DNA of 64,000 bases from Actinacidiphila yanglinensis (GTDB taxonomy: Bacteria > Actinomycetota > Actinomycetes > Streptomycetales > Streptomycetaceae): assembly GCF_900107965.1 (NCBI RefSeq), contig NZ_FNVU01000023.1, forward strand, positions 1 through 64,000, given 5' to 3'. The notes beneath the pieces were generated by a model. It ran no database searches. It saw only the letters and a program-made list of their open reading frames with translations, and was not told the DNA's origin. The translations under genes and the position numbers were made by a program. Position 1 is the stretch's first letter; each line of letters starts with the position of its first letter. Below are positions 1 through 64,000 of the stretch, one piece after another.

Positions 1-954
1 GACATGACGCGCCGTCACTACGTGACGGAGTGTTGTAACGTCGCTCCGCGACATTCACAGCGCTGGCTAGAGGAGGGAGGGGTGCCGGCCGAGTAGGTCG
101 TTACATATTCGGAGAGGTGGGGCGAAGCGGGAGGAGGGTCTGCGCGGGTGGTCTATACGGGTCAACGTGGCGCTCTGATCTGCTATTTGATGCTCTGTCT
201 CTTGAGCTGTGCTGTCCGGGAGGGCCGGGCGGTGGGGCTGGTCTGCTCTGAGCGCCCGTCAGGGACAGTCTCGTCCGGGGCGGGTTGTGTACCTGAGTAT
301 GTCACGTAATTGTGTACCGCTCAAGTCTGTAACCGTGACACCTTGTGATGTTGTGTACCCGCCGTAGTGGTCTGAACCAGTTAATGAATTGTAGCGAATT
401 TGAAATGGTGGATAAAGGGGATTGGCAGTCCCGTTCTCTTCGGGTTGATATCCGCCACGGTTTCTGTCCTGCGTTACTGTATGGAGCTGCTCATGAAATG
501 ATTTCTGTACAGCTCTCTACCCGACTGGATATTACTCCCCCGGGAATTGGTGGGTCTCATCGGAGGGGCAGTGTTCCGTAAGAAGGCGCGCGCTCCTCGT
601 GGCGGGGTGGGTTTCTTCCCGCTGCGCCTGAGGACGCACTCATCGGCGCGGCAGCGAGCAAGAGCCGTAGACGGCCCCGGCCGCGTCGGCGCAGGGCGGC
701 CGCGTTGAACACCGCCGGGACGTCAGACACAGCCGCCACGAGTCCTCCAACTCGACCGCGTGCGGGCCCGGCACAGCGCGCCCGCACGCCCGCCTCGCCC
801 TGCGCCTTGAGCGCCACCCGCCAGGGCCCCGTCGACCACCAACAACCCAAGCGGAGCCAGTTGGGCGCGGCCCGGACCGGCGGGCGCGGCGCGGCAGCCA
901 CAACATCACCGACATCGACCAGCGCCCCCCTCAACCCCCACCACAGGCAACAAT
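1..954. other. No confident gene; includes a lower-G+C patch
   Basis: No reading frame here has convincing codon use. Bases 12-28 form a 7-bp stem around TAC (GTCAC-TAC-GTGAC core). The 10-mer TGTTGTAACG at 31-40 recurs exactly at 15437-15446, in the leader of the tap-like gene. About 300-580 is visibly poorer in G+C than its surroundings; the only long frame there (345-581, 78 codons) resembles nothing I know and has un-Streptomyces-like codon choice. From 600 to 954 the sequence is extremely G+C rich with only overlapping shadow frames. Confidence 0.5.
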
Positions 955-1260
955 TCAACCCCGAGGCACAACGACCGCGGCGGCCAGCAGGGCGCGGGCG
1001 TGCCGCAGCACGGCCACGTCCGTCCAGGTCCCGGGCGCGTGAGCGACCAACACCATGGCGAGCAACAGGGCGTCCTGGCTGCCGGGGTGGGTGGAGGCGC
1101 GGGCGGCGACGCGCTCGGCGTGCTTCAGATCCGGGGAGTACTCGGCGCTGGAGCGCATCAGCTCCAGCTACACCGGGTCGTCGACGCCCGCCTCGGCGAA
1201 CGCGTCCGCCCCGGCCCGGCGGCGCGCGGCGAACGGGGCCACGGCGAACGGACGGCGGCC
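955..1260 (-). pseudogene. Decayed small hypothetical gene with an in-frame stop
   Basis: On the minus strand a protein-like frame (ADAFAEAGVDDPV) is interrupted by a TAG and resumes in the same frame with LELMRSSAEYSPDLKHAE, then HPGSQDALLLAMVLVAHAPG, ending near 955. The sequence on both sides of the stop is helical and coherent, which suggests a single nonsense mutation in a once-intact gene. No start or ribosome site is evident upstream, so the N-terminus has probably also been lost. I recall similar short Streptomyces hypothetical proteins but no function. Confidence 0.4.
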
Positions 1261-1432
1261 GCGAGGGCGCGGGCCGCGGCGGACGGGGGCGCGGCACCGT
1301 CGGACGGGCCGGCGCGCCTTGACGCGGCAGCCGGGGTGGGCGCGGCCGGACTCGCAGCGGCCGCGCGGCACGGCCAGGCGGCAGCGGCGCCCGGCGGACG
1401 CGCGGGGCCGCCGCTGGCTGGCGTGCGGCCTG

Positions 1433-2089
1433 CTACCGGCGGGGCCGCCGCTGGTTCTCCTTCTTGGACAGTAGACCCAGCACCGCCCGCTCCTGGTGGT
1501 GGTCCTTCCACCGCTCGGCCAGCTCGCGGTCCGCGATCCGGCCCAGTCCAGGTTCCGTCGAGGGCGTCATCGGGATGGAGTCCCAGCCGTCGACCATGGC
1601 AGCGAACTCCTCCGCGATGTCCACAAACGCCGGGCCTCGAAAGTAGGACACCGCCACATCTGAGCTGTCGAGCTGCTGGCCGGATTGGTCGGAAACCAGC
1701 CTCCCGGCTTCCTTGCGCGCCTCGAAGTAGCCGTTGGCCTGCGGCTGCACTTCGGATCGCATGATGTTCAGGACCTGCTGTCGCACCGTCGGCGGCTTCA
1801 TGCAGGTCTTGTACGAGAAGTCGATCCTGGAGCCGTCGACGCGGACGACCTCGAACCCGGGGGACGAGCCGATCTGCGGAGGTGCGATGGCGAACGCTTC
1901 GATGCCGGGGCCGATCTTTTCTGCAGCCTCATGGTGCATGTCGAGTAGGTCCACCAGGAGCAGGTGGTCCTCCTCGGCATCGACGGTCTCCCCCAACTGG
2001 TAGCGGTAGAGCACTGCCCGCACGGCCTCTTCGGCGGTGCCTTTCGTTCGGTACTTCCGAGGACCGATCCAGAACTCAGCCACGATCAT
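1433..2089 (-). CDS. DUF3223 domain protein
   Basis: Residues about 3-95 match my recollection of DUF3223, the small domain also found in plant DCL-type plastid proteins: FWIGPRKYRTKGTAEEAVR, then a conserved HHEAAEKIGPGIEAF and a final VRVDGSRIDFSYKTCMKPP. The remaining ~120 residues are charged and unassigned, with an Arg/Lys-rich end. ATG 2089 has AGAAGGA directly against it, so GTG 2083 (VAEFWIG), six bases downstream of the AAGGA, may be the true start. The molecular role of DUF3223 is unknown; RNA processing is a guess from the plant relatives. It faces away from the GNAT fragment across about 400 bases with no other gene. Confidence 0.75.
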   Translation of the reverse strand: MIVAEFWIGPRKYRTKGTAEEAVRAVLYRYQLGETVDAEEDHLLLVDLLDMHHEAAEKIGPGIEAFAIAPPQIGSSPGFEVVRVDGSRIDFSYKTCMKPPTVRQQVLNIMRSEVQPQANGYFEARKEAGRLVSDQSGQQLDSSDVAVSYFRGPAFVDIAEEFAAMVDGWDSIPMTPSTEPGLGRIADRELAERWKDHHQERAVLGLLSKKENQRRPRR

Positions 2090-2488
2090 TCCTTCTGTCG
2101 GCGGCTCTCCAGCCTCCCTGACTGGCGCTCAGCCGGACGTCTGAACTTATCGCGCTGTGACGGGCGCGCCTTGGTCGTTGCACGGTCCACAACCTGTGCC
2201 GCGACAGTCTGTTGTGGGGCCTACCGCGTTGCTCCAGGGCGCTGCGGCATGTACAGGGCTGGCCTTCCAACGGGTCTCCCGGCCAGCACCGCGTGCCCGG
2301 GGCCGGCGATGTCCCGTCCCCATGTCTCGGGAAGGGGCAGACGCAAGTGCACCGGGCCGGCGGGGCGGGGCAGTGGGGGCTGTTCCAGAGTATTCCGCTC
2401 CCCGCGGGGTCCCGTAGGGTGCTGTGGTGACCGGCAGTTCGGGTGGTTCGTGTGTTGTTGCTCCGGCTGTGCCTGGTGAGCCGGTGCA

Positions 2489-2835
2489 GTGACGGCGTTG
2501 ACTGCGCTGGCGCTTGGCGATGGTGTGGGGTGCGCGGGGGTGCCCTCCGGTTCTGCGCTCGCTGATGCCGTCGCCGGCCAGGGCGGGCGGATCCACCTTC
2601 CGTACGGCTTCGGGCACTGTCTGGTAGCCCGCGAGGGGGATGCGGTCGTGGGCATGGTCTACGCCACCCCGCCGATCCGCTGGTTGGACGGTCAGACTGC
2701 CGCCCAGCGGGCCTCCCTGGTGGAAGCGTTGGTGGAGATCGAGTTGCTTGCCGTCGCGGCAGACCACCGCGGCCGCGGCGTGGGGAACTGCTTGCTCGAC
2801 GCGGCACAGGTCGCGGCCCGCGAGGCAGGCACGCG
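2489..2835 (+). pseudogene. GNAT acetyltransferase, 3' end lost
   Basis: The frame encodes a GNAT-type core: a strand VAREGDAVVGMVYATPPIRW, then the acetyl-CoA binding motif A in IELLAVAADHRGRGVGNCLL, followed by the expected helix AAQVAAREAG. Just after this (near 2835) similarity stops, and the frame continues only as the antisense of the neighbouring WhiB-like gene. The usual final strand and helix, about 40 residues of a GNAT domain, are missing. It is best read as a gene truncated by a deletion that joined it to the convergent gene. Without the C-terminal strands acetyltransferase activity is unlikely. Substrate unknown. Confidence 0.6.
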
Positions 2836-3126
2836 CAAGCGCCGCCAGGAAGTGACGGTCGGCCGGCGCCGCAGCAGAGTGCTGCGTTCGCGCTCGGTCA
2901 TGCCTCTCCACACACCGAATGCAATGCGCTGGTCCAGGGCGTAGGCGAGGCGCTGGGTTCGGGCGCTGCAGCTGCTGTACAGCGCTTTGGCGCGGCTTTG
3001 TGCGGCACCTTCGACGAATAGGGCGTCGGGGTCAGCTGTTCTGCACAGCCTTTGCTCACTCGAGTCCGTCTCCGTCGTTCCGTCCTCTTCCCTGGTCTGC
3101 CCTGTGTTGTCCACCGCCCGGGGCAA
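2836..3126 (-). CDS. WhiB-like (Wbl) protein lacking two cysteine ligands
   Basis: About 97 residues read as a Wbl protein: CRTADPDALFVEGAAQ, then the GVW turn and basic tail GVWRGMTERERSTLLRRR, then SWRRL. Wbl proteins are small Fe-S transcription factors that bind sigma factor through this fold. The family has four Cys; here Cys28 and Cys53 remain, but the residue expected at AK-x-C is Tyr50 and the last Cys, before LA, is Arg59. A [4Fe-4S] cluster should not form normally. The start is TTG 3126 or GTG 3114; no ATG is available. The last few residues of the family tail are replaced by sequence antisense to the GNAT fragment, so the 3' end was probably cut too. It could be a pseudogene. Confidence 0.6.
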
Positions 3127-3321
3127 AAGGCATATGACATTGCGTCATTGGGGGGACCGTTGCTGCATCTGTCCCACAGCTCCACACCTTCAAGTGAGCG
3201 GTACTTGCTTGCTGCGTGCGGCGGCACTACGAGATGCCCCGAAGGCGGCGCAAGCGGGATGGCATCGCCCGGCGCCTGGCAGGCGTCGTGATCACAAGCC
3301 TCCTTGTGCACATTCCACGGA

Positions 3322-4491
3322 TCAGGACCGAGGCTGGCGCTTCGGCCTGGCTTCCCGTGGTTCGGCGGCCGATGAGGGCGGGGTGCTCGGTTGACCCCAC
3401 CGGTGCACGCATCGCTTGTACTTGCGGCCGCTGCCGCACGGGCATGTGTCGCTGCGCTGGGGTGGCTGGTCGCTGGCGCCGGCGTAGGAGATGCGGTTGA
3501 GGCCGTGGATCTCTGCTGTCAGGCCGATGTCGTCCATGGTCCACTTCACGAGCGAAAGACTGCTGTGGACCACATCGGCGGCCAGGACGAGGGCGTCGGC
3601 GGCTGCGTGGGCGACGGTCGGCTGCATGACGTAGCCGGAGGCGGCTAGGCCCTCCAGGGGGCGGCGCGCGTAGTGCTCGACGGCGTGCGTTTTGGGACGG
3701 TCCGAGGCCCGCAACACGGTGTGGGTGGTGGCGGAGCCGAAGCTGGGGTGGACTGCGTCGCACAGCCATTCGTACAGGTCGAGCACGTCGACGGTCGTGG
3801 TGTTCTTGGCGAGTTTATTGATGTAGGTCATCACGTTGGTGCTCTGGAGCACGGGAGGCCGGTCGGCGCTTTGTCCGATGCGTGAGGCGTACTGGAGTTT
3901 TGCCAGGCGGTTGTTGAGGTCGGCGCTGAACTGGGTGAGGGAGTCGGTGGTGGGCGGGCCGACTTTCTTGAACGTGTCCCATGCCTCGTGAAGGAGGGTT
4001 GTTTCGTGGGTGAGGGCGGCCGCGCCCTCCAGCAGGGAGCGGGAGCATGCGGCTGCGACGAGCAGCCGCCAGCGGCCAAGGGCTTCCACGGTCTGCTCGG
4101 CCAGTTCGGCGGCACGCCACAGCTGGGTCAGCCGCCAGGCCGCCATCCTCATGTGCAGTTCGGACAGGGCGAAATGGGCAATCCAGTCCCGTGAGCCGAG
4201 CGCGGTGGTGTCCTGCATGAACGGGCTCGCCTTGCCCGACCACGTACCGTCGGGATGAGAGACGGTGACGAACGTCCAGGTCTCCTCCGGTGCGGCGGCG
4301 TTGAGCAGGTCGGCGAGCTCGGCTGTCGCGTCATGCGCATTGTGGGCGCGCAGCGGCACATTGATGTGGACCACGGCCTGCGTGCTTTGGGCATTGCCGT
4401 CGGCCAGCGTCATCAACTGCCGGGCTGCCGCCTGAACACGGTCGGCCCGGTCCTTGCCCAGAGCCCGAACGACTTGTTCCTCGAAGCTCAC
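3322..4491 (-). CDS. SEC-C motif protein
   Basis: A 389-residue protein from a GTG at 4491 preceded by GGGGGA. The C-terminus carries a clear SEC-C zinc-binding motif, DTCPCGSGRKYKRC (near residues 347-362), named for SecA and found attached to many unrelated proteins. The rest is helix-rich, with a conserved-looking central segment around VEALGRWRLLVAAACSRSLLEGAAAL and no catalytic motif I recognise. SEC-C modules are known as metal-binding interaction tails, and SEC-C proteins of this size occur in Streptomyces accessory regions. The role is unknown. It is a single gene; the 195 bases between it and the WhiB-like gene hold nothing clear. Confidence 0.8.
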   Translation of the reverse strand: MSFEEQVVRALGKDRADRVQAAARQLMTLADGNAQSTQAVVHINVPLRAHNAHDATAELADLLNAAAPEETWTFVTVSHPDGTWSGKASPFMQDTTALGSRDWIAHFALSELHMRMAAWRLTQLWRAAELAEQTVEALGRWRLLVAAACSRSLLEGAAALTHETTLLHEAWDTFKKVGPPTTDSLTQFSADLNNRLAKLQYASRIGQSADRPPVLQSTNVMTYINKLAKNTTTVDVLDLYEWLCDAVHPSFGSATTHTVLRASDRPKTHAVEHYARRPLEGLAASGYVMQPTVAHAAADALVLAADVVHSSLSLVKWTMDDIGLTAEIHGLNRISYAGASDQPPQRSDTCPCGSGRKYKRCVHRWGQPSTPPSSAAEPREARPKRQPRS

Positions 4492-4947
4492 GCATCCCCC
4501 AGTGCACGCGCCATCGGCGGGGTGTCACGGGCCCAGAATACTGGTGTGCTCCCGAGGCGGTGTCGCTGGTCAATGACCGGGTGCCGAGTGTGGCGAACCA
4601 TTCGTTTCCTGCGTCATGGTGCTGCGAGCGAGCGTTGTTGATTCGTGGCAGACCGATGGCAGTTGACGGGCCCAAAAACCGTTGGATGGCTGGCCAACCC
4701 CAGTGCGCCCGGTCTGCTCTCGCCCGACGGACGCGGCGCGCTATTCGAGCTGCTGCCGTGGCGGGGGCGGCGGCGGACGTGCTCGTTGCTGGCGCGGTCG
4801 CCGGGACGCACACCTGGATCTCGGGAGCAGCGCCCCGCACGGGTCGCAGCGGTCGTTCGGGGACGGCTGGTTCGTCGGCGTGCGGGCGGTGTCGGGCTGG
4901 CTGTACTCGCAGCGCTGGGACTCCTTAGGCGCGTACGGTAATCGGTC
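4492..4947. other. Gene-poor interval upstream of the NYN gene
   Basis: The interval separates divergent genes. Two plus-strand frames look weakly protein-like: one opening near 4645 (GPKTVGWLANPSAPGLL, ALFELLPWRGRRRT) and, in another frame, the stretch before 4947 (GWLYSQRWDSLGAYG). They could be one frameshifted remnant, but I recognise no family. Bases 4935-4943 (TACGGTAAT) could serve as a -10 region very close to the NYN start. Confidence 0.3.
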
Positions 4948-5586
4948 GTGTTAACCAACATCTATATCGATGGCTTCAACCTCTACTACGGGCGGCTGAA
5001 GGGGCAGAAGGGTTCCAAGTGGCTCGATCCGGTGGAGCTGTGTCGCAATCTGCTTCCGGCTGGGACTCGGATCCAGCGGGTCCGCTACTTCACGGCTCGG
5101 ATCACTCCGCGACCTGATGATCCCGACGGCCCGGCTCGCCAGGACGCCTACCTCAGGGCGTTGGAGACGCTGCCGGAGGTGTCGATTCACTATGGCAGGT
5201 TCTCGCAGACCAAGACCCGTATGAGGCTGGCCAGCCCGCCCGTTGGTGGCCCCAACACGGTGGAGGTGATCAAGACTGAGGAGAAGGGCACCGACGTCCA
5301 TATAGGGGCGCACATGCTCCTGGACGCCTTCCGCAAGGATTGCGACATGGCCGTGCTGATCAGCAACGACAGCGATCTGTGCGAGCCTCTGAGGATGGTC
5401 AAGAGCGAACTCGGGTTGACTATCGGCATCCTCAACCCGTTTGCCCAGCCTAGCCACTGGCTGAAGAAGCTCCAGCCAGCGTTCATCAAGCCGATCCGGC
5501 AGGGCGTCGTCCGGGCTTCCCAGCTCCCGGCCTCGGTGCCGCTGGGAGACGGCAAGGTCGTGACCCAGCCGCAGGAGTGGGTCTGA
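4948..5586 (+). CDS. NYN-domain protein (predicted ribonuclease), TTA at codon 2
   Basis: 212 residues with the NYN/LabA-type PIN-like nuclease signature: D8 in YIDGFNLYYG with N11, D116 in EKGTDVHIGAHML, and D141/D143 in LISNDSDLCEPL. These acidic residues form the metal site in the fold. NYN proteins are thought to cut RNA; the substrate here is unknown. The length is normal for a single-domain member, with a short tail after residue 185. The start is GTG 4948 with no ribosome site in front, so the message may be leaderless. Codon 2 is TTA, rare in Streptomyces and read only by the bldA leucine tRNA, which suggests expression late in growth or during development. It stands alone and ends in a terminator. 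Confidence 0.85.
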   Translation: MLTNIYIDGFNLYYGRLKGQKGSKWLDPVELCRNLLPAGTRIQRVRYFTARITPRPDDPDGPARQDAYLRALETLPEVSIHYGRFSQTKTRMRLASPPVGGPNTVEVIKTEEKGTDVHIGAHMLLDAFRKDCDMAVLISNDSDLCEPLRMVKSELGLTIGILNPFAQPSHWLKKLQPAFIKPIRQGVVRASQLPASVPLGDGKVVTQPQEWV

Positions 5587-5614
5587 CCAGCCAATGCCGG
5601 CCCGACAAAAGCAA

Positions 5615-5636
5615 AGGCCCGCCGTAGGGCGGGCCT
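5615..5636 (+). terminator. Rho-independent-type hairpin after the NYN gene
   Basis: A perfect 9-bp G+C stem (AGGCCCGCC with GGCGGGCCT) and a 4-base loop lie 28 bases after the NYN stop codon. There is no U-tract, as is usual in Streptomyces. Confidence 0.7.
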
Positions 5637-5689
5637 CGCGCCTGCTCGCCGCAACGAGCAGGGGGTTCGTGAAACAATCTAACAGAACC

Positions 5690-5800
5690 CCACGGACGAT
5701 CGCTTCATTTCGACCAAAAATTTAGATTCAAAGGATTAATAAACAGATTTCATAATATCATTGGAGCAAAGAGGAAAAATTCCTTTGAATCAAAGGTATC
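5690..5800. repeat. AT-rich patch with an 11-bp inverted repeat
   Basis: Roughly 110 bases of A+T-rich DNA in an otherwise G+C-rich region. It contains GATTCAAAGGA at 5725-5735 and its inverse TCCTTTGAATC at 5781-5791, separated by 45 bases. The function is unknown; an insertion-element end, a strong promoter region or an origin-like melting patch are all possible. Confidence 0.45.
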
Positions 5801-6447
5801 GTCGACTGCTGAAGTCTGCATGAGCCGCTGCTGCAGCCATCCTGCCTTCCCGCCACCGGCCACCGGCCACCTGGCAGGGCCCGGCCAGCGGTCGGCTGGT
5901 CCACCCACCTGCTGCCAGATGCCGTGCGATCCCCGGGCCGGCCGCTGACGGAAGGGCGCCACACGGACCTAGGGCTGGAGAGCAGCTCACCACCCGCGGT
6001 CACGGGTGGTGAGCGTCCTAGGAACCGGTTCGCCTTCTGTGGGCCTTCTCCGCTCGCGTCGTCTGCGCCGTGCTCCGTCCCTCGCTGCAGCTGCCCCGCA
6101 ACCGCCTCCAGCCCCGCCGCCGTCACACCCCACAGCTTCTGCGACGGCTCGCCCCGCCGATCCGGCGCCTCGAACTAGCAGCACGTTGCGGATCGCCTTG
6201 TCCGACAGGTGCGGACGGACCAGCCCAATGATCTACGGCGTGTTCGCGGTCTTCGCCTCCCCGCGAAGATCTACTGGAGGCCTTCCACCGTCGTCTGCGC
6301 CGTCGACAGCCCGACGCAACCAACGGCGGCAAGCGGCCCCGCCAGGGCCGCTGGAGGTCAGACCCACGCCGGCCTTCTCGCCCCTGCCGCCCGTCCACGC
6401 CACACCGTCCCTTCCCTCAGGTACGGGGGTTGCGCCGTATTCGTCAG
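5801..6447. other. No intact gene; possible winged-helix remnant on the minus strand
   Basis: Two minus-strand frames read together across about 6060-6240 give RPHLSDKAIRNVLL followed, after a frame change near 6177, by QKLWGVTAAGLEAV. This resembles the helix-wing part of a DNA-binding protein in decay. The rest shows only overlapping shadow frames. Support is weak. Confidence 0.25.
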
Positions 6448-6744
6448 TCAGCTTTCGGCGCTGGCGAGGCGAGAGGCGACGAGCCGGTTCGTCAGCTCCA
6501 CCGTGGCCAGGTACCACCAGAAGATCCAGTCCAAGAACACTTCGTCGTACTCGCCGCGCTGGCCTGCCTTGCGGTGACGTAGGTCGTAGCGGTTGGCGAT
6601 CTCGAACAGTGCACCTTCGTCGGGCTTGCTGATCTTGTCTTTGAGCAGGGCGCGGCGCTCCTCGAGGATGCCCGCAAGCGTCACGATGGCCGATCGCTTG
6701 CTCTCCACTGTCGTGTCGCGTCCGCGGAACAGGGCGATGGCGTG
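6448..6744 (-). pseudogene. C-terminal part of a hypothetical protein, 5' end lost at an inverted repeat
   Basis: A coherent minus-strand stretch of about 99 residues (SKRSAIVTLAGILEERRALL; EGALFEIANRYDLRHR; FLDWIFWWYLATVEL) ends normally at 6448. It resembles the C-terminal half of a hypothetical protein I recall from many streptomycetes, usually with AxALFxGRDTTVESKRSA before it. Upstream the frame runs straight into the 27-bp inverted repeat at 6746-6827, and the protein before that point is unrelated low-quality sequence. So the gene was probably interrupted or truncated there. Function unknown. Confidence 0.5.
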
Positions 6745-6745
6745 A

Positions 6746-6827
6746 CTGGGCTTGATCCGCTTCGACGGACATCCTCCCGGGGCAGAGCCCCTGATCTCGA
6801 ATGTCCGTCGAAGCGGATCAAGCCCAG
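6746..6827. repeat. 27-bp perfect inverted repeat with nested hairpin
   Basis: Arms at 6746-6772 and 6801-6827 are exact inverse copies over 27 bases; the core reads GGCTTGATCCGCTTCGACGG. The 28-base centre holds its own small stem (GGGGC-AGA-GCCCC). It lies exactly where the minus-strand gene loses its 5' part. It may be a folded-back duplication or a small non-autonomous element; a terminator is less likely given the length. Confidence 0.8.
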
Positions 6828-7309
6828 AAGCATCCCTGGCGCGCATCCCTGAGGTCGATGGACTTGCTCCCGTCGTGCACCCTGGTCCCTGGCCGGGAGG
6901 ACAGCTTGGGTGTCCAGACCGATGGTTCCTGGGGCCGGTCTCCAAGGCTGACGGGCGCCCCCACCCGAGAAGCCTCGGGTAGGGCTCGCTCCGGCAGTGC
7001 TTCCTGAAGTCTTAATGCTGCAGCCAGTGCTGGGTCGCATGAAGAGCAACGCTGACAATGGCGTTGACGGCTCCAGCGGCAGTTGCCGACAGCATTGACG
7101 TCATGAGATCGCGCCTGACGCGTGAGCCGGGGTGGCAGTTGGGGTTGCGAGTGCGGCGGGGCCGGTGTGGGTTGGTCATGGCGTGATGGTGAAGTCCGGC
7201 TCTACGGTGGGGCAGCATCCGGTCGGGGAAGGCACCCAAAGTTGCAGGTGGGATCGCTACGATGAGCTTTCCGGAGCGGATCGCCACCGGAAGAAACCGG
7301 AGGTTTTCG
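6828..7309. other. Intergenic leader of the STAND NTPase gene
   Basis: I see no convincing coding sequence here. The ribosome site of the downstream gene, GGAGG at 7299-7303, lies at its right edge. Confidence 0.4.
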
Positions 7310-10300
7310 GTGCCGGACAGCGACCGGCCGACAGGGGCACGGGAACAGTTCGCGCAGCGACTGCAGGAGCTGATCACCGCTTCTGGCCTGTCCAAAGCCG
7401 CTTTCGCGCGTCAGGCCGCCGCTGTCGAGCAGAAGTTGGCCGATCCGCCTCGCAACCGGCCCAGATTCTCGCCGCAGCGGATCAGCGACTGGGTATTGGG
7501 AAAGAACATCCCCCATGAGCGGGCGTTGACCGCGATGGTGATCGCAGTTCAGCATGCCCGCGCCAGGAGCGGCCTGTCGGCGATCACGGTGCAGCCCGGG
7601 CTGTTGTCGCTGGACCGGTGGGCACAGTGGCGGCGGCAGGCCCAGGACGAGGCTTCCTCTTCATCGGGTGATCGGTCAGGTGCAGTGCAGCTGGCCGCTC
7701 ATGACGCGTCCGCCCAGTCGCTGACTCCACGGCCGGGGATGGGCCAGGGGCGTGCCGTGGGACCGCTGGCCATGGCGCCGGTCCTCCCGGATCGCTTCGT
7801 TCCACGCCCGAGGCAGGCGGAGTGTGTGCTGGCTGCGCTGGAGCATCGGCAGAGCCCGGTAGTGCTGCATGGGCCTGGCGGATTCGGAAAATCGACGCTG
7901 GCGAGTTGGGTCTGTGCCACGCCACAGATTCGTGAGCAGTTCCCGGATGGGGTGCTGTGGGCGCAGATGGGTCCGCAGGTGGAACCGGACCGCGTGGCGC
8001 GGTCTTTGTCCGAGATGGCGGCGCAGGTCAGCGGTGCAGCGGCGCCGCAGGTGTATGTCGATGTGGCCGCTGCTGCGCAGGCTCTGCGGTCGGCGCTGAC
8101 GGGATTGCAGGCCCTGCTGGTCGTTGACGACGTGTGGAGTGCCACTGATCTGCGCCCCTTCCAGGGGCTTGGGCCGGGGGTGCAGTTGCTGGTCACGACG
8201 CGTCGTGCCGGGCTGGTGGAGACAGTCGAGGTCGAGGTCGGCGAGATGTCGGTGGACGAGGCTGTGGCCGTCCTGGGCGTCGACGACGCTGACGAGGCTG
8301 TGCTGCAGCCGCTGCTGGCGCGTGCGGGGTACTGGCCGCTGGCATTGGTCATGCTCTCGGGAGTGTTGCGGAGTCTGGTGGGCCGGCACGGCAAGGACGT
8401 GGTCGAGGCGGTGCGTGAACTGGCATCTGAGCTGGACGGCGCCAGTGTCTTGGCATTGGATGACCTGTCCGATACGGACGTGGCCAGGGGCATTGCCCGC
8501 ACGCTTGAGGTGAGTCTGGACGATCTTGTCGCGGTCGGTGGACCGCGATGTCTGGAACGGTTCGTGTCCCTGGCGGCGTTCCCGGCTGGTCAGGCGGTGC
8601 CGTTCGCGCTGCTGCACCAGCTGTGGGGCATCAGTGATGTGCGGGCGCGTTCCGAGGGCGACCGCTTCGTCGGCCGGTCACTGTGTACGGTCGACGGGCA
8701 GGGGCTGCGTCTGCACGGCATCATCCGTCGGGCCCTGCGCGTACTGAATGCCGATCAGTTGGCGGGGTTCAGTCAGCGGCTTTTGGTCGAGTTTCGGCCT
8801 GCCGAGGGATGGCACCGGTTGGCCGGCGCTCGCATGCTTCTCGCCGACACGCTGGCCTTCCATCTGCTGCAGGCAGGTCTGCTGCAGGAGTTGGGCTTAA
8901 CCGTGCGGGATGTCCGCTTCCTCGCGTTGCGGTTGGCCCGGTCCGGACCGACCGCCGTGGATGCCGACCTTGCCCGCTACCGTGCAGCAGTTCCCGACGA
9001 CGCCGGCGCCCGTGTTCTGGCCAGCCTGATGCGCCGTGAGGCGCTGGCGTTCACCGGCCCGCTGTCCTGCCACGACCTGGCCGTCACCCTGGAGAACCGT
9101 GCCCTGGGACTCGACCCGCTGCCGCAATGGCTGCTGGGGCTCGGGCAGGCCCGCTCAGGCGGCGGGGTGCGGTACCTGCACCCGCCGCTCGACCGCGACC
9201 ATCCGGCGCTCAAAAGCTGTGTTCCGGCCGTAGGTGTCGACGAATTCCACGATGTCGACTGGCACCCGAGCGGTCGGCTCCTGGCCGTCGCGGGCTCCCA
9301 TCCCACCGTGGAGATCCTCGACACCGAGGGAACGCGGAAATGGACGATGGAAGGCCCTGACACGGTCAACCGCGTGCGGTGGAGCCCGGACGGAACCCGA
9401 CTGGCACTCGTCGGTGTCAGTGACCGCTTCGACATGCCTCACGACGTTGAGACGACTCCGGAGGAAGCTCTCCGCAACCATCACAACGACGTGACCGTCT
9501 ATGACCTTCGGACCGGTAGGGAGATCCTGGCCGTGCCTGTCCTGGCCGGCCTCTCCCTCTTGCGGCAATCGCCGCCGGCCCTGTGCTGGTCACCGGACTC
9601 CGACATGATCTGCGTCGCCAGTGACACGGGCGTGTCCTTGTACGCGCTGGACGCGGGCAGCGGTCCCCAGCCGCTGACCGGTATCCAGCACCTGGACGAA
9701 GAGGGCGAGGTGTCACTCGACTGGCACCCCGTTCACGGCCTGCTCGCGCACACCCCGAAGCGCACCAGCGACAGGCACCACGCCGGGCTGCTGCGCCTAT
9801 GGGCGGATCCGGCCGACCAGAGCCAGGAACCACGGCAGTGGCACTCCCGGGCACTGTGGGGCCGCGGCGGATCTTTGATGTGGCGACCGAGCGGTCGCAC
9901 TGCGGTACTGGACCTGGAGCGTGCCGTGGCCATCGTGGACCCGTTCGCTCAGCGCGTCCTGTGGCGCACCGAGCACACGCGAGAAGCCACTGCCTACTGG
10001 TCGGCCGACGGCCAACAGCTCGCCGTACGCGAGTCGGCGCCTCGGCTTCATCGGGGTCCGAGTCGGATCACCGTGTGGCGAGTGCCGTCCGATGAGGCTC
10101 TGTCATCCGGGGACTTGCCGATGCCCGAGTCCTTTGTCCCGCTGCGGTCCGACCATAACGACCGGGACTGCGTGTCCTGGCATTCCGATTCCGCGGCGCT
10201 CGTGGCCACCAGTGACCGGCGCCTGCTGCAGATGTGGGATACCGGGCGTCTCAGCCCTGCCGCCGCGGCACGGCCCGGACAGGCCGCACTCGTGCACGTA

Positions 10301-11056
10301 CGGTGGAGCTCCGATGGCCGAAGCCTGGCCGTGGCGGGAGAGCACGGGCACTGGATGACCGTGCATATGGAAGGCTCCTCCCCCGACGCCTCCCGCGTTG
10401 CTGCCCACTCCTCCTTCCCGTTTCCCGGACGCGATCCTGCGACCCGGCATCGATGGCCGCAGGCAGTCGGTGTGCCTGCCGAGCGCTACCCCCCGGAAGG
10501 TTCTCCGGTCATCGTGAACTTCGGGCCGGAGGAACGACAGCATCTGATCGGGCACTGGTTTGAGCCGCTGCGTGTCTTCACCTCCCAAGGCCGGCTCGTC
10601 ACCGAACTTGCCTCGCCTCACGGTGCGCAACGCTGGGGCGATGCCTGCTTCACTCCGCGCGGTGACCGTGTCGTTGCGGCCGCTGCAGGCGCTGACTGGG
10701 ACGACAGCGTATTCAGTGTGTGGAACCTCAACGGGGCGCGGCCGCGGGAGGCTACCGCCCGACAGACATACCGCGTGTCCCGCCCGGCAGCCCACCACTC
10801 CGTAATCGTGCGCGTCGCTGCCAGCGACACCCACGCCGTGATGCTCGCTTTCCCCGACTACATCGGAGTGTTCCGACTGAGCGACATGCACACGCTGTGC
10901 TGGAGCAAGACCAACTCCCGGATCTACGACGCCGCGTTCGACCCGAGCGGTAGGGTCCTCACGGTCGTCGGCGACGCAGGCCTGCACTTCTTCGAAGTCC
11001 ACGACCCTACGGATCCCACGGTCAGAGAATCCGACGCCACCACGACCGGTTCCTGA
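7310..11056 (+). CDS. STAND NTPase: HTH, NB-ARC and WD40-type repeats
   Basis: About 1,248 residues. I choose GTG 7310 because GGAGG ends six bases before it; the in-frame ATG at 7262 has no ribosome site. Residues 10-85 form an XRE-like DNA-binding region (LQELITASGLSKAAFARQAA; RISDWVLGKN). An NB-ARC NTPase follows: Walker A GPGGFGKST, Walker B LLVVDDVW and the TTRR sensor. A helical ARC/winged-helix part comes next, then from about residue 650 to the end repeated WD40-like blades (for example VDWHPSGRLLAVAGSHP, VRWSPDGTRLAL, VRWSSDGRSLAVAGEHG). STAND proteins are signal-triggered switches; with an HTH rather than an enzyme at the N-terminus, this could be a ligand-sensing regulator or a defence sensor. 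No partner gene is adjacent. Confidence 0.85.
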   Translation: MPDSDRPTGAREQFAQRLQELITASGLSKAAFARQAAAVEQKLADPPRNRPRFSPQRISDWVLGKNIPHERALTAMVIAVQHARARSGLSAITVQPGLLSLDRWAQWRRQAQDEASSSSGDRSGAVQLAAHDASAQSLTPRPGMGQGRAVGPLAMAPVLPDRFVPRPRQAECVLAALEHRQSPVVLHGPGGFGKSTLASWVCATPQIREQFPDGVLWAQMGPQVEPDRVARSLSEMAAQVSGAAAPQVYVDVAAAAQALRSALTGLQALLVVDDVWSATDLRPFQGLGPGVQLLVTTRRAGLVETVEVEVGEMSVDEAVAVLGVDDADEAVLQPLLARAGYWPLALVMLSGVLRSLVGRHGKDVVEAVRELASELDGASVLALDDLSDTDVARGIARTLEVSLDDLVAVGGPRCLERFVSLAAFPAGQAVPFALLHQLWGISDVRARSEGDRFVGRSLCTVDGQGLRLHGIIRRALRVLNADQLAGFSQRLLVEFRPAEGWHRLAGARMLLADTLAFHLLQAGLLQELGLTVRDVRFLALRLARSGPTAVDADLARYRAAVPDDAGARVLASLMRREALAFTGPLSCHDLAVTLENRALGLDPLPQWLLGLGQARSGGGVRYLHPPLDRDHPALKSCVPAVGVDEFHDVDWHPSGRLLAVAGSHPTVEILDTEGTRKWTMEGPDTVNRVRWSPDGTRLALVGVSDRFDMPHDVETTPEEALRNHHNDVTVYDLRTGREILAVPVLAGLSLLRQSPPALCWSPDSDMICVASDTGVSLYALDAGSGPQPLTGIQHLDEEGEVSLDWHPVHGLLAHTPKRTSDRHHAGLLRLWADPADQSQEPRQWHSRALWGRGGSLMWRPSGRTAVLDLERAVAIVDPFAQRVLWRTEHTREATAYWSADGQQLAVRESAPRLHRGPSRITVWRVPSDEALSSGDLPMPESFVPLRSDHNDRDCVSWHSDSAALVATSDRRLLQMWDTGRLSPAAAARPGQAALVHVRWSSDGRSLAVAGEHGHWMTVHMEGSSPDASRVAAHSSFPFPGRDPATRHRWPQAVGVPAERYPPEGSPVIVNFGPEERQHLIGHWFEPLRVFTSQGRLVTELASPHGAQRWGDACFTPRGDRVVAAAAGADWDDSVFSVWNLNGARPREATARQTYRVSRPAAHHSVIVRVAASDTHAVMLAFPDYIGVFRLSDMHTLCWSKTNSRIYDAAFDPSGRVLTVVGDAGLHFFEVHDPTDPTVRESDATTTGS

Positions 11057-11228
11057 TCCGTGAGAAGTCCGTCCAGTTGGCCGCCTTCGCTCACCTGTCA
11101 GGCGTCCGCCGTAATCGTGGTTTGTCCGGTGTTCGGTGCCGGAGTGCCCCGAGCGGATCGAAGCGATCCGGTCCATGAATCGTGTGGTGGCGGGACCGTC
11201 CACAGACCGCAGACGGTCCTGGGGGTTG

Positions 11229-11849
11229 TCAGGCACCGAGACCGATGTGACTGACGTAGGTATAGGCGCCCCAGTCAGAGTCGAGGTCGGCGATGATGTC
11301 GTCCCAGATCTGCTCAAGTTCGTCGGTGTCACCGGCGATGAGGGCGTCGACGGCGGCGTCCCAGACGTAGCGGACCTGGATGCGGCGTACGCGCAGGTTG
11401 CGTCGGCGGGCGTGTTCGTCGACGACGTCCTGGTTGATGGGGTGGATTTCCACTCGGGTTCCCTGGCCGCCCCGGTTCAGGTGTTGTTTGAGGCCGCCGG
11501 GGTTGGCCAGGACGTTGGTGGCGCGCAGGTTCCAGTAGGCGGTGTCGATCGCCTCGATGTTGCCGGGGCGGGGGCGTTGGCGGCCGGTGGTCCAGGCGCG
11601 GAGGGTGGCGCGGGACGCGGTGATGCCGGCGTCGGCCATGGCCTGGGCGCCGCCTTGGGTGGTGGTGAGGTACTTCATGCGGGCTTTGAGGCCGCGGCGG
11701 GTGGTGGCCGGTGACTTGATGCCACCGTCGATGATCATGCGTTCGAGGACGTCTTCCAGGGCGCGGCCGAGCGCGGCCCGGCCGTGGATGTTTCCGGGGT
11801 CGCGGCCGGCGCCGTAGGTGCCGAAGTTCCTCCATCCGTCGGTCGACAT
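11229..11849 (-). CDS. tpg: Tpg-like telomere terminal protein
   Basis: 206 residues. The N-terminal half has the Tpg-type sequence RMKYLTTTQGGAQAMADAGI followed by a helix-turn-helix and RQRPRPGN, close to my recollection of Streptomyces Tpg (MKYL, GGTxA, RxPR). The C-terminal half has the helical VWDAAVDALIAGDTDELEQI pattern. Tpg is the protein covalently bound to the 5' ends of Streptomyces telomeres; it primes filling of the terminal gap. The order agrees: the gene starts one base after the stop of the tap-like gene, the standard tap-tpg arrangement, so translation is probably coupled. It is divergent from the classical chromosomal Tpg and somewhat longer. The identification rests on pattern memory and context, not on a search. 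Confidence 0.65.
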   Translation of the reverse strand: MSTDGWRNFGTYGAGRDPGNIHGRAALGRALEDVLERMIIDGGIKSPATTRRGLKARMKYLTTTQGGAQAMADAGITASRATLRAWTTGRQRPRPGNIEAIDTAYWNLRATNVLANPGGLKQHLNRGGQGTRVEIHPINQDVVDEHARRRNLRVRRIQVRYVWDAAVDALIAGDTDELEQIWDDIIADLDSDWGAYTYVSHIGLGA

Positions 11850-11850
11850 C

Positions 11851-14800
11851 TCAGGCGGTGGTCTTCCTGGGAAGGGTGTAGCGATCCTTGAGTTTCATGT
11901 GCTGGGTCAGGCGGCCCTCTGGGAACACGCCGTCTTCCTGGCCGGGGGTTTTGCGCCATGGGCCGCCGGTGAGGTGGAGTTCGTCGGTGCCGCGGACACG
12001 GACGATGGTCAGGCCGGCTTCGTGGGCTTTGTTGGCCTTGTACCAGAGGTTCGCGAAGGCCTGGGAGCGGATGATGTGCATCCACTCCGGTCGGCGGATC
12101 TCCAGGTTGGCGTTGGATTCGCCCATGGTCGAGGTGAACTTCGCGTACATGGCTTTGACGTACTCGACGGTCACGGCGCCGTCGGCGTATCCGGCGGCCT
12201 CGCGGGCGAGGGCGGCTTCTCGCGCTTCGGTCAGGACACGGCGGAACTTCTCCAGCAGCCCCTCGCTGGCACCCGAGGTCCAACTTTCGGCGATTGCGGG
12301 TGGGTCGCACAGACCGTAGCGGGCGCAGCGGAGTAGGAGGCGGATGGTGGAGTCGGTGAGGAGGACGGGGCCGGTTTCGTGGCGGTTGCCGATGGGGTCG
12401 GGGAGGTGGGGGTGGTGCCAGGTGGGGCGCTGGGTGAGGAGGTAGATACCGGAGCGTTTGGGGTCGAAGCCGCCGTCGGGGTTGTGTTGGAGGGTGCCGA
12501 TGGGCAGGTAGGTCTTGAACGCTGACAGGTAGGCGGCGTTGGTGTCGAGGGCGTCGACGGTCACGGGGTCGAGGGTGCCGTTGTTGAGGGAGTCGATGAG
12601 GGTGGTGTTGGTCCAGTTGTGGCGGCCTTCCCAGACCTGGTCGGCGCCTTCTTTGGTTTTCTTCCGCAGGAATTCGAGGGTCTCCGGGTAGACGGTGTGC
12701 TCGTAGTTCGAGCCGACGCGGGTCTCCTCGAACAGTGCCATGGCGTGGGGGACGGCTTTCTTCGCCAGGGCTTCGGTCGCGGTTTCGACGTCGCCGGCAT
12801 GGTCGGCGAGGGCTTGGTCGACGGCACGGGTGATCTGGCCGGTGAAGTAGGAGTAGTCGCGGCCGGCGTATCCGCCGGTGGTGCTGCCTGGTGGCTGGGG
12901 GGTGCGTTGCCGGGCGGGCTCAGGGGCGGCAGCGGCCGCCGGCGGGGTCGGGGTGGGGGGAGGTTGCTGTGCGCTGGCGGCGGGTGGGGTGGGGTTGCCG
13001 GGGGTGGCGGTGGGTGGCCACGCCCCTGGGGTGCCCGCGGGTGCGGGTGGTGCCGGATGGGCCGCGGCGGGCTGGGTGGGAGTGGGGCGGGTAGAGGGGG
13101 CGTGCGGTGGCGCCTCGGTGAGGCGGGCATGGGTGAGGTCGGCGTGCAGGGTGAGGACCGCTTGGGTACCCAAGTCCCGTTCGGTGATGGTCAGGTGGGT
13201 CTGGTGCGGATTGCCGGTGTCAGGAGTGAGGGTGAGGGTGGTGTCCAGGCTCAGGGTGGCAACCGTGTCGGCATGGTCGGTGTCGACGGCGGCCAGGACC
13301 GGAATGTGGAGGGTACGGGCGAGGTGGGCCAGCGCTTGGGCGGCGTCGGTGAGGCGAGGCCCGGACAGGGGCAAGCGGGGGTCGTCGGCGGCCTGGAGTC
13401 GGTCGACGACAACCAGAGCCAGATCCAGCAGACCCGTGGCGCTCTCGGCGATCGCAGCGGGTGTCAGGTCGCTGCCGTCGTCGATGAACAGCGGGGCCGC
13501 AGGCAGTTCGCGGTACAGGGCGCTGACTTCTGTCTGTTCGGTCGTAGTGAGCTGTCCGGTCCGCAAGCGGCGGTAGTCGACTGATAGGTGCGCGGCGACG
13601 ATCCGGGCGGCGACGTCGGCGCGGCTGAGACCGGAGGCTGCGTACAGAACGGTGCGGCGGTGGTCCAGAGCCGTCGTGCGGGCGGCGCTGCTGGCGATGA
13701 GACTGCCGCCGGCGCCGGGAGCAGCAGCGACGAGGTAGAAACGGCCGGGCTGAAGACCGCCGAGGGCTTGGTCGAGGCTGGGGATACCGGTCGGCAGGCC
13801 GTGCGGCGGTGCGGCAGTGTCGGTGGTGGTGTTGCCGGCAGGGGAGATGAGGACGGTGTCCAGAGCCTGATCCAAAGGAGCCAAACGGCGCGGCACGCCC
13901 GGCTCGCCGGAATCGGGGACGGCTGCGGGAGCAGAGGCGACGGCGGGCTGCGGGGCGAGCTCGGTCGGCAAGTCACCGGAGGGGTGAGCGGACGACCGGG
14001 CCGCAGCGTCCGAGGGACTGGGTGCAGGGGCTTTCGCGGGATGTGGGGCGCTGCCGAGGGGCACTGGCAGGTCTGGTTGAGGCTGAAGGCCATTGGGAGG
14101 ACGGGGGGTCGGGTGGTCGTTGGACGGCTCTTCAGCAGGAGAGGGCCGGGGGCCGGGTGTGGTAGCCGGGTGCGGGGTGCTTTCTGTGACGGCGGGGATC
14201 AGCACGGCCACGGGGGTGTTGTGGCGGCGCAGGAGTTGGGGGCGGCCCTGGGAAGCGTGTCGGATGAGGTCGCCGAGTTTCTTGCGGGCATCAGCGATCC
14301 CGTGCACCTCTGCGCCGGTCAGGTCCCATCCCAGTGCTGCGGCGTCCGTTGGGGCCATCAGGAGAGCGTGGTCGGTATCGCGCGCCAGGGGGGTGGGCGT
14401 GCCGTCGGCGGCCGCCCGGATGAACTGGGGCAAGGCAGCGCGGGCCTCGTGCAGGGTTGCCGGTGGCGGACCGGGGAGCAGCTTGCGGGCGAGGGTGGCA
14501 GATGGAGGGGTTGCCGAGGGCGCGCTTGCCACGGCGGTACCCGTTTCGCTTTCTTGAGCCGTGGTGGCGGTCGCGCTGGTCCGGACGGTGTCGCTGGAGT
14601 CGGGGGCGGTCTTCGAGGTGTCTCCTGGCCTCGCCGGTGCAGCGGCGGGCTGTGAGAGGAACTGGGCTGGGCCCGTGGAAGGGGCCGGCTTCGCGACCGG
14701 GGAAGGGCCGCGTTGCGCCGGGGCGGTCTCGTGTGTCAGGCCGTCGTGCTCCGTGGCGGGTTCGGTGAGGATGGAGGTCGCGTCGGTCACCGGGGCCGGT

Positions 14801-15372
14801 TCGGGGGCTGGCTTTGATGGCTGGGCCGGGGCCGGGCCTGCGGAGGGGGCCTGGCCGGGGTGCAGGCATTGGGTCACGATCCGTTCCAGCAGTTGGTACG
14901 TCTGCTCAGCGCGGGTGCTGCGGGGACCGCCGAACGCGGAGCGGGGCGCGGTGAGCAGGACGTGCCAGTGCGAGCCGCTCGTCCGCTGCTGGGCTGCGGC
15001 CTGCAGAGCAAGTCGCAGTCGGCGGCCGGATTTCTCTGCCAGCCCTCCGCGCGGTGGTGTCACCAGTTGGTGTGCCGGCATCGACAGGGCCTGCCGCAGC
15101 GAGAGCGGGATACTGGTCCAGACGGGGTCAGTCGGGCTGGGCAGCTCGATCCCCTTGGCCGCGCCCGGTGCGGTCTGACGTGGTGCAGGATCTGTCCTGG
15201 TGGGAGCCTCGGCTGCGCTCTGGTTGAACGTGGTTCCGGAGCGGGGGGAACGCGAACGCGATGACACCAGCGGCTCCACAAGATCAACGCAGGGGTGGGT
15301 ACGGGCCCCCGAGGAGGGGCCCTCCTGGTGAAACAGGCGAAACGGCGCCTTGAGCAGCCGCGCGGGAACCAC
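11851..15372 (-). CDS. tap: Tap-like telomere-associated protein fused to Phd-like and DnaB-like domains
   Basis: 1,173 residues. Residues 838-1173 match the conserved C-terminal region of Streptomyces Tap: ADQVWEGRHNW, DTNAAYLSAFKTYLPIG, RYGLCDPPAIAESWTSGA, EYVKAMYAKFTSTMGES, MHIIRSQAFANLWYKA. Tap brings Tpg to telomere DNA. Upstream are two tandem Phd/YefM-like modules (about 305-340 and 355-394: IADARKKLGDLIRHASQGRP, RRHNTPVAVLIPA), then a DnaB_C/RecA-like domain (about 527-755: GIPSLDQALGGLQPGRFYLV) with Walker B ALVVVDRLQA. Its P-loop reads AAPGAGGSLIA, so the catalytic Lys is Gly. Pro/Ala-rich linkers join the parts. Classical Tap is about 740 residues. GTG 15372 lacks a ribosome site; ATG 15081 (MPAHQLVTPP) is an alternative. 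Confidence 0.75.
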   Translation of the reverse strand: MVPARLLKAPFRLFHQEGPSSGARTHPCVDLVEPLVSSRSRSPRSGTTFNQSAAEAPTRTDPAPRQTAPGAAKGIELPSPTDPVWTSIPLSLRQALSMPAHQLVTPPRGGLAEKSGRRLRLALQAAAQQRTSGSHWHVLLTAPRSAFGGPRSTRAEQTYQLLERIVTQCLHPGQAPSAGPAPAQPSKPAPEPAPVTDATSILTEPATEHDGLTHETAPAQRGPSPVAKPAPSTGPAQFLSQPAAAPARPGDTSKTAPDSSDTVRTSATATTAQESETGTAVASAPSATPPSATLARKLLPGPPPATLHEARAALPQFIRAAADGTPTPLARDTDHALLMAPTDAAALGWDLTGAEVHGIADARKKLGDLIRHASQGRPQLLRRHNTPVAVLIPAVTESTPHPATTPGPRPSPAEEPSNDHPTPRPPNGLQPQPDLPVPLGSAPHPAKAPAPSPSDAAARSSAHPSGDLPTELAPQPAVASAPAAVPDSGEPGVPRRLAPLDQALDTVLISPAGNTTTDTAAPPHGLPTGIPSLDQALGGLQPGRFYLVAAAPGAGGSLIASSAARTTALDHRRTVLYAASGLSRADVAARIVAAHLSVDYRRLRTGQLTTTEQTEVSALYRELPAAPLFIDDGSDLTPAAIAESATGLLDLALVVVDRLQAADDPRLPLSGPRLTDAAQALAHLARTLHIPVLAAVDTDHADTVATLSLDTTLTLTPDTGNPHQTHLTITERDLGTQAVLTLHADLTHARLTEAPPHAPSTRPTPTQPAAAHPAPPAPAGTPGAWPPTATPGNPTPPAASAQQPPPTPTPPAAAAAPEPARQRTPQPPGSTTGGYAGRDYSYFTGQITRAVDQALADHAGDVETATEALAKKAVPHAMALFEETRVGSNYEHTVYPETLEFLRKKTKEGADQVWEGRHNWTNTTLIDSLNNGTLDPVTVDALDTNAAYLSAFKTYLPIGTLQHNPDGGFDPKRSGIYLLTQRPTWHHPHLPDPIGNRHETGPVLLTDSTIRLLLRCARYGLCDPPAIAESWTSGASEGLLEKFRRVLTEAREAALAREAAGYADGAVTVEYVKAMYAKFTSTMGESNANLEIRRPEWMHIIRSQAFANLWYKANKAHEAGLTIVRVRGTDELHLTGGPWRKTPGQEDGVFPEGRLTQHMKLKDRYTLPRKTTA

Positions 15373-15379
15373 CGACCAC

Positions 15380-15450
15380 TCAAAGTGTAACGCCTGTTGT
15401 GCAGACTAACCCACTCCGGTACACATTTGGAGTGCCTGTTGTAACGCGCC
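15380..15450 (-). promoter_or_regulatory. Repeat-rich leader of the tap-like gene
   Basis: TGTAACGC occurs at 15386-15393 and 15440-15447, GCCTGTTGT at 15392-15400 and 15434-15442, and CACTCC/GGAGTG (15412-15417, 15429-15434) form a small dyad between them. The 10-mer TGTTGTAACG at 15437-15446 is also at 31-40. Candidate operator for autoregulation of the tap-tpg operon. Confidence 0.4.
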
Positions 15451-15526
15451 TGGGTGAAGCGGCTGGGCGCCGGAGACGTCTTACGCCCAGCGCACTCCCG
15501 GCACGGCAGCAGTCTCTCCGAACGTG

Positions 15527-16489
15527 TCATGTCGTTGCGCGGGCCAGGTGACGGGACAAGGCCGCACGAAGGGTCGGGAGGGGCGCTTGAGCGCCCATCA
15601 TCTGGAGCAGTTCCTCGACGTCCCAGGTGACCAGTCGGGCTGTGCGGGTGAGGTAGAGGCCTACACGGTTGAGCCCGTACTGGTCCGAGTAGTCCAGGAG
15701 GGCGTAGCCGATGAGTTGTCTGAGGGCGGGTGCGGCCAACCGGGTGGCGTCCTTGGTGGCTTTGATGTCGATCAGAAGGCCGTCGGCGATGAGGTCAGCG
15801 TCTGCGCCGTCGATGTCGGTGGAGCCGGCGAACGTCGGGCCGGACCGGCAGGTGTCGGGCGTGGTGGCGGCGCGGAGGGGACCCAGGACGGTGTGTGCGT
15901 TGCGGATCTGGGCGGTCAGGTCGCGGACGGCGTAGTCGGGGACGCGTTGCAGGAGGGAGGGGAGGGTGGTGGCGGCGCGCAGCGTTCCCAGGGGGCTGGC
16001 CGGTGCGAGGTATCCGCTGCGGTAGATCTCTTCGAACCAGGCCATCGCCATGCACAGGCGGCCCAGGTGTTCTTCGGCCTCGAGCGGCAGGAGGAGTTCC
16101 CGATCGCGATCGTCGGGGGCCTGTCGGGCGAGGACCTCGTCCAAGGCGGCGTGGAGGTCGTTTCCGGTGGTGGTGAAGGCGTGTGCCGCGGCCACGTCGC
16201 CTTCGGCCCAGGCGCATGCCGCGGCTGCCTGTACGCCGAGGGTGACGGCCGTGTCCCAGGTGCGGGCAGTGGTGAAGGCGTATCGCAGGCGGTGGTCGAC
16301 GGCTGCTCCGAGGGTTCCCCACAGGGGCCTGACGCCGGCGGGGGCTTGGGGTAACAGCAGCGGCCCGGCTTCCACGTCGGCGAGTGCGTTGCGGAAGGAG
16401 TCGGTGGCGGGGCGGATCTGCGGCAGGTGTTCGCGCAGGAACGTGGACAGGGGGCTTCCCTTGGCCTGGAGTTGGGACGTCAGCGACAC
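15527..16489 (-). CDS. Predicted PD-(D/E)XK nuclease-like protein
   Basis: About 320 residues if translated from GTG 16489 (VSLTSQLQAKGSPLSTF), which has AAGGA ten bases upstream; GTG 16507 is an alternative, and the frame above that is low-complexity and probably untranslated. Near residue 235 it reads GSTDIDGADADLIADGLLIDIKAT: an acidic residue, a hydrophobic strand and D-x-K, the pattern of PD-(D/E)XK nuclease folds. The rest is helical (LEAEEHLGRLCMAMAWFEEI; LRQLIGYALLDYSDQYGL). I recall similar Streptomyces proteins annotated only as hypothetical. It is divergent from the pPIWI-RE operon across about 350 bases, so it could be a regulated accessory of that system or independent. Confidence 0.65.
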   Translation of the reverse strand: MSLTSQLQAKGSPLSTFLREHLPQIRPATDSFRNALADVEAGPLLLPQAPAGVRPLWGTLGAAVDHRLRYAFTTARTWDTAVTLGVQAAAACAWAEGDVAAAHAFTTTGNDLHAALDEVLARQAPDDRDRELLLPLEAEEHLGRLCMAMAWFEEIYRSGYLAPASPLGTLRAATTLPSLLQRVPDYAVRDLTAQIRNAHTVLGPLRAATTPDTCRSGPTFAGSTDIDGADADLIADGLLIDIKATKDATRLAAPALRQLIGYALLDYSDQYGLNRVGLYLTRTARLVTWDVEELLQMMGAQAPLPTLRAALSRHLARATT

Positions 16490-16789
16490 GGCGGGGCTGT
16501 CCTTCACGAGGTCATGGTGATCGGCAAGGTCTGGCTTCAGGGTGGTTGGGCAGCGTGTGCGCCGTGGCGTGTTGTGAGGGTTTTCGGCCCGCGCTCGGGA
16601 GCATCCAGGGGGCGCACAGGCGTGGCACTGGCTGTCGGCCGTCCTCCGAGGGGGTGAATCGCTTGGTTCCGGCTGCGTGCCGTGCGTGGTGGGACATCGC
16701 AGTTCAGCGGCGGTTTGGGCCCGGCTCCAGCGCGGACACGCGCAGGGTGGTGCGTGCTGTGCGGTCCGCATGGGTCGGCGATCATCGCT

Positions 16790-16841
16790 CCTGTCACTCA
16801 GTGATCTCTGTCAAGGACACTCAGTAAAGTGAGATGGAGTC
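16790..16841 (+). promoter_or_regulatory. Operator-like repeats before the pPIWI-RE operon
   Basis: CACTCAGT occurs at 16795-16802 and again at 16818-16825; the first lies in a perfect 11-base dyad TCACTCAGTGA (16794-16804), and the second is followed by AAAGTGAG. GATGGAG then sits immediately before the GTG start at 16842. Likely promoter/operator of the three-gene operon. Confidence 0.45.
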
Positions 16842-18005
16842 GTGGTGGTCGTTGATGCTGCCGTGAGCCGGCGCAGGACCATGGTGGTCAGCGCTGCGGT
16901 CCGGGCCGGGTACGCGTGGTCGGTGCGCCGTTCGGAGTCCCGGGCCTGGCGGGAAATCATGAGCATGACCGGGGTGGTCAATGCGCTGCGTGGTGCCGCG
17001 GTTCCGGCGTTGAGTCCGGTGGAGTTCGTGGACCGTTTGTCGCGGCCCTTGAAGCAGCTGGCGCCGGATGTGTTCGGCGATGACCGGCTGGGCTGGATCA
17101 CGGTTTTGGAGTGGGACGAGCTCCGCGACGACGTGCACTCCGACGGGTGCTCGGTGATCGTGGACCTGCTGGCGGAGGGCGACCGCGGCCGCGGATGGCT
17201 GCCGTCGTGGACGTGGCTGCAGCAGGAGGTCGTGCAGAACGAGGCGTTCACGCAGATCAAGACCGGTGCCACGGAGGAGACGTACGTGGCCCGGCGCCGG
17301 TTCGTGATCGACAACCCCGTCGGCGGTGCGGGCTCGTTGGCGGACCTGTGCAGCCAGGCGGGGATCGCTCCACCGGTTCCCTATGTGCCGATCCCGCCGG
17401 ACCGCCTGTACGACGGGCACTACTGGTGGCCTTGCCCGACGTGCCGGTGGCCGATGCGTGTCACCGGAGCTTCGGTGCGCTGCAGCTACCTACCCCACAA
17501 TGCCGCCTACTTCGTCCGTGACAGCAGCGGCCCGACGCCGCGGCTGCGGCGCCGCGACGAGACCGTGCCCCGCCAGCCGGGCGCCCGCCGGTGGGTGGCG
17601 GCCGGTGAGGAGCGCACCCTGTGCGTGGAGCTCCCTGTGTGGCGCTACATGGTCGTTCCGGGTGTCGAAGAACTGGCGTTGTTCACACGGTGGTTTGGCG
17701 TCTCGGATCTGCTGGATGTCGCCTTGTGGCCCGGTCAGGACGCCTACGACCTGCGGTTCGAGATCGCGTCGACCAACTGGACCATGGCACTGGACCTGAA
17801 GGACGTCGCCAGTGCCGGTGCGCTGGCTGACAAAGTCAGGTCCAAGCCCCTGGCGGCCCGCACGATCGTGCTGCCCGACCACCGCGGCACCGCGCACCAG
17901 GCGGAGTTGTCGGATCTGCTGCCGGGCTATGAGGTACTGCTGGTCTCGGACGTGCACAAAGCCGTGGGCAAGGCACTGGCCCGGGCGAGGAGGTCGTCGC
18001 GGTGA
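16842..18005 (+). CDS. REase-fold partner of the pPIWI-RE system
   Basis: 387 residues, first gene of the operon. The N-terminal half (RAWREIMSMTGVVNALRG, SPVEFVDRL) fits the helical pPIWI_RE_Y-type region. Residues 198-214 hold a zinc-ribbon-like CPTC...C with only three Cys (C198, C201, C214) plus H219. Residues 299-375 form a restriction-endonuclease-like core: D303 in QDAYDLRFEIAS, then D318 and K320 in MALDLKDV, consistent with PD-(D/E)XK chemistry, followed by an alternating strand/helix pattern (TIVLPDHRGT, YEVLLVSDVHKAV). In the described pPIWI-RE systems this protein is the predicted DNA-cutting subunit. GTG 16842 follows GATGGAG; ATG 16881 is an alternative. It overlaps the helicase gene by four bases (GTGA). 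Confidence 0.75.
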   Translation: MVVVDAAVSRRRTMVVSAAVRAGYAWSVRRSESRAWREIMSMTGVVNALRGAAVPALSPVEFVDRLSRPLKQLAPDVFGDDRLGWITVLEWDELRDDVHSDGCSVIVDLLAEGDRGRGWLPSWTWLQQEVVQNEAFTQIKTGATEETYVARRRFVIDNPVGGAGSLADLCSQAGIAPPVPYVPIPPDRLYDGHYWWPCPTCRWPMRVTGASVRCSYLPHNAAYFVRDSSGPTPRLRRRDETVPRQPGARRWVAAGEERTLCVELPVWRYMVVPGVEELALFTRWFGVSDLLDVALWPGQDAYDLRFEIASTNWTMALDLKDVASAGALADKVRSKPLAARTIVLPDHRGTAHQAELSDLLPGYEVLLVSDVHKAVGKALARARRSSR

Positions 18006-21000
18006 ACTCCGATGACAACGGCCTGTCCCGGCGTGAGGCATTGGTCATTCCCCGCCTCGTCGCCGCGGCGTGTGCCGCGGCGCAAGCCCATTTTCCTCAG
18101 GCGCAGGGCGCCACCGCGTTGTTGACCGCCGCGCAGTTCCTTGTGACGGGCACGTTCGACGTGTGGGAGGGATATGAGCGCCTGCCGGTTGCTGACCAGT
18201 TGCAGTTGAGCCGCCTGCTGCGGCATCGTCCCAACCCCCTGGCCAACGATGCCGGTTTCCGACAGTACGCGCTGGAGCAGTTCTACCTGGGCGAAATTCC
18301 CGGTTTCCGGTTGCGTGCGGACGAGGAGACCATCGACAGCCATCACGGGATGAACCCGCGGGCCTGCTTGACCAAGCTCCTGGACGAGTTGGACACGATC
18401 GTGTCTGAGTTTCGGACTGCGGCGGCAGTGGCCAAGTCCGGGCAGTACACGCACACGCTGCGGCTGCCGATGGCGGGCCGGCAGCCGCAACCCGTGCTGG
18501 CGTTGTATGCCTTCGGGGACGAGCATGCACCGGAGCGGCGGCTGCCCGTCGAGCGGTTGGTCACCGCAGGGGAACTGGCTGCAGCGGACGTGAAGATCCC
18601 CGAATTCCTGGCGTTGAGCCGCAGCCTTGACATCGCAGGGGAAGGTAGGGCGTTCCGCGTCGCCGCGCTGGAGCCGTTCTTCGCCAAGATGACGACCGGG
18701 CAGGGCGCGGCAGTCGGCAAGGTGATGCGGCTGAAGGCCGGGATGACGCAAGTCCTCAGCGCTCCCACGGGGTCGGGGAAAAGTGTGTGGATGCGCGCGG
18801 CGGCGTCCTGGGCGGTCCTGGAGGGCCATACGATCGCCTTGGTGGTGGACACAAACGCCGCAGCGCTCAAACTCGCCCGCGCCATCGAGGAGGATCTGGG
18901 CTCCCTCAGGGACGACGGTCTGCTCGGCGCCAGTGCCGGGACCGCCGAGCAGGTGGTGGTCCCGCTGATGTCGCCGCACAACCTGATGCGGGAGGTGGAG
19001 CGCGCCGCGCACAGTTCCGGGGACCCGGACTTCGTCGACTGGGTCTTCGGCCGTATCGGGTACTCCTGCCAGTTGCCGGCCCTGGCTTCGGTGGACGAAG
19101 CAGTGGACACCTGGATCCCCGGGAGTGAGCCGTGCACCAACCTCACCGCGGTGCGGGACAAGCCGCTGGAGGAGTACCGCAGCATGCCGGCGGCGAAGGT
19201 CTGCCCATTCAAGGCAGGCTGCGGCAAGTACCGGCTGGCGCGGGAGGCATGCGCCGCACAGGTCATCATCACCACCCACGCCAACCTGTACGGCGGGCGG
19301 ATGCACATCCCGTTGGAGATGGACGACGGCTCGGTCGAGGAGAAGGTCAGTGTCGAGGAACTCGTCCTGCGCCGCTGCCAGATCGTACTGATCGATGAGC
19401 TTGACGCGTTCCAGTCCACCGCCATGGACCGCTCGGGTCGGGGACTGACTCTGGCATGGGGAGACCGCGGCCATGACCGGCCGTTGCTCGACCTGGATCG
19501 GCAGATCATCTCCGCGTTCGTCCAGTTGCCGGGAGCTTTGGAGGAGCGCAGCCGCTCCAACCTGCTGGAGTGCCGGCGGTTGGCCGAGACCTACACCATG
19601 CATTTGGCCCGCGGTGACCTGGCGTTGAGTGAGCGCCTGCCGGAGGATCCCGGCCGGGGACGCGGTGGTAAGGACCGGCAGGCCAGTCGGCGCTGGGTTC
19701 TGCCCGAGCGGTGGGACGGGATGATCGCCCGTGAGCTGGCGGCGTTTCTCGCCGATGATCCCGCCCAGGTGGGATCCAGTCCGCAGCGCGGTAGCGGGCC
19801 GGCGGAGGCGGTTCTTCTGGAGGCGGTCTACGACCCGGCGGTGGCCTCGTACTGCCTGCCGGAGCACCTGCGCGAGTTTGCCCGTGTCGTGCGCTCGATC
19901 ACCGCCGCCAGCGCTTCGGGCGGAGTGCTGGACCACACCCGCAACGTGCTGTTCGAGATGCTCACCCCCTGGATTCCGGCGCCCCGGATGCGTACAGCCG
20001 TCATCGAACGCCTGGTGCGCAGAATGTTCCTGGTACCGCTGCGCAGGATGCTCTACAGCTTCGTCCATGATGCTCCACAGCTGAAGCTGGCCGGCGCCAC
20101 CGCAGCTGAGGAGATCGCTCAGGCACTGCGCGGATTCGAGACGTGGCGGGCCATCCCGCACGGGCCCATGGGACGGCTGGTCTTCGCCTTCACCGAGGAC
20201 TACACCCCCCAGGCCGTCCGCGACACCCGGTTGTGCGCCGCGGCGTTCGGCGGTGACCCCCACCGCTACGTCACCTCGCTGGGCCAGATCACCGCCCTGG
20301 CACAAGCCGGACACCGGCGCATCGTGGTCGGGCTGTCGGCAACGGCCTACATCCCAGGGGCTCACCGCCACCACGTCCACGCCAGGCCGGCCTACATCGT
20401 TGCCGACGAGGACTCCTGTGTGGAGATCGACGCTCGGCCCATCCCCGGCCTGGACCAGGAGTGGATGCGAATCTCCGGCCTGACGGGCAAAAAACGCCGG
20501 GAGGCCACCGTGGAGTTGGGCACCCGCCTGTGGAGCGAGCTGTCACGGGACCTGGAGACGTTGTCCGAAGGGGACACAGCGGGTGTCCAGGACTCGATCC
20601 TGCTGGCCACCACCTCCTACGACAGCGTCCACGACCTGGCTGAAGGGCTGCGCCAGGCCGGAGCCCCACCAGGGCTGGTCACTGTGGCGGTACGCCCCGA
20701 TCCCGACGGCGTGCGCTCCGGCACACAGCAGGAGGATCTGCCCTGGATCGAGTTGGCCGGTGACCGGCTCGAGGACTTCGGGTCGCTGGTCCGCGCGCGG
20801 ATCCTGATCGCTCCGATCAAGCGGGCCGAGCGGAGCTTGAACATCCTCGCCCCCGGATCCCGCCGCTCCCGCATCGGCGCAATCTGGCTGGCTGTTCGCC
20901 CGATGTCCATCGTCGACGACCCGGACGAGTTGCTCGCCCATGTCGGCGCACGGGTGCTGGACGACTGCCTGCCCCATGCACTGCCCTGGACGGTCCTTGC

Positions 21001-21364
21001 GCAGGCCAGGAAGGTCGCCGGCCGCTACTTCGACGAGCTGGTGGGCAGCCGCCGCTACTTCAGCGCGCTTCCCCGCCGCGCGAAGAAGGCCATCGCCGCG
21101 GAGCTGATCGCGTCGATCATCCAACTCGTCGGACGCGCCCGGCGCGGGGGAACCCCCGGCCGTATCCGGCTGGTCGACTACGCCTTCCTCGACCCGCGGG
21201 GCAACTCCGACCTGCCCTCGCTCATCCACGACCTGCGCAAGGACTGGGCACGGACGGGAGAACTGGACTTGCTGCAGGCCACCAACGGCGCCTCACTGCG
21301 CGCATTCCTCACCTTCGCCGAGACCCGATCCCCCGCCCGCGACACCTTGGACCACGCATGCTGA
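18002..21364 (+). CDS. DinG/XPD-like helicase of the pPIWI-RE system
   Basis: 1,120 residues. Residues 251-261 are Walker A (VLSAPTGSGKS); 462-469 are Walker B (VLIDELDA); a motif-III-like VGLSATAYIPG lies near 778, and motif VI QLVGRARRGG near 1040. Between Walker A and B sit Cys356, Cys378, Cys401 and Cys407 (SCQL, EPCTN, KVCPFKAGC), arranged like the Fe-S cluster insertion of XPD/DinG helicases, and then ITTHANLY, typical of that clade. The ~230-residue N-terminal extension is helical (pPIWI_RE_Z-like). In the three-gene system the helicase is expected to unwind target DNA or R-loops for the other subunits. GTG 18002 overlaps the upstream stop; the 3' end overlaps the pPIWI-RE gene by seven bases. 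Confidence 0.85.
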   Translation: MNSDDNGLSRREALVIPRLVAAACAAAQAHFPQAQGATALLTAAQFLVTGTFDVWEGYERLPVADQLQLSRLLRHRPNPLANDAGFRQYALEQFYLGEIPGFRLRADEETIDSHHGMNPRACLTKLLDELDTIVSEFRTAAAVAKSGQYTHTLRLPMAGRQPQPVLALYAFGDEHAPERRLPVERLVTAGELAAADVKIPEFLALSRSLDIAGEGRAFRVAALEPFFAKMTTGQGAAVGKVMRLKAGMTQVLSAPTGSGKSVWMRAAASWAVLEGHTIALVVDTNAAALKLARAIEEDLGSLRDDGLLGASAGTAEQVVVPLMSPHNLMREVERAAHSSGDPDFVDWVFGRIGYSCQLPALASVDEAVDTWIPGSEPCTNLTAVRDKPLEEYRSMPAAKVCPFKAGCGKYRLAREACAAQVIITTHANLYGGRMHIPLEMDDGSVEEKVSVEELVLRRCQIVLIDELDAFQSTAMDRSGRGLTLAWGDRGHDRPLLDLDRQIISAFVQLPGALEERSRSNLLECRRLAETYTMHLARGDLALSERLPEDPGRGRGGKDRQASRRWVLPERWDGMIARELAAFLADDPAQVGSSPQRGSGPAEAVLLEAVYDPAVASYCLPEHLREFARVVRSITAASASGGVLDHTRNVLFEMLTPWIPAPRMRTAVIERLVRRMFLVPLRRMLYSFVHDAPQLKLAGATAAEEIAQALRGFETWRAIPHGPMGRLVFAFTEDYTPQAVRDTRLCAAAFGGDPHRYVTSLGQITALAQAGHRRIVVGLSATAYIPGAHRHHVHARPAYIVADEDSCVEIDARPIPGLDQEWMRISGLTGKKRREATVELGTRLWSELSRDLETLSEGDTAGVQDSILLATTSYDSVHDLAEGLRQAGAPPGLVTVAVRPDPDGVRSGTQQEDLPWIELAGDRLEDFGSLVRARILIAPIKRAERSLNILAPGSRRSRIGAIWLAVRPMSIVDDPDELLAHVGARVLDDCLPHALPWTVLAQARKVAGRYFDELVGSRRYFSALPRRAKKAIAAELIASIIQLVGRARRGGTPGRIRLVDYAFLDPRGNSDLPSLIHDLRKDWARTGELDLLQATNGASLRAFLTFAETRSPARDTLDHAC

Positions 21365-24036
21365 CCACGCTGGCTTTTCTCCTGGACCCCCAGCACCTGG
21401 GCACCGTCGTGCGCTACCCGCTCAGCCCAGACTTCGCCGCAGCATGGGAGTGCCTTCCGCGCTACCGCGACAGCGACACCTCCAAGCCGGTGCGCCCCGC
21501 CTACGCCAGCCTGGCCACGGCGCTGTCCGCGGTGACCAACCAGCCGGTGGTACTGATGCCCGACATCCTCGACCGGCCCGACGACGAACAGCCGCTGCCG
21601 ACGGTTCTGGTCACCACCGACCCGATTCCCGGCCGGCTTTTGACCCGCGCCGTGCGCAGTTGGGAGCGCCATGTCCGCGGCGGAGAAGACGCCAACACCC
21701 TCGCCCCGCTTCTGGCCGACTCCGAAACCCACCAGGAGGAGCTGGCCCGCTTCATCTGCGGCGCCGACCTGGGCCGGCCCCGAGCGCCGCAGTGGTTCTA
21801 CCGGGTCGCGGCCTGGAACTTCGCCGCCCACGTCGGAAGGAAGGACCTGCATCTACCCGCGCTGCGTCTGCCAGAAGCTCTTCACGGCGAAGGCGAGCAG
21901 CAGCGCGGGGGAACCCGCCTGAAGTGGCTGATGGACACCAGCGGCAGCCTCCTGGCCTGGGACCATGTCCTGACACACCACGCGGGACAGCCCCGCGCCA
22001 CCGGCCACGCCATGCACAAGATCGACTTCCGGGTCATCACGCTGCCCGGCGAGTCCCGCATCGCTGTCCACGCCCTGCCGACGTTCAGCCGCCTGGCGAC
22101 CCACTGGGCCAGCACCCGCACCGCCTTCGTCGCCCGCGGCAAGGACACCGTGCTGCGGCTGCCGGTCGGACACCGCCGCACCGAGGACGGCTGGGAACCG
22201 TACGCACGCGGCTTCACCACCCAGGTCGTCGACGCCTGCAACCTGGAAACCATCACCCTGGGCACCAACGACACCCTCGCCGCAGGCACCGGAACGGTCC
22301 GCGCCCTCATTCCCGCACCGGTCGAGCACCCGCTGGGCAAAGGCACCGGCACCCGCTTCAACCTGTACCTGGCCAACTACATCAAACGCGCCGCACACAA
22401 ACTCAAGCCCACCCAGGTCACCTACGAACGCACCGACTTCGAAGTCACCCGCCCGGCCAAAGGCCCCATCACACGCGACGACCTGCCGCAGGCCCTGGCC
22501 GGCACCCGAGCCGCAACGGTACGGCTCCTGGCCCTGTATGACAGCGAGTACACCCGCGAGCGGATGATCACAGCCCTGACCGACTACCTCGACGACCCCG
22601 AGCAGGCACCCCCCTGGCACGACGGACGGGACTTCCCCCTCGTCGGCCCGGTCAGCGTCCACTTCCGCCGGATGCCCGAACTGGTCTCCACCGTCCCCGT
22701 TCACTGGGACCAGCACCTGGCCTTCCTCACCTCTCTCCCCCACGCCGACCTGACCGGTGTGTGGATCGAGACACGCTGGAACCCCAAAAAACGCGCACGC
22801 CGGGACCGCGCAGAGGACTACGACCCCAAGCGTGACCTGCGCCGCCACTTCCACCACCGCGGCGTGGTCTCCCAGTTCATCGCCCACCGCAACCGCCCCA
22901 AACCGCGCCCCGCCACCGCCCCCGCGCCCGACGGCACCGCAACAGCCGTACCGGTCTGCGCCCACGACGCCGAACCCCCAATCGCAGAAGCGGGAGCACG
23001 CGCGCCGGGCAGGCCGAAGGTCGACTATCCGGCCATCAACGGCCTGCGCGACCTGCTGCTCCGCCTGGGCGCCATCGACCGGCGCCTGGCCGACGCCGTG
23101 CCCTTCACCGACACCGCCCTGCTGATCGGCCTCCACCTGCGCCAGCAGCGCGTCAGCAACCGCACCATCGGCTCCGCCGATCGGACCCAGATGGTGGAGG
23201 TCCTCACCGGTCTGCGTACCAGTGCCGACCCCGACGAACCCTGGCGGCTGGGCATCTACAACCGCCAGAACCATTCCTGGGTATCCCTGCCGAACGGAGA
23301 AGCGGCCTTCGGATCAGGACCGATCGGTGTCGACGGCCATGCCCGCCACGCCGACGGCGCACAACTCGTCCGCGAACACATCAAAGCCGCCCTGCGGATC
23401 CTGCCCACAGGCCTACCCGTCATCGTCTTCGCCGACGCCGAAGCCTGCCGAACCATCTGGCCCGCACTGCAGCATGCCCAACTCGGCGAAGGCCCCTACC
23501 CCGGCGACGATCTCGCCGCACAAGGACGCCCGGTCGCCGTGGTCACCATCAACGCCTCCTACGGTGAGGTCCCCACCCCGGTAGACCGCGCCGACGGCCG
23601 CCGCAAGGACCAGGAACGGCCCGCCGCCCCCGACACCTACCTCCACCGCCGCACCACCGCCACGGGAGTGACCAGCTGGTACCTCGCCCAAGCCTCCCGC
23701 ACCTACAACGGATTCGGCCAGACCAGCATCAACGGCAGCAACCACACCCGCTTCACCCTCCCCAACGACCTCAAGGACACAGTCCTGGGCAAGGACTGGC
23801 ACAGCTTCACCGCCACCCAGATCACTGTCCCGGTGCCCGGCCCCTACGACCCGGAACAACTCGCAGCCCTGACCGCGGCCTTGTGCCACCAAAGCCTCGG
23901 CTGGGACGCACGCACCCGCCACCCAGTCCCCCTGCACATCGCCGGCTGCGTCGACAAAAACCACAGCGAGCACCGCGGCCCCAGCACCGGACTCACCGAC
24001 ACCGACACGCCCTCCGACGATTCCGACAGCCCCTGA
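21358..24036 (+). CDS. pPIWI-RE family protein (prokaryotic PIWI domain)
   Basis: 892 residues, third gene of the operon, ATG 21358 inside the helicase 3' end. The N-terminal half fits the X/MID-like modules (VTYERTDFEVTRPAKGPITR; EYDPKRDLRRHF-type region before GVVSQFIAHRN). The C-terminal half has the RNase H-fold PIWI pattern: AINGLRDLLLRLGAI, LPVIVFADAEACRTIWPAL, VVTINASYGEVP, then SRTYNGFGQTSINGSNHTRF and LGKDWHSFTATQITVP near the end. These are the features I associate with the pPIWI-RE family described by Burroughs, Iyer and Aravind (2013). The family is predicted to use guides or R-loops against invading DNA. I cannot decide from sequence alone whether its active site is intact. About 40 disordered residues end the protein. 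Confidence 0.8.
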   Translation: MLTTLAFLLDPQHLGTVVRYPLSPDFAAAWECLPRYRDSDTSKPVRPAYASLATALSAVTNQPVVLMPDILDRPDDEQPLPTVLVTTDPIPGRLLTRAVRSWERHVRGGEDANTLAPLLADSETHQEELARFICGADLGRPRAPQWFYRVAAWNFAAHVGRKDLHLPALRLPEALHGEGEQQRGGTRLKWLMDTSGSLLAWDHVLTHHAGQPRATGHAMHKIDFRVITLPGESRIAVHALPTFSRLATHWASTRTAFVARGKDTVLRLPVGHRRTEDGWEPYARGFTTQVVDACNLETITLGTNDTLAAGTGTVRALIPAPVEHPLGKGTGTRFNLYLANYIKRAAHKLKPTQVTYERTDFEVTRPAKGPITRDDLPQALAGTRAATVRLLALYDSEYTRERMITALTDYLDDPEQAPPWHDGRDFPLVGPVSVHFRRMPELVSTVPVHWDQHLAFLTSLPHADLTGVWIETRWNPKKRARRDRAEDYDPKRDLRRHFHHRGVVSQFIAHRNRPKPRPATAPAPDGTATAVPVCAHDAEPPIAEAGARAPGRPKVDYPAINGLRDLLLRLGAIDRRLADAVPFTDTALLIGLHLRQQRVSNRTIGSADRTQMVEVLTGLRTSADPDEPWRLGIYNRQNHSWVSLPNGEAAFGSGPIGVDGHARHADGAQLVREHIKAALRILPTGLPVIVFADAEACRTIWPALQHAQLGEGPYPGDDLAAQGRPVAVVTINASYGEVPTPVDRADGRRKDQERPAAPDTYLHRRTTATGVTSWYLAQASRTYNGFGQTSINGSNHTRFTLPNDLKDTVLGKDWHSFTATQITVPVPGPYDPEQLAALTAALCHQSLGWDARTRHPVPLHIAGCVDKNHSEHRGPSTGLTDTDTPSDDSDSP

Positions 24037-24378
24037 CCGACAGTGCCCCCACCGCGCAACCGGCCACTGGTCTACCCACGGTCTCAGGACCGCAGGACCG
24101 CAGGACCGCTGACTCATGCTCTGACCGTCGCTGGTCCGCTGCAACTCCCAGATCGGCCGGTCCAGTTCCCTGCCCTGCGCGGTTCGTGTGGGAGGCAGTT
24201 GCTACGGTTTCTGCCAGGCCGAGGCCGGCAGCGACGTCGGCGGCTGCAGGTGCGTTCAAACCGTTGGCTGGCGGGTGCCGGTCTGTGGTGAGGTTGAGGG
24301 TGTGAGTTCCCGGTCGAAGCGTCGCAACGCGCGCAATGTCAGGCAGCGTCGTCCTGGAGTTGGACGAGCTGAAGGGGG

Positions 24379-24534
24379 CTGGCGAACCCGGTCAAGGGGC
24401 TGTTCAGCATGTTCCGCAACCCGGCCGCGCACGTGCCGCGACTTCACCGCACGGTCACCGACGAGGAGTTGCTGGAACTGCTGACCACGTTGTCTATGGT
24501 GCACCGGCGGCTCGACAGCGCGCAGATCAATCCC
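24379..24534 (+). pseudogene. C-terminal fragment of a TIGR02391 (Ymh-type) protein
   Basis: The frame reads LANPVKGLFSMFRNPAAHVP, then RLHRTVTDEELLELLTTLSM and VHRRLDSAQINP, matching the end of the TIGR02391 hypothetical family (FRNPxAH, LLTxLSxVHRRLD). The upstream part is absent, and the frame after RLDSAQINP runs on without the expected stop. A relic in a 820-base gap that otherwise has no gene. A tandem 8-mer AGGACCGC (three copies, about 24087-24110) lies upstream. Confidence 0.5.
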
Positions 24535-24855
24535 GTGACGTCCTGGCGCCTCGCGCAGGGCGTGGGTCGTGCTCACGCGGCGTTTCCGCGGCCGCGGGCG
24601 CCTGTCACCGGCACGGCGCCTTGGCGGACAGGCACCCATTGTGGTTGCCGGCGCAGGGGCCCGGGGCGGGGTCTGTCGCGTGGGTCGGAGGGCGGGGTGA
24701 GGCGGTGCTGCTGGTGCTGTCAGCGGGCGCGCCACCAGCGCCCGGCTCGAACCATGCTTCCTCCACGAAGGTTCGGCAGCCAGGACGCACCGGACACCCG
24801 CCAAGGCCCTACTGCGCAGCCAGGTCAACTGGCGTACCTCAACGATCGCGTCGGA

Positions 24856-25500
24856 TCAGCGGGCCTGTTCCAATGACCGCACGTCCTGCTCCGTCTCCCT
24901 GACAGCAGCATCCATGCGGCTGTGGACCAGTTGAAGGAAGGCCGTGAGATCCAGAGGCTGCCTGCGCGCCCGGTCGAGGAAAGCCATCGCGGCTGCCCCG
25001 CCTGGCTCAGACACCAGTTGGGCAAGCATGTGCCGCAGTCTGGCTTGGATGAGCGCCACGCTGAACTCCGCCTCTGCTTGGGCATTGCGGAGATCCGCTA
25101 CTCCCGCGACAGCCGACAGCCAGGCGTCTGCTGGGATGTCATCGGGGTGGGTGAACAGCAGCTCGGTGAGACGCTGTTCGATGGCGGAGATTCGCTGCTC
25201 GGGCTTGTCGGCAGGTGGGGGCAGGGGTCTGACGAATCCCACCGACAGATCCATCTCCAGGGCTTTGGCCAGCCGGCGCAGCAAGGGAAGGGTTGGCACA
25301 GTTGCGCCTCCCTCGATGCGCGAGATCTGGGGCTGCTTCATGTCGGCGCGCTCTGCCAGCTGAGTCTGGCTCAGGCCGAGTTCGGTGCGCCGGTCGTAGA
25401 CCTGCTGTGCGAGTTCGTCGGCGAGGCGGGCGTCCTCGTACAGGTCCTCGTACTCGGCATCGGCCGGGCGGGACCGGGGGTCCCAGCGGGCGTGGGTCAT
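24856..25500 (-). CDS. XRE-family HTH antitoxin
   Basis: 214 residues. Residues 26-85 are a clear HTH_3/XRE domain: LADELAQQVYDRRTELGLSQ, QLAERADMKQPQISRIEGGA, PTLPLLRRLAKALEMDL. About 120 helical residues follow, longer than a minimal HigA, possibly for toxin binding or dimerisation. The ATG overlaps the stop of the toxin gene by four bases, so the pair is translationally coupled in the toxin-first order of higBA-like systems. It should neutralise the toxin and repress the shared promoter upstream of it. The gene at 26650 also starts with an HTH but belongs to another pair. Confidence 0.8.
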   Translation of the reverse strand: MTHARWDPRSRPADAEYEDLYEDARLADELAQQVYDRRTELGLSQTQLAERADMKQPQISRIEGGATVPTLPLLRRLAKALEMDLSVGFVRPLPPPADKPEQRISAIEQRLTELLFTHPDDIPADAWLSAVAGVADLRNAQAEAEFSVALIQARLRHMLAQLVSEPGGAAAMAFLDRARRQPLDLTAFLQLVHSRMDAAVRETEQDVRSLEQAR

Positions 25501-25892
25501 GATGGGCCTCCTTCTTTCCTGACCGGGCCTTGGTAGATGTTGTGGTCCTCAGCTGGCGGGTGCCGGTCTTTGCAGTTCTGCCGCGCCCGGCGTGCGCGGG
25601 CGATCTCGTCTGCCTCGTTCATCCTGGTTTTGCGGAACTGCGTCAAGAGCACCACTCGGTGGCCCGGAGCGAACCAGTAGGTGATCCTCTGGTCGTCGTC
25701 ACCGAGCTGGAAGCGCAGTTCGTACAACCCATCACCGAGTGGTCTGCTTCGTGGCATGCGCATGCTCGGACCATCCTCGGCGAGGCGACAGACGTACAGG
25801 TCGACGCGGCTATGAGCGTCGAGGGCCAGGCCGGAAAGCCAGTCCTGCACTTCCGGCTCGATCTCGACGGTCCACAGCCCAGCCTCGTCCAT
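25497..25892 (-). CDS. RelE/HigB-type toxin
   Basis: 131 residues from ATG 25892; the frame extends further upstream but the extra sequence is promoter-like. MDEAGLWTVEIEPEVQDWLS opens the fold, followed by DLYVCRLAEDGPSMRMPRSR, PLGDGLYELRFQLGDDDQRI, TYWFAPGHRVVLLTQFRKT and NEADEIARARRAR. This is the phage-derived Gp49/HigB-like branch of the RelE superfamily: GLYELRF, the strand before F, and K/R-rich helix T-x-x-x-E-A-x-x-A. Members cut mRNA on the ribosome. The overlapping downstream XRE gene is the expected antitoxin. No ribosome site precedes the ATG, so a leaderless or short-leader mRNA is likely. Confidence 0.8.
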   Translation of the reverse strand: MDEAGLWTVEIEPEVQDWLSGLALDAHSRVDLYVCRLAEDGPSMRMPRSRPLGDGLYELRFQLGDDDQRITYWFAPGHRVVLLTQFRKTRMNEADEIARARRARQNCKDRHPPAEDHNIYQGPVRKEGGPS

Positions 25893-25925
25893 AACATCCA
25901 GTGTATATGCACTCAACGTTATAGT
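25893..25925 (-). promoter_or_regulatory. Promoter/operator of the toxin-antitoxin pair
   Basis: Directly upstream of the toxin ATG the minus strand holds an A+T-rich segment with a near-palindrome GTGCATATACAC (25901-25912, two mismatched positions) and AACGTT (25915-25920). The location and symmetry suit HTH antitoxin binding over the -10 region. Confidence 0.45.
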
Positions 25926-26649
25926 CCTTCGGCCCGGCAGAGGAGGCCGGCCGCCGCGTTCCGCCTGCATGGCCGGCGCCTGGGAGATCGAGCCTCGGGC
26001 TTCGATGATTCCGCCGCCAGCCGGCCCCAGGAACCGAGCAGCGCTCGTCGCGCCGGAGACACTGCGAGTGTCGCGTAGGGGGCAGCACCGAACACCGTGA
26101 ACCCATGGCGTCGACCTCGGCCTTCTCTTCCGACGCCATGGGCCTGGTGGCGCCGCTTGGCCAGATAGAGAAGCTCCTCAGCCTTGGCCGTCACCTCGCA
26201 GGACTCTCATGCAAGGCGCCCCGCCGCGCTCGCGCGGGTACCAGCGCGGCCGACTCCCCCGCCAGAGAGGATCAGCCTTCTGCAGGAGTCCCCCGCCACC
26301 GAGGGATCGCACACGCAGGCGCGGCCGGAGTTGCTTCTGCAAACTCCGTCGGGCGCTCCGGCCTGCGCAAGCACCTCACCTCCGCGCAGGCTCGACCACG
26401 CACTCCCTGACACATTCCGCCCCGGCCCAACCGCCCCACCACCGAGCCAGCGGGTCTTACTCATGATCATCGAGAGCGTCTCCGCGGCGGCCCGTCGCGT
26501 CCACCGCAGGATTTCAGCAAAGGGAAGAAATCAACTGATTCCTGGCGAGCAACAACAGACAGAGGGAAAATTTGACCTGTTTTAGCAGCTTTCGCTCAAC
26601 AAAGATTCATAGGATTGCGATTTTCGCAACCCATGGGTAAGGTGGAGCA
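25926..26649. other. Intergenic region between the two toxin-type loci
   Basis: No gene I can support. A 12-bp perfect inverted repeat (CCCATGGCGTCG at 26102-26113 with CGACGCCATGGG at 26131-26142) forms a hairpin with a 17-base loop. A minus-strand frame from 26194 (MTAKAEELLYLAKRRHQAHG) looks weakly protein-like but is short and unrecognised. From about 26500 the DNA becomes A+T-rich, and TTGCGA-TTT-TCGCAA (26615-26629) is a likely operator for the downstream HTH gene, with AAGGTGGAG as its ribosome site. Confidence 0.45.
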
Positions 26650-27825
26650 GTGACTGAATCGTTGATTGCACGAGTTCGCCAGGTACTCGAGGGCGTCGGC
26701 GAACCTCAGGCAGAGTTCGCCGCCCGAGTGGGCCTGACTCCCGACAAGCTGTCCAAGTCCCTGTCGGGCCGCAGGCGCTTCACGTCCCTGGAACTCGCCC
26801 TCATCGCGGAGCAGGGCCGCACCACCGTGGACTGGCTGCTGCAGGGCGTCGAGCCGCGAAGCACTACGCGTCTGGCTGCACGCACGCAGGGACCGGACGA
26901 TGCGGCAGCTGCCGCAGGGCGGCCGGTTGCGCTCGCCTACGCCGACATCGTCGACGCCCTGACTGCAGCCGGATGCGCGCTGCCCTCCCCCGTCCTGCCG
27001 GCTTCTGCGGCCGCCGACGACGGAGATCTCATCGCTCAGGCCACCGATCTCGCTCGGCAGGCCACGGCCGCCGTCGGGACCAGCCCTCAAGGTGTGTCCA
27101 CGCGCCAGCTGGGCGAGCAATGGGAGGAGATCTTCGGGCTCGTCGTGACAGCCGAGGACCTCCCGCCAGGGTTGGACGGTTTGGCGTGGGCCCCCAACGG
27201 GATGCGTCTGGTGCTGCTCGGGCGCTCCCCTATCTGGAGCCGCCAGCGCTTCACTCTCGCCCATGAGCTCGGGCACATCCTGGCAGGCGACGCGGAGGAC
27301 GACCCTGTCGCCGAGCATGTCGCGCCCAGCCTCGCTCAGAGTAGGGCCGAGATCCGGGCCAATGCCTTCGCTGCCGAAATGCTCATGCCTGCCAGTGAAC
27401 TGCGAGCGCGCGTGGCGCAGTCCGGAGCCCCAGGGCCAGATGACGTACTGCAGTTGTCGTGGGACTTCCTCGTCTCTCCCAGCGCTATGGCCACCCGCCT
27501 GAAGACTCTTCGAGTGATCAGCGAGGAGCAGCGCCGCGCATGGGCCACTGCCACGACTCAGGCGGCGGCAAGGCATGTCGGCGAGCTCGACATGCACTTC
27601 GCCTACGCTGAGCAGTCCGAGACCGGCTGGTACTCCACGCTCCTGGCCAAGCAGGCGATCACCGCGTATGTGCGGGGCGATGTGAGCATCCGTGCCGTGT
27701 CGGCTGTCACGGGCAAGGATCCCGATCAGCTACTCGATCTGTTCCAGGCCAGCGCGCCGTTGGAGGAGGCGCCGGCGTCATCTTCATCCCCTGCGAGCAC
27801 TCCAGAATTGGCCTTCACTCCGTGA
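26650..27825 (+). CDS. XRE-HTH and ImmA/IrrE-type metallopeptidase
   Basis: 391 residues from GTG 26650 behind AGGTGGAG. Residues 5-65 are an XRE DNA-binding domain (AEFAARVGLTPDKLSKSLSG). A zinc peptidase of the ImmA/IrrE family (COG2856) follows: FTLAHELGHILAGD gives HELGH at 205-209, and SRAEIRANAFAAEMLMPASE gives the downstream glutamate. The C-terminal part (ALYSTLLAKQ-like ETGWYSTLLAKQAITAY) is typical of the larger XRE-peptidase fusions, which act as cleavable or proteolytic repressors and antitoxins. The gene overlaps the PIN gene by four bases, so it probably controls that protein. The dyad just upstream suggests autoregulation. Confidence 0.85.
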   Translation: MTESLIARVRQVLEGVGEPQAEFAARVGLTPDKLSKSLSGRRRFTSLELALIAEQGRTTVDWLLQGVEPRSTTRLAARTQGPDDAAAAAGRPVALAYADIVDALTAAGCALPSPVLPASAAADDGDLIAQATDLARQATAAVGTSPQGVSTRQLGEQWEEIFGLVVTAEDLPPGLDGLAWAPNGMRLVLLGRSPIWSRQRFTLAHELGHILAGDAEDDPVAEHVAPSLAQSRAEIRANAFAAEMLMPASELRARVAQSGAPGPDDVLQLSWDFLVSPSAMATRLKTLRVISEEQRRAWATATTQAAARHVGELDMHFAYAEQSETGWYSTLLAKQAITAYVRGDVSIRAVSAVTGKDPDQLLDLFQASAPLEEAPASSSSPASTPELAFTP

Positions 27826-28361
27826 GTTCGTGGTGCTTTCCCGACAACACCGTCTTATGCAATTTTGCCTCTGTGAACCGGCTGGACCTCTTGGAGGCGA
27901 TCCTCGACGGCCGCGGGCGCTGGGCTGAGGCGGTGGCGCACGAGGCGCGGGCCTCGGCTGCCGTGGCGCTGCCCGGTCTGGCGTCGGTCTTCGAGAAGGG
28001 GTGGCTTGGGGAGCCCCTGGAGATCGGCCAGGAGGAGGCGGCCGCAGTGGAGCGCGTGCGTCGCTCGGGCTTCTTCGGGCAGGCTCAGCGCCCCACGCAG
28101 CACCTGGGCGAGGCGCAGACTCTGCACATCGTCCGTACCTGGCTTGGTTACGGAGACTCGGTGTGGATCAGCGACGACCGGGCGGCATGCGATTTCGCCC
28201 GTCACCACGGCATCACGACCTGGCGCACGATGGATGTCATGGCGCAGGGCTGTGCGCGCGGGGACGTTGTTCACGTCGAGGCCTTCGCTCTGCTGCAGGC
28301 CATGCAGTCCTGTGGAAGAAGTCTGGAGATGCCGTCGAGTGCGCAGGCGCTGCTCTCCTGA
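27822..28361 (+). CDS. PIN-domain protein, probable toxin
   Basis: 179 residues. The PIN acidic set is in place and in order: D8 in CFPDNTVLCNF, E41 in AVAHEARA, E97 in HLGEAQTL, then D118/D119 in VWISDDRAACDFA with the GITTWRTMDVM strand that closes the fold. PIN domains are Mg-dependent ribonucleases and are common toxins. GTG 27822 overlaps the peptidase stop (GTGA), so the two are made together. The partner is an XRE-ImmA peptidase rather than a classical small antitoxin, which is the notable part. An antiphage or addiction function is inference. Confidence 0.8.
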   Translation: MSSWCFPDNTVLCNFASVNRLDLLEAILDGRGRWAEAVAHEARASAAVALPGLASVFEKGWLGEPLEIGQEEAAAVERVRRSGFFGQAQRPTQHLGEAQTLHIVRTWLGYGDSVWISDDRAACDFARHHGITTWRTMDVMAQGCARGDVVHVEAFALLQAMQSCGRSLEMPSSAQALLS

Positions 28362-28501
28362 CACCGCGTGCGGCCGCCCGTGATCGGCGCCTGAACCGGT
28401 CGGATCCGAATACTTTCGGACGTAAACGATCCAACGGCCCGCGCAGCCCCCACACTTGCATAAAGTGCCTCCCAGCTGCTGTGAAGCAGCCGGGGGTGAG
28501 G

Positions 28502-30082
28502 ATGCGGATCGACAGCTCAAGTGCGGGGGGCGACGGCTCCGCGGCCCGACGCGACCTCTACCGCTATGCGACGGCCGAGCATGCGCTGGAGTACCTGCTG
28601 GTCATGGACCTGTTCACGCAGTCGCTGTTGACCGACCTGTCGGCTGCCGAGGTTTCGGAGAGGGCCACGGACGCCGGCCGTGCCCTGTCGGTGGAGACCG
28701 CCGAGGAGCGGTGCCTGAAGCTGGTCAGGTGGGGCAATCTGGTGTCGACCACACGCGACCCCCGGGTTCCGACGGTGGCCGCACTGCAGCGCGCCCGCAA
28801 CCGTTTCCAGGCGTCCCGGCTCGGCGTGAAGGTCCATCACCAGGTGCAGGATCTGCTGACTGCTGCCGACGGCGCCAGGGAAGTGGCCCGTGAACTGCTG
28901 GGAAGCATGGTCCAGTTGCTGGACCGCATCATCGGCCACGCATCCGGGAGCGGCGAGACCGAACCCGATGCGCTGGCCGCCGATGTCACGACGGTCTTCT
29001 CCCACCACCAGATTTTCACCGAGAGCGTCCGCGACTTCTACGCCTACCTCTCCTCGGTGCTCAGCCGCTACGACCTGGCCGGTGAGGAGTACTCGACCTT
29101 CAAGACGCTGCTGCTGGAATACGTCGATCTGATCAGCAGCGACGTGTCACGGCACGCCCCGGCAGTGGCCGATCGTCTGGTGCGTCTGAGGCCGCTGCTG
29201 CCTGCCGTCCTGAAGGTACTGGCCGCGTTGCCCGGTCTGGTCTCCGCCGACGGCAGTCCGGTGCAGCAGTCCCCGGGCCGGCAATTGCGGGACTGGCAGG
29301 AGCTGACCGACTGGTACAGCGGGCAGGACGGGGCTTCCGGTCCCGCGCACCTGCGTGCGGCCGCTGAGCAGGCGCTGAGCCAGCTGATCAGCAATGCCAA
29401 GCGCATGCTGGCGACCGAAGGCACGGGCGTGCCGCGGCGGGACGACTTGCTGCACCTGGCCGCGCTGTTTCAGGCCGCCCAGGCAGAGGAGGCGGATCGC
29501 GCGTTCTGCGCCGCTTTCGGCGCCTACCCGGCCCGCCATCTGTCCGGCGGTCCGGAAGAGCCCGATCCGCGAGTTGCCACATCGGCGTCGTGGTGGGAGA
29601 CGGATCCGGTGGACGTTCCGGTCTCGTTGCGGGAACGCGGAGACCGGGCTGCCCGCGGACGTACGTCCCGTGTGCCGGCCGCGGGCATGGCCGAGGCCCA
29701 GCTGCGTGCACAGGCAGCCGCCGAGCTGGCAGCACGCCAGGCATGTGCTGCTGAACTGGCCGCCGTCGGCGAAGTGAACGGGTCCCGGCTGTCTCCAGGG
29801 GCCCGGGAGATGCTGCTCGACCTGATCAGTCAGGCCCACTCACAACATCCCACCGCGCAAGGTCCTCTGGAGGCCGTGGATGCCCACCTGGGCGTTGCCG
29901 TTCATATCGAGCACACGCCGAGCCGCCTCACCCTTGTCCTGTCCGATGACGGCCGCACCCTGATCCATGACCTGACGCTGCGCACACGCGCCATCGGCGG
30001 CGGATTGGCGTCGAGCGATCCCGCCGCCGACGGAACCGGCAGCAGCCGCTCCTCAGCTCCACCGCCCGGAGGTGACCGGTGA
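28502..30082 (+). CDS. jetA: Wadjet type III JetA (TIGR02677/DUF2397)
   Basis: 526 residues from ATG 28502 (GGGTGAGG abuts it; in-frame GTG 28496 is also possible). The start DLYRYATAEHALEYLLVMDL and later QHPTAQGPLEAVDAHLGVAV with LTLVLSDDGRTLIHDLTLRT fit the TIGR02677/DUF2397 family, the kleisin-like subunit of type III Wadjet. In Wadjet it links the SMC-type ATPase dimer and carries the KITE-like partner. The length is normal for the family. It is first in jetABCD, with jetB overlapping by four bases; the PIN gene ends 140 bases upstream, so read-through from there is possible. Confidence 0.85.
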   Translation: MRIDSSSAGGDGSAARRDLYRYATAEHALEYLLVMDLFTQSLLTDLSAAEVSERATDAGRALSVETAEERCLKLVRWGNLVSTTRDPRVPTVAALQRARNRFQASRLGVKVHHQVQDLLTAADGAREVARELLGSMVQLLDRIIGHASGSGETEPDALAADVTTVFSHHQIFTESVRDFYAYLSSVLSRYDLAGEEYSTFKTLLLEYVDLISSDVSRHAPAVADRLVRLRPLLPAVLKVLAALPGLVSADGSPVQQSPGRQLRDWQELTDWYSGQDGASGPAHLRAAAEQALSQLISNAKRMLATEGTGVPRRDDLLHLAALFQAAQAEEADRAFCAAFGAYPARHLSGGPEEPDPRVATSASWWETDPVDVPVSLRERGDRAARGRTSRVPAAGMAEAQLRAQAAAELAARQACAAELAAVGEVNGSRLSPGAREMLLDLISQAHSQHPTAQGPLEAVDAHLGVAVHIEHTPSRLTLVLSDDGRTLIHDLTLRTRAIGGGLASSDPAADGTGSSRSSAPPPGGDR

Positions 30083-31356
30083 ACGCTGCAAGACTGGCTG
30101 CTGCATCCGCTGCCACCGCCGAGCAGGAAGCCAGTGAGCGCAGAACCGCCGCTCGCACACTGCTGGGCCACCCGCTGCTGACCTCCCGCCGGCATCCGGA
30201 GGAACTGGCCCTGGTACGGCGGCACGCGATGGCACTCAAGACCACCTTCAGTCGCGTCCTGGGCTACCACCTGATCGTGGAGAGCTCGTTCGCGCGATTG
30301 GTGAAAGCCCCCCTCAGCCCGGACGGCCCGCAGCGTGTGGCCCGCCGGGGTGACGGGCCCGCATTCACTCCGCAGACCTATGCGCTGTTCGCCCTGGCCT
30401 GCGCAGCGCTCCTGGCCCCTGGTATCGGCGAATTCGTTCTGATCTCGTCGCTGGTGGACCAGCTCCGCGCCGACGCTGCAGCTGCCGAGGTCACCTTGCA
30501 GGACTCGCCTGCTGAGAACCGGCGCTTGGCCCATGCGCTCGGGCTGCTGATCGAGTGGGGTGTGCTCAGTGAGACCGACGGCTCGGTACAGGCCTGGGCT
30601 GAACGCAAGGAGGAAGGGGTGCTCGCTGTGCACCGGTCCCTGCTGCCTCATCTGTTGGCCCGCCCGCTGAGGGACGCAGCGTCCCTTCAGGCTCTGTGGG
30701 CAGTACCCGAGGAACCTGCGGAGCCACGGCGCAGCCTGCGCCGCAGGCTCGTGGAAAACCCCCTGGTCAGACGAGAGGATCTCAGCGACGGCGAACGGGA
30801 CGTGCTGTCGCGGGAGCGTTCGGAGCTCACCCGCCTGCTCGACGAGCACTTCGGTCTGACACTGGAGGTGCGGGCCGAAGGTGTCCTGGCCTACGACACC
30901 GACGGCGCTTTGAGCGATGTGGAATTCCCCGGGCCGGGAACCGTTCGGCAGGCTGCCCTGCTGCTGTGCGACGCTCTGATCGACCTCGGCCGGCCCGCTG
31001 CCGGTGTCTCGGCACAACTCGCGGACGGGGACACATCGGGGATGCTGGTCGCATGGTCGACCGTTGCCGACGAGGTCACGCATCTGACCGAGCGCCACCA
31101 CCGCGCCTGGTCCGGTGCGCTGGTCGCCGACCCCGGACAGTTGCAGGCCGAGGTGATTGCTCTGCTGGAATCCCTCTCGCTTGCTCGCGGCACGCCCGAA
31201 GGCCTGCTGGTGCATGCCGCGGTCGCCCGCTACCGGCCCGCCCCCCATACCGCGGAGCCCAGCCGCGCCACACGCCGCCTGCACGACCTGTCCGCTCCGG
31301 CAGCCGACGCGCAGACCGGCCTGTTCGACGCCGGCCCTGCCCGGGAGGTCAGGTGA
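30079..31356 (+). CDS. jetB: Wadjet type III JetB (TIGR02678/DUF2398)
   Basis: 425 residues. It starts with GTG 30079, overlapping jetA by four bases. AARTLLGHPLLTSRRHPEEL, LGYHLIVESSFARLVKAPLS, FTPQTYALFALACAALLAPG and RRLAHALGLLIEWGVLSETD match the TIGR02678/DUF2398 family, a winged-helix protein corresponding to the KITE subunit of Wadjet condensin complexes. LVENPLVRREDLSDGERDVL follows as a second conserved block. It should bind the JetA kleisin and regulate the JetC ATPase. Length is typical, and no truncation is visible. Confidence 0.85.
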   Translation: MNAARLAAASAATAEQEASERRTAARTLLGHPLLTSRRHPEELALVRRHAMALKTTFSRVLGYHLIVESSFARLVKAPLSPDGPQRVARRGDGPAFTPQTYALFALACAALLAPGIGEFVLISSLVDQLRADAAAAEVTLQDSPAENRRLAHALGLLIEWGVLSETDGSVQAWAERKEEGVLAVHRSLLPHLLARPLRDAASLQALWAVPEEPAEPRRSLRRRLVENPLVRREDLSDGERDVLSRERSELTRLLDEHFGLTLEVRAEGVLAYDTDGALSDVEFPGPGTVRQAALLLCDALIDLGRPAAGVSAQLADGDTSGMLVAWSTVADEVTHLTERHHRAWSGALVADPGQLQAEVIALLESLSLARGTPEGLLVHAAVARYRPAPHTAEPSRATRRLHDLSAPAADAQTGLFDAGPAREVR

Positions 31357-34300
31357 CCTTCGCCCTTCCCGGCCCGCGAAGCGGCAGCCCGGCGACCGTG
31401 CCGACACCGCGGGCGCACCCGCAGCGGTGGCGGATGCATCGTGCAGGGATCGTCAACGTGTGGTTCTACCTCGACCAGCGCTTCGACCTGTCCGGCGGGC
31501 GGCTGATCCTGCGCGGCACCAACGGGTCGGGCAAGTCACGGGCGCTGGAGATGATGCTCCCCTTCGTCCTGGACGCTGACCGGCGCCGGATGGACGCCAC
31601 CGGCTCCGGGAAGGTCCGGTTGGAAGATCTGATGCGTGCCGGCGGAGAAGAACAGCCCAACCGCCTGGGCTACGTGTGGCTGGAGCTGATCCGCCCGGGC
31701 GAGGGCCACACTCCGGCGGCAGCCCCGCAGTACCTGACGGTCGGCGCGCTGATCAGGTTCTCCCGCAGTACCTCGGAAGCCAAGGCGTGGTACTTCGCCA
31801 CACCGTTGAGAGTCGATCACGAACTGGTGCTGGTCGACTCAGCCCGCACCCCGCTCTCACGCGAGGGGCTCGTCGAAGCAGTCGGAGCCGACCGAGTGAC
31901 GGACAAGCCCGAGACGCATAGAGAGCGGATTCGCTCCGAGGTCTTCGGGCTGCAGGGCCGGCAGGGCCGGGAACGCTACATCGGGCTTCTGCAGCTGCTG
32001 CACACCCTGCGAGCGCCCGACGTCGGCAACCGGATCGACGAAGGCCGCCTTCCTCAGATCCTCTCCGACGCGCTTCCCCCGCTGCCGGAAGCTTCGCTGG
32101 CCACCGCTGGCGAGGAGCTCGACGGGCTGGAGGAGACCCGTCAGGCGCTGGAGCGTCTGGAGTCGGCCTACGGGCACATCGCAGACTTCCTGCGGGTCTA
32201 CACCCGCTACGCCACCGGAGTGCTGGCCTCCCGGGCCAAGCAGACCCTGCGCGCAGCCGAGAACGCCCGCACGTTGGAAGGCGCGGCCACCCGGGAGAGG
32301 GACGCCCACGAGCACCTCGCCCAGGAGCGCGCCGAGACTGCGGCGCGGGTGGAGGAACTGGACGACCTCAAAAGGGAGTTGGAGGCGACCGCAACCGGCA
32401 TCCGTCAGTCGCGCGAGTACCGGGCAGTGCGCGAACTGTCCGAACGCACCACCACGGTGCAGGCTCTGGCATCCGCAGCCGACAACGCCCTGGACGCCGC
32501 GTACTCCGCACGCCGCCAAGAGCAGGCGACGGTCGACTCCTGCGACCAGGCGACCGAAGACGTCCAGGAACAGGGCAACGCCATCACCACCCTTCTCACC
32601 CGGGTCAGCGCACATCTGAACCGGGCCGCCCTAAGTGCAGCGCTACCCACGCACCTGACGATCACCACGCATCGTCCCGCTGCTCTGGCCGAACCGGTCC
32701 GCACCATCAGGACGAGTGACCCCGAGCCCGTGCAGCGCCCCGTTCCGCTGGTGCTTTCCCCCGCAGCCGAGGAGGCAGCCGCAGCTGCGCAGCAGCTGTC
32801 CTCCACCGCCGACACTGTGCGGGCTGCGGCCGCAGCCCGCCAGCAGCAGGCCGATGCCCGCCACACCGATGCCCGGCGGCTGGCGGCCGCCCTGCAGAAC
32901 GTGCAGCGAGCCGAAGACCGGGCCGAGGAAGCAGCCGCCACCGCCAGATCCACCGAGGAGCGCGCCCAGGACAAAGCCGGCGAGCGAGACGAAGCTGCCG
33001 AGGATCTGGCCCTGCAGTGGCGGTCCTGGACGACGTCGGCGGTCACCATCAGTCTTCTGGGCACCGTGGACTGGTCCGCCACGGCCGCAGCTCCGGCCTT
33101 TCACGGCGGCGAGAGGCTGTCCGAGGCCAGCAGTGAGGACCTGGCAGCGATGGATGCCGCCGCAAGTGCCGCTGCCACCCCTCCCCGCCAGGAACATGCC
33201 CGCGCCATGGCCGAACTCGACGCCCGGCAACGGCAGGCCGCCGAGACGGCCGACGCTCTGACCGAGGAAGCCCGAGCCCTGCACAACGCCGAGGATGTCC
33301 CGCCGCCGGCGCCGCACTGGGTGAGCTCACCGCCTCCGGGTTCAGTGGAGTTGTGGCGCGTGCTGGAGTTCCGCCCTGGCCTCAGCGGCGCCGACCGGGC
33401 CGGTCTGGAAGCAGCACTGCTGGCGGCCGGGATCCTGACGGCCCGCATCACCCCTGAGGGTGACCTCGAGGCCGCCGACGGCAATTTGCTGCTCCGCCCG
33501 TCAGGGCCAGCGGTGTTGCACTCGGTACGGGCGGTGCTGCACCCCAGTCAGCCGTGCCCGGTGCCCGCAGCTCGGGTCGAAGCTGTTCTGGAGCGTATCG
33601 CCCTGGACTCCTCGGCACACGCGACCTGGATCAGCCGGGACGGCTCTTGGGGCAACGGACCACTGCACGGCCGCCACCGCCTGTCCACAGCCCGCTACAT
33701 CGGCGCAGTTGCACGGGCGGCAGCACGCGCGGCACGGCTGGAGCAGATCCAGGCTCAACTGCAGGAGCTGGCTCAGGCAGCTGAAGAACGGGCGCAGGCC
33801 CGCGATCGGCTGGCTACCGTCCTCACGGACCTGGAGGCGCATGTCCTGACCGCGCCGCGCTCTACGGCCCTGGCCAGCCTGCGTCACCAGGCGGCCCAGG
33901 CCGCCGTGGACGCCGCAGATGCCCGCCGCCAGGCACGCGAACTGCACGAGCAGGCGGCGACGCTGCGCCGGGAGTGGGCAGTCGACGACCGCCAGCACAG
34001 CCAGACCTGTGCGGCCTTGGGCCTGCCCGCTGACTCCGCGGCCCTGGCGACAGTCAGCGAAGCCGCCGCGACTGCCGAGTCAGGCTGCCGCGAACTGCAA
34101 CAGGCAGCCGCGACCGTCACCGGCCGGATCCAGCGCTACCAAGCGCGGCTGGACCAGGCCGTGCAGGAGACTGCCCGCCGCCACGCCGCGGAGGACAAGG
34201 CTGCAGTGGCCTGTGCCACCTGGTCCGCACAAGCAGCAGAATTGGCAGCGCTGCGCGAGACGCTGGGCTCCACGCCGCAGCAGATCACCGATGCCCTGGA

Positions 34301-35561
34301 GCAGGCCGACCGCGCGCTGAGCCATGCCACCTCCGACCACAAGACAGCCAGCCGTGTTCTCACCGACCTGACCGCGAAGGAAGCAGCGGCAGGCATCACC
34401 TCCCGACACGCTGCCGAGCAGGCCGCGCAAGCCCGCCAGGACCTCGCCTCCAGCGCCGCACAACTGCGCCACCGCACCACCCACCCAGCCTTGGCCCACG
34501 CATTCAGCAGCCCCGCTCCCGCCCTGACCGACCTTCCCGCTGATCCCTCCCCCGAACAAGCGGTGGTCCTGGCCCGCACCGTGACCGCGGCCCTTAACGA
34601 CTCCGCTCACACCGCGGATGTCACCGCGCTGCTACGGGCCCAGTCGCTGCTGGAACGCCATACGTCCGGCAGCTACGACGTGCAGGACACCGTCGAGGAC
34701 GACCTGCACATCGTGGAACTCATCGACGCCACCGGCAGGCGGCACATCGCCCAAGCGGCCGCCGAGCTGAAAGACCGCAGAGACCGAGGCCGCCTGGCTC
34801 TGACTCAGCGCGAACGCGACGCCTTCCATCGCTTCGTTCTCGGCGGCATGGCCGGTGAACTGCGCGACCGCATCCACGAAGCAGACCGACTGATCAAAGC
34901 GATGAATCAGTCCCTGGAGACAATCTCCACCAGCCATGGCATCGGTGTCCGGGTGCGCTGGGTGCTGGCGGAGTCCGCGCAGAGCGCCACCGCTCGCCTC
35001 AAGGAACTCCTGGCACGCGACCCTCGGGTCCTGCGCGAGGAGGAGACCGACGAACTGATTGTGCTGCTGCGATCCCGCGTCGACCAGGCACACGCCAATG
35101 AGCCGGACGCCGGCTACGCCACTCACCTGCGCACAGCGCTGGACTACCGGACCTGGCACACCGTGAAGGTCATCATCATCGGCCCCGCGCCAGGGCAGGA
35201 ACGCAGCATCAGCCGCCGAGCCAAACTGTCCCAGGGCGAGACCCGTTTCGTGTCCTATGTGACCCTGTTCGCCGCCGCCGACGCCTATCTCAGCGGCCTG
35301 CCCGACACCGACCGGGCTCTGCGCCTCATCCTGCTCGACGATGCCTTCGCCAAGGTCGACCAGCCCACCATCGGCGAGTTCATGAACCTGCTGGTCCGCC
35401 TGGACCTGGACTTCGTGATGACCGGCCACGCCCTGTGGGGCTTCTTCCCCGGCGTGCCGGCCCTGGACACCTACGAAGTCCGACGCGCAGAAGGAACTCC
35501 TGCGATCACCACGCACGTGCACTGGGACGGCCACACCCGCCACCTGCGGACCGCCTCATGA
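31353..35561 (+). CDS. jetC: Wadjet type III JetC SMC/MukB-like ATPase (TIGR02680)
   Basis: 1,402 residues from GTG 31353, which overlaps jetB (GTGA); the frame is open for 650 bases before that, but that is antisense-like jetB shadow. Residues 30-62 hold the N-terminal ATPase half: MHRAGIVNVWFYLDQRF, then Walker A LRGTNGSGKS (54-62). Two long Ala/Glu/Arg-rich coiled coils (about 220-420 and 780-1080) flank a globular hinge-like segment. The C-terminal half has the ABC signature KLSQGETRF and Walker B LRLILLDDAFAKVD with FVMTGHALWG after it. This is the loop-extruding motor of the complex that detects small circular DNA. The arrangement is complete and intact. Confidence 0.9.
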   Translation: MTFALPGPRSGSPATVPTPRAHPQRWRMHRAGIVNVWFYLDQRFDLSGGRLILRGTNGSGKSRALEMMLPFVLDADRRRMDATGSGKVRLEDLMRAGGEEQPNRLGYVWLELIRPGEGHTPAAAPQYLTVGALIRFSRSTSEAKAWYFATPLRVDHELVLVDSARTPLSREGLVEAVGADRVTDKPETHRERIRSEVFGLQGRQGRERYIGLLQLLHTLRAPDVGNRIDEGRLPQILSDALPPLPEASLATAGEELDGLEETRQALERLESAYGHIADFLRVYTRYATGVLASRAKQTLRAAENARTLEGAATRERDAHEHLAQERAETAARVEELDDLKRELEATATGIRQSREYRAVRELSERTTTVQALASAADNALDAAYSARRQEQATVDSCDQATEDVQEQGNAITTLLTRVSAHLNRAALSAALPTHLTITTHRPAALAEPVRTIRTSDPEPVQRPVPLVLSPAAEEAAAAAQQLSSTADTVRAAAAARQQQADARHTDARRLAAALQNVQRAEDRAEEAAATARSTEERAQDKAGERDEAAEDLALQWRSWTTSAVTISLLGTVDWSATAAAPAFHGGERLSEASSEDLAAMDAAASAAATPPRQEHARAMAELDARQRQAAETADALTEEARALHNAEDVPPPAPHWVSSPPPGSVELWRVLEFRPGLSGADRAGLEAALLAAGILTARITPEGDLEAADGNLLLRPSGPAVLHSVRAVLHPSQPCPVPAARVEAVLERIALDSSAHATWISRDGSWGNGPLHGRHRLSTARYIGAVARAAARAARLEQIQAQLQELAQAAEERAQARDRLATVLTDLEAHVLTAPRSTALASLRHQAAQAAVDAADARRQARELHEQAATLRREWAVDDRQHSQTCAALGLPADSAALATVSEAAATAESGCRELQQAAATVTGRIQRYQARLDQAVQETARRHAAEDKAAVACATWSAQAAELAALRETLGSTPQQITDALEQADRALSHATSDHKTASRVLTDLTAKEAAAGITSRHAAEQAAQARQDLASSAAQLRHRTTHPALAHAFSSPAPALTDLPADPSPEQAVVLARTVTAALNDSAHTADVTALLRAQSLLERHTSGSYDVQDTVEDDLHIVELIDATGRRHIAQAAAELKDRRDRGRLALTQRERDAFHRFVLGGMAGELRDRIHEADRLIKAMNQSLETISTSHGIGVRVRWVLAESAQSATARLKELLARDPRVLREEETDELIVLLRSRVDQAHANEPDAGYATHLRTALDYRTWHTVKVIIIGPAPGQERSISRRAKLSQGETRFVSYVTLFAAADAYLSGLPDTDRALRLILLDDAFAKVDQPTIGEFMNLLVRLDLDFVMTGHALWGFFPGVPALDTYEVRRAEGTPAITTHVHWDGHTRHLRTAS

Positions 35562-36880
35562 CCAGCAGCACCGCCGTCCGGATACCGGAGCCGCTGCGCA
35601 GTTACCTCGCCGACGCCTGCCTTGCCCCCCTGTGGGCGGCGATGCGCTCCAAACTGGAGCGCAACCGCCTGTCCCCTACCGGAATCGTCCGCGTTGAACT
35701 CGACGAGGAAGGCACCAGCAGGCTCGGAGGACTTCTGGGCACCCGTCCCGCCGCCGGCACCGTGTCCGTCAGGCTGCCGCTACTGGACCATGCCCTGCGC
35801 GTCTCGGCAGCCCAGTGCGGTCTGCTGACTGCCGTAACCGACCTCACCGGCAGCCCTCTGACCGACCGCGTCCTGACACGGCAAAGGCAAAGCGCTGCGC
35901 GAGCCGACCTGTGGGCGCGGATCGATGCACGCCTGGCTGACGCCGGGCTGGCCGCCGCATCATGGGTCCCCACCTGGCTCGAGGGGCTACGCACCACCGG
36001 CATGCTCACCCGCGCCGGATCCGATACAGCATGGGAGGCTGCCGACGGCGCACTGCGCGCCCTGGCCCTGCTGCGCACCCTGCCCCTTCACCCGGCAGAA
36101 CAACCAGACGTCCCGCCACGTGAATGGCAACTGGCTGAACTTGCCGCACACGCCACCGCCGACGGGCACGGCCTGGACGAGGGCCGCTTGGCCGGAATTC
36201 TCGTGCTGCGCGCCATCGCAGCAGCCTGCGACATACCGCTGCCTGAATCCTCCGCAGCCCGGCGCCGCCTGTGGGAGCGCGTGTCGGTCACGACAGACGT
36301 GGTATCGGGAACCGTCATGGTCTGGCACCTCAACCCGCCAGGAGACGATCCATGGTCGACGATGATGCGCAGCCGCTCTCAGATGCATCTGGTCACCCAC
36401 CTGACCATGCACGAACTGGGCGCTGCATCGGCAGCGACCCTCGTGCCCCCCGACGCATCCGTGCACGGCTGCGAGAACCCTCAAGTCCTGCAGGCAACTG
36501 CCCGACAACGCATCCCCACTACCCTGATCTGCCCCTCCGGCAATCCAGCGGGAGCCGGCTGGGAACTACTGGGCCGCCTCAGACGCGACGGCGCCCGACT
36601 GAGCTACCACGGCGACTTCGACTGGCCCGGCCTGGCGATCGCCGCCCGCATCTTCGCTCTTGGAGCAGCGCCGTGGCGCATGGGCTCGAGTGACTACCGC
36701 GATGCGCTCACCAGCATCCGGGGCGACCATGCCCTTGGTCTGTCCGGACCACCAACGCCCAGCCACTGGGACCCTGCCCTGGCCACGTCAATGACCCGTG
36801 CCGGCGTGGCCATTCACGAAGAAGCCCTACTTCCACTGCTGCTCAACGATCTCTACACCGCGGCGCACAACGGCAGTTGA
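35558..36880 (+). CDS. jetD: Wadjet type III JetD nuclease subunit (TIGR02679/DUF2399)
   Basis: 440 residues from ATG 35558, overlapping jetC by four bases. VRVELDEEGTSRLGGLLG opens the TIGR02679 family region; the C-terminal DUF2399 part is Toprim-like: LICPSGNPAGAGWELLGRL, then RLSYHGDFDWPGLAIAARI, with the DFDW acidic pair. In Wadjet this subunit cuts the DNA once the motor has extruded the circle. The last 54 bases overlap, antisense, the 3' end of the HTH gene on the other strand. Confidence 0.85.
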   Translation: MTSSTAVRIPEPLRSYLADACLAPLWAAMRSKLERNRLSPTGIVRVELDEEGTSRLGGLLGTRPAAGTVSVRLPLLDHALRVSAAQCGLLTAVTDLTGSPLTDRVLTRQRQSAARADLWARIDARLADAGLAAASWVPTWLEGLRTTGMLTRAGSDTAWEAADGALRALALLRTLPLHPAEQPDVPPREWQLAELAAHATADGHGLDEGRLAGILVLRAIAAACDIPLPESSAARRRLWERVSVTTDVVSGTVMVWHLNPPGDDPWSTMMRSRSQMHLVTHLTMHELGAASAATLVPPDASVHGCENPQVLQATARQRIPTTLICPSGNPAGAGWELLGRLRRDGARLSYHGDFDWPGLAIAARIFALGAAPWRMGSSDYRDALTSIRGDHALGLSGPPTPSHWDPALATSMTRAGVAIHEEALLPLLLNDLYTAAHNGS

Positions 36881-37516
36881 CCCGTCTCCTCCTACCCTCT
36901 TCCGGTGTGCGGAGTTGGATCGGGTGGGGGCTTCGGTGGGGACGTAGGCGACGGGTCCGCCGGAGTGCGACACGAGCAGGGTGCCCAGCAGTCGGTCGGC
37001 GGCCTGACGGTCGCGTGCGGCCGGGGCGGTGAGGTGCTTGGTGGGGGTGGCCAGGTCGGTGACGTATCCGGCGAGGACAGCGTCCGGGAAGCCGTGGCGG
37101 CCCTGGGAGTCTTTCGTCCATTGCTGGAGGCCGCTGAGGACAGCGACGACGTAGCCGGACAGGGTCACCGGCAGGATCCCTCCGGCTGCCACGCTCGCCG
37201 GATTGCACCGCCACCGCCCCTGCAAGGCAGCCAGCAGCTCATCGGGAGGCAGGGATGCGGAGAAGCCTTGTACGTACTCCCCCGGCCGGACCGCGGCCGG
37301 CGCGACGTCGGCACGAAGCACAGCGATCTCCGGCACCTGCAGATACCTCAGGTCCGTCACGGGGCGGTCCTTCAGGGCCATGACGACCTCCAGCGGCACC
37401 ATGACCCGCACTCCGTGCCTGGACAGGCCCGGGAGCAGCCCCGCGTGGATCAGGCGACGGAAAGTGGTCACCGCGCAGCCGAGCTCCGCAGCCGCCTGAC
37501 CCGTGGTCAGCAACAC
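36827..37516 (-). CDS. HTH (MerR/excisionase-like) protein convergent with jetD
   Basis: About 229 residues from GTG 37516 (VLLTTGQAAAELG); GAGGGG lies nine bases upstream, whereas a GTG at 37573 has none. Residues 3-45 are a MerR/excisionase-type helix-turn-helix: TTGQAAAELGCAVTTFRRLI, HAGLLPGLSRHGVRVMVPLE. The remaining ~180 residues (VPEIAVLRADVAPAAVRPGE; GILPVTLSGYVVAVLSGLQQ) are unassigned. It may bind DNA as a local regulator or as a small recombination directionality-like factor; nothing ties it to Wadjet except position. The 54-bp 3' overlap with jetD is antisense. Confidence 0.65.
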   Translation of the reverse strand: MLLTTGQAAAELGCAVTTFRRLIHAGLLPGLSRHGVRVMVPLEVVMALKDRPVTDLRYLQVPEIAVLRADVAPAAVRPGEYVQGFSASLPPDELLAALQGRWRCNPASVAAGGILPVTLSGYVVAVLSGLQQWTKDSQGRHGFPDAVLAGYVTDLATPTKHLTAPAARDRQAADRLLGTLLVSHSGGPVAYVPTEAPTRSNSAHRKRVGGDGSTAVVRRGVEIVEQQWK

Positions 37517-37573
37517 GCTCCGCGTCCCCTCGCCCGACAGTACTGGCTCGCGGGACCACCGTAGGGGGACCAA

Positions 37574-38042
37574 AGGTCAAGCACACTCCGATATTTGATG
37601 AAGGACTTACAACAGCCGTTGCGTGGAGTTGTGCCTCGGTTCGGGCGGCCGGCATCGAGGTGATGTCCGCCTTCGCCATTCGCGGGTGGTGGACGAGGTC
37701 GCGCCGCCGATCGACGCGATGCTCAGGTCGGAGGTCCTGCTCAAGGGCAAAGGTGACCCACTGATGAGGCTTCCTGAATCTCCCCACCGGGTGCTCGGGG
37801 TGGGACGGACCTGCTTGCTGAGATTCCCCACCTGCGGACGTCCGAGTTGGCGACAGCGTCTGCCATGGAGGTCATATGGCCGCTCCTGTGTGCCCAATGG
37901 AGGGCGGGTGCGCGTCAAGGGCTTGCCGCAGGGTTGCTGGAGAGCTACCGGCGTGCCTCGCGGTCATCGCTTTAAGCGCATGAATGAATACTCTGCGTAG
38001 CGATCTGTCTCTTCCCGTAGTCCTCGACGAAAGGGCATCGGC
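37574..38042. other. Intergenic region before the SGNH hydrolase
   Basis: No supportable gene. Frames on both strands are short and of poor codon quality. A GAAAGG ribosome site is eight bases before the ATG at 38043. Confidence 0.4.
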
Positions 38043-39092
38043 ATGCCTTCGGCCATGCGCAAGACGACGAAAACTCCGGTGGTGCGGCGGCTGGCCGCCG
38101 CGGCCATCGCGCTGGGCAGTTGCCTCACGCTCGCCGGCCCGGCGGCACACGCCGGCGCGGCTCCCGCCGACCCCGTACCGACGGTCTTCTTCGGCGACTC
38201 CTACACCGCCAACTACGGCATCGCCCCTGTGAACCACGAAGGCGAGGCAAGGTTCTTCTGCTTCCAGGCGAAGGAGAACTATCCCGCCGTTGCCACCCAG
38301 CGCCTCGCGGACAAGGGCGTCACGCTCGACGTCCAGTCCGACGTCTCCTGCGGAGGCGCGCTCGTCCATCACTTCTGGGAGAAGCAGGAGCTGCCCTTCG
38401 GCCTCGGCGAGCTCCCGCCGCAGCAGGATGCGCTCAAGCCCGACACTCAGCTGGCCGTGGGCAGCATGGGCGGCAACACGGTGGGCTTCAACCGCATCCT
38501 GAAGCAGTGTTCCGCCAAGCTCCGCGGCGTGGAGGGGACTCTGCTGCCGGGAACACCGGTGGACGAGGACGTGCCCGCCGCCAAGTGCAGCGAGTTCTTC
38601 GCGTCCGGGGACGGAAAGCAGTGGCTGGACGATCAGTTCGAGCGGGTCGGATACGACCTGGAGGAGATGCTCGAACGCATCGCGTACTTCTCTCCCGACG
38701 CCAAGCGCGTCCTGGTCGGCTACCCCAGGCTCGTGCCCGCGGACACCGCCAAGTGCCAGACCCCGGCGCCCGGCCAGACGGAGCTGCCATTCGCGGACAT
38801 CCCGCAGGACGCCCTGCCGGTCCTCGACCAGGTCCAGAAGCGGTTGGACGACGTCATGAAGAAGGCCGTCGCGGACACCGACGGTGGCGCCGACTTCGTG
38901 GACCTCTACGCCCGCACCGGCAGCAACACAGCCTGCGACGGCACCAACCGAGGCATCGGCGGCCTGCTGGAGCCCTCCCAGCTCAAGATCGGAGAGCAGG
39001 CGCTCCCGTGGTACCTGCACCCCAATGACAAGGGCCGCGACATCCAGGCCACACAGGTGGCCGACACGGTCCAACAGGTCCTCAACCGGTAA
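38043..39092 (+). CDS. Secreted SGNH/GDSL lipase-esterase
   Basis: 349 residues with a Sec signal peptide (RK-rich start, hydrophobic RLAAAAIALGSCLTLAGPA, cleavage near AHA-GA about residue 37). VFFGDSYTANYG (49-60) is the block I nucleophile, GSMGGNTVGFN carries the block III Gly and Asn, and WYLHPNDKG carries the catalytic His near 326. Several Cys in the mature part (C74, C101, C156) suggest disulfides. The family is the Streptomyces secreted esterase group. ATG 38043 has GAAAGG eight bases upstream. It ends before a hairpin at 39167-39189. An ordinary chromosomal-type gene. Confidence 0.85.
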   Translation: MPSAMRKTTKTPVVRRLAAAAIALGSCLTLAGPAAHAGAAPADPVPTVFFGDSYTANYGIAPVNHEGEARFFCFQAKENYPAVATQRLADKGVTLDVQSDVSCGGALVHHFWEKQELPFGLGELPPQQDALKPDTQLAVGSMGGNTVGFNRILKQCSAKLRGVEGTLLPGTPVDEDVPAAKCSEFFASGDGKQWLDDQFERVGYDLEEMLERIAYFSPDAKRVLVGYPRLVPADTAKCQTPAPGQTELPFADIPQDALPVLDQVQKRLDDVMKKAVADTDGGADFVDLYARTGSNTACDGTNRGIGGLLEPSQLKIGEQALPWYLHPNDKGRDIQATQVADTVQQVLNR

Positions 39093-39166
39093 GGACTCCC
39101 CCACCTGAGAACCGGACCCGCACCCCACCGCACCGGATCCGGATCCCTTCATCTCCCCTCAACGAA

Positions 39167-39189
39167 GCCCCAGGTCATCAGCCTGGGGC
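39167..39189 (+). terminator. Hairpin after the SGNH hydrolase gene
   Basis: Arms GCCCCAGG (39167-39174) and CCTGGGGC (39182-39189), eight perfect pairs with a 7-base loop, 75 bases past the stop. Confidence 0.55.
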
Positions 39190-39329
39190 CTCGTCATACG
39201 ACTGGCTCCTGAACCGGCCACGGCGGAGCTTCCTGACGATCGGCCTGGCGATGCGGCGAGGGTACCCCGTTGCCGACGGCAACTGAGTAGGGAACGGAGA
39301 GCAGCCCTGGCCGTTTTCACGAAGCCTCA

Positions 39330-39560
39330 TCACCACGGGCGCCTGGTCCAGGAGTACGGGGTCGGCATCAACTACCAGCGGGTGAAGCTCTATCTCCCGC
39401 AGGCCCGGCCCCGGATCGCGCAGGAGTTGGGCATCAGCCCGGGTGAGCGGGTGGGCCTGCACCGGGGGTTCGAGGTCGTTCCGGGTGCTCAGGACCAGGT
39501 CGACTGGTGACGAGGTCCTGGCCACCGCGATCCTCGACCGCCTCCTGCACCACTGGGGAC
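39330..39560 (+). mobile_element. IS21-family remnant (istA piece joined to istB piece)
   Basis: A plus-strand frame reads RLVQEYGVGINYQRVKLYLP, ARPRIAQELGISPGERVGLH and FEVVPGAQDQVDW, then a stop at 39508-39510. This is the middle of an IS21-type IstA transposase. Immediately after, in another frame, GDEVLATAILDRLLHH matches the C-terminal end of IstB. Most of both genes is missing between, so this is an internally deleted dead element. No terminal repeats were found around it. Confidence 0.6.
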
Positions 39561-39606
39561 TACCGTCGGCAAAGCCGTCCATAGGCAGCCCACCTCGTCA
39601 CAGCTC

Positions 39607-40791
39607 TCACGTCAGCTCGCTCTCCACTGTCAGGAGCACGACGCGCTCGGCTTCATCAGCCGTCAGGCGCACGGTAGTAGAACGGGAAGGACGCTGTTCG
39701 GGGCAGCGGACCGTGCACTCGATTCCGCTCTCGTCGGTCTCATCGAGTGTCACGCACGCCTGCATAGGCCAGTCACAGTCCGCTGCACCCCACTCCCGGT
39801 GAGCGTGGCGACGCAATGCCGCGAGCCGGTGGTGCGGCGGCAGTTTCCGCTCAGCCCGGCAGCCGTCACAGCGCAGCAGGTGCGCAATGCTGCCTTCCAT
39901 GGCCAAGAACTCTTTGCCGTGTCCTTCCTTGGTATTGCAACTGCCGCACAGGGGGCCGCGGATCATGCCGTGGTCGTGGCAGTGATCCCAGTCGGTGGCC
40001 GGCCGAGGCGTGCGGCATACTCCGCAGAGGTAGTCCCGCGCCCGCGGCCCTTGTTCCTGGATCCGGGCGTAGGAGGCGCCGTTGAGTTCGTTGCGGTAGC
40101 GGCGCAGACCAGCGGCCGCACACTGAGGACAAAGGATCCGCCAACCGCTGGCGGTCGCGGTGCGCCAGGCAGAGCCTGTATCGAGCGCGCCGCAGCCGCC
40201 GCAGGTGTGGATAGTCGCAGTCAGCGCGCCCTGGGCCTCTTCCCACCGGTCGAGAATGTTGGCAAGGGTCCGGGGAATCAGCCAGGTCTCCTGGGTCCAG
40301 ACCAACGCGGGCACTGGAAGCGTGCAGGCGATGGCGAAGTGGCCATAGCGCCGCAGCAGGTCTTGTTGAGTAAGCCCGCAGGGCAGAGCCCAGTTGGTAT
40401 CGCCACGCTGGCAGCCGAGCGGTCCGCACGGGCAGCCGTTGTTCCTGCGAGCATCCCGCGCTGCGCTGCGGAACAGGCGAAGGAGCTGGCTCCGCCAGGA
40501 CGTGCCCAGCGGGACATCCACCTGCAGTTCGCTGCGGACGGCATGCCGGGGGTCGACGAGATCCTCCGGGTCCCAGGCCAGGCTTGCGATGGTCCGGGCT
40601 GCCTGCCGAACATCCGCTTCGTGAAATCGCCATTGATTCGCATGCTTATACGCGCGGACCGGGACATAACCAAAGAAAACGTCATCATGTTCGGTAAAGC
40701 GTCTGCGCTGGAAGTGCTCCGGCGCCACCGGAATCGAACAATCCCTCATCTCATCGGCCAGGTACTGCACGGCCAGTTTCTGCCTGATCAC
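39607..40791 (-). CDS. Endonuclease VII-like HNH protein with zinc fingers
   Basis: 394 residues. The recombination endonuclease VII motif is clear near 255-290: YLCGVCRTP, then TDWDHCHDHGMIRGPLCGSC and NTKEG. It has the paired CxxC zinc sites and the HH of the beta-beta-alpha-metal fold. Two further zinc-type clusters precede it (IHTCGGCGALD and RILCPQCAAAG), and a CDGCRAERKLPP follows. Phage T4 endonuclease VII resolves branched DNA; homologues in bacteria often sit in prophage or defence regions. The N-terminal 130 residues are unassigned. GTG 40791 is the track-free longest start; no ribosome site is visible, so a later start is possible. Confidence 0.75.
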   Translation of the reverse strand: MIRQKLAVQYLADEMRDCSIPVAPEHFQRRRFTEHDDVFFGYVPVRAYKHANQWRFHEADVRQAARTIASLAWDPEDLVDPRHAVRSELQVDVPLGTSWRSQLLRLFRSAARDARRNNGCPCGPLGCQRGDTNWALPCGLTQQDLLRRYGHFAIACTLPVPALVWTQETWLIPRTLANILDRWEEAQGALTATIHTCGGCGALDTGSAWRTATASGWRILCPQCAAAGLRRYRNELNGASYARIQEQGPRARDYLCGVCRTPRPATDWDHCHDHGMIRGPLCGSCNTKEGHGKEFLAMEGSIAHLLRCDGCRAERKLPPHHRLAALRRHAHREWGAADCDWPMQACVTLDETDESGIECTVRCPEQRPSRSTTVRLTADEAERVVLLTVESELT

Positions 40792-41238
40792 CCGGTCAGG
40801 ATGGCACCACCCACCGACACCACCCTCCCCACTCCGGTGCTCGCGGCCGGGATCCGCCGTGTGCAGCGCAGCAACCTACAACAAGGGCTCCCGGAAAGAA
40901 GCGCGACACAGCGAGCACCCCACGGCGCGCCGTCGCGTCCACCAGCCCAGCCGCATACCTCGCCCCTCACATGATCCGCGCACCCTTGGTTGTTCAACCT
41001 ACTGCGACCCTCTTCCGCACTCCGGACGACCAGAACCCGCCGGAATCGACGCGGGAGACGCTGACGTCCCTCAGCGGAAGCGGGCCTGCGGCCTCGGCCC
41101 TGACGGGGCCGTGCACCACCGGGCAGCGATCGCGTTCTTCAACACCACCATCGCCTGAGCGGGAACGCCTCCGCCGAAAGACGGCGCCGACAACCCACCA
41201 CGCCCGAGACCCCGTGATGACGCCCCCTTCGGGGCCAG
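40792..41238. other. Intergenic region
   Basis: I see no gene here, only short shadow frames on both strands. Confidence 0.4.
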
Positions 41239-41412
41239 CCATAGGAACAGCCACCCCCACGACAGCCGACCCGCCACCCGCTCGCCGCAAAACGGCAGCC
41301 GCTTGGTCACTCCGTGACAGCAGACCAACCCGCGTCCACCGCGCATGACCAGGCAAGCACCAGCCGAACACAGCTGACGCACAACCGCTGCCACCAAGGC
41401 GCCCACTCACAA
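41239..41412. repeat. Copy A of a ~174-bp gap-free direct repeat
   Basis: Aligns without any gap to 52495-52668, with about 22 differences by hand count (near 87 percent identity). The differences fall evenly over all three codon phases, so coding conservation is unlikely. A small dyad GTCAC-TCC-GTGAC (41306-41318) is preserved in copy B, its only change being in the loop. Confidence 0.8.
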
Positions 41413-41462
41413 TGTCCTGGCACGCGGCGGTCTCCCGGCAGGCGCATGGGGCGGTGCTTCCT

Positions 41463-42392
41463 TCACGCAGATGACTTGTGCTCCGTAGCGAGTTCGGCGG
41501 TCTCGTCGCGCACGGCTTGGAGCATGGCGCTCGCGGACGCCGACGGTTCGGTGGCGGTGACCATCACGGTCTCCCTGCTGAAGACGAGTGCGGGGTCATC
41601 GACGCGCAACCACTTCACGCCCCGCGGGACGGTGTCCGCGGCCAACCCGGGCATGACCGACACCCCCAGCCCCGCGGCAACGAGCCCCACGCGTGTCTGC
41701 CAGCTGTCCGTCCGGTAGGCCACGCGCGGAGCCTCCAGTGTGGGCCAGGCGCCGAACTGGGGCCCGCCGCTCTCCTCACCGGCTCCCACGATCCACGCCT
41801 CCCGCGCCAGGTCGTCGATGTGCACCTCGTCCCGGGAAGCCAGCGGATGGGCCACGGGGACGGCCACGCCGATGCCGCGGCCGGTGCGCACGACCTCGAC
41901 GCGCAGCCCGCTGACGTCGTAGTCGGGGAGCCCTTCCCCGATCGCCAGCACGGCCACCTCCAAGCGTCCGGCGCGAACACGGCGCAGCTGGGCGGGGCTG
42001 CCGGCCTCCCACAGGCTCACGGTGAGGGCCGGGTGCGCCTTGTGCAGGCGCGCGATGGCCCGAGGCACCAGCACGGCGGCCGCAGTGGGGTACGCGCCGA
42101 CGGTCAGCCGGCCCGCGAGGCGGTCGCGGAGCCCGGCGATCTCCAGTTCCGCCGCCTCCGCGTGCGCGATCATGCGGCGGGCGTGGCGCAGCAGCGCCTC
42201 CCCGGACAGGGTCGGCCGCACCCCTCGGGCATGGCGCTCGAACAGCGGGGTTCCCACCGCGGCTTCCATCGCGATGATCTGGCGGGAGACCGCGGACTGG
42301 GTGTATCCGAGCGCCTCGGCCGCCGCGGTGAAGGACCCGCGCTGAGCGACTTCCAGCATGACCCGCAGGCCCGTCAGTGTCAGTTCCGGCAT
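41463..42392 (-). CDS. LysR-family regulator
   Basis: 309 residues. MPELTLTGLRVMLEVAQRGS, FTAAAEALGYTQSAVSRQII and AMEAAVGTPLFERHARGVRP form the standard LysR winged helix-turn-helix (1-60). The effector-binding domain follows: LTVGAYPTAAAVLVPRAIAR, LEVAVLAIGEGLPDYDVSGL, GVSVMPGLAADTVPRGVKWL. Length is typical. It is divergent from the SnoaL-like gene, and the intergenic inverted repeats suggest it controls that gene and itself. Ligand unknown. Confidence 0.9.
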   Translation of the reverse strand: MPELTLTGLRVMLEVAQRGSFTAAAEALGYTQSAVSRQIIAMEAAVGTPLFERHARGVRPTLSGEALLRHARRMIAHAEAAELEIAGLRDRLAGRLTVGAYPTAAAVLVPRAIARLHKAHPALTVSLWEAGSPAQLRRVRAGRLEVAVLAIGEGLPDYDVSGLRVEVVRTGRGIGVAVPVAHPLASRDEVHIDDLAREAWIVGAGEESGGPQFGAWPTLEAPRVAYRTDSWQTRVGLVAAGLGVSVMPGLAADTVPRGVKWLRVDDPALVFSRETVMVTATEPSASASAMLQAVRDETAELATEHKSSA

Positions 42393-42447
42393 GGGCCGAC
42401 GCTATGCGTGAACCGCGGTGTCGACAACGAGTGACCCGCCATTTCGT

Positions 42448-42509
42448 GCATGGCGAGGCCAGCACGCAGCCATGCGGTTCTCGCATGGAAGCGATGAAAA
42501 GGCATCGCT
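42448..42509. promoter_or_regulatory. Inverted repeats between LysR and SnoaL-like genes
   Basis: GCATGGC (42448-42454) and GCCATGC (42469-42475) are inverse arms 14 bases apart; AGCGATG/CATCGCT (42490-42496, 42503-42509) form a second, tighter dyad. Plausible LysR binding sites. Confidence 0.45.
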
Positions 42510-42589
42510 GGTCGTGTTGCCTCGACGGTGCAACGCTGGCTGTGTCAAGGAAAAACGCAATGTGGCAGCACCGATCCAGAGGAATGACC

Positions 42590-43057
42590 ATGGCTCGTTT
42601 CATCTCCCCCGACGACACCCGGTACGACGAGCGCTCCCGCGCGCTCGTCCGCATCGGACGGGACGCCATCTCCAAGGAGAACCCGAGCGCCCTGCGCGCT
42701 TACTTCAGCGCGGACTTCAGGTTCCACGGCCCCGACGGCGACCTCGGATTCGACGAACTGGCGGGCTTCTTCGGCCAGATGCGTGACGCGTTCACGGACT
42801 ACTACTGCGAGCGGTATGAGATCGTCTCCGCCGGAAATCTGGTCGGCTGCCGCACGGAGATGGGCGGCGTCTTCGACAAGCCGTTCGATCCGACGCCGGT
42901 CGGAACGGTGCAGCCGCACGGCAAGCAGGTGACGCTGACGCTGATCAACATGTTCCGCTACGACGAGGACGGCAGGCTGGCGGAAGAGTGGGTCCAGTAC
43001 GACAACGTGGAGTGGCTGCGCCAGCTCGGCATCGAACTCGTCCCGGCCTCCCGCTGA
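42590..43057 (+). CDS. SnoaL-like / NTF2-fold protein
   Basis: 155 residues from ATG 42590, six bases after AGAGGA (the ATG at 42584 would touch it). ALRAYFSADFRFHGPDGDLG, FDELAGFFGQMRDAFTDYYC and YEIVSAGNLVGCRTEMGGVF are followed by PTGTVQPHG-like VGTVQPHGKQVTLTLINMFR and DEDGRLAEEWVQYDNVEWLR, the pattern of SnoaL-type polyketide cyclases/NTF2 folds. Many such proteins have no known reaction. It is divergent from the LysR gene. Confidence 0.85.
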   Translation: MARFISPDDTRYDERSRALVRIGRDAISKENPSALRAYFSADFRFHGPDGDLGFDELAGFFGQMRDAFTDYYCERYEIVSAGNLVGCRTEMGGVFDKPFDPTPVGTVQPHGKQVTLTLINMFRYDEDGRLAEEWVQYDNVEWLRQLGIELVPASR

Positions 43058-43320
43058 ACCGTCACGGCGGTCGGAACAGCCCCGCGACGAGGACACCGAC
43101 CAAGCACCGCGCGTCGCTCCCGGCGCCGATGCACAGGTTTCCGACGCCGCCCTGGAGGTGGAAGGCGTCGAGGTCACGGCAGATCCCGCCCGAGGCGCGG
43201 GCCGCGAGCAAGCCGACCCGGAGTTGGCGTTCCTCATGCTGCAGCTGACTGGGCTTGTCGTTCAACTGGCGGCTTCGAACGGCGGAGCGTACTTGGTCGC
43301 TCACCTGGGGATTCACCGGA
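43058..43320 (+). other. Possible gene fragment without a start codon
   Basis: One plus frame runs DEDTDQAPRVAPGADAQVSD, then ADPELAFLMLQLTGLVVQLA and GGAYLVAHLGIHRT to a TGA near 43320. Residue composition is protein-like, but there is no credible start after the SnoaL stop. Either a decayed gene or chance. Confidence 0.25.
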
Positions 43321-43529
43321 CGTGAGGGCGGCCTCCGCCTGATTCTGTGCATCCGTCCAAGGGTGCACAGGACGCAGCCGGAGGCCAGTTCCGCGCCCCT
43401 TTCCCGACGTTCTCCGCTCACGCACCCAGCCCCCACAACAACAGGGGGCTGGGCATGTGAACGGAGACGGAGGGGAAGTCGGCGCCGCGGCGGGCTCCGG
43501 TTCGGTGCGCGGGCCGCCGCCGGCGACCC

Positions 43530-43732
43530 CACTACCGCAGGCCAGCGCGACGCACGAGGTGCGCATCGCACGTGCGCTCACCTCCGGTTCTCCAAGAGGG
43601 TGCGCATTGTGCTGCGCCTCCTGGTGCGCACCCTGGTGCGCATCCTGTCGGACACGTCCGCGACTCCGGTCGGCTCGCGGGGTTCGCTCTAGTTGCGCGC
43701 CTGGATGCGCCTGGATGCGCCATAGTTGCGCG
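43530..43732. repeat. 12-bp iteron-like array 1 with leading motif
   Basis: Four contiguous 12-base units occupy 43596-43643 (GAGGGTGCGCAT, TGTGCTGCGCCT, CCTGGTGCGCAC, CCTGGTGCGCAT). A related GAGGTGCGCATC lies upstream, and CTGGATGCGC is repeated twice at 43701-43720. The array is preceded by CACTACCGCAGGCC (43530-43543). The same motif also precedes array 2. Candidate iterons of a plasmid origin or a TraB/FtsK-type clt site. Confidence 0.6.
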
Positions 43733-44169
43733 TGCTGGAGCACGCCCCGGAATTCGCGGTGGCAGGAATCCCGTAACCGGCCCGGCTGAGCCCGGATTTG
43801 CGCCTTGGTTCAGGATTCTTCGGGGTCTTCTCGCGGTACTCCCGCAGCCGCGCCCACCCTGGCCGGCGAGCCCGGCAGGCGAGCCGCACACCCACGCGCG
43901 CTGCTCCCCGCGCTGCCCGGTCCGCGCTCCTTCCGCACTCCATCTTCACCAGCGTCAGGGCAAGGCCAACCGACGGAATTCGCTGACCTGCTGCTTCGCA
44001 TGATGCGGCGTGTGGATTTCCCGCGTTGAGCGGTAGGGATTCCCCGACCATCTCTGCCGTTCAGGTGAGGCTTCCCGCGGCTGCTGGCGTGGCTCTGGTT
44101 GGTGCAAGCGGAAGAGTGTTCGCTTTGTCGTGTTCGCTCCCATCTCAGAAGTGGAATGAGGTCCTTCAC

Positions 44170-44709
44170 GTGCGCAGTCCTCTCATGCAGGCGACGGTCG
44201 CAGCAGCCGCGGTTATCGCTCTGTCCCCCCTCGGCACAGCGTCGGCCGCGGACCCTTCCGACATTGGCGACATCACCTGCCACGGCGGCTCCCTCACGGT
44301 GCAGTTCAACCCCGGCGCCACCTTTTTCAGGAGCACAGTCCGGATGTCCGCCAGCGGCGAGATGGGAACATGTTCTTCCAGCCAGCACCCGGAGATCACC
44401 GGCGGAGCGGTGAAGCTCGAAGCCTCCCTCACCGCGAACTGCCCCGGACCGTTCGGGCCCGGCTACGTCAAGGCCACCATCAACTGGAACGACGGAACCA
44501 AGACGGTCATCGACCAGACGATCTTCCGCGGCGACGAACGGTCCTTCTCCCTGGAAGGCGGGAGCACCACCGGCCGCTTCGCCGGCGGCTACGCCCGCGC
44601 CAACGGCCGGACCACCAGCAACCTCATCGAGATCAGTGCAGCCTGCGCTTCGGCCGGTCTCACCAGCTACGCCTCGACGATCAACGAGTTCGCCGTCGGC
44701 GACATCTAG
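44170..44709 (+). CDS. Small secreted protein of unknown function
   Basis: 179 residues from GTG 44170, eight bases after GAGG. It has a short signal peptide (VRSPLMQATVAAAAVIALSP, cleavage near ASA-AD). The mature part has four or more Cys, with a beta-rich pattern: ITCHGGSLTVQFNPGATFF, YVKATINWNDGTKTVIDQTI, NLIEISAACASAGL. I recall similar exported proteins in streptomycetes without a known role. It is a single gene bracketed by the two iteron arrays, which may be coincidence. Confidence 0.7.
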   Translation: MRSPLMQATVAAAAVIALSPLGTASAADPSDIGDITCHGGSLTVQFNPGATFFRSTVRMSASGEMGTCSSSQHPEITGGAVKLEASLTANCPGPFGPGYVKATINWNDGTKTVIDQTIFRGDERSFSLEGGSTTGRFAGGYARANGRTTSNLIEISAACASAGLTSYASTINEFAVGDI

Positions 44710-44847
44710 CCTGCCGCGAGCCGCACCACCCGGCCAGGCGGGCACCGGTCGAAGCCGCATTCCGTCACCCCAGACAGCGCATTTCGTCGGTTCCCCGGCA
44801 AGGGCAGGGGCACCGAGGGGATGTCAGCGCTCCGAAGCGGCCCGGCA

Positions 44848-44970
44848 GACATCACTACCGCAGGTCGGACACGGTATTCGATGCGGCCTTGACGAAACGG
44901 TGTGCGCAGGCGGTTGCCGAGTCGGTTGCGCACTCCGTTGCGCACCCGGTTGCCCAGTCCGTTGCCGCAC
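44848..44970. repeat. 12-bp iteron-like array 2 with leading 19-bp motif
   Basis: Six 12-base units cover 44899-44970 (consensus CGGTTGCGCACT; for example CCGTTGCGCACC at 44935-44946). The array is preceded by GACATCACTACCGCAGGTC (44848-44866), which occurs again in inverse orientation at 51214-51232. Read as protein the array gives a meaningless VAHSVAHPVA repeat. Confidence 0.6.
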
Positions 44971-45102
44971 GGCACGAGACCACGATCCGGCGATCTGGCA
45001 ACCTTTCGCCGATCCGGCCTGGGGGCGTGCCGAATGAAGAAGGCGACTGGCGGCCGCCGTTGGAGGCGGCCGCGATCCGGCCTCACCGACCCGTTCAACA
45101 GG

Positions 45103-45990
45103 TCACTGCGGGGTCGGGAGCCGATCCAGGCTCCAGCCGCCCGCCGGGGAGCCTGCGACCCGCCACACCGCCCGTGCCGGGCCGTGCGCAGCCAGCCGGG
45201 CCGTGGTGACGGTGGCGACGACCAGGCGGCGGTGCCTCACCGGCAGCAGACCAGCCGCACGAGCCAGGAACTCCGCCTCCCGCGTGGCCGGCTCCGCGCG
45301 GCGCGGTGCGGGGGCGAACACCACCAGCAGCGGCGGGAAGGTCCGCTCCAGGGCGTGGCCGGCGTAGTGCTCCTGCCAGTGCGAGCGCGGCGCCCGGGCG
45401 GCGTTGCCGCGCCCCGACGGCGGCGCGCTGCGGTAGGCGGCATAGCGGTCCAGCTTCGCCAGCAACCGGGCGTAGGACATGGTGCCGCGGTCCAGTTCCA
45501 CGAACGCGAACCCTCCGGTGGCGAGCAGCACCACCGCGTCCGGGATCAGCGGCCCGGCCGGCGTCGGGTGGGCGGCCTCGACTTGCCAGTCGCCCGCGTC
45601 TGCGGCGCCGGAGCGGTGGAAGGCCAGGACGGTGTCGACCAGGGCCAGGCCGTGCTCGCGCAGTCCCGTCTTCGCGGCCGCCTTGCGTCCCGTCGTGCGG
45701 CCGCCGGCAGATCCGTTGAACGCGAGCAGCAGCCCGGACGCGGTCGCTTCCGCCAGACCGGCGGTCGTGCAGAACCAGATGGACTGCTGCGCGCGCTGCA
45801 CCCGGCCCACCAGCGGTGGCCGCTCGGCTGCGAGGTTGCGCAGAGCGCGGCGCACATAATCCGTGCCCTCATGCTGCGGCAGCAACAGCGCCCGCAGCTG
45901 AGCAGGGGTCGCCAACCGCAACCGGGCCAGCGTCACCAGCACCTCGCCGCGGATCTCCGCACCCGCCCGCGCCGGCCCCCGACCGCTCAT
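45103..45990 (-). CDS. Replication-relaxation family protein
   Basis: About 295 residues from ATG 45990 (MSGRGPARAGAEIRGE); the frame above that is unstructured. The family (PF13814-type) pattern is clear: VLVTLARLRLATPAQLRALL, YVRRALRNLAAERPPLVGRV, REHGLALVDTVLAFH, LIPDAVVLLATGGFAFVELD and MSYARLLAKLDRYAAYR. These proteins occur on actinomycete plasmids and integrative elements, and combine an N-terminal winged helix with a nuclease-like fold. The exact function is not established. With the MobF fragment nearby it points to a conjugative-element relic. Confidence 0.75.
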   Translation of the reverse strand: MSGRGPARAGAEIRGEVLVTLARLRLATPAQLRALLLPQHEGTDYVRRALRNLAAERPPLVGRVQRAQQSIWFCTTAGLAEATASGLLLAFNGSAGGRTTGRKAAAKTGLREHGLALVDTVLAFHRSGAADAGDWQVEAAHPTPAGPLIPDAVVLLATGGFAFVELDRGTMSYARLLAKLDRYAAYRSAPPSGRGNAARAPRSHWQEHYAGHALERTFPPLLVVFAPAPRRAEPATREAEFLARAAGLLPVRHRRLVVATVTTARLAAHGPARAVWRVAGSPAGGWSLDRLPTPQ

Positions 45991-46451
45991 CGCCGCACCC
46001 CCCGGGCGGACCCCCGAAAGGAGAACACCCCATTCCCCGCCTGTTCCAGGACGGGAGAAGAGGTGTCGCAGTCCCGGGACCCCTCTGGACAAGGGGCGTG
46101 ACCAGGCGCGACGCCGAATGCCCGGGAATCGGGTCCGTGACTTGCCGCAGAGCCCAGCGCGGGGCCGGCTGCGGGGCCCGCCGCGGCCGGAAGCCCGGCG
46201 GTTGCACTTCCTGGACGGGTGGGATCGGTCAGCTCCATCGAGGACGCCTTTCAGGTACGGGCGGACTCCAGATCCGCCATCACCTGCTACAAGCGCCAAA
46301 CGATCTTCCCATGTGACACCTGACCCCGAGGAATTTCCCGGCAGACCGGATCAGGCCCGATTCCACGAAGCCCGTCGCCCCCTGGTCCACCCCCTGAACG
46401 CACGGATTGCCCAATTCCACGCCGTTCCACACCCTTACGTCCCGATCCGGA

Positions 46452-46494
46452 TGCAAGCAGGTGAGCAACCGGGGTGGTTGCTCACCCGCTTGCA
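46452..46494. repeat. 19-bp-stem hairpin, copy 1
   Basis: Arms 46452-46470 and 46476-46494 pair in 18 of 19 positions around a 5-base loop (arm core GCAAGCAGGTGAGCAACC). The nearly identical structure recurs at 51138-51180. It lies 110 bases beyond the stop of the minus-strand gene at 46605. Confidence 0.7.
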
Positions 46495-46604
46495 CTCCCC
46501 CGCTGCTATGGGTGGACCGACAGTGGCGTGCGTACGGAGCGCCTCTTCGTATCGGGGAAGGGTGGGGCTGGTTGCCGACGTCCCGTCCCCGAGGACGGGT
46601 GCTG

Positions 46605-47234
46605 TCAGTCTTCTGGAAGATCCCAGGTGGGACGGGTGAAGAGGTGCGCCTGTCGTACTCCGGCCTTGCGCAGTTCGTCCGCCACGACGCGCAGCATTGT
46701 GCGGGCCATGTGCGGGTACACCCCGCCCTTGCAGTCCATCCAGATGCGTGGAACCTCGGGGTCCACAGCGGCGAAGTTGGGGCTGTAGGGAAACATAGCC
46801 TCGTCCCAGAGCTCCTCGGCGTCCTCCAGGGACAGTTCCCGACCGTCCTCGAACACGCACAACAGGCGCGGTTCCGCTGCGGTGAGTGCGACGATCGCAC
46901 GGACCGGGTCGTCCGACCTGACGGCGATCTCCCAGTTCTGGACCTGCACGTCCAGGTCGTGGCCCCCGGTGATCTCCAGAGCGGTCGGGTCGACCGTGAT
47001 GCCGCCGGGTTCGCTCTCCGAGGCCACGGCCCGCCGCATCCATGACGAGGCCTGGCCGCGGCTCGACCAGGCCTCGGTCACCCGCCAGAGCATCGGCGGA
47101 CCCGCAACGCGAACCGCATCCTCGAACAGTTCCTCGGCGAGGTCCCACTCCCATGCCTCCACGGCCTGGCACCCGCGCCTGAACGCGGCCTCGCCAGGAC
47201 GGTCAACGGACGATGACGCGGCTTCGGTGTCCAT
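46605..47234 (-). CDS. Hypothetical protein
   Basis: About 210 residues from ATG 47234 (MDTEAASSSVDRPGEAAFRR); a TTG 99 bases upstream would add a weaker N-terminus. CQAVEAWEWDLAEELFEDAV looks like a TPR-like helix pair, and ELSLEDAEELWDEAMFPYSP with VYPHMARTMLRVVADELRKA are well-formed helices. There is no signal peptide and no catalytic motif. I do not recognise the family. The acidic composition resembles immunity or adaptor proteins of Streptomyces toxin loci, but no toxin is beside it. Confidence 0.6.
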   Translation of the reverse strand: MDTEAASSSVDRPGEAAFRRGCQAVEAWEWDLAEELFEDAVRVAGPPMLWRVTEAWSSRGQASSWMRRAVASESEPGGITVDPTALEITGGHDLDVQVQNWEIAVRSDDPVRAIVALTAAEPRLLCVFEDGRELSLEDAEELWDEAMFPYSPNFAAVDPEVPRIWMDCKGGVYPHMARTMLRVVADELRKAGVRQAHLFTRPTWDLPED

Positions 47235-47516
47235 GACTGCAGCAGTACCACCGGGTACTGACAACGAGTCGCCCGAGTCACCCACAGCGTCGACACGGTT
47301 GGGAGCGGTCAAGATCTCTTGGCAATCGGTCAAGATCGATTGTCGGAGGACAGCGGGCGCAGGACCGGGAGGCGCTCCACCGTGGAATCAAACGGACAAT
47401 CGAACCAGCCTGAGGTCGTGAGCACCGACGACGACCAGGAGCAGCCCACTCCCCTGCCACAGGCCGACGGCCCGCTGCTCGACGTCGCCCTCCCCGACGG
47501 ACGGTGTCGCGCTGAC

Positions 47517-48188
47517 GGGTGGCCGACCAGTCGATCAGCTCCGGCGGCATCCCGGCGAGCTCCATCACCGGCCGCAGCCCCGGCGTAGGTATACGCGGCT
47601 GTGTCGCCAACCCGAGCCGGTCGCAGACCTCTTCCAGCACCCGCTGGTTGTACGGGGCGCCGGCCGCGACCACGTGCGCGTACTGGCGCCGCGAGTCCAG
47701 GTGCCCCCATTTCCCGTCAGCCCGCAGCCCCTTCACCGACACCACCAGGTGGCCGTGCAACAGCGGCATCCGATGCCGGCAGTCCCAGTGCCGGAACCGC
47801 GCCACGGCCAGGCCGCCCACCGGCCGCTCCCACTTCGTGCCGGCCGGCCCGGAGTACACCACGACCGCTTCGTCCTCCACCCACGCCAACACGTCGGCTA
47901 CCGCGGCATCATGACCGGCCTCGATCACCTCAAGGGTCGCGTCGCCCCCCAACGCCGCCAGCAGCGACACCGGGGCCGGCGGCCGCGCCACCAAATCAAA
48001 CGCCGCCACCGGGCCCCGCAGCATCCGGCGCCGCCGCGCCGGAGGCACCTTGCCGTCGTCGTCGGGGATGACGGCCTCCGGCTCCCCCGGCTCCTGGTCA
48101 TCCGCATAGGTCGGGCAGATGAACCTCCGCCCCAGCCGCACCGCCGGAACCTCCCCGACCGGGCCACCAGATAGCGCTGACCAGTCAT
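47517..48188 (-). pseudogene. Truncated MobF (TrwC-type) relaxase
   Basis: The minus frame from 48141 reads PVAAFDLVARPPAPVSLLAA, LEVIEAGHDAAVADVLAWVE, RHRMPLLHGHLVVSVKGLRA with the GKWGHLDSR motif, then RVLEEVCDRLGLATQPR and ELAGMPPELIDWSATRQ. This is the relaxase domain of MobF proteins. Just after WSATRQ the similarity ends, so the helicase half is gone. The N-terminal catalytic Tyr region is also absent; MTGQRYLVARSG (start 48188) appears in another frame, as if one G had been lost near 48150. A dead conjugation gene. Confidence 0.7.
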
Positions 48189-48256
48189 GATCCAGAAATG
48201 ATCAAGAAAATCGCTCTCGCCCTCATCATGGCGCCGGCCACCGCCGTACCGGCGGG

Positions 48257-48721
48257 TCAGAGGCTCTCGGACTGGGGGATCACGTGCATCGCGGCCTCCT
48301 CCGCCGACGCGCCGGCGCCGTCCAAGCCCCGGTCCGAGGCGAACAGGTCGGAGTCAGTCACCACGTGCGCGCCCTCGTCCAGGGCGACGAGACGCCCCGC
48401 TCGGGCGTCCCCGACCTCGTCATCGAGGAGTTCGCCGTCGGTGTCCCAGGTATCGCCTATGCCGTCGCCGACCGGGACGCCGAGGTCCGGTACCTCCTCG
48501 GCAAGACGCTCGGCCAGCGTCTCGCCGCGCCGCGCCTCCTGCGCGGTGACGCCCGCGTGCTCCACGGCCCAGGGCCGCTCCGGCGGCGAGTAGCCCTCGT
48601 CGAGGGCCTGCGCGCCCGCCCGGTAATCCAGGGTGTCCGAAGCATCCAGCAGGCCCGCGTCGTCCTGCACCTCCGAACCGTCGGGCTGGTAGACCTCGTC
48701 ACCCATTGCCTCGTCGGTCAT
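48257..48721 (-). CDS. DUF5709 domain protein
   Basis: 154 residues from ATG 48721, with GAGGGA seven bases upstream. The sequence follows the DUF5709 pattern closely: DEVYQPDGSEVQDDAGLLDA, DEGYSPPERPWAVEHAGVTA, GETLAERLAEEVPDLGVPVG, AGRLVALDEGAHVVTDSDLF and GASAEEAAMHVI. It is a strongly acidic, apparently disordered cytosolic protein common in streptomycetes, with unknown function. Length is typical. Confidence 0.85.
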   Translation of the reverse strand: MTDEAMGDEVYQPDGSEVQDDAGLLDASDTLDYRAGAQALDEGYSPPERPWAVEHAGVTAQEARRGETLAERLAEEVPDLGVPVGDGIGDTWDTDGELLDDEVGDARAGRLVALDEGAHVVTDSDLFASDRGLDGAGASAEEAAMHVIPQSESL

Positions 48722-49149
48722 GTGCGCTCCCTCGTCACTCGGGCCGTCCGTTCGACTGGCCGTCGACCGAAAGCGTAGAAGGTCACCATCACGAACGCGC
48801 CCCCGCGCCCGAACCGACACCAGGAGAGCAACCCGGCAGGCCGCCCACCACTCGACGCACTCGACATACGCTGGTGAGAGCACACGGCAAAGGGCCGGGC
48901 CCGCATCCGCCAAGGAAACCACCCGACATCACCCCGGGACGGCTGCCCGAGTCGTTCGAACCGGTGACGCGCCCCGAATTCGCGGAAGAGCCCTGGGACG
49001 TCGCTTCGGCCGACCCGCCGACCGCCCCCGAGCTCGTTGCCGGCGGCAGCCGCGCGCTGACACTGAGCCAAGTCCAGGTGGCCGCGCCTGCGTAGCCCGA
49101 CACGTCATTTCCATCTGGTTGGTTGGGGACTGACTTGCCAGTCGGTCGG
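48722..49149. other. Interval with a weak plus-strand frame
   Basis: A plus frame ending at 49095 (PESFEPVTRPEFAEEPWDVA, PELVAGGSRALTLSQVQVAA) is protein-like but unrecognised and without a clear start. It may be a fragment. Confidence 0.25.
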
Positions 49150-49649
49150 CATCGTGGCCGATCGGCATCCGCACCGGTGCCCTGCTCTACCTCTTCGGAC
49201 TGGAACTCACCCGGATCGCCGCGCTACCAGCCAAGGCCGTGACCGTTCGCGGCGACGAAGCCCTACTGGTCCTGGATCGTGTCCCCATCCACCTACCCGC
49301 ACCCTTGGCCGGGCTTCTGACCGAACGCGCCAACCAACCACCGCCCCCGGGGCTGGGTCGCCAACCATCCAGGCCGCTGGCTCTTCCCCTCGGCCGAGCC
49401 CGGATGTCACCTCACCGGAGGAGGACTCGGCCGCCGCCTCGCCGCCCATGGCATCCCCAACCGCCCAGCCCGGGCCACCGCCCTCGTCGAGCTCGCCCAG
49501 GACATGCCCCCAGCCGTCCTCGCCCCATGCTCGGCCTCCACACCAACACCCTGGTGAAGTGGCGCCGCCACGCCGCCACCGACTGGACCGCATACCTCGA
49601 AGCCCGCAGCGCCGGCCGGGTATCAGGAGGCGAGACAACCGCGCCCTGA
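49150..49649 (+). pseudogene. Tyrosine-recombinase-like protein, frameshifted
   Basis: Read across two frame changes the plus strand gives GALLYLFGLELTRIAALPAK, VPIHLPAPLAGLLTER, then in a second frame WLFPSAEPGCHLTGGGLGRR and IPNRPARATALVELAQDMPP, then back in the first frame MLGLHTNTLVKWRRHAATDW. This resembles the C-terminal region of a recombinase-like family widespread in Streptomyces mobile regions. It has no start and two opposite frameshifts (near 49346 and 49530), so it is not functional as written. Confidence 0.5.
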
Positions 49650-49731
49650 CGGGCCAGGCCGTTGCCCCACTCCGTTCCTTCTCCAGGTCAGGCGCCGTCT
49701 TCAAGGGGTCCGGGACTGTCCGTCGCCTCCC

Positions 49732-50925
49732 TCACTGGAGCACGACGGTGACACCTTTCTTGCGCAGGATGTTTACGGTCACCTCGAAGTAGGACAAGCC
49801 GCCGCAGTGGTGCAGGACGTGCCCGGCGAGGGCGCGGCGGGCGATGTCGGCATGGTGCCAGACGAGGGTGAACGGGGGGACAACGGAGGGCCCGCCGCAC
49901 AGGCAGTCCTCCACGTCGTCCAGGTCTCTGCCGTAGTGGGCGCCAGGGCCGAGCAGGGCTTCGCCGAGTGCCAGGAGCAAGCCGGTCCTGTCGGTGACGT
50001 GCTGTCCGTCCAGGTGGTACGTCCCGCCGGAGAAGCCCTCCGGCACGTACGGGCCGACGCCGGTGAGGCCCAGCCACTCGGACCGGCCCGCGGCATCGAA
50101 CTGTGCCCACTGGTTGGGCCGTGTGGGAACACCCTCGGACCAGATCTCCCAGACCGGGCGGGCGGCCAGGGCAGGGCGGTCATCGCCAGGGTCGGTGACG
50201 GTGACGTCGATCAGGGCTCCACCGAGGACGGACGGGCGCGCCTCGACGGTGTCCAGGTCGAGGCGGTACCCGGTCATCGTCCGGCCCTGGCGATCGAGGC
50301 GCCAGAGCGTGATCGGGTCGCCCTCCTGCGGAAGGGGACGACACAGCAGGGCCAGCAGCGGTTCGGCAGGTTCGCAGCCGATCAGGTGCACGGGCTGGGT
50401 GGGCCACTGCGGGCGCGGGGTGAGCAACCCGTCAATGGAACGGCAACTGCCCGATGGGCTGCCCCCTCGGATCGAGGGGAACCACAGGTCGAACCGCGGA
50501 CTCGAAGGCAGCCGCTTGCTGCCCCAGTAGCCGTCCTCCCTGACGCTGGTGCCCACGACGATGTCCACGCACCCGGGATCGCCCGGCGTGGGCCACTGGG
50601 CCAGGACAGCCATGTCCTCCAGGTCCCAGTAGCGGGCCGGCCCGCCGGTCGAGGGATCCACAGGCTCGATCGAGAGCATTCCGTCCCCCAGCAACCGCAT
50701 CGGTTGGGCGCTGTACGCCACGGCCTGCACCAGCAGGCTCTCGCGCGGGCAGCCGCGCAGTGTCAGGACCTCTCGCGGCAGCGGAGGCGGGTCCATGAAC
50801 AGGCCCTCGACCTCCGCGCACCTCCCCCACAGCACGCCCTCCTCCCCACCACCGAGGTCCTCCCGCACCAGGAGATACCGGACTGGGAAGTCCCGCTCCC
50901 ACCCCACATGTCCCTCAGACCGCAC
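49732..50925 (-). CDS. Barstar-domain protein
   Basis: 397 residues. The C-terminal ~90 residues resemble barstar, the intracellular inhibitor of barnase-type RNases: GTYHLDGQHVTDRTGLLLAL, ALLGPGAHYGRDLDDVEDCL, PFTLVWHHADIARRALAG and YFEVTVNILRKKGVTVVL. The N-terminal 300 residues have WD/beta-type strands (VRYLLVREDLGGGEEGVLWG; LLTPRPQWPTQPVHLIGCEP) and no known function; such fusions are common in Streptomyces as immunity proteins of polymorphic toxins. No barnase-like gene is within view. Confidence 0.7.
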   Translation of the reverse strand: MRSEGHVGWERDFPVRYLLVREDLGGGEEGVLWGRCAEVEGLFMDPPPLPREVLTLRGCPRESLLVQAVAYSAQPMRLLGDGMLSIEPVDPSTGGPARYWDLEDMAVLAQWPTPGDPGCVDIVVGTSVREDGYWGSKRLPSSPRFDLWFPSIRGGSPSGSCRSIDGLLTPRPQWPTQPVHLIGCEPAEPLLALLCRPLPQEGDPITLWRLDRQGRTMTGYRLDLDTVEARPSVLGGALIDVTVTDPGDDRPALAARPVWEIWSEGVPTRPNQWAQFDAAGRSEWLGLTGVGPYVPEGFSGGTYHLDGQHVTDRTGLLLALGEALLGPGAHYGRDLDDVEDCLCGGPSVVPPFTLVWHHADIARRALAGHVLHHCGGLSYFEVTVNILRKKGVTVVLQ

Positions 50926-51137
50926 GCTTCTCCCCTACTACCAGGCAGTCTTGGCGCCCTCACCCTACGATTCGATGACGTCGACGCCCTCCGAATATCG
51001 CGTACTCGCAATGACGCTCCCCGCCAGTCCGGACCCAAGGAACTTCCCGCCGCCGATATCCCGCACCTGTTCAAGGCCCGAATAGACCCGTTCCACGCCC
51101 TTCCATTCAGTTCCTCGCCTCTATGAGGTGGTCCAGG

Positions 51138-51232
51138 TGCAAGCAGGTGAGCAACCGGAGCGGTTGCTCACCTGCTTGCAATCCCCCGCCGCTTTCCACC
51201 ATTCCAAGCCCGTGACCTGCGGTAGTGATGTC
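51138..51232. repeat. 19-bp-stem hairpin copy 2 and inverse 19-bp motif
   Basis: Arms 51138-51156 and 51162-51180 pair perfectly over 19 bases; the arms match copy 1 at 46452 and both are followed by the same TCCCCCGC-type sequence. GACATCACTACCGCAGGTC occurs at 51214-51232 on the minus strand. No gene lies in 50926-51752. Confidence 0.7.
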
Positions 51233-51339
51233 GATGGAACGCGCTGTCCTGTGCCAGCGAACTTTGACCGATTGCCACCCAAGTCGGACCACTGCACGGT
51301 TCGCTGTCATAGGACACGCGCGGCGGGCGGAGGGCGGGG

Positions 51340-51385
51340 ACGCGTTCCACCCGTGGAATCGAACGAAGACTCGAACTAGATTTCA
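51340..51385. repeat. Weak repeat also present near 47360-47405
   Basis: GTGGAATCGAACGAAGACTC here and GTGGAATCAAACGGACAATC near 47383 lie in matching 45-base contexts. The reverse strand resembles a tRNA T-arm (GTTCGATTCC), but no tRNA can be folded. It could be an att-site remnant. Confidence 0.3.
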
Positions 51386-51429
51386 GCCGCGCTGATCACC
51401 ACTCCTCCCGGCCTGACTCAACGAGCCAG

Positions 51430-51500
51430 ACCCCTGAAGGGGGTCAACTTTCAAGTGCCACCACTGGTCCACTTTTCAGCCGTCGCCGACACCCGCCACC
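51430..51500. mobile_element. Possible IS21-type element end
   Basis: GTCAACTTTCAAGTGCCACC followed 20 bases later by GGTCCACTTTTCAGCCGTCG resembles the repeated terminal motifs of Streptomyces IS21-family elements. No transposase remains next to it. A companion to the internal remnant at 39330-39560, perhaps. Confidence 0.45.
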
Positions 51501-51752
51501 CAGAAAACAGCCACTGATCAGCAACAACAGACCGCAAACAACTGTCTCTCACAGTCGCTGTCGCAAAGCGCAGAACCCGGTGCATCGCCTTGAGCTCGCC
51601 CGTTTTCCGGACTCAAGATGTCGCGTGAGATGCCGTCCGGCCGGCTCCGCCGCCGCGAGGCGTACGGCCTTCGTCCAGGCGCGGAAGTCTTCAGACGACA
51701 CAAAGCGCGGTAGCACTTCTCGCCCACCGCCCCCGCGAAGGGCGTTTCCCTG

Positions 51753-52406
51753 TCATGGGCCGGCCTGGATCTCGACGCGATGGCGGAGGTAGTCATCGGG
51801 GTGGTTCCGGGCGATCGCCACGGCTTGATCCACGAGTTCGTGCAGCTCCGGGGGGTACGACGAGTGCCGCAGGCGGAGCAGCGGGAGGATGCACCGGCGG
51901 ACGTCCAGGTGCTCGTTGCGCACGAACTCACGCAAGGCCAGCTCGTTCCACTCGCGTGCCAGCACGGAGGGATCGTCGGGCTCGGGAGCCACGGCGGGCC
52001 CTTCTGCCACCACCCTCGGCATACGCAACGGCAGGGCCGACCAGTACCAGGCGCGGGCGGCACCGGCTCGTTCCAGGTCCGGACCGCTCGTCAGGACATC
52101 GAGCAGCGCTGCCCGCAGACGCCGCCGCCCGAAGGCGTTCAGCGCGGGTTCGACAAAACCCCGGTTGAAGCTCGGGTTCGGGTCCCGCACGGCCGCCGCG
52201 ACGAGGACGTCGAAGGCCCCCGCGGGAAGGACCACGCCCCCACGGCACAGCTCGCGCAGCGCTCTCCGAACCCCCTGCACCTGCGGGCAGCCACCCGGCG
52301 CGGGCGCAGAGTCAACATCGAGCCCGATCACCCGGACGACATCCGCCACGGAGCGAATGAACCCCGATGTCCCGTCCTCATCCGGCCCTGGCAGCGCCAT
52401 GAACAT
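51753..52406 (-). CDS. Hypothetical protein, possibly an immunity-type HEAT-like protein
   Basis: About 217 residues from ATG 52406; the sequence upstream runs into repeat copy B and is less protein-like. AARAWYWSALPLRMPRV, REWNELALREFVRNEHLDVR, RCILPLLRLRHSSYPPELHE and VDQAVAIARNHPDDYLRHRV are long, regular helices; I recall similar Streptomyces hypothetical proteins with this ending. The N-terminal residues (FIRSVADVVRVIGLDVDSAP) are less conserved-looking. No signal peptide or catalytic motif. The assignment to immunity proteins is a guess from the style of neighbours. Confidence 0.6.
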   Translation of the reverse strand: MFMALPGPDEDGTSGFIRSVADVVRVIGLDVDSAPAPGGCPQVQGVRRALRELCRGGVVLPAGAFDVLVAAAVRDPNPSFNRGFVEPALNAFGRRRLRAALLDVLTSGPDLERAGAARAWYWSALPLRMPRVVAEGPAVAPEPDDPSVLAREWNELALREFVRNEHLDVRRCILPLLRLRHSSYPPELHELVDQAVAIARNHPDDYLRHRVEIQAGP

Positions 52407-52494
52407 CCGCGGACCACCGTCGTCCTGCGGGCCACCCGCATCCTTACCATCCACGTCCGCCACGGCCCACCCCTGTCTCTCAGCCTGCGTACCA

Positions 52495-52668
52495 GCATGG
52501 GAGCAGCCGCCCCCACGACAGCCAACCCACCACATTCTCGCCGCAGAACGACAACCGATTGGTCACCCCGTGACAGCAGACCAACCCGCGCCCACAGCAC
52601 ATGCCCAGGCAACCGACAGCCGAACACGGCTGACGTACAACCGCTGCCACCAAGGCGCCCACTCACAG
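52495..52668. repeat. Copy B of the ~174-bp gap-free direct repeat
   Basis: The partner of 41239-41412, in the same orientation, 11,256 bases away. Its GTCAC-CCC-GTGAC dyad (52562-52574) is preserved. It lies immediately upstream of the minus-strand gene starting at 52406. Confidence 0.8.
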
Positions 52669-52712
52669 TTTGTCGCTGGTGGTGGTCCACTCGCTTGGGA
52701 TGCGCTGGTAGC

Positions 52713-53411
52713 TCAGTCGTCGTGGAGGCAGCGGGGAGTGGTCCTGCTGCACAGGGCGGGGTGCAGCGGGAGGCTGGGACCGCCGGTGTAGCCCCATTCG
52801 AGGAACGTGACGGTGCCGCCGGGTTCCATGGTGGCCTGCGCCTGGTAGAGGAAGCCGCGCTCTTCGTCCCCGGTGAAGTAGAAGGGACCGGCGTCGTCGA
52901 CGACAACGGCGAGAGTGCCGTAGTTCTGGGGGGCTTCGTCAGGGTCGGGCACATGGTCGAGGACTCCGGTCATTCGACCGGTGCTGGGCACCGAAGGGTC
53001 CTGGGCGACGCTGTAAGGGCCGCACAGCGTCCCCCCGCCGCCCCCGACGAAGGTGTGGCCCAGGCAGTAGCCGTCACCGGAGATCCAGCCCACCTCACCG
53101 GTACCCCCGCGCCCGCGGTGGATGACCACCACGGTGTCCAGGTCCGGCGTGGAGAAGCCCTTCGGGAGCGATGTCGTGGTGATCCACTTCTTCAGGGCGA
53201 CGTCCTTCGGCCCCAACCGTGCAGCGCCTGTGGGGTGTACCGACCCGGCGGCCAGGGCGGGCGCCACGGTGGCCGCGGTGGAGGCAGACCTGGAAACCGT
53301 AGGGCCGTGCGCTCTCGCCGCGCCGCCGTCCCCACCGGTACACCCCGCCACGGCCCCAGCCGCGATCAGCACGCCGCATACAGTGGACCATCTGCCGCGT
53401 CCAGTCGCCAT
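52713..53411 (-). CDS. Lipoprotein of unknown function
   Basis: About 232 residues from ATG 53411 (MATGRGRWSTVCG). The signal peptide ends in a lipobox, IAAGAVAGC (Cys about residue 23), so it should be anchored outside the membrane. The mature part has a Thr/Ser-rich linker, then VALKKWITTTSLPKGFSTPD and an ordered domain (VGWISGDGYCLGHTFVGGGG; YGTLAVVVDDAGPFYFTGDE) with several Cys. I do not recognise the family. It ends close to repeat copy B. Confidence 0.7.
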   Translation of the reverse strand: MATGRGRWSTVCGVLIAAGAVAGCTGGDGGAARAHGPTVSRSASTAATVAPALAAGSVHPTGAARLGPKDVALKKWITTTSLPKGFSTPDLDTVVVIHRGRGGTGEVGWISGDGYCLGHTFVGGGGGTLCGPYSVAQDPSVPSTGRMTGVLDHVPDPDEAPQNYGTLAVVVDDAGPFYFTGDEERGFLYQAQATMEPGGTVTFLEWGYTGGPSLPLHPALCSRTTPRCLHDD

Positions 53412-53881
53412 CAAACTCAACCCCCCGTGATCAGCACTCCCCTGAAACGCATTGTGGGGCCCTTCCCCGACCGGCGCACCCAAGACCGGCGACTGTGCCA
53501 GGAACTCAACATTCCTCATATGCAGGAACGTTCGAGCAGCTGGACGGCACGGGAGGAACGGCCGCCGAGGCAAACATGCCGGTCTCCCCACCGGAGGCCG
53601 GTCGGCCCCTGTGTGCCGCTGCATCTGCCTCGCTGACGCGAGATCGGCAACCGGGCCCGCCTGCTGCCACCAAGCCGCCACGCGGGCCAACAGCGGCCCT
53701 GCCGGGCGGTTCCGGCCGTTATTCGGGTCGCCCTCGTGCCGCATGTCCCGTCACGTTTGTAGGTGCTCCGGGGCCGGGCCATGAACTGGGCGATGCAGGA
53801 ATCCTGTTGGGCTGTTGAGCCGGTAGTGGTCAGTTTGGCCTTGCATTGTCGGGGGTGCCGCGTACCGCGGGTAGGGACCCC

Positions 53882-54562
53882 TCAAGTGGCTCGCGGGGGT
53901 GCGGCCAGGCTGTCTCCGGCGGGAGCGTCGTAGACGAGGCTGTACCGCCAGAACAGGCGACGCCGGATCCGGGCGCCGGGCAACTCTCGCGCAGCCGCAG
54001 CCCGGATATCGCCCAGGGTCTCCGTCGGATCGGCGGTAGGCGCAGTCATGTGCAAGGGCAGCCCAGCAGCGCGGGCCGGATGCTTGACCAGCCCCATGAC
54101 CGGATTCAAGAACACGGACAGCAGGGAGACCAGCAGATCGACACGCCCGGTCTCCCGGAAGCAGCCCACGACCACCAGGCGCCCGCCCGGAGCCAGGCAA
54201 CCGCGCAGTTCGCGCAACGTGGGCACCAGCGGCAGGTGGTGCAGGACAGCGACCAGGGTGATCGCGTCGAACCTCCGCCCGAGGTCGCGGCCGGCGAAGC
54301 CAGCTTCCACGATGGTGACCGCAGGGTCGTCGGCGAAGCGCTCCGCCGCGGCACGCGCCATCTCGCGGTCGGGTTCGAGGCCGGTGACGGTGACGGCCCG
54401 GCGGCGAAGAAGCGCAACAAGGTTCCCCGCACCGCACCCGACATCGAGGACGTCGCGAGCTCCGATCCCGACGACCCGTCTGGCAATCCAGGGGCCGTAG
54501 TGGTCGTTGTGACTCCACGGATGCCGCCGATTGACACGATCAAGGAAAGCACGCAGCACCAT
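53882..54562 (-). CDS. Class I SAM-dependent methyltransferase
   Basis: 226 residues. ARDVLDVGCGAGNLVALLRR is motif I of the Rossmann fold for S-adenosylmethionine, VTGLEPDREMARAAAERF is motif II, and FDAITLVAVLHHLPLVPTLR plus LAPGGRLVVVGCFRE are the later conserved motifs. The C-terminal part has a hydrophobic helix (LLVSLLSVFLNPVMGLV). The substrate cannot be inferred. It stands alone between intergenic regions. Confidence 0.85.
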   Translation of the reverse strand: MVLRAFLDRVNRRHPWSHNDHYGPWIARRVVGIGARDVLDVGCGAGNLVALLRRRAVTVTGLEPDREMARAAAERFADDPAVTIVEAGFAGRDLGRRFDAITLVAVLHHLPLVPTLRELRGCLAPGGRLVVVGCFRETGRVDLLVSLLSVFLNPVMGLVKHPARAAGLPLHMTAPTADPTETLGDIRAAAARELPGARIRRRLFWRYSLVYDAPAGDSLAAPPRAT

Positions 54563-55037
54563 GGGGCCACAGTAGACAGGAGCGGCATCTCACCGACGCA
54601 CGGGCACCGCCACCTCTTCTCCCGGGTAGCAGCCAAGTGCAAGGTCCAACCGGACCACGCAGCCTCAGAAGCAAGGTCAAGCCGGGAAGCGCCAGGGTCA
54701 CCGATACAGGACACCTGCCGCAGGCCTGGACGGGCATCGACAGCCTGGCCACGCTCCAGGCCCTCCCCCGAGCGAACGCGAGGCTGGAGCGCGGTCCCCT
54801 CGATCGCGGTCGCGGTCAGGGGCGCGTCCCAGCCGCGCCTCAAACGCGGCACTGTCGCAGCAGGTCATCGGGTGGGTCGTCCCACGCATCCCTCAATGCG
54901 GCGCCGTCCCTTACGACTGCCACCGGTGCCCCGGCACCCTCGGTGGTGCACGCCGGGCGGCGCGATCACCCCGCACGGCGAGGACTGAATCCCCACCTGG
55001 TAGAGCTTCCGAACCCTCAAGAATGGCAGGCCGCTTC
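54563..55037. other. Intergenic region
   Basis: No supportable gene is visible. It ends with GGCAGG, a weak ribosome site, before ATG 55038. Confidence 0.4.
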
Positions 55038-55469
55038 ATGATCTCGTCCCCTCTGCGCACCCCGCTCGCGCGCGCGCTCCTGACGGTCGCCCTGCTCTCG
55101 GCGGTCACGACCGCCGCGGGCACCGCCGACGCGGGCGCTGCGCCCGGCCCCGGCGCCACCACGGCGGCGCGCTCCGCATCCCGCACGGTCTCACCCGACG
55201 CCGCCCCCTCGTCGTGCCCGCAAGGGGACTTCTGCGCCTACCAGGGGGTGAACTACACCGGCAAGGAGCAGAAGATGGGCCCCTGCAGGGTGTACGAACT
55301 CGAAGGCACCGGTTGGAGCGGCGCGGGCTCCTGGTACAACAACCAGTCCGACGGCATCAAGGCGCTCATGGGCAACAAGTACGGGGTCACCATCTTCGTC
55401 ACCCCTCCGGCGCCCAGCCACGACACGAACGGGGACTGGACCCCCGTCTGGTACATCCAGAACTGCTAG
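55038..55469 (+). CDS. Secreted peptidase inhibitor, family I36 type
   Basis: 143 residues from ATG 55038. A Sec signal peptide (LRTPLARALLTVALLSAVTT) is followed by a Pro/Ala-rich pro-like stretch. The domain CPQGDFCAYQGVNYTGKEQK, with SYNNQSDG-like GSWYNNQSDGIKALM and VWYIQNC at the end, follows the crystallin-like I36 pattern (CxxxxCxYxxxxYxG). Streptomyces I36 proteins inhibit metalloproteases outside the cell; here the target is unknown. Cysteines at 61, 67, 87 and the last residue could make two disulfides. Confidence 0.75.
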   Translation: MISSPLRTPLARALLTVALLSAVTTAAGTADAGAAPGPGATTAARSASRTVSPDAAPSSCPQGDFCAYQGVNYTGKEQKMGPCRVYELEGTGWSGAGSWYNNQSDGIKALMGNKYGVTIFVTPPAPSHDTNGDWTPVWYIQNC

Positions 55470-55907
55470 AGGTCCCGTCGGCCCCGGAGGCTGATGGACT
55501 GCCGCCGGGGTCTCGTCCACTGCCGTCGCCGATCTCGCCGCCCGGGCCTCGGACGAGGACGAGGCCCGGACACGGGAAGGTGACCGATCGTGTAGGTCGG
55601 CGCGCCCGGGTGTCATGCTCGTCTTGAAAGGAAGAGGAGGAACGGTCGAACCAACCGCCGGCGCCCTCATCGTCAAGGACAGTCCGCAGTCCCGGCGTGG
55701 TCGTGCGCTGCTCGGTTGAGACCTCTCAAACCTGAGACAGCATCACCCACCATCAGAGAACACCACCACGACAGCGATCCCCACCCAGCGCCAAGAGCTG
55801 ACCGAGCTGGGGATGCACTGGTAAAGCCACACCGCGAAGGGCCCGGGCTCCAAACACGGAACCGGCTACGTCCGCGTCGGCTCCCTGCTGACCTGCTCGC
55901 TGTTCGA
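55470..55907. other. Intergenic region
   Basis: No supportable gene. A plus frame near 55790-55920 (KHGTGYVRVGSLLTCSLF) is interrupted by a stop and could be a fragment of a secreted protein. Confidence 0.3.
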
Positions 55908-55946
55908 CCGTACGGCGCCCGCCCCATGGCGGCGGGCACCGTACGG
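55908..55946 (-). terminator. Hairpin after the small secreted protein gene
   Basis: Arms 55908-55923 and 55931-55946 pair in 15 of 16 positions around a 7-base loop, 28 bases beyond the stop of the minus-strand gene. Confidence 0.6.
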
Positions 55947-55973
55947 GGCCCGCGCTCCGTCAGAACCTGCGGG

Positions 55974-56351
55974 CTACCGGCCGGTGTCCTCGTACGCGGG
56001 ATTGCAGATGTCGACGCTATTGATGACCACGCACGCCTTGAACAGCGTGATCGGATTGCTCTGGATATCGGTGGTCTCGATGCAGTTGGGACTGCCCTTG
56101 GAGTTCTTCAGCGTCTGAAGATTTCCCGTCTTACGGTAATAGTGCACCGAGACCGCATAGCCGTCCGGGTACATGTCACAGATCTGGACGGCGCCGTTCG
56201 CGCCGTAGGACCGGGCCTGCGACACGAGGTCACCGTTGTCGGTGACGATGGAGACGCGGTCGGCGGCGTGCGCCGGTCCCGAAAGCGCCAGTGCGCCCAG
56301 CAGGGCGGCACCAGCGGTCAACGCGATCTTCCCCTTGAGATGTCTTGCCAT
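55974..56351 (-). CDS. Small secreted protein
   Basis: 125 residues from ATG 56351, with a textbook signal peptide (MARHLKGKIALTAGAALLGA, cleavage near AHA-AD). The mature part has four Cys and a short repeat-like beta pattern (VQICDMYPDGYAVSVHYYRK; ITLFKACVVINSVDICNPAY). No catalytic motif. I do not recognise the family, though similar exported peptides are frequent in streptomycetes. Terminated by the hairpin at 55908-55946. Confidence 0.75.
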   Translation of the reverse strand: MARHLKGKIALTAGAALLGALALSGPAHAADRVSIVTDNGDLVSQARSYGANGAVQICDMYPDGYAVSVHYYRKTGNLQTLKNSKGSPNCIETTDIQSNPITLFKACVVINSVDICNPAYEDTGR

Positions 56352-56918
56352 TGTTCTTTCCCCTCCCAGATTCCCGGACCAGGCGATCCGGGAAGACCAG
56401 AAACTCGGCGCCAGGGCTAACGGCGCTCAGCCGATTCATATCCCACGTCGGCCCAACATGCATAGTTGGTTACCCCCGGGTCCGTGGCGAAGCAAAGCAT
56501 TGAAAGCAATCGCCAGCTGCGTGTTCACACCTTGCGTGCGGCGCATGCCCAAAAAGTGACACTTACCAATCTGGACATGCCCACAGCTGCGATGTGCTGC
56601 CTTCGTGACAGCGCGCCACTGCGGATGCACCGCTCCATGACAGCCGCCAAGGCGCAAAGCACCACCTCGTGTCAGCATCCAGCCACCGCCGCAAGCCGAA
56701 GACCTGCGAGAACAAGGTTCTCCTGATCAGCCGTCACTGCCATACGTCCACTGACACAAAGCCGACACATCGCAGCAGGGACGCTCGAGGCGATCGACCC
56801 AAGCCGGCGCCCGACCTGGCCCGTCACCTGGCAACGCTCCTGCAAACTGTGCCGCAACCTCATCGAAGCCACGGCCACAAACACGAGAGATCGCAACCCG
56901 CGTCGGAGGCGGCTGGTG
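56352..56918. other. Intergenic region
   Basis: No supportable gene; only short low-quality frames. Confidence 0.4.
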
Positions 56919-57302
56919 TCAGCCACCGAAGGCGTAGGGACCGAAGCGGCCCCAGGCCACCAAAACCGCCAGCGCGAAGTAGACGATGTTCACTGCTATC
57001 ACCCTCGCTTCGTGACGGCGCAGGTGGACGACGGCCGCTGCCACCATCATGAGCGCCAGGCAGGCGGCCGCCAGCGGTACGAGAATCGGTGCGGTGCCGG
57101 TCACGGCGGGCAGTACGAGCCCCGCGGCGCCCAGGACTTCCAGGGCTCCGATGGCCTTGACAGTACTGCCGCTTACGTCGCCGGCCCATCCGCCGCCGGG
57201 CGCGGCGGCCAGTTTCCGCTGCGGCTGGGTCGCCTTGATCAGGCCGCCGGCCAGGAACACGGCGGCGAGCAGGCCGGCGATGACCCACAGGGCCAGGTTC
57301 AT
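56919..57302 (-). CDS. DoxX-like membrane protein
   Basis: 127 residues from ATG 57302, with AAGGAGAA six bases upstream. Four hydrophobic segments: LALWVIAGLLAAVFLAGGLI, VKAIGALEVLGAAGLVLPAV, ILVPLAAACLALMMVAAAVV and VIAVNIVYFALAVLVAW. The IGALEVLGAAGLVLP motif is characteristic of the DoxX/DoxX-like family. It probably sits in the cytoplasmic membrane, function unknown. It follows a second DoxX-like gene and a LysR gene on the same strand, so an operon is likely. Confidence 0.8.
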   Translation of the reverse strand: MNLALWVIAGLLAAVFLAGGLIKATQPQRKLAAAPGGGWAGDVSGSTVKAIGALEVLGAAGLVLPAVTGTAPILVPLAAACLALMMVAAAVVHLRRHEARVIAVNIVYFALAVLVAWGRFGPYAFGG

Positions 57303-57444
57303 GACGTTCTCCTTGCGGTCGCTGCGGCCGGTTCCCCGGGCCGGTGCGCCGCCGCCCCGGGCTGGTACCAGGACCTGGGTCCTCCACAGTGCCGGCGCGC
57401 GAGCGGGGCTCATCGGATGGCCCCGCAGAGGGATTGACGGTCGG

Positions 57445-57798
57445 TCAGGCGAGATGGTGGACGAGGGCCACGACCAGCGAGGCGGTCTCCAGACAGAAGA
57501 ACACCGCCCAGCCGACGAGGTCGCGGGAGCCCACACGCAGGTGGGCGAGCAGGGCGCCGGTGAAATACAGGACGAGGCCGCAGGCGGCGAGGATGCCGAC
57601 AACCGGCCGGGCGAGACCGGCCAGCAACCCGGCCGAGCCCGCCGCGAGCACAGCGCCCAGGACCGGACCCCAGGACTGCGGGAGCCGCTTCATCCTCAGC
57701 TGGGCCTTCGGGTATTCGTGGCCGATCAGATAGGTGGCCGACGCGACCGCGGTGAAGACCGCTGCGAAGGCGGTGACGATGACGTACGCGAGGAACAT
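57445..57798 (-). CDS. DoxX-like membrane protein
   Basis: 117 residues from ATG 57798. Four membrane segments: FLAYVIVTAFAAVFTAVASA, PVLGAVLAAGSAGLLAGLAR, ILAACGLVLYFTGALLAHLR and VGWAVFFCLETASLVVALVH. The pattern AVFTAVASATYLIGHEYPKA and MKRLPQSWGPVLGAVLA fit the DoxX-like family. It has 142 bases before the next DoxX-like gene and 67 after the LysR gene. Function unknown. Confidence 0.8.
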   Translation of the reverse strand: MFLAYVIVTAFAAVFTAVASATYLIGHEYPKAQLRMKRLPQSWGPVLGAVLAAGSAGLLAGLARPVVGILAACGLVLYFTGALLAHLRVGSRDLVGWAVFFCLETASLVVALVHHLA

Positions 57799-57865
57799 GC
57801 ACCGAGGTTCGGCCCTGACCAGGATCTGATCAACAGCGATGTCCGCGGGGATCGATAACCGGGAC

Positions 57866-58750
57866 TTATCGGTGATGGTGATCGGCGACGGCCGCCGCGA
57901 AGTCGCGGACCAGGTCGGTCTCCGTGACGGTGCGCCAGACCGTCGCCCACTGCGACAACGGGGCGTCGGTGATCGGCACGTAGACCAGTTGCGGCCATGG
58001 GAAGAAGTCCGCGGCCTCCGCCTGGGTCAGCGCCACTGCCGTACCGCCGGAGACCGCGGTCAGCACTTCCTGGAAGGTCCTGACCAGGGGACCACGGGGC
58101 ACGGGCCGGCCGCTGGGCGTGAAGTACGGGACGAGACTGTCCTCCATGTACCGCGGGAGCGGACCGTTCGGCCCGACCACGTGACAGTCGCCGAGATCCT
58201 CCAGGAGGATCGACGCCCGCCCGGCGAAGGGATGCGTGCGGGCCATCATGGCCATGACCGGCGAGCTGCGCACGACCGGACCGACGGTGAGGTCCGGCTC
58301 GTGCACCGGCAGCCACAGCACCGCGATGTCGATGTCACCGGAGCGCAGGGCCGAGAAGGGGTCCGTCGGATGGACCTCTTTGAACTGCATGTCCACCCAA
58401 GGATTCCCGGCCCGGAAAACCTCGGTCGGGCCACCGAGGGTCTGCGCGATCGCCCCCATCGTGCCCACGGTCAGCACGCGCCGGCCGCCCTGTGCCTTGG
58501 CTGTCACCGCCGCGATGCCCTCGGTGATCTGCTGATAAGCCGGCCGCAGACGGTCGCGGAGCTCGATCCCGATCGGCGTCAGCCGCACCGTACGGCTCGT
58601 GCGGTCGAAAAGCACGGCCCCGATCCGGCGCTCCTGGGCCTTGATCGACTGACTCACCCGCGCCTGCGAAACGAACAACCGATCGGCGGCCCGGCCGAAG
58701 TGCAACTCCTCAGCGAGCGTCAAAAAGATCGCGATGTCACGAAGTTCCAC
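57866..58750 (-). CDS. LysR-family regulator
   Basis: 294 residues. MELRDIAIFLTLAEELHFGR, AADRLFVSQARVSQSIKAQE and RIGAVLFDRTSRTVRLTPIG form the LysR HTH. The effector part follows with VLTVGTMGAIAQTLGGPTEV, IDIAVLWLPVHEPDLTVGPV and VLTAVSGGTAVALTQAEAAD. Typical length. It lies upstream of the two DoxX-like genes on the same strand, and probably controls them; no target site can be picked out. Confidence 0.9.
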   Translation of the reverse strand: MELRDIAIFLTLAEELHFGRAADRLFVSQARVSQSIKAQERRIGAVLFDRTSRTVRLTPIGIELRDRLRPAYQQITEGIAAVTAKAQGGRRVLTVGTMGAIAQTLGGPTEVFRAGNPWVDMQFKEVHPTDPFSALRSGDIDIAVLWLPVHEPDLTVGPVVRSSPVMAMMARTHPFAGRASILLEDLGDCHVVGPNGPLPRYMEDSLVPYFTPSGRPVPRGPLVRTFQEVLTAVSGGTAVALTQAEAADFFPWPQLVYVPITDAPLSQWATVWRTVTETDLVRDFAAAVADHHHR

Positions 58751-59650
58751 CCTGAAACCCGCCCCCCGGCCCGCAGATGAACCGGCAGTCTACCGACGAC
58801 GGCCCAGGGCCTCCCACCAGCCCACCCGTCACCGAAAGACCCGGCCGAACGGCGCAGCCTCGCCCTACGACGCCACCGTGGTCTTGCGACGCGCAACAGC
58901 GCCCCGGCGGAAGGACACTCCACATCGAGGCCGGCACCCCGCTCCCCACTGCCCCGGGGCAGACCACAATCCAGAGCGAGAGCTTGAGCGCGTGAGTCCC
59001 GGCGCACCGGCCCGACCGGGAACAGCTGCTGCCCGCGCAGGCCTGGATGCTCGCCAACATGCCACGATGGGCCGTATCGCCACTCAACCCGCACAGTGGG
59101 GTGCGCCGCAGTACCAGGTGCCGAAGATGACGGCGGCCGGATTCGCCGGGACCTTCTACGTCCTCAGCAGCGACGACTCGCTCCACGACGGCACGACCAC
59201 ATGTGACCACCTGCTCGTGTACGGCTGAAGCCGCGTCGGCAAGGTCCCCGGCCCGGCAGGGCCGGGCGGGCCGTGACTCTCGGCGGGCCGACGGCGGGGA
59301 CCAGTGTTCCCGAGCACGTTCACGCGTGGGAGGCGGACCTTCAGCGGTCTGCATCCCGACGATCGCATTGACCCGCACCTCGTGGGCGCGGTCGCGGGGG
59401 CGAGCAGCACCTTTCGGGCGCCCGCGAACCCATCGGCCCCGCACTCGTATCCGCCGGTGCGCGCCGGTCGGCGCTCGTGAAGAAGGCGAGCCAGATTGAA
59501 TGGTTTCTATCCGCTCTTCCCCGCGAAGAGAGAACTCTCATGGAAGTCATAGCTGTTCACAGCCTTGACGTCACCCTCGGTGCGCCATAGCGTCGCTCGC
59601 GGAATTATATCGATTCACTCTCGGTGGGCCGCAAGAGGAGCAGGTGCGTC
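58751..59650. other. Intergenic region
   Basis: No supportable gene in 900 bases. A plus frame around 59000-59100 (REQLLPAQAWMLANMPRWAV) looks weakly like the end of a coding region. GAGGAG ten bases before ATG 59651 is the ribosome site of the next gene. Confidence 0.35.
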
Positions 59651-62600
59651 ATGGGTGTTGAGGGACAGTCGGGGCAGTCGCAGGGGGCGGAGCCGACGGG
59701 CGCGGACCGGCTCGCGCGGCGAAGAGTGATCCAGGCCGGCGCGGCGACCGGGGCACTGGCCGCGCTGTCGTGGGGCGCGGCGACGGCGCCGGCGCAGGCC
59801 GACGCCCCGCAGACCGCGGGTGCCACGAAGCAGCCGGCGGCCGGCGCCGGTGGAGGGGCCGGCTGGCTGTCCGCGCCGGGGCGCCCGCTCCAGCCGAAGT
59901 TCCGATGGTGGTGGCCGGACGGCCTGGTGGAGACCGCCGAGTTGCGCCGGGAGATCGATCAGGTCGCGGACGCGGGCTTCGGCGGTGTCGAGATCTCCGC
60001 GGTGCACCACAGCGTCGACGACACCTCCGTCCTGGACACCGCCCACCACGGCTGGGGCAGCCCCTCGTGGATCGCGGGGATGGAGGCCGCACTCGACCAG
60101 GCCGACAGGCGCGGCCTGACGGTCGACATCACCATCGGCCCCGCCTGGCCGGCCGCCGTCCCCACCATCACCCCCGACAGCGAGGGCGCGCTCCACGAAC
60201 TCGCCCACGGATTCGTGCCGGTGGCCGCGGGAGCAGCGTTCGACGGGCCGGTGCCCGCCCCGCTGGCTGCCGCCGCGGGCACCGTCACCCGGCAGACCCT
60301 CGTCGCCGTCCAGGCCGTTCGCGTGAACACGGCGTACAGCACCACCAAGTTGACGGGCCTGGACGCCGACTCGGTGACCGACCTCACCGGCCAGGTCACC
60401 GGGTCGCGGACCTGGGAGTCCACCGACACCGGCATCGACGCACATCTGACCTGGACCGCGCCCGCGGAAGGCAGTTGGCTGCTGCTCGCGTACTGGCAGC
60501 GCGGGGTCGGCCAGACGCCGGAGGCAGGCCCGCACACCGTACCCGCCGCGTACGTCGTCGATCACTTCTCCGCCGTCGGCACCCGCGCGATCACCGACTT
60601 CTGGGAGTCGGACCTGCTGACCAAGCCGGTACGGCGGCTCATCGACAGGGCCGGCGGGGCCCTGTTCGAGGACTCCATCGAGTTGGAGAGCAAGTCGCTG
60701 CTGTGGACACCGGCGGCGCCGTCGGAGTTCGCCCGCCGCCGCGGCTACGCGCTCCTGCCCTACCTGCCGACCCTCCTCACCGCCGGCGGCAACCAGGCGT
60801 ACACCTTCGAGCCGAGGCTCACCCGCGCGGTCCAGCACGACTACTGGCGGACACTGTCCGACCTCTACAACGAGCACCACGCCACGGCCGTCAAGAAGTG
60901 GGCCAACTCCTTCGGCCTCAAGCTGCGCGCACAGCCGTACGGCCTGCAGACCGATGCGACCTACACCTCGTCGATCCTCGACATCCCCGAGGGCGAGTCG
61001 CTGGGCTTCCACAACCTCGACGACTACCGCAGCCTGACCGGCGGCCGGGACATGGCCGGCACCACCATCCTGTCCTGCGAGTCCGGCGCGTACACCGGCG
61101 GCGCCTACACGACGACGTGGACGAAGTTCCTGCTCACCATGGGCGGCGCCTACGCGGCGGGCGTCAACCAGACGGTGATCCACGGCTTTTCGTACGCGGA
61201 CCTGCCCGGCGTCCAGTGGCCCGGCTACGCCGCCTTCACGCCGTACAAGGGCGCGGTGGGCTACGCCGAGGCGTGGGGACCGCGGCAGCCGACCTGGCGC
61301 CATATCACCGACATATCAGGCTACTTGGCCCGCATCCACCAGGTGCTCCAGACCGGCCGGCCCCGGATCGACGTCGCCGTCTTCCGGCAGACCGGCTATG
61401 CCGACACCGGCATCGGCACGTCCTGGTTCACCGCGACGGGCATCACGCTCGGCTGGAACCACAACTTCATCAGCGAGCCGCTGCTCGACCTCCCCTCGGC
61501 CAAGGTGACCGGCGGCAAGCTGGCGGCCAACAACGCGGGTTACCAGCTGATCTTCGTGGAGGGCGACCGCTTCTCCGGCATGGACGTCACCCTGTCCGTG
61601 GCGACCGCGAGGAAGTTCCTGGAGTTCACCAAGGCCGGTCTGCCGATCATCCTGCTGGGCGACTGGTCCGCCCCGACCGTTCCCGGCGTCGACCCCGGCG
61701 GGCAGAACGCCGAGTTGGCCGAGATCATGGGCGGGCTCCTCGCTCAGCCGCGCGTGCGCGTGCTCAGTGACCTGACCCAGATCCCGGCAGCGCTCGCCGA
61801 GTTGGGCATCACGCCCTACGTCTCGTACGCGACGGGCTCCACCCTGCTCAATGCCCACCGGCACGCCGGCGGCGTGGACTACTACTACTTCTGCAACGGC
61901 AAGCACGCCGAGACGGTCAAACCCCCGGTGGCGGCGATCGACCACGAGGTGACGGTGCCACGGCAGCACGCTTCCGACCTGCCCTACCTGCTGGACCTGT
62001 GGACCGGCGAGATCACCCGGATCGGGCTGTACACCGAGGAGGAGGACGGCTCGGTGACCTTCCGGGTGACCCTCCAGCCGGGCGAGACGATGGCCGTGGC
62101 GGTCGGGGCGCCCGGCCTGTTCGGCGACCGGAGCGGCGGCCGCGCCCACGCGGTGGACACGGACGCGCAGGAGGCACTGTTCGTCGACGGGCGTCTCGTG
62201 GTGCGTGCCACGGCCGACGGCCGGTACAGCACCACGCTGTCCAAGGGCGGTACCGCGCACACCACGCTGAGCGGCATACCGCAGCCCATGGCGCTGACCG
62301 ACTGGGAACTGGACGTCGAGGACTGGCAGCCGGGCTCGACCGCGACCACGACCACGGTGGTCGGCCACCACCTGACCCTGGAAGCGCTCGCCACGTGGCC
62401 GAACCTGCCGGGGATCGCGGACGCCTCCGGCATCGGCACCTACCGCACCAGCGTCCACCTCGACGCTCCCTGGAGCGGCGGCTACGGCGCCTACCTGAAC
62501 CTCGGCACCGTCTACGACACCTGCCGGGTGACGGTCAACGGCCACCGCCTGCCGCCCGTCGACCACATCAACCGCGTCGTGGACCTCGGGGCCCACCTCA

Positions 62601-62758
62601 CGCGGGGCACCAACACCATCGAGGTGGAGGTGGCCACCACGCTGGGCAACCGCCTGCGGGTGTCCGACCCCGCGGTCTACGGCCCGCTCACCCCGCAGCC
62701 CTACGGCCTGGTCGGCCCGGTCCAGCTGATCCCGTACGGCCAGGCCACTGCCGGCTGA
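59651..62758 (+). CDS. Tat-exported glycoside hydrolase, GH106 (alpha-L-rhamnosidase)-type
   Basis: About 1,035 residues. A twin-arginine signal is present (LARRRVIQAGAATGALAALS, cleavage near AQA-DA), so it is folded before export. The mature part begins PKFRWWWPDGLVETAELRRE, then DQVADAGFGGVEISAVHHSV and DRRGLTVDITIGPAWPAAVP, the (beta/alpha)8 start seen in GH106 enzymes. GGFLTCES-like TILSCESGAYTGGAYTTTWT and KFLLTMGGAYAAGVNQTVIH with HGFSYADLPGVQWPGYAAFT are the conserved middle. The final ~200 residues form a beta-sandwich (TYRTSVHLDAPWSGGYGAYL; NTIEVEVATTLGNRLRVSDP). It should release rhamnose from polysaccharides outside the cell. Length is normal. Confidence 0.8.
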   Translation: MGVEGQSGQSQGAEPTGADRLARRRVIQAGAATGALAALSWGAATAPAQADAPQTAGATKQPAAGAGGGAGWLSAPGRPLQPKFRWWWPDGLVETAELRREIDQVADAGFGGVEISAVHHSVDDTSVLDTAHHGWGSPSWIAGMEAALDQADRRGLTVDITIGPAWPAAVPTITPDSEGALHELAHGFVPVAAGAAFDGPVPAPLAAAAGTVTRQTLVAVQAVRVNTAYSTTKLTGLDADSVTDLTGQVTGSRTWESTDTGIDAHLTWTAPAEGSWLLLAYWQRGVGQTPEAGPHTVPAAYVVDHFSAVGTRAITDFWESDLLTKPVRRLIDRAGGALFEDSIELESKSLLWTPAAPSEFARRRGYALLPYLPTLLTAGGNQAYTFEPRLTRAVQHDYWRTLSDLYNEHHATAVKKWANSFGLKLRAQPYGLQTDATYTSSILDIPEGESLGFHNLDDYRSLTGGRDMAGTTILSCESGAYTGGAYTTTWTKFLLTMGGAYAAGVNQTVIHGFSYADLPGVQWPGYAAFTPYKGAVGYAEAWGPRQPTWRHITDISGYLARIHQVLQTGRPRIDVAVFRQTGYADTGIGTSWFTATGITLGWNHNFISEPLLDLPSAKVTGGKLAANNAGYQLIFVEGDRFSGMDVTLSVATARKFLEFTKAGLPIILLGDWSAPTVPGVDPGGQNAELAEIMGGLLAQPRVRVLSDLTQIPAALAELGITPYVSYATGSTLLNAHRHAGGVDYYYFCNGKHAETVKPPVAAIDHEVTVPRQHASDLPYLLDLWTGEITRIGLYTEEEDGSVTFRVTLQPGETMAVAVGAPGLFGDRSGGRAHAVDTDAQEALFVDGRLVVRATADGRYSTTLSKGGTAHTTLSGIPQPMALTDWELDVEDWQPGSTATTTTVVGHHLTLEALATWPNLPGIADASGIGTYRTSVHLDAPWSGGYGAYLNLGTVYDTCRVTVNGHRLPPVDHINRVVDLGAHLTRGTNTIEVEVATTLGNRLRVSDPAVYGPLTPQPYGLVGPVQLIPYGQATAG

Positions 62759-62767
62759 CGTGGAAGG

Positions 62768-62855
62768 CCACCCGCACGGCCGTCCGCACGGCCGTCCGCA
62801 CGGCCGTCGGCACCAGGAACGACCTTGCGCCGAACGGGACCCGGCGCAAGGTCGT
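62768..62855 (+). terminator. Tandem 12-mers and bidirectional terminator
   Basis: Three copies of CCGCACGGCCGT lie in tandem just after the GH106 stop. A perfect 14-bp hairpin follows (arms 62819-62832 and 62842-62855, 9-base loop) between the convergent genes, so it can end both transcripts. Confidence 0.75.
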
Positions 62856-62872
62856 CCACGGCGTCAGGCCGA

Positions 62873-63670
62873 CTACTGCGGAGCCTTCGCGGTGATCACC
62901 GCGAAGGCTCCGCCCTGCGGGTCTGCGAGGACAGCCATCCGGCCCGCCGCCATATCGAAGGCGGGGGCGATGACGCTGCCACCGGCGCGGACGGCCGCGG
63001 CCTGAACCTCGTCGACGCTGTCCGCGCTGAAGTACGGCTGCCAGTGCGGGGGGACGCCGGACGGGAGGGTGGACAAGTCCATGATCCCGCCGACCGCGCG
63101 GCCGTCGACCTTGAATTCGATGTACTCCTCCGCGCCGGGCATCTCGGAGCGGGCCGTGGTGACCGGCAGGACGGAGCTGTAGAACGCAGGGGCTGCCTGG
63201 AGGTCGGCGGTGACCAGCTCGTTCCAGATGAGCGCACCATGTTCGTTGACGATGCCCGCGCCGTCGAAGGTACCGGCCTGCCAGAGGCCGACGGCAGCCC
63301 CTGTCGGATCGGAGATCACGGCCATGCGACCGAGATCCATGACGTCCATCGGGCCCATCAAGACCGTGCCGCCGGCTTCGGTGACGGACTTGAGGGTGCT
63401 GTCGATGGTGTCCGTGGACAGGTAAGTGGTCCACACCGTCGGTGGCAGCGGGTCGGGAACCGTCCCGTCCGGGTTCATCGCCTTCATGATCCCGGCAACG
63501 GGCTTGCCCTTGAGTGTGCAGACGGCGTACCCGCCCTGTTCGGCGGGCCCGATCTCGCCCTGCCAGCCCAACAGGTCGCAGTAGAAGTCGATGGCCGCCT
63601 GCTGGTCAGGGACCATCAGGTCGATCCAACACGGAGTGCCGGGCTTGTAGGGGCCGTTCATTTCGGGCAC
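62873..63670 (-). CDS. VOC-family (glyoxalase-like) protein, two domains
   Basis: 265 residues, two tandem VOC halves. Half 1: GTPCWIDLMVPDQQAAIDFY, CDLLGWQGEIG, GRMAVISDPTGAAVGLWQAG. Half 2: GALIWNELVTADLQAAPAFY, GGSVIAPAFDMAAGRMAVLA, DPQGGAFAVITA. Each half has the beta-alpha-beta-beta-beta module. Such proteins include hydroxylases, glyoxalases and antibiotic-binding proteins; no metal-site assignment is possible. Its 3' end coincides with a 36-bp perfect palindrome. Confidence 0.85.
   Translation of the reverse strand: MPEMNGPYKPGTPCWIDLMVPDQQAAIDFYCDLLGWQGEIGPAEQGGYAVCTLKGKPVAGIMKAMNPDGTVPDPLPPTVWTTYLSTDTIDSTLKSVTEAGGTVLMGPMDVMDLGRMAVISDPTGAAVGLWQAGTFDGAGIVNEHGALIWNELVTADLQAAPAFYSSVLPVTTARSEMPGAEEYIEFKVDGRAVGGIMDLSTLPSGVPPHWQPYFSADSVDEVQAAAVRAGGSVIAPAFDMAAGRMAVLADPQGGAFAVITAKAPQ
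62878..62913. repeat. 36-bp perfect palindrome at the VOC gene 3' end
   Basis: Every base from 62878 to 62913 pairs with its mirror partner, centre between 62895 and 62896 (centre GGTGATCACC). It encodes the last codons of the VOC protein (FAVITAKAP). Confidence 0.85.
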
Positions 63671-63896
63671 TGATGCCTCCAGGATGCCGCTCGGGACGGG
63701 ACAGGCCGTCCCCTACCCTGCCCGCACCCGGCCAATCAGCCCAAATGGGTGATAGGTGTGCATACGCATCGCAGAACGCTCCACGGGCGCAGCAGACCGC
63801 GGACCGACACTCGCACCAGCCCCCGCCCACGCCGACCAGAGTTCTCTCAACTGCCTTGATGTGTGCGCGTGTTGTGCGTGAAATGGGTGGGCGATG
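63671..63896. other. Intergenic region
   Basis: No gene seen. Confidence 0.4.
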
Positions 63897-64000
63897 TGAG
63901 GTACGGTCGCTTGGCCCCGGGGGGACATCCGCAGCGTCTGCGGGTGCCGGGGGTCGTATTCGATGTCGGCATTCCTCCGCGTGGCAGAGATCGCGCGGGG
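63897..64000 (+). CDS. Possible partial gene running off the window end
   Basis: A GTG at 63897 opens a frame without a stop to the window end (RYGRLAPGGHPQRLRVPGVV). Codon use is plausible but the part seen is too short to identify. Confidence 0.25.

Follow-up and report, generated by a model that had tools for sequence, protein, structure and literature searches.

Organization of the locus

The window, by which we mean the whole stretch of 64,000 nucleotides analysed here (positions 1 to 64,000 of contig NZ_FNVU01000023.1 of Actinacidiphila yanglinensis, RefSeq assembly GCF_900107965.1), starts with a replicon end and carries on its minus strand a long open reading frame (11851-15372) of 1173 codons counted from the first GTG. 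The likelier start of this fused tap-like gene appears to be the GTG at position 15267 (codon 36), because the proteins of relatives start with MSSSRS. The ATG of a tpg-like gene follows one base after the tap-like stop codon. This second gene matches genes adjoining the Tap-like genes of linear plasmids in tblastn searches, and its product resembles Tpg of plasmid pSCL2 (35% over 52 amino acids, E 0.001). The fused gene lies inside the 48.6-kb terminal inverted repeat (Table 1).

According to the initial annotation, Phd-like modules, a DnaB_C-type domain and a Tap-related C-terminal third are combined in this one reading frame, and Pfam and TIGR01552 searches, AlphaFold models and hhalign comparisons confirmed the composition. 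The linkers between the domains were modelled with pLDDT values below 50, and the conserved N-terminal region (about residues 80-170) matched no Pfam family.

Table 1 Features at the replicon end and in the fused tap-like gene (positions in the window).
Feature	Position	Strand	Basis
Replicon end with hairpins CCGTCAC-TAC-GTGACGG and GTCGC-TCC-GCGAC	1..90	.	Comparison of loci, similar plasmid ends
Terminal inverted repeat	1..48607	.	Identical in contigs C14 and C39 of genome G000; first mismatch at 48608
tpg-like terminal-protein gene, 206 aa	11229..11849	-	tblastn, blast to pSCL2 Tpg, junction
Fused Tap-like gene (start predicted)	11851..15267	-	ORF, start codons, MSSSRS start of relatives' proteins
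C-terminal core, aa 844-1173, predicted protein-primed family-B DNA polymerase fold	11854..12843	-	AlphaFold, Foldseek, VIA
Asp1130 codon, putative motif C catalytic aspartate (GTDELH)	11983..11985	-	Conservation, pairing by eye and position
Asp943 codon, putative motif A catalytic aspartate (LDTNAAY)	12544..12546	-	Conservation, hhalign register (score not significant)
DnaB_C-like RecA domain without the ATPase residues, aa 524-757	13102..13803	-	Pfam, structure match, alignment with intact DnaB
Degenerate Walker A (aa 551-557, APGAGGS), with Gly556 in place of the lysine	13702..13722	-	
Two Phd/YefM-like modules in tandem, the first at about aa 300-347, the second at about aa 351-394	14191..14475	-	Pfam and TIGR01552 (second), AlphaFold (both)
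N-terminal conserved region DPVWTSIPLSLRQ..., about aa 80-170	14863..15135	-	Translations; common to L001-L003

Ten other loci have the first hairpin of the replicon end at the end of their contig, and nine of the ten encode a fusion of this kind. Locus L027, which has the same telomere type but a front with an HTH and without a DnaB-like domain, weakens the idea that the telomere type is set by the Phd/DnaB front. The Phd/DnaB front is therefore not needed for this type of telomere.

The front of the protein: Phd-like modules and a DnaB-like domain

The second Phd/YefM-like module (residues 356-394) stayed just under the Pfam cut-off (E 3.5e-6, 27.1 bits versus 29.8) and cleared the cut-off of TIGR01552 (29.7 versus 20.8 bits). 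The first module (about residues 300-347) gave no Pfam match in the fused protein; in the AlphaFold model its secondary structure repeats that of the second module, and both modules were modelled at a pLDDT of about 95. In the relative L007 there are two Phd stretches, both above the cut-off.

A match to DnaB or RecA, as anticipated in the initial annotation for residues 520-760, was indeed found: the Pfam family DnaB_C (PF03796) covers residues 525-695 with an E-value of 2.2e-23, far over the cut-off, and the modelled domain matches DnaB with a Foldseek E-value of 5.5e-17 and superimposes on the DnaB structure with Z 26.7 over 222 residues at 2.2 Å. The motor residues are lost. The Walker A lysine is kept in none of the 49 fused proteins examined, and in the alignment with intact DnaB the catalytic Glu is absent and the block aligning with the arginine-finger region is missing. 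The N-terminal domain of DnaB (PF00772), present in the DnaB of plasmid L008, was not detected in the fused protein at E≤1. Most of the 49 fused proteins retain two conserved stretches, one VVVDRLQ-like and one ERDLG-like. Since both the Walker A lysine and the catalytic Glu are lost, we read the domain as a pseudo-ATPase that is unlikely to act as a helicase or to drive loading with ATP, and an active helicase or loader was rejected on account of the lost ATPase residues. Because the residues for ATP hydrolysis are gone, the domain is likely to be structural, binding DNA or a partner, rather than a motor.

The C-terminal core resembles phi29 DNA polymerase in its predicted fold

The AlphaFold model of the C-terminal core (38 sequences; pLDDT 92.6, pTM 0.91) found its best Foldseek match in the phi29 DNA polymerase with an E-value of 1.4e-7. 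The model is itself a prediction, made by software that had learned from solved structures, and these presumably included that of phi29 polymerase. All nine Foldseek matches at E≤0.001 were phi29 DNA polymerase, and the next were other family-B polymerases. When the core was compared with phi29 polymerase by VIA, a Z of 17.9 was obtained over 282 residues at 4.9 Å; five phi29 entries scored between 16.7 and 17.9, and the polymerases that followed 10.3 or lower. The sequence identity to phi29 polymerase is only 11-15%, and the Foldseek TM-scores are about 0.5. Most of the top viral models are named DNA polymerases, including those of phage GA-1, BadAztec1 and the Streptomyces tectivirus WheeHeim, which we take to be protein-primed.

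Residues D943, N945, Y1071, D1130, K1160 and K1162 are kept in all 93 cores, and K1073 in 91 of them. D943 is aligned with the phi29 sequence DVNSLYP by hhalign, at a non-significant score, and D1130 was paired with motif C of phi29 by eye and by its position between the model strands 279-285 and 288-292. Motif C reads GTD here against DTD in phi29, so that the first aspartate is replaced by Gly.

Two hhalign runs of the core against 14 phi29-like polymerases gave E-values of 0.15 and 0.12, which are not significant, from profiles of low diversity (Neff 2.2-2.8) that make this a weak test; both runs placed motif A in the expected register, and a comparison run with the DnaB-like alignment against the same phi29 set gave 0.81. 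The core profile had 0 matches among PDB sequences at E≤10, and searches of Pfam and PHROGs with core parts stayed at chance level (best E 0.067 and 0.32, respectively). The non-significant profile score lowers confidence in membership as judged from sequence and leaves the assignment of the fold unaffected. A 3'-5' exonuclease domain is usual, though not universal, in protein-primed family-B polymerases. The core aligns only from about phi29 residue 123-171 onward and may lack such a domain.

Relation to other Tap proteins

It had been claimed in the initial annotation that the C-terminal third is Tap-related, and this holds in two degrees. The third (residues 844-1173) is close, with about 50-54% identity, to the C-terminal part of "HTH" proteins encoded on many linear plasmids (below called short HTH-Taps), and it is remotely related to archetypal Tap, whose C-terminal part aligns with the core in hhalign with a probability of 98.9 and an E-value of 1.5e-17 over 198 columns. 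This profile alignment stops before motif C. In pSCL2 Tap, the putative counterparts of the two aspartates lie in LVGLDVNMAF and SDCVVY. Between the C-terminal third and archetypal Tap of pSCL2, blastp showed no meaningful similarity and an HMM search scored 3.5 bits; an HTH was not found in the fused protein at E≤1. Across the tree of the cores, in which the label "HTH or other" means that there was no DnaB-like match, the front switches several times. The short HTH-Taps are possibly candidates for the GtpB type of S. griseus.

The same genome also carries an archetypal Tap (G000:C33), and some ends in the cell may therefore be served without the fused protein. For plasmid pRL2 a resemblance between Tap and a helicase was remarked in 2006, as cited in an excerpt of PMC8743542, and the pRL2 protein is probably the same kind of fusion as the one described here. 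The accessions NC_010849 and NC_010850, tried as pRL2, turned out to be pRL1 and a Rhodococcus plasmid.

A putative end-patching polymerase with an exchangeable front

The modelled fold, the conserved aspartates, the alignment with archetypal Tap, the adjoining tpg-like gene, the hairpin telomere at the end of the same terminal repeat, the switches of the front, and the loss of the Walker A lysine from a retained DnaB fold make it highly probable in our opinion that the fused protein would act as a protein-primed DNA polymerase that patches telomere ends and has an exchangeable front. The C-terminal 330 residues would constitute a diverged phi29-type protein-primed family-B polymerase, for which the adjoining Tpg-like protein is the presumptive primer; the template would be the 3' overhang, rich in hairpins, at the replicon end. 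The front may serve as an exchangeable holder that keeps the polymerase on the telomere DNA or on a partner; in relatives this holder would be an HTH, and here the two Phd-like modules together with the DnaB-like RecA domain. Polymerisation by the protein is something that we infer, as is what the front binds. Others have shown that archetypal Tap binds the telomere and Tpg and adds nucleotides to Tpg, although "no DNA polymerase motif" was found in it; according to PMC4513846, purified Tap and Tpg suffice for deoxynucleotidylation and the synthesis of 13 nucleotides. The view of Tap as a pure telomere binder would be superseded by the polymerase assignment.

The conserved aspartates also bear on the idea that the polymerase fold is dead, so that the core merely positions Tpg on the hairpins and the synthesis is done by DinB1/2. 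It is consistent with the Gly in place of one motif C aspartate and with the genetic requirement for DinB1 or DinB2 (PMC4513846, excerpt), but both main aspartates are retained in 93 of 93 cores, and archetypal Tap and Tpg make the 13 nucleotides without added polymerase (same excerpt), and we consider it improbable. Still further from what we expect is a role in plasmid maintenance, conferred by the Phd-like modules, as an antitoxin-like protein or one that regulates itself; despite the score over the TIGR01552 cut-off and the annotation of relatives as "prevent-host-death family antitoxin", the Phd modules sit fused ahead of a telomere protein beside a tpg-like gene, and scanning the two neighbouring same-strand genes revealed a toxin family in neither, making this a very unlikely explanation.

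The DnaB-like domain can be read in two further ways. The initial annotation had suggested that a telomere-bound Tap-like protein with a DnaB domain could couple telomere binding to replisome loading; the architecture stood up to analysis, but the coupling found no support, as the ATPase residues are missing and the DnaB N-terminal domain was not detected. A working helicase or replisome loader at the telomere would fit the clear DnaB_C homology and fold, the intact dnaB gene directly upstream of the tap-like and tpg-like genes on plasmid L008, and the proposal in PMC4513846 (excerpt) that a helicase may be required to clear Tap off the template. It appears most improbable to us in view of the Walker A lysine missing in 49 of 49 proteins and the loss of the catalytic Glu and the arginine-finger block, and L008 is the only HTH-type locus with an adjoining intact dnaB at the thresholds applied. 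The dead RecA domain may instead dock on the host DnaB hexamer, on primase or on a RecA-like filament, and would thereby bring the protein to arriving forks or stop the fork at the end. Retention of the motor fold in spite of the lost ATPase residues and the conserved VVVDRLQ-like and ERDLG-like stretches speak for such docking; the partners named are candidates, and we regard it as a possible but rather doubtful addition. It is a variant of the polymerase assignment and not opposed to it.

Beyond the protein described here, we think it likely that archetypal Tap, the short HTH-Taps and the Phd-pseudoDnaB fusions, together with related proteins encoded by plasmids in Rhodococcus and other actinobacteria, form one unrecognised phi29-related lineage of protein-primed family-B polymerases with swappable DNA-holding fronts, among them a domesticated dead DnaB motor, that serves bacterial chromosome ends. 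In the literature searched, no paper was found that places Tap among the family-B or phi29-like polymerases, and a word search of PMC7544198, on PolB diversity, returned no Streptomyces, Tap or telomere. If true, bacterial chromosome ends would be tied to viral protein-primed replication, and a dead helicase domain would have been recruited for telomere maintenance. The phi29-type fold with its named putative catalytic residues makes the proposal testable by two point mutations, and it would offer a better name for proteins annotated as "HTH regulator", "antitoxin" or "DnaB-like helicase".

Comparison with known systems

Archetypal Tap (pSCL2 GE265_RS27715, 735 residues) is similar in that its gene lies directly upstream of tpg and its C-terminal core is homologous, and differs by an N-terminal HTH (from its annotation and an excerpt of PMC4513846) and by having no DnaB-like match. 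The short HTH-Taps (495-520 residues; L008, L010 and L011) share the same core, at about 50-60% identity, and a tpg-like gene behind it, whereas their front consists of an HTH and a conserved Cys/His cluster instead of the Phd-Phd-pseudoDnaB arrangement. With the replicative helicase DnaB the fused protein has the RecA motor fold in common (Z 26.7), but not the N-terminal domain, the Walker A lysine, the catalytic Glu or the arginine-finger block. Compared with phi29 DNA polymerase, the protein has a fused front, GTD in place of DTD and a core covering the phi29 residues after about 123-171, while the two are alike in fold over 282 residues and in that a terminal-protein gene adjoins the polymerase gene of phi29 as well.

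Gene structure and the DnaB-like domain

The open reading frame claimed in the initial annotation is real, and all domains listed there are present in it: two Phd/YefM-like modules, a DnaB_C-like RecA domain and a Tap-related C-terminal core (residues 844-1173). From comparison with relatives, the GTG at position 15267 is likely to be the true start of the fused gene, rather than 15372.

Our comparison covered 93 Tap-type ORFs, namely the copy in the window, 11 taken from plasmid records, the 80 best of 237 genome-contig relatives and one from another genome; some of these are near-duplicates, and some are truncated where a contig stops. The DnaB-like domain was found in 49 of the 93. None of the 49 kept the Walker A lysine or had a glutamate where DnaB has its catalytic one, while the Walker B aspartate was retained in every one, and the block around the arginine finger was missing from all eight fused sequences aligned to an intact DnaB. 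The fold is that of DnaB despite the lost residues (structure match, Z 26.7). The domain is a pseudo-ATPase that stayed conserved. In 36 members picked for having this domain, some of them truncated, Pfam DnaB_C matched all and Pfam Phd matched 18. Loci on pRLB1-9.2 and pFRL3 are included in the table below; PMC8743542 assigns SCP1-type telomeres to pFRL3.

Features of the window and of related loci
Feature	Location	Strand	Remarks
Hairpins CCGTCAC-TAC-GTGACGG and GTCGC-TCC-GCGAC	1-54		
NB-ARC and WD40-propeller protein	7262-11056	+	
tpg-like gene	11229-11849	-	206 aa; directly downstream of tap-like ORF, gap of one base
Fused tap-like ORF	11851-15372	-	
RTasPDDEXK match (PADLOC, listed under DRT)	15527-16771	-	414 aa; E 2.3e-10; adjoins tap-like gene
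pPIWI_RE defence island	16842-24036	+	three genes: REase/Y protein, PprDinG-like helicase, PprPIWI
Relative, locus L001	5965-10770		1601 aa; three AAA_22 stretches precede Phd match
pRLB1-9.2, locus L008	5377-9022		consecutive intact dnaB, HTH-tap-like and tpg-like genes
pFRL3, locus L150	3869-5035		stand-alone DnaB-like protein, 388 aa, lacking Walker A lysine

The C-terminal core as a putative polymerase

The AlphaFold model of the core (38 sequences) had a pLDDT of 92.6 and a pTM of 0.91. Against the PDB it gave only nine matches at E<=0.001, all of them phi29 DNA polymerase; in VIA, five phi29 entries scored Z 16.7-17.9, as against 10.3 for the family-B polymerase that followed, and viral structure models agreed with the phi29-type match. 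The putative catalytic aspartates of motifs A and C (D943 and D1130) are aspartate in 93 of 93 cores. Sequence-profile comparison of the core with phi29-like polymerases did not reach significance, so that the suggested polymerase assignment rests on predicted fold, motif order and Tap biochemistry. The archetypal Tap used here is the pSCL2 gene chosen by position and HTH annotation, its tap-tpg pair being mentioned in PMC8743545. It aligns with the core (E 1.5e-17) across motif A and further, stopping short of motif C, and therefore the Tap and Tpg activity published in PMC4513846 bears on the core. In a class that has diverged further (L151-L153), the Phd-DnaB-like-core layout recurs together with a tpg-like gene (annotated or translated), and both aspartates are retained.

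Distribution of the fronts

On a tree of 59 cores, built by a quick method and with some long branches, the DnaB-like label requires 8 changes, at least 5 of them forced by well-supported branches, and the label 'HTH or other' 6, at least 4 of them forced; leaving out truncated rows gave 6 changes, and the shuffled mean was 19.7. HTH models matched at most 20 of the 27 non-fused proteins (HTH_31 20, HTH_3 17, BetR 6). The HTH-type Taps carry a Cys/His cluster (C199, C202, H216 and C221, numbered as in L056, the first row of the alignment), which is zinc-ribbon-like, lies between HTH and core and is nearly invariant in the 27 sequences. The relatives at L002 and L003 are even longer than that at L001.

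Replicon and telomere

Contig C14, whose first 64 kb make up the window, belongs to a genome of 9.59 Mb. The first 48,607 bases of contig C39 are identical to the start of C14 and constitute a terminal inverted repeat, within which the pPIWI_RE island sits. Because the two contigs (159,688 and 198,746 bp) sum to 358 kb and the best five plasmid records carrying a relative span 293-388 kb, C14 and C39 likely form a linear plasmid. A separate archetypal Tap is encoded on contig C33. In the complete S. cyaneochromogenes chromosome the fused protein is found near both ends (L012 and L021), and hence it also occurs outside plasmids. Window-type cores were present in 7 of the 35 genus genomes searched (window genome counted), and related cores, counted by organism, on plasmids of Rhodococcus, Brachybacterium and Xylanimonas.

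An exact-match search for the first hairpin, allowing loops of 3 or 4, across 112 loci matched 11: the window's own second copy and ten others, in each of which it lies 0-30 nt from the contig end. The DnaB-like domain is present in nine of these ten, and the remaining one, L027, carries an HTH front. Both stem sides of the second hairpin vary, from GTCGC/GCGAC in the window to GTCAC/GTGGC with one G-T pair in L002 and GCCAC/GTGGC in L003. Read on the opposite strand, the TCC loops are GGA loops, a type already described for non-archetypal telomeres (PMC7205883; PMC8743542).

Proposed mechanism and relation to known systems

After replication a 3' overhang remains and folds into hairpins (PMC4513846). 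The front would keep the fused protein on this folded overhang, where the dead RecA domain may hold single strands or dock onto some partner, and the core, by analogy with Tap, would bind the Tpg-like protein and attach the first nucleotides to it.

In the literature searched, mostly listings, we found no report, above all, of a polymerase fold in a Tap-type core, nor of the tandem Phd modules, the general ATPase loss or the link to the hairpin telomere type. The DnaB-like character has precedents: a Tap/helicase resemblance was noted in 2006 for pRL2, as cited in PMC8743542, and public annotation already calls the domain 'DnaB-like'.
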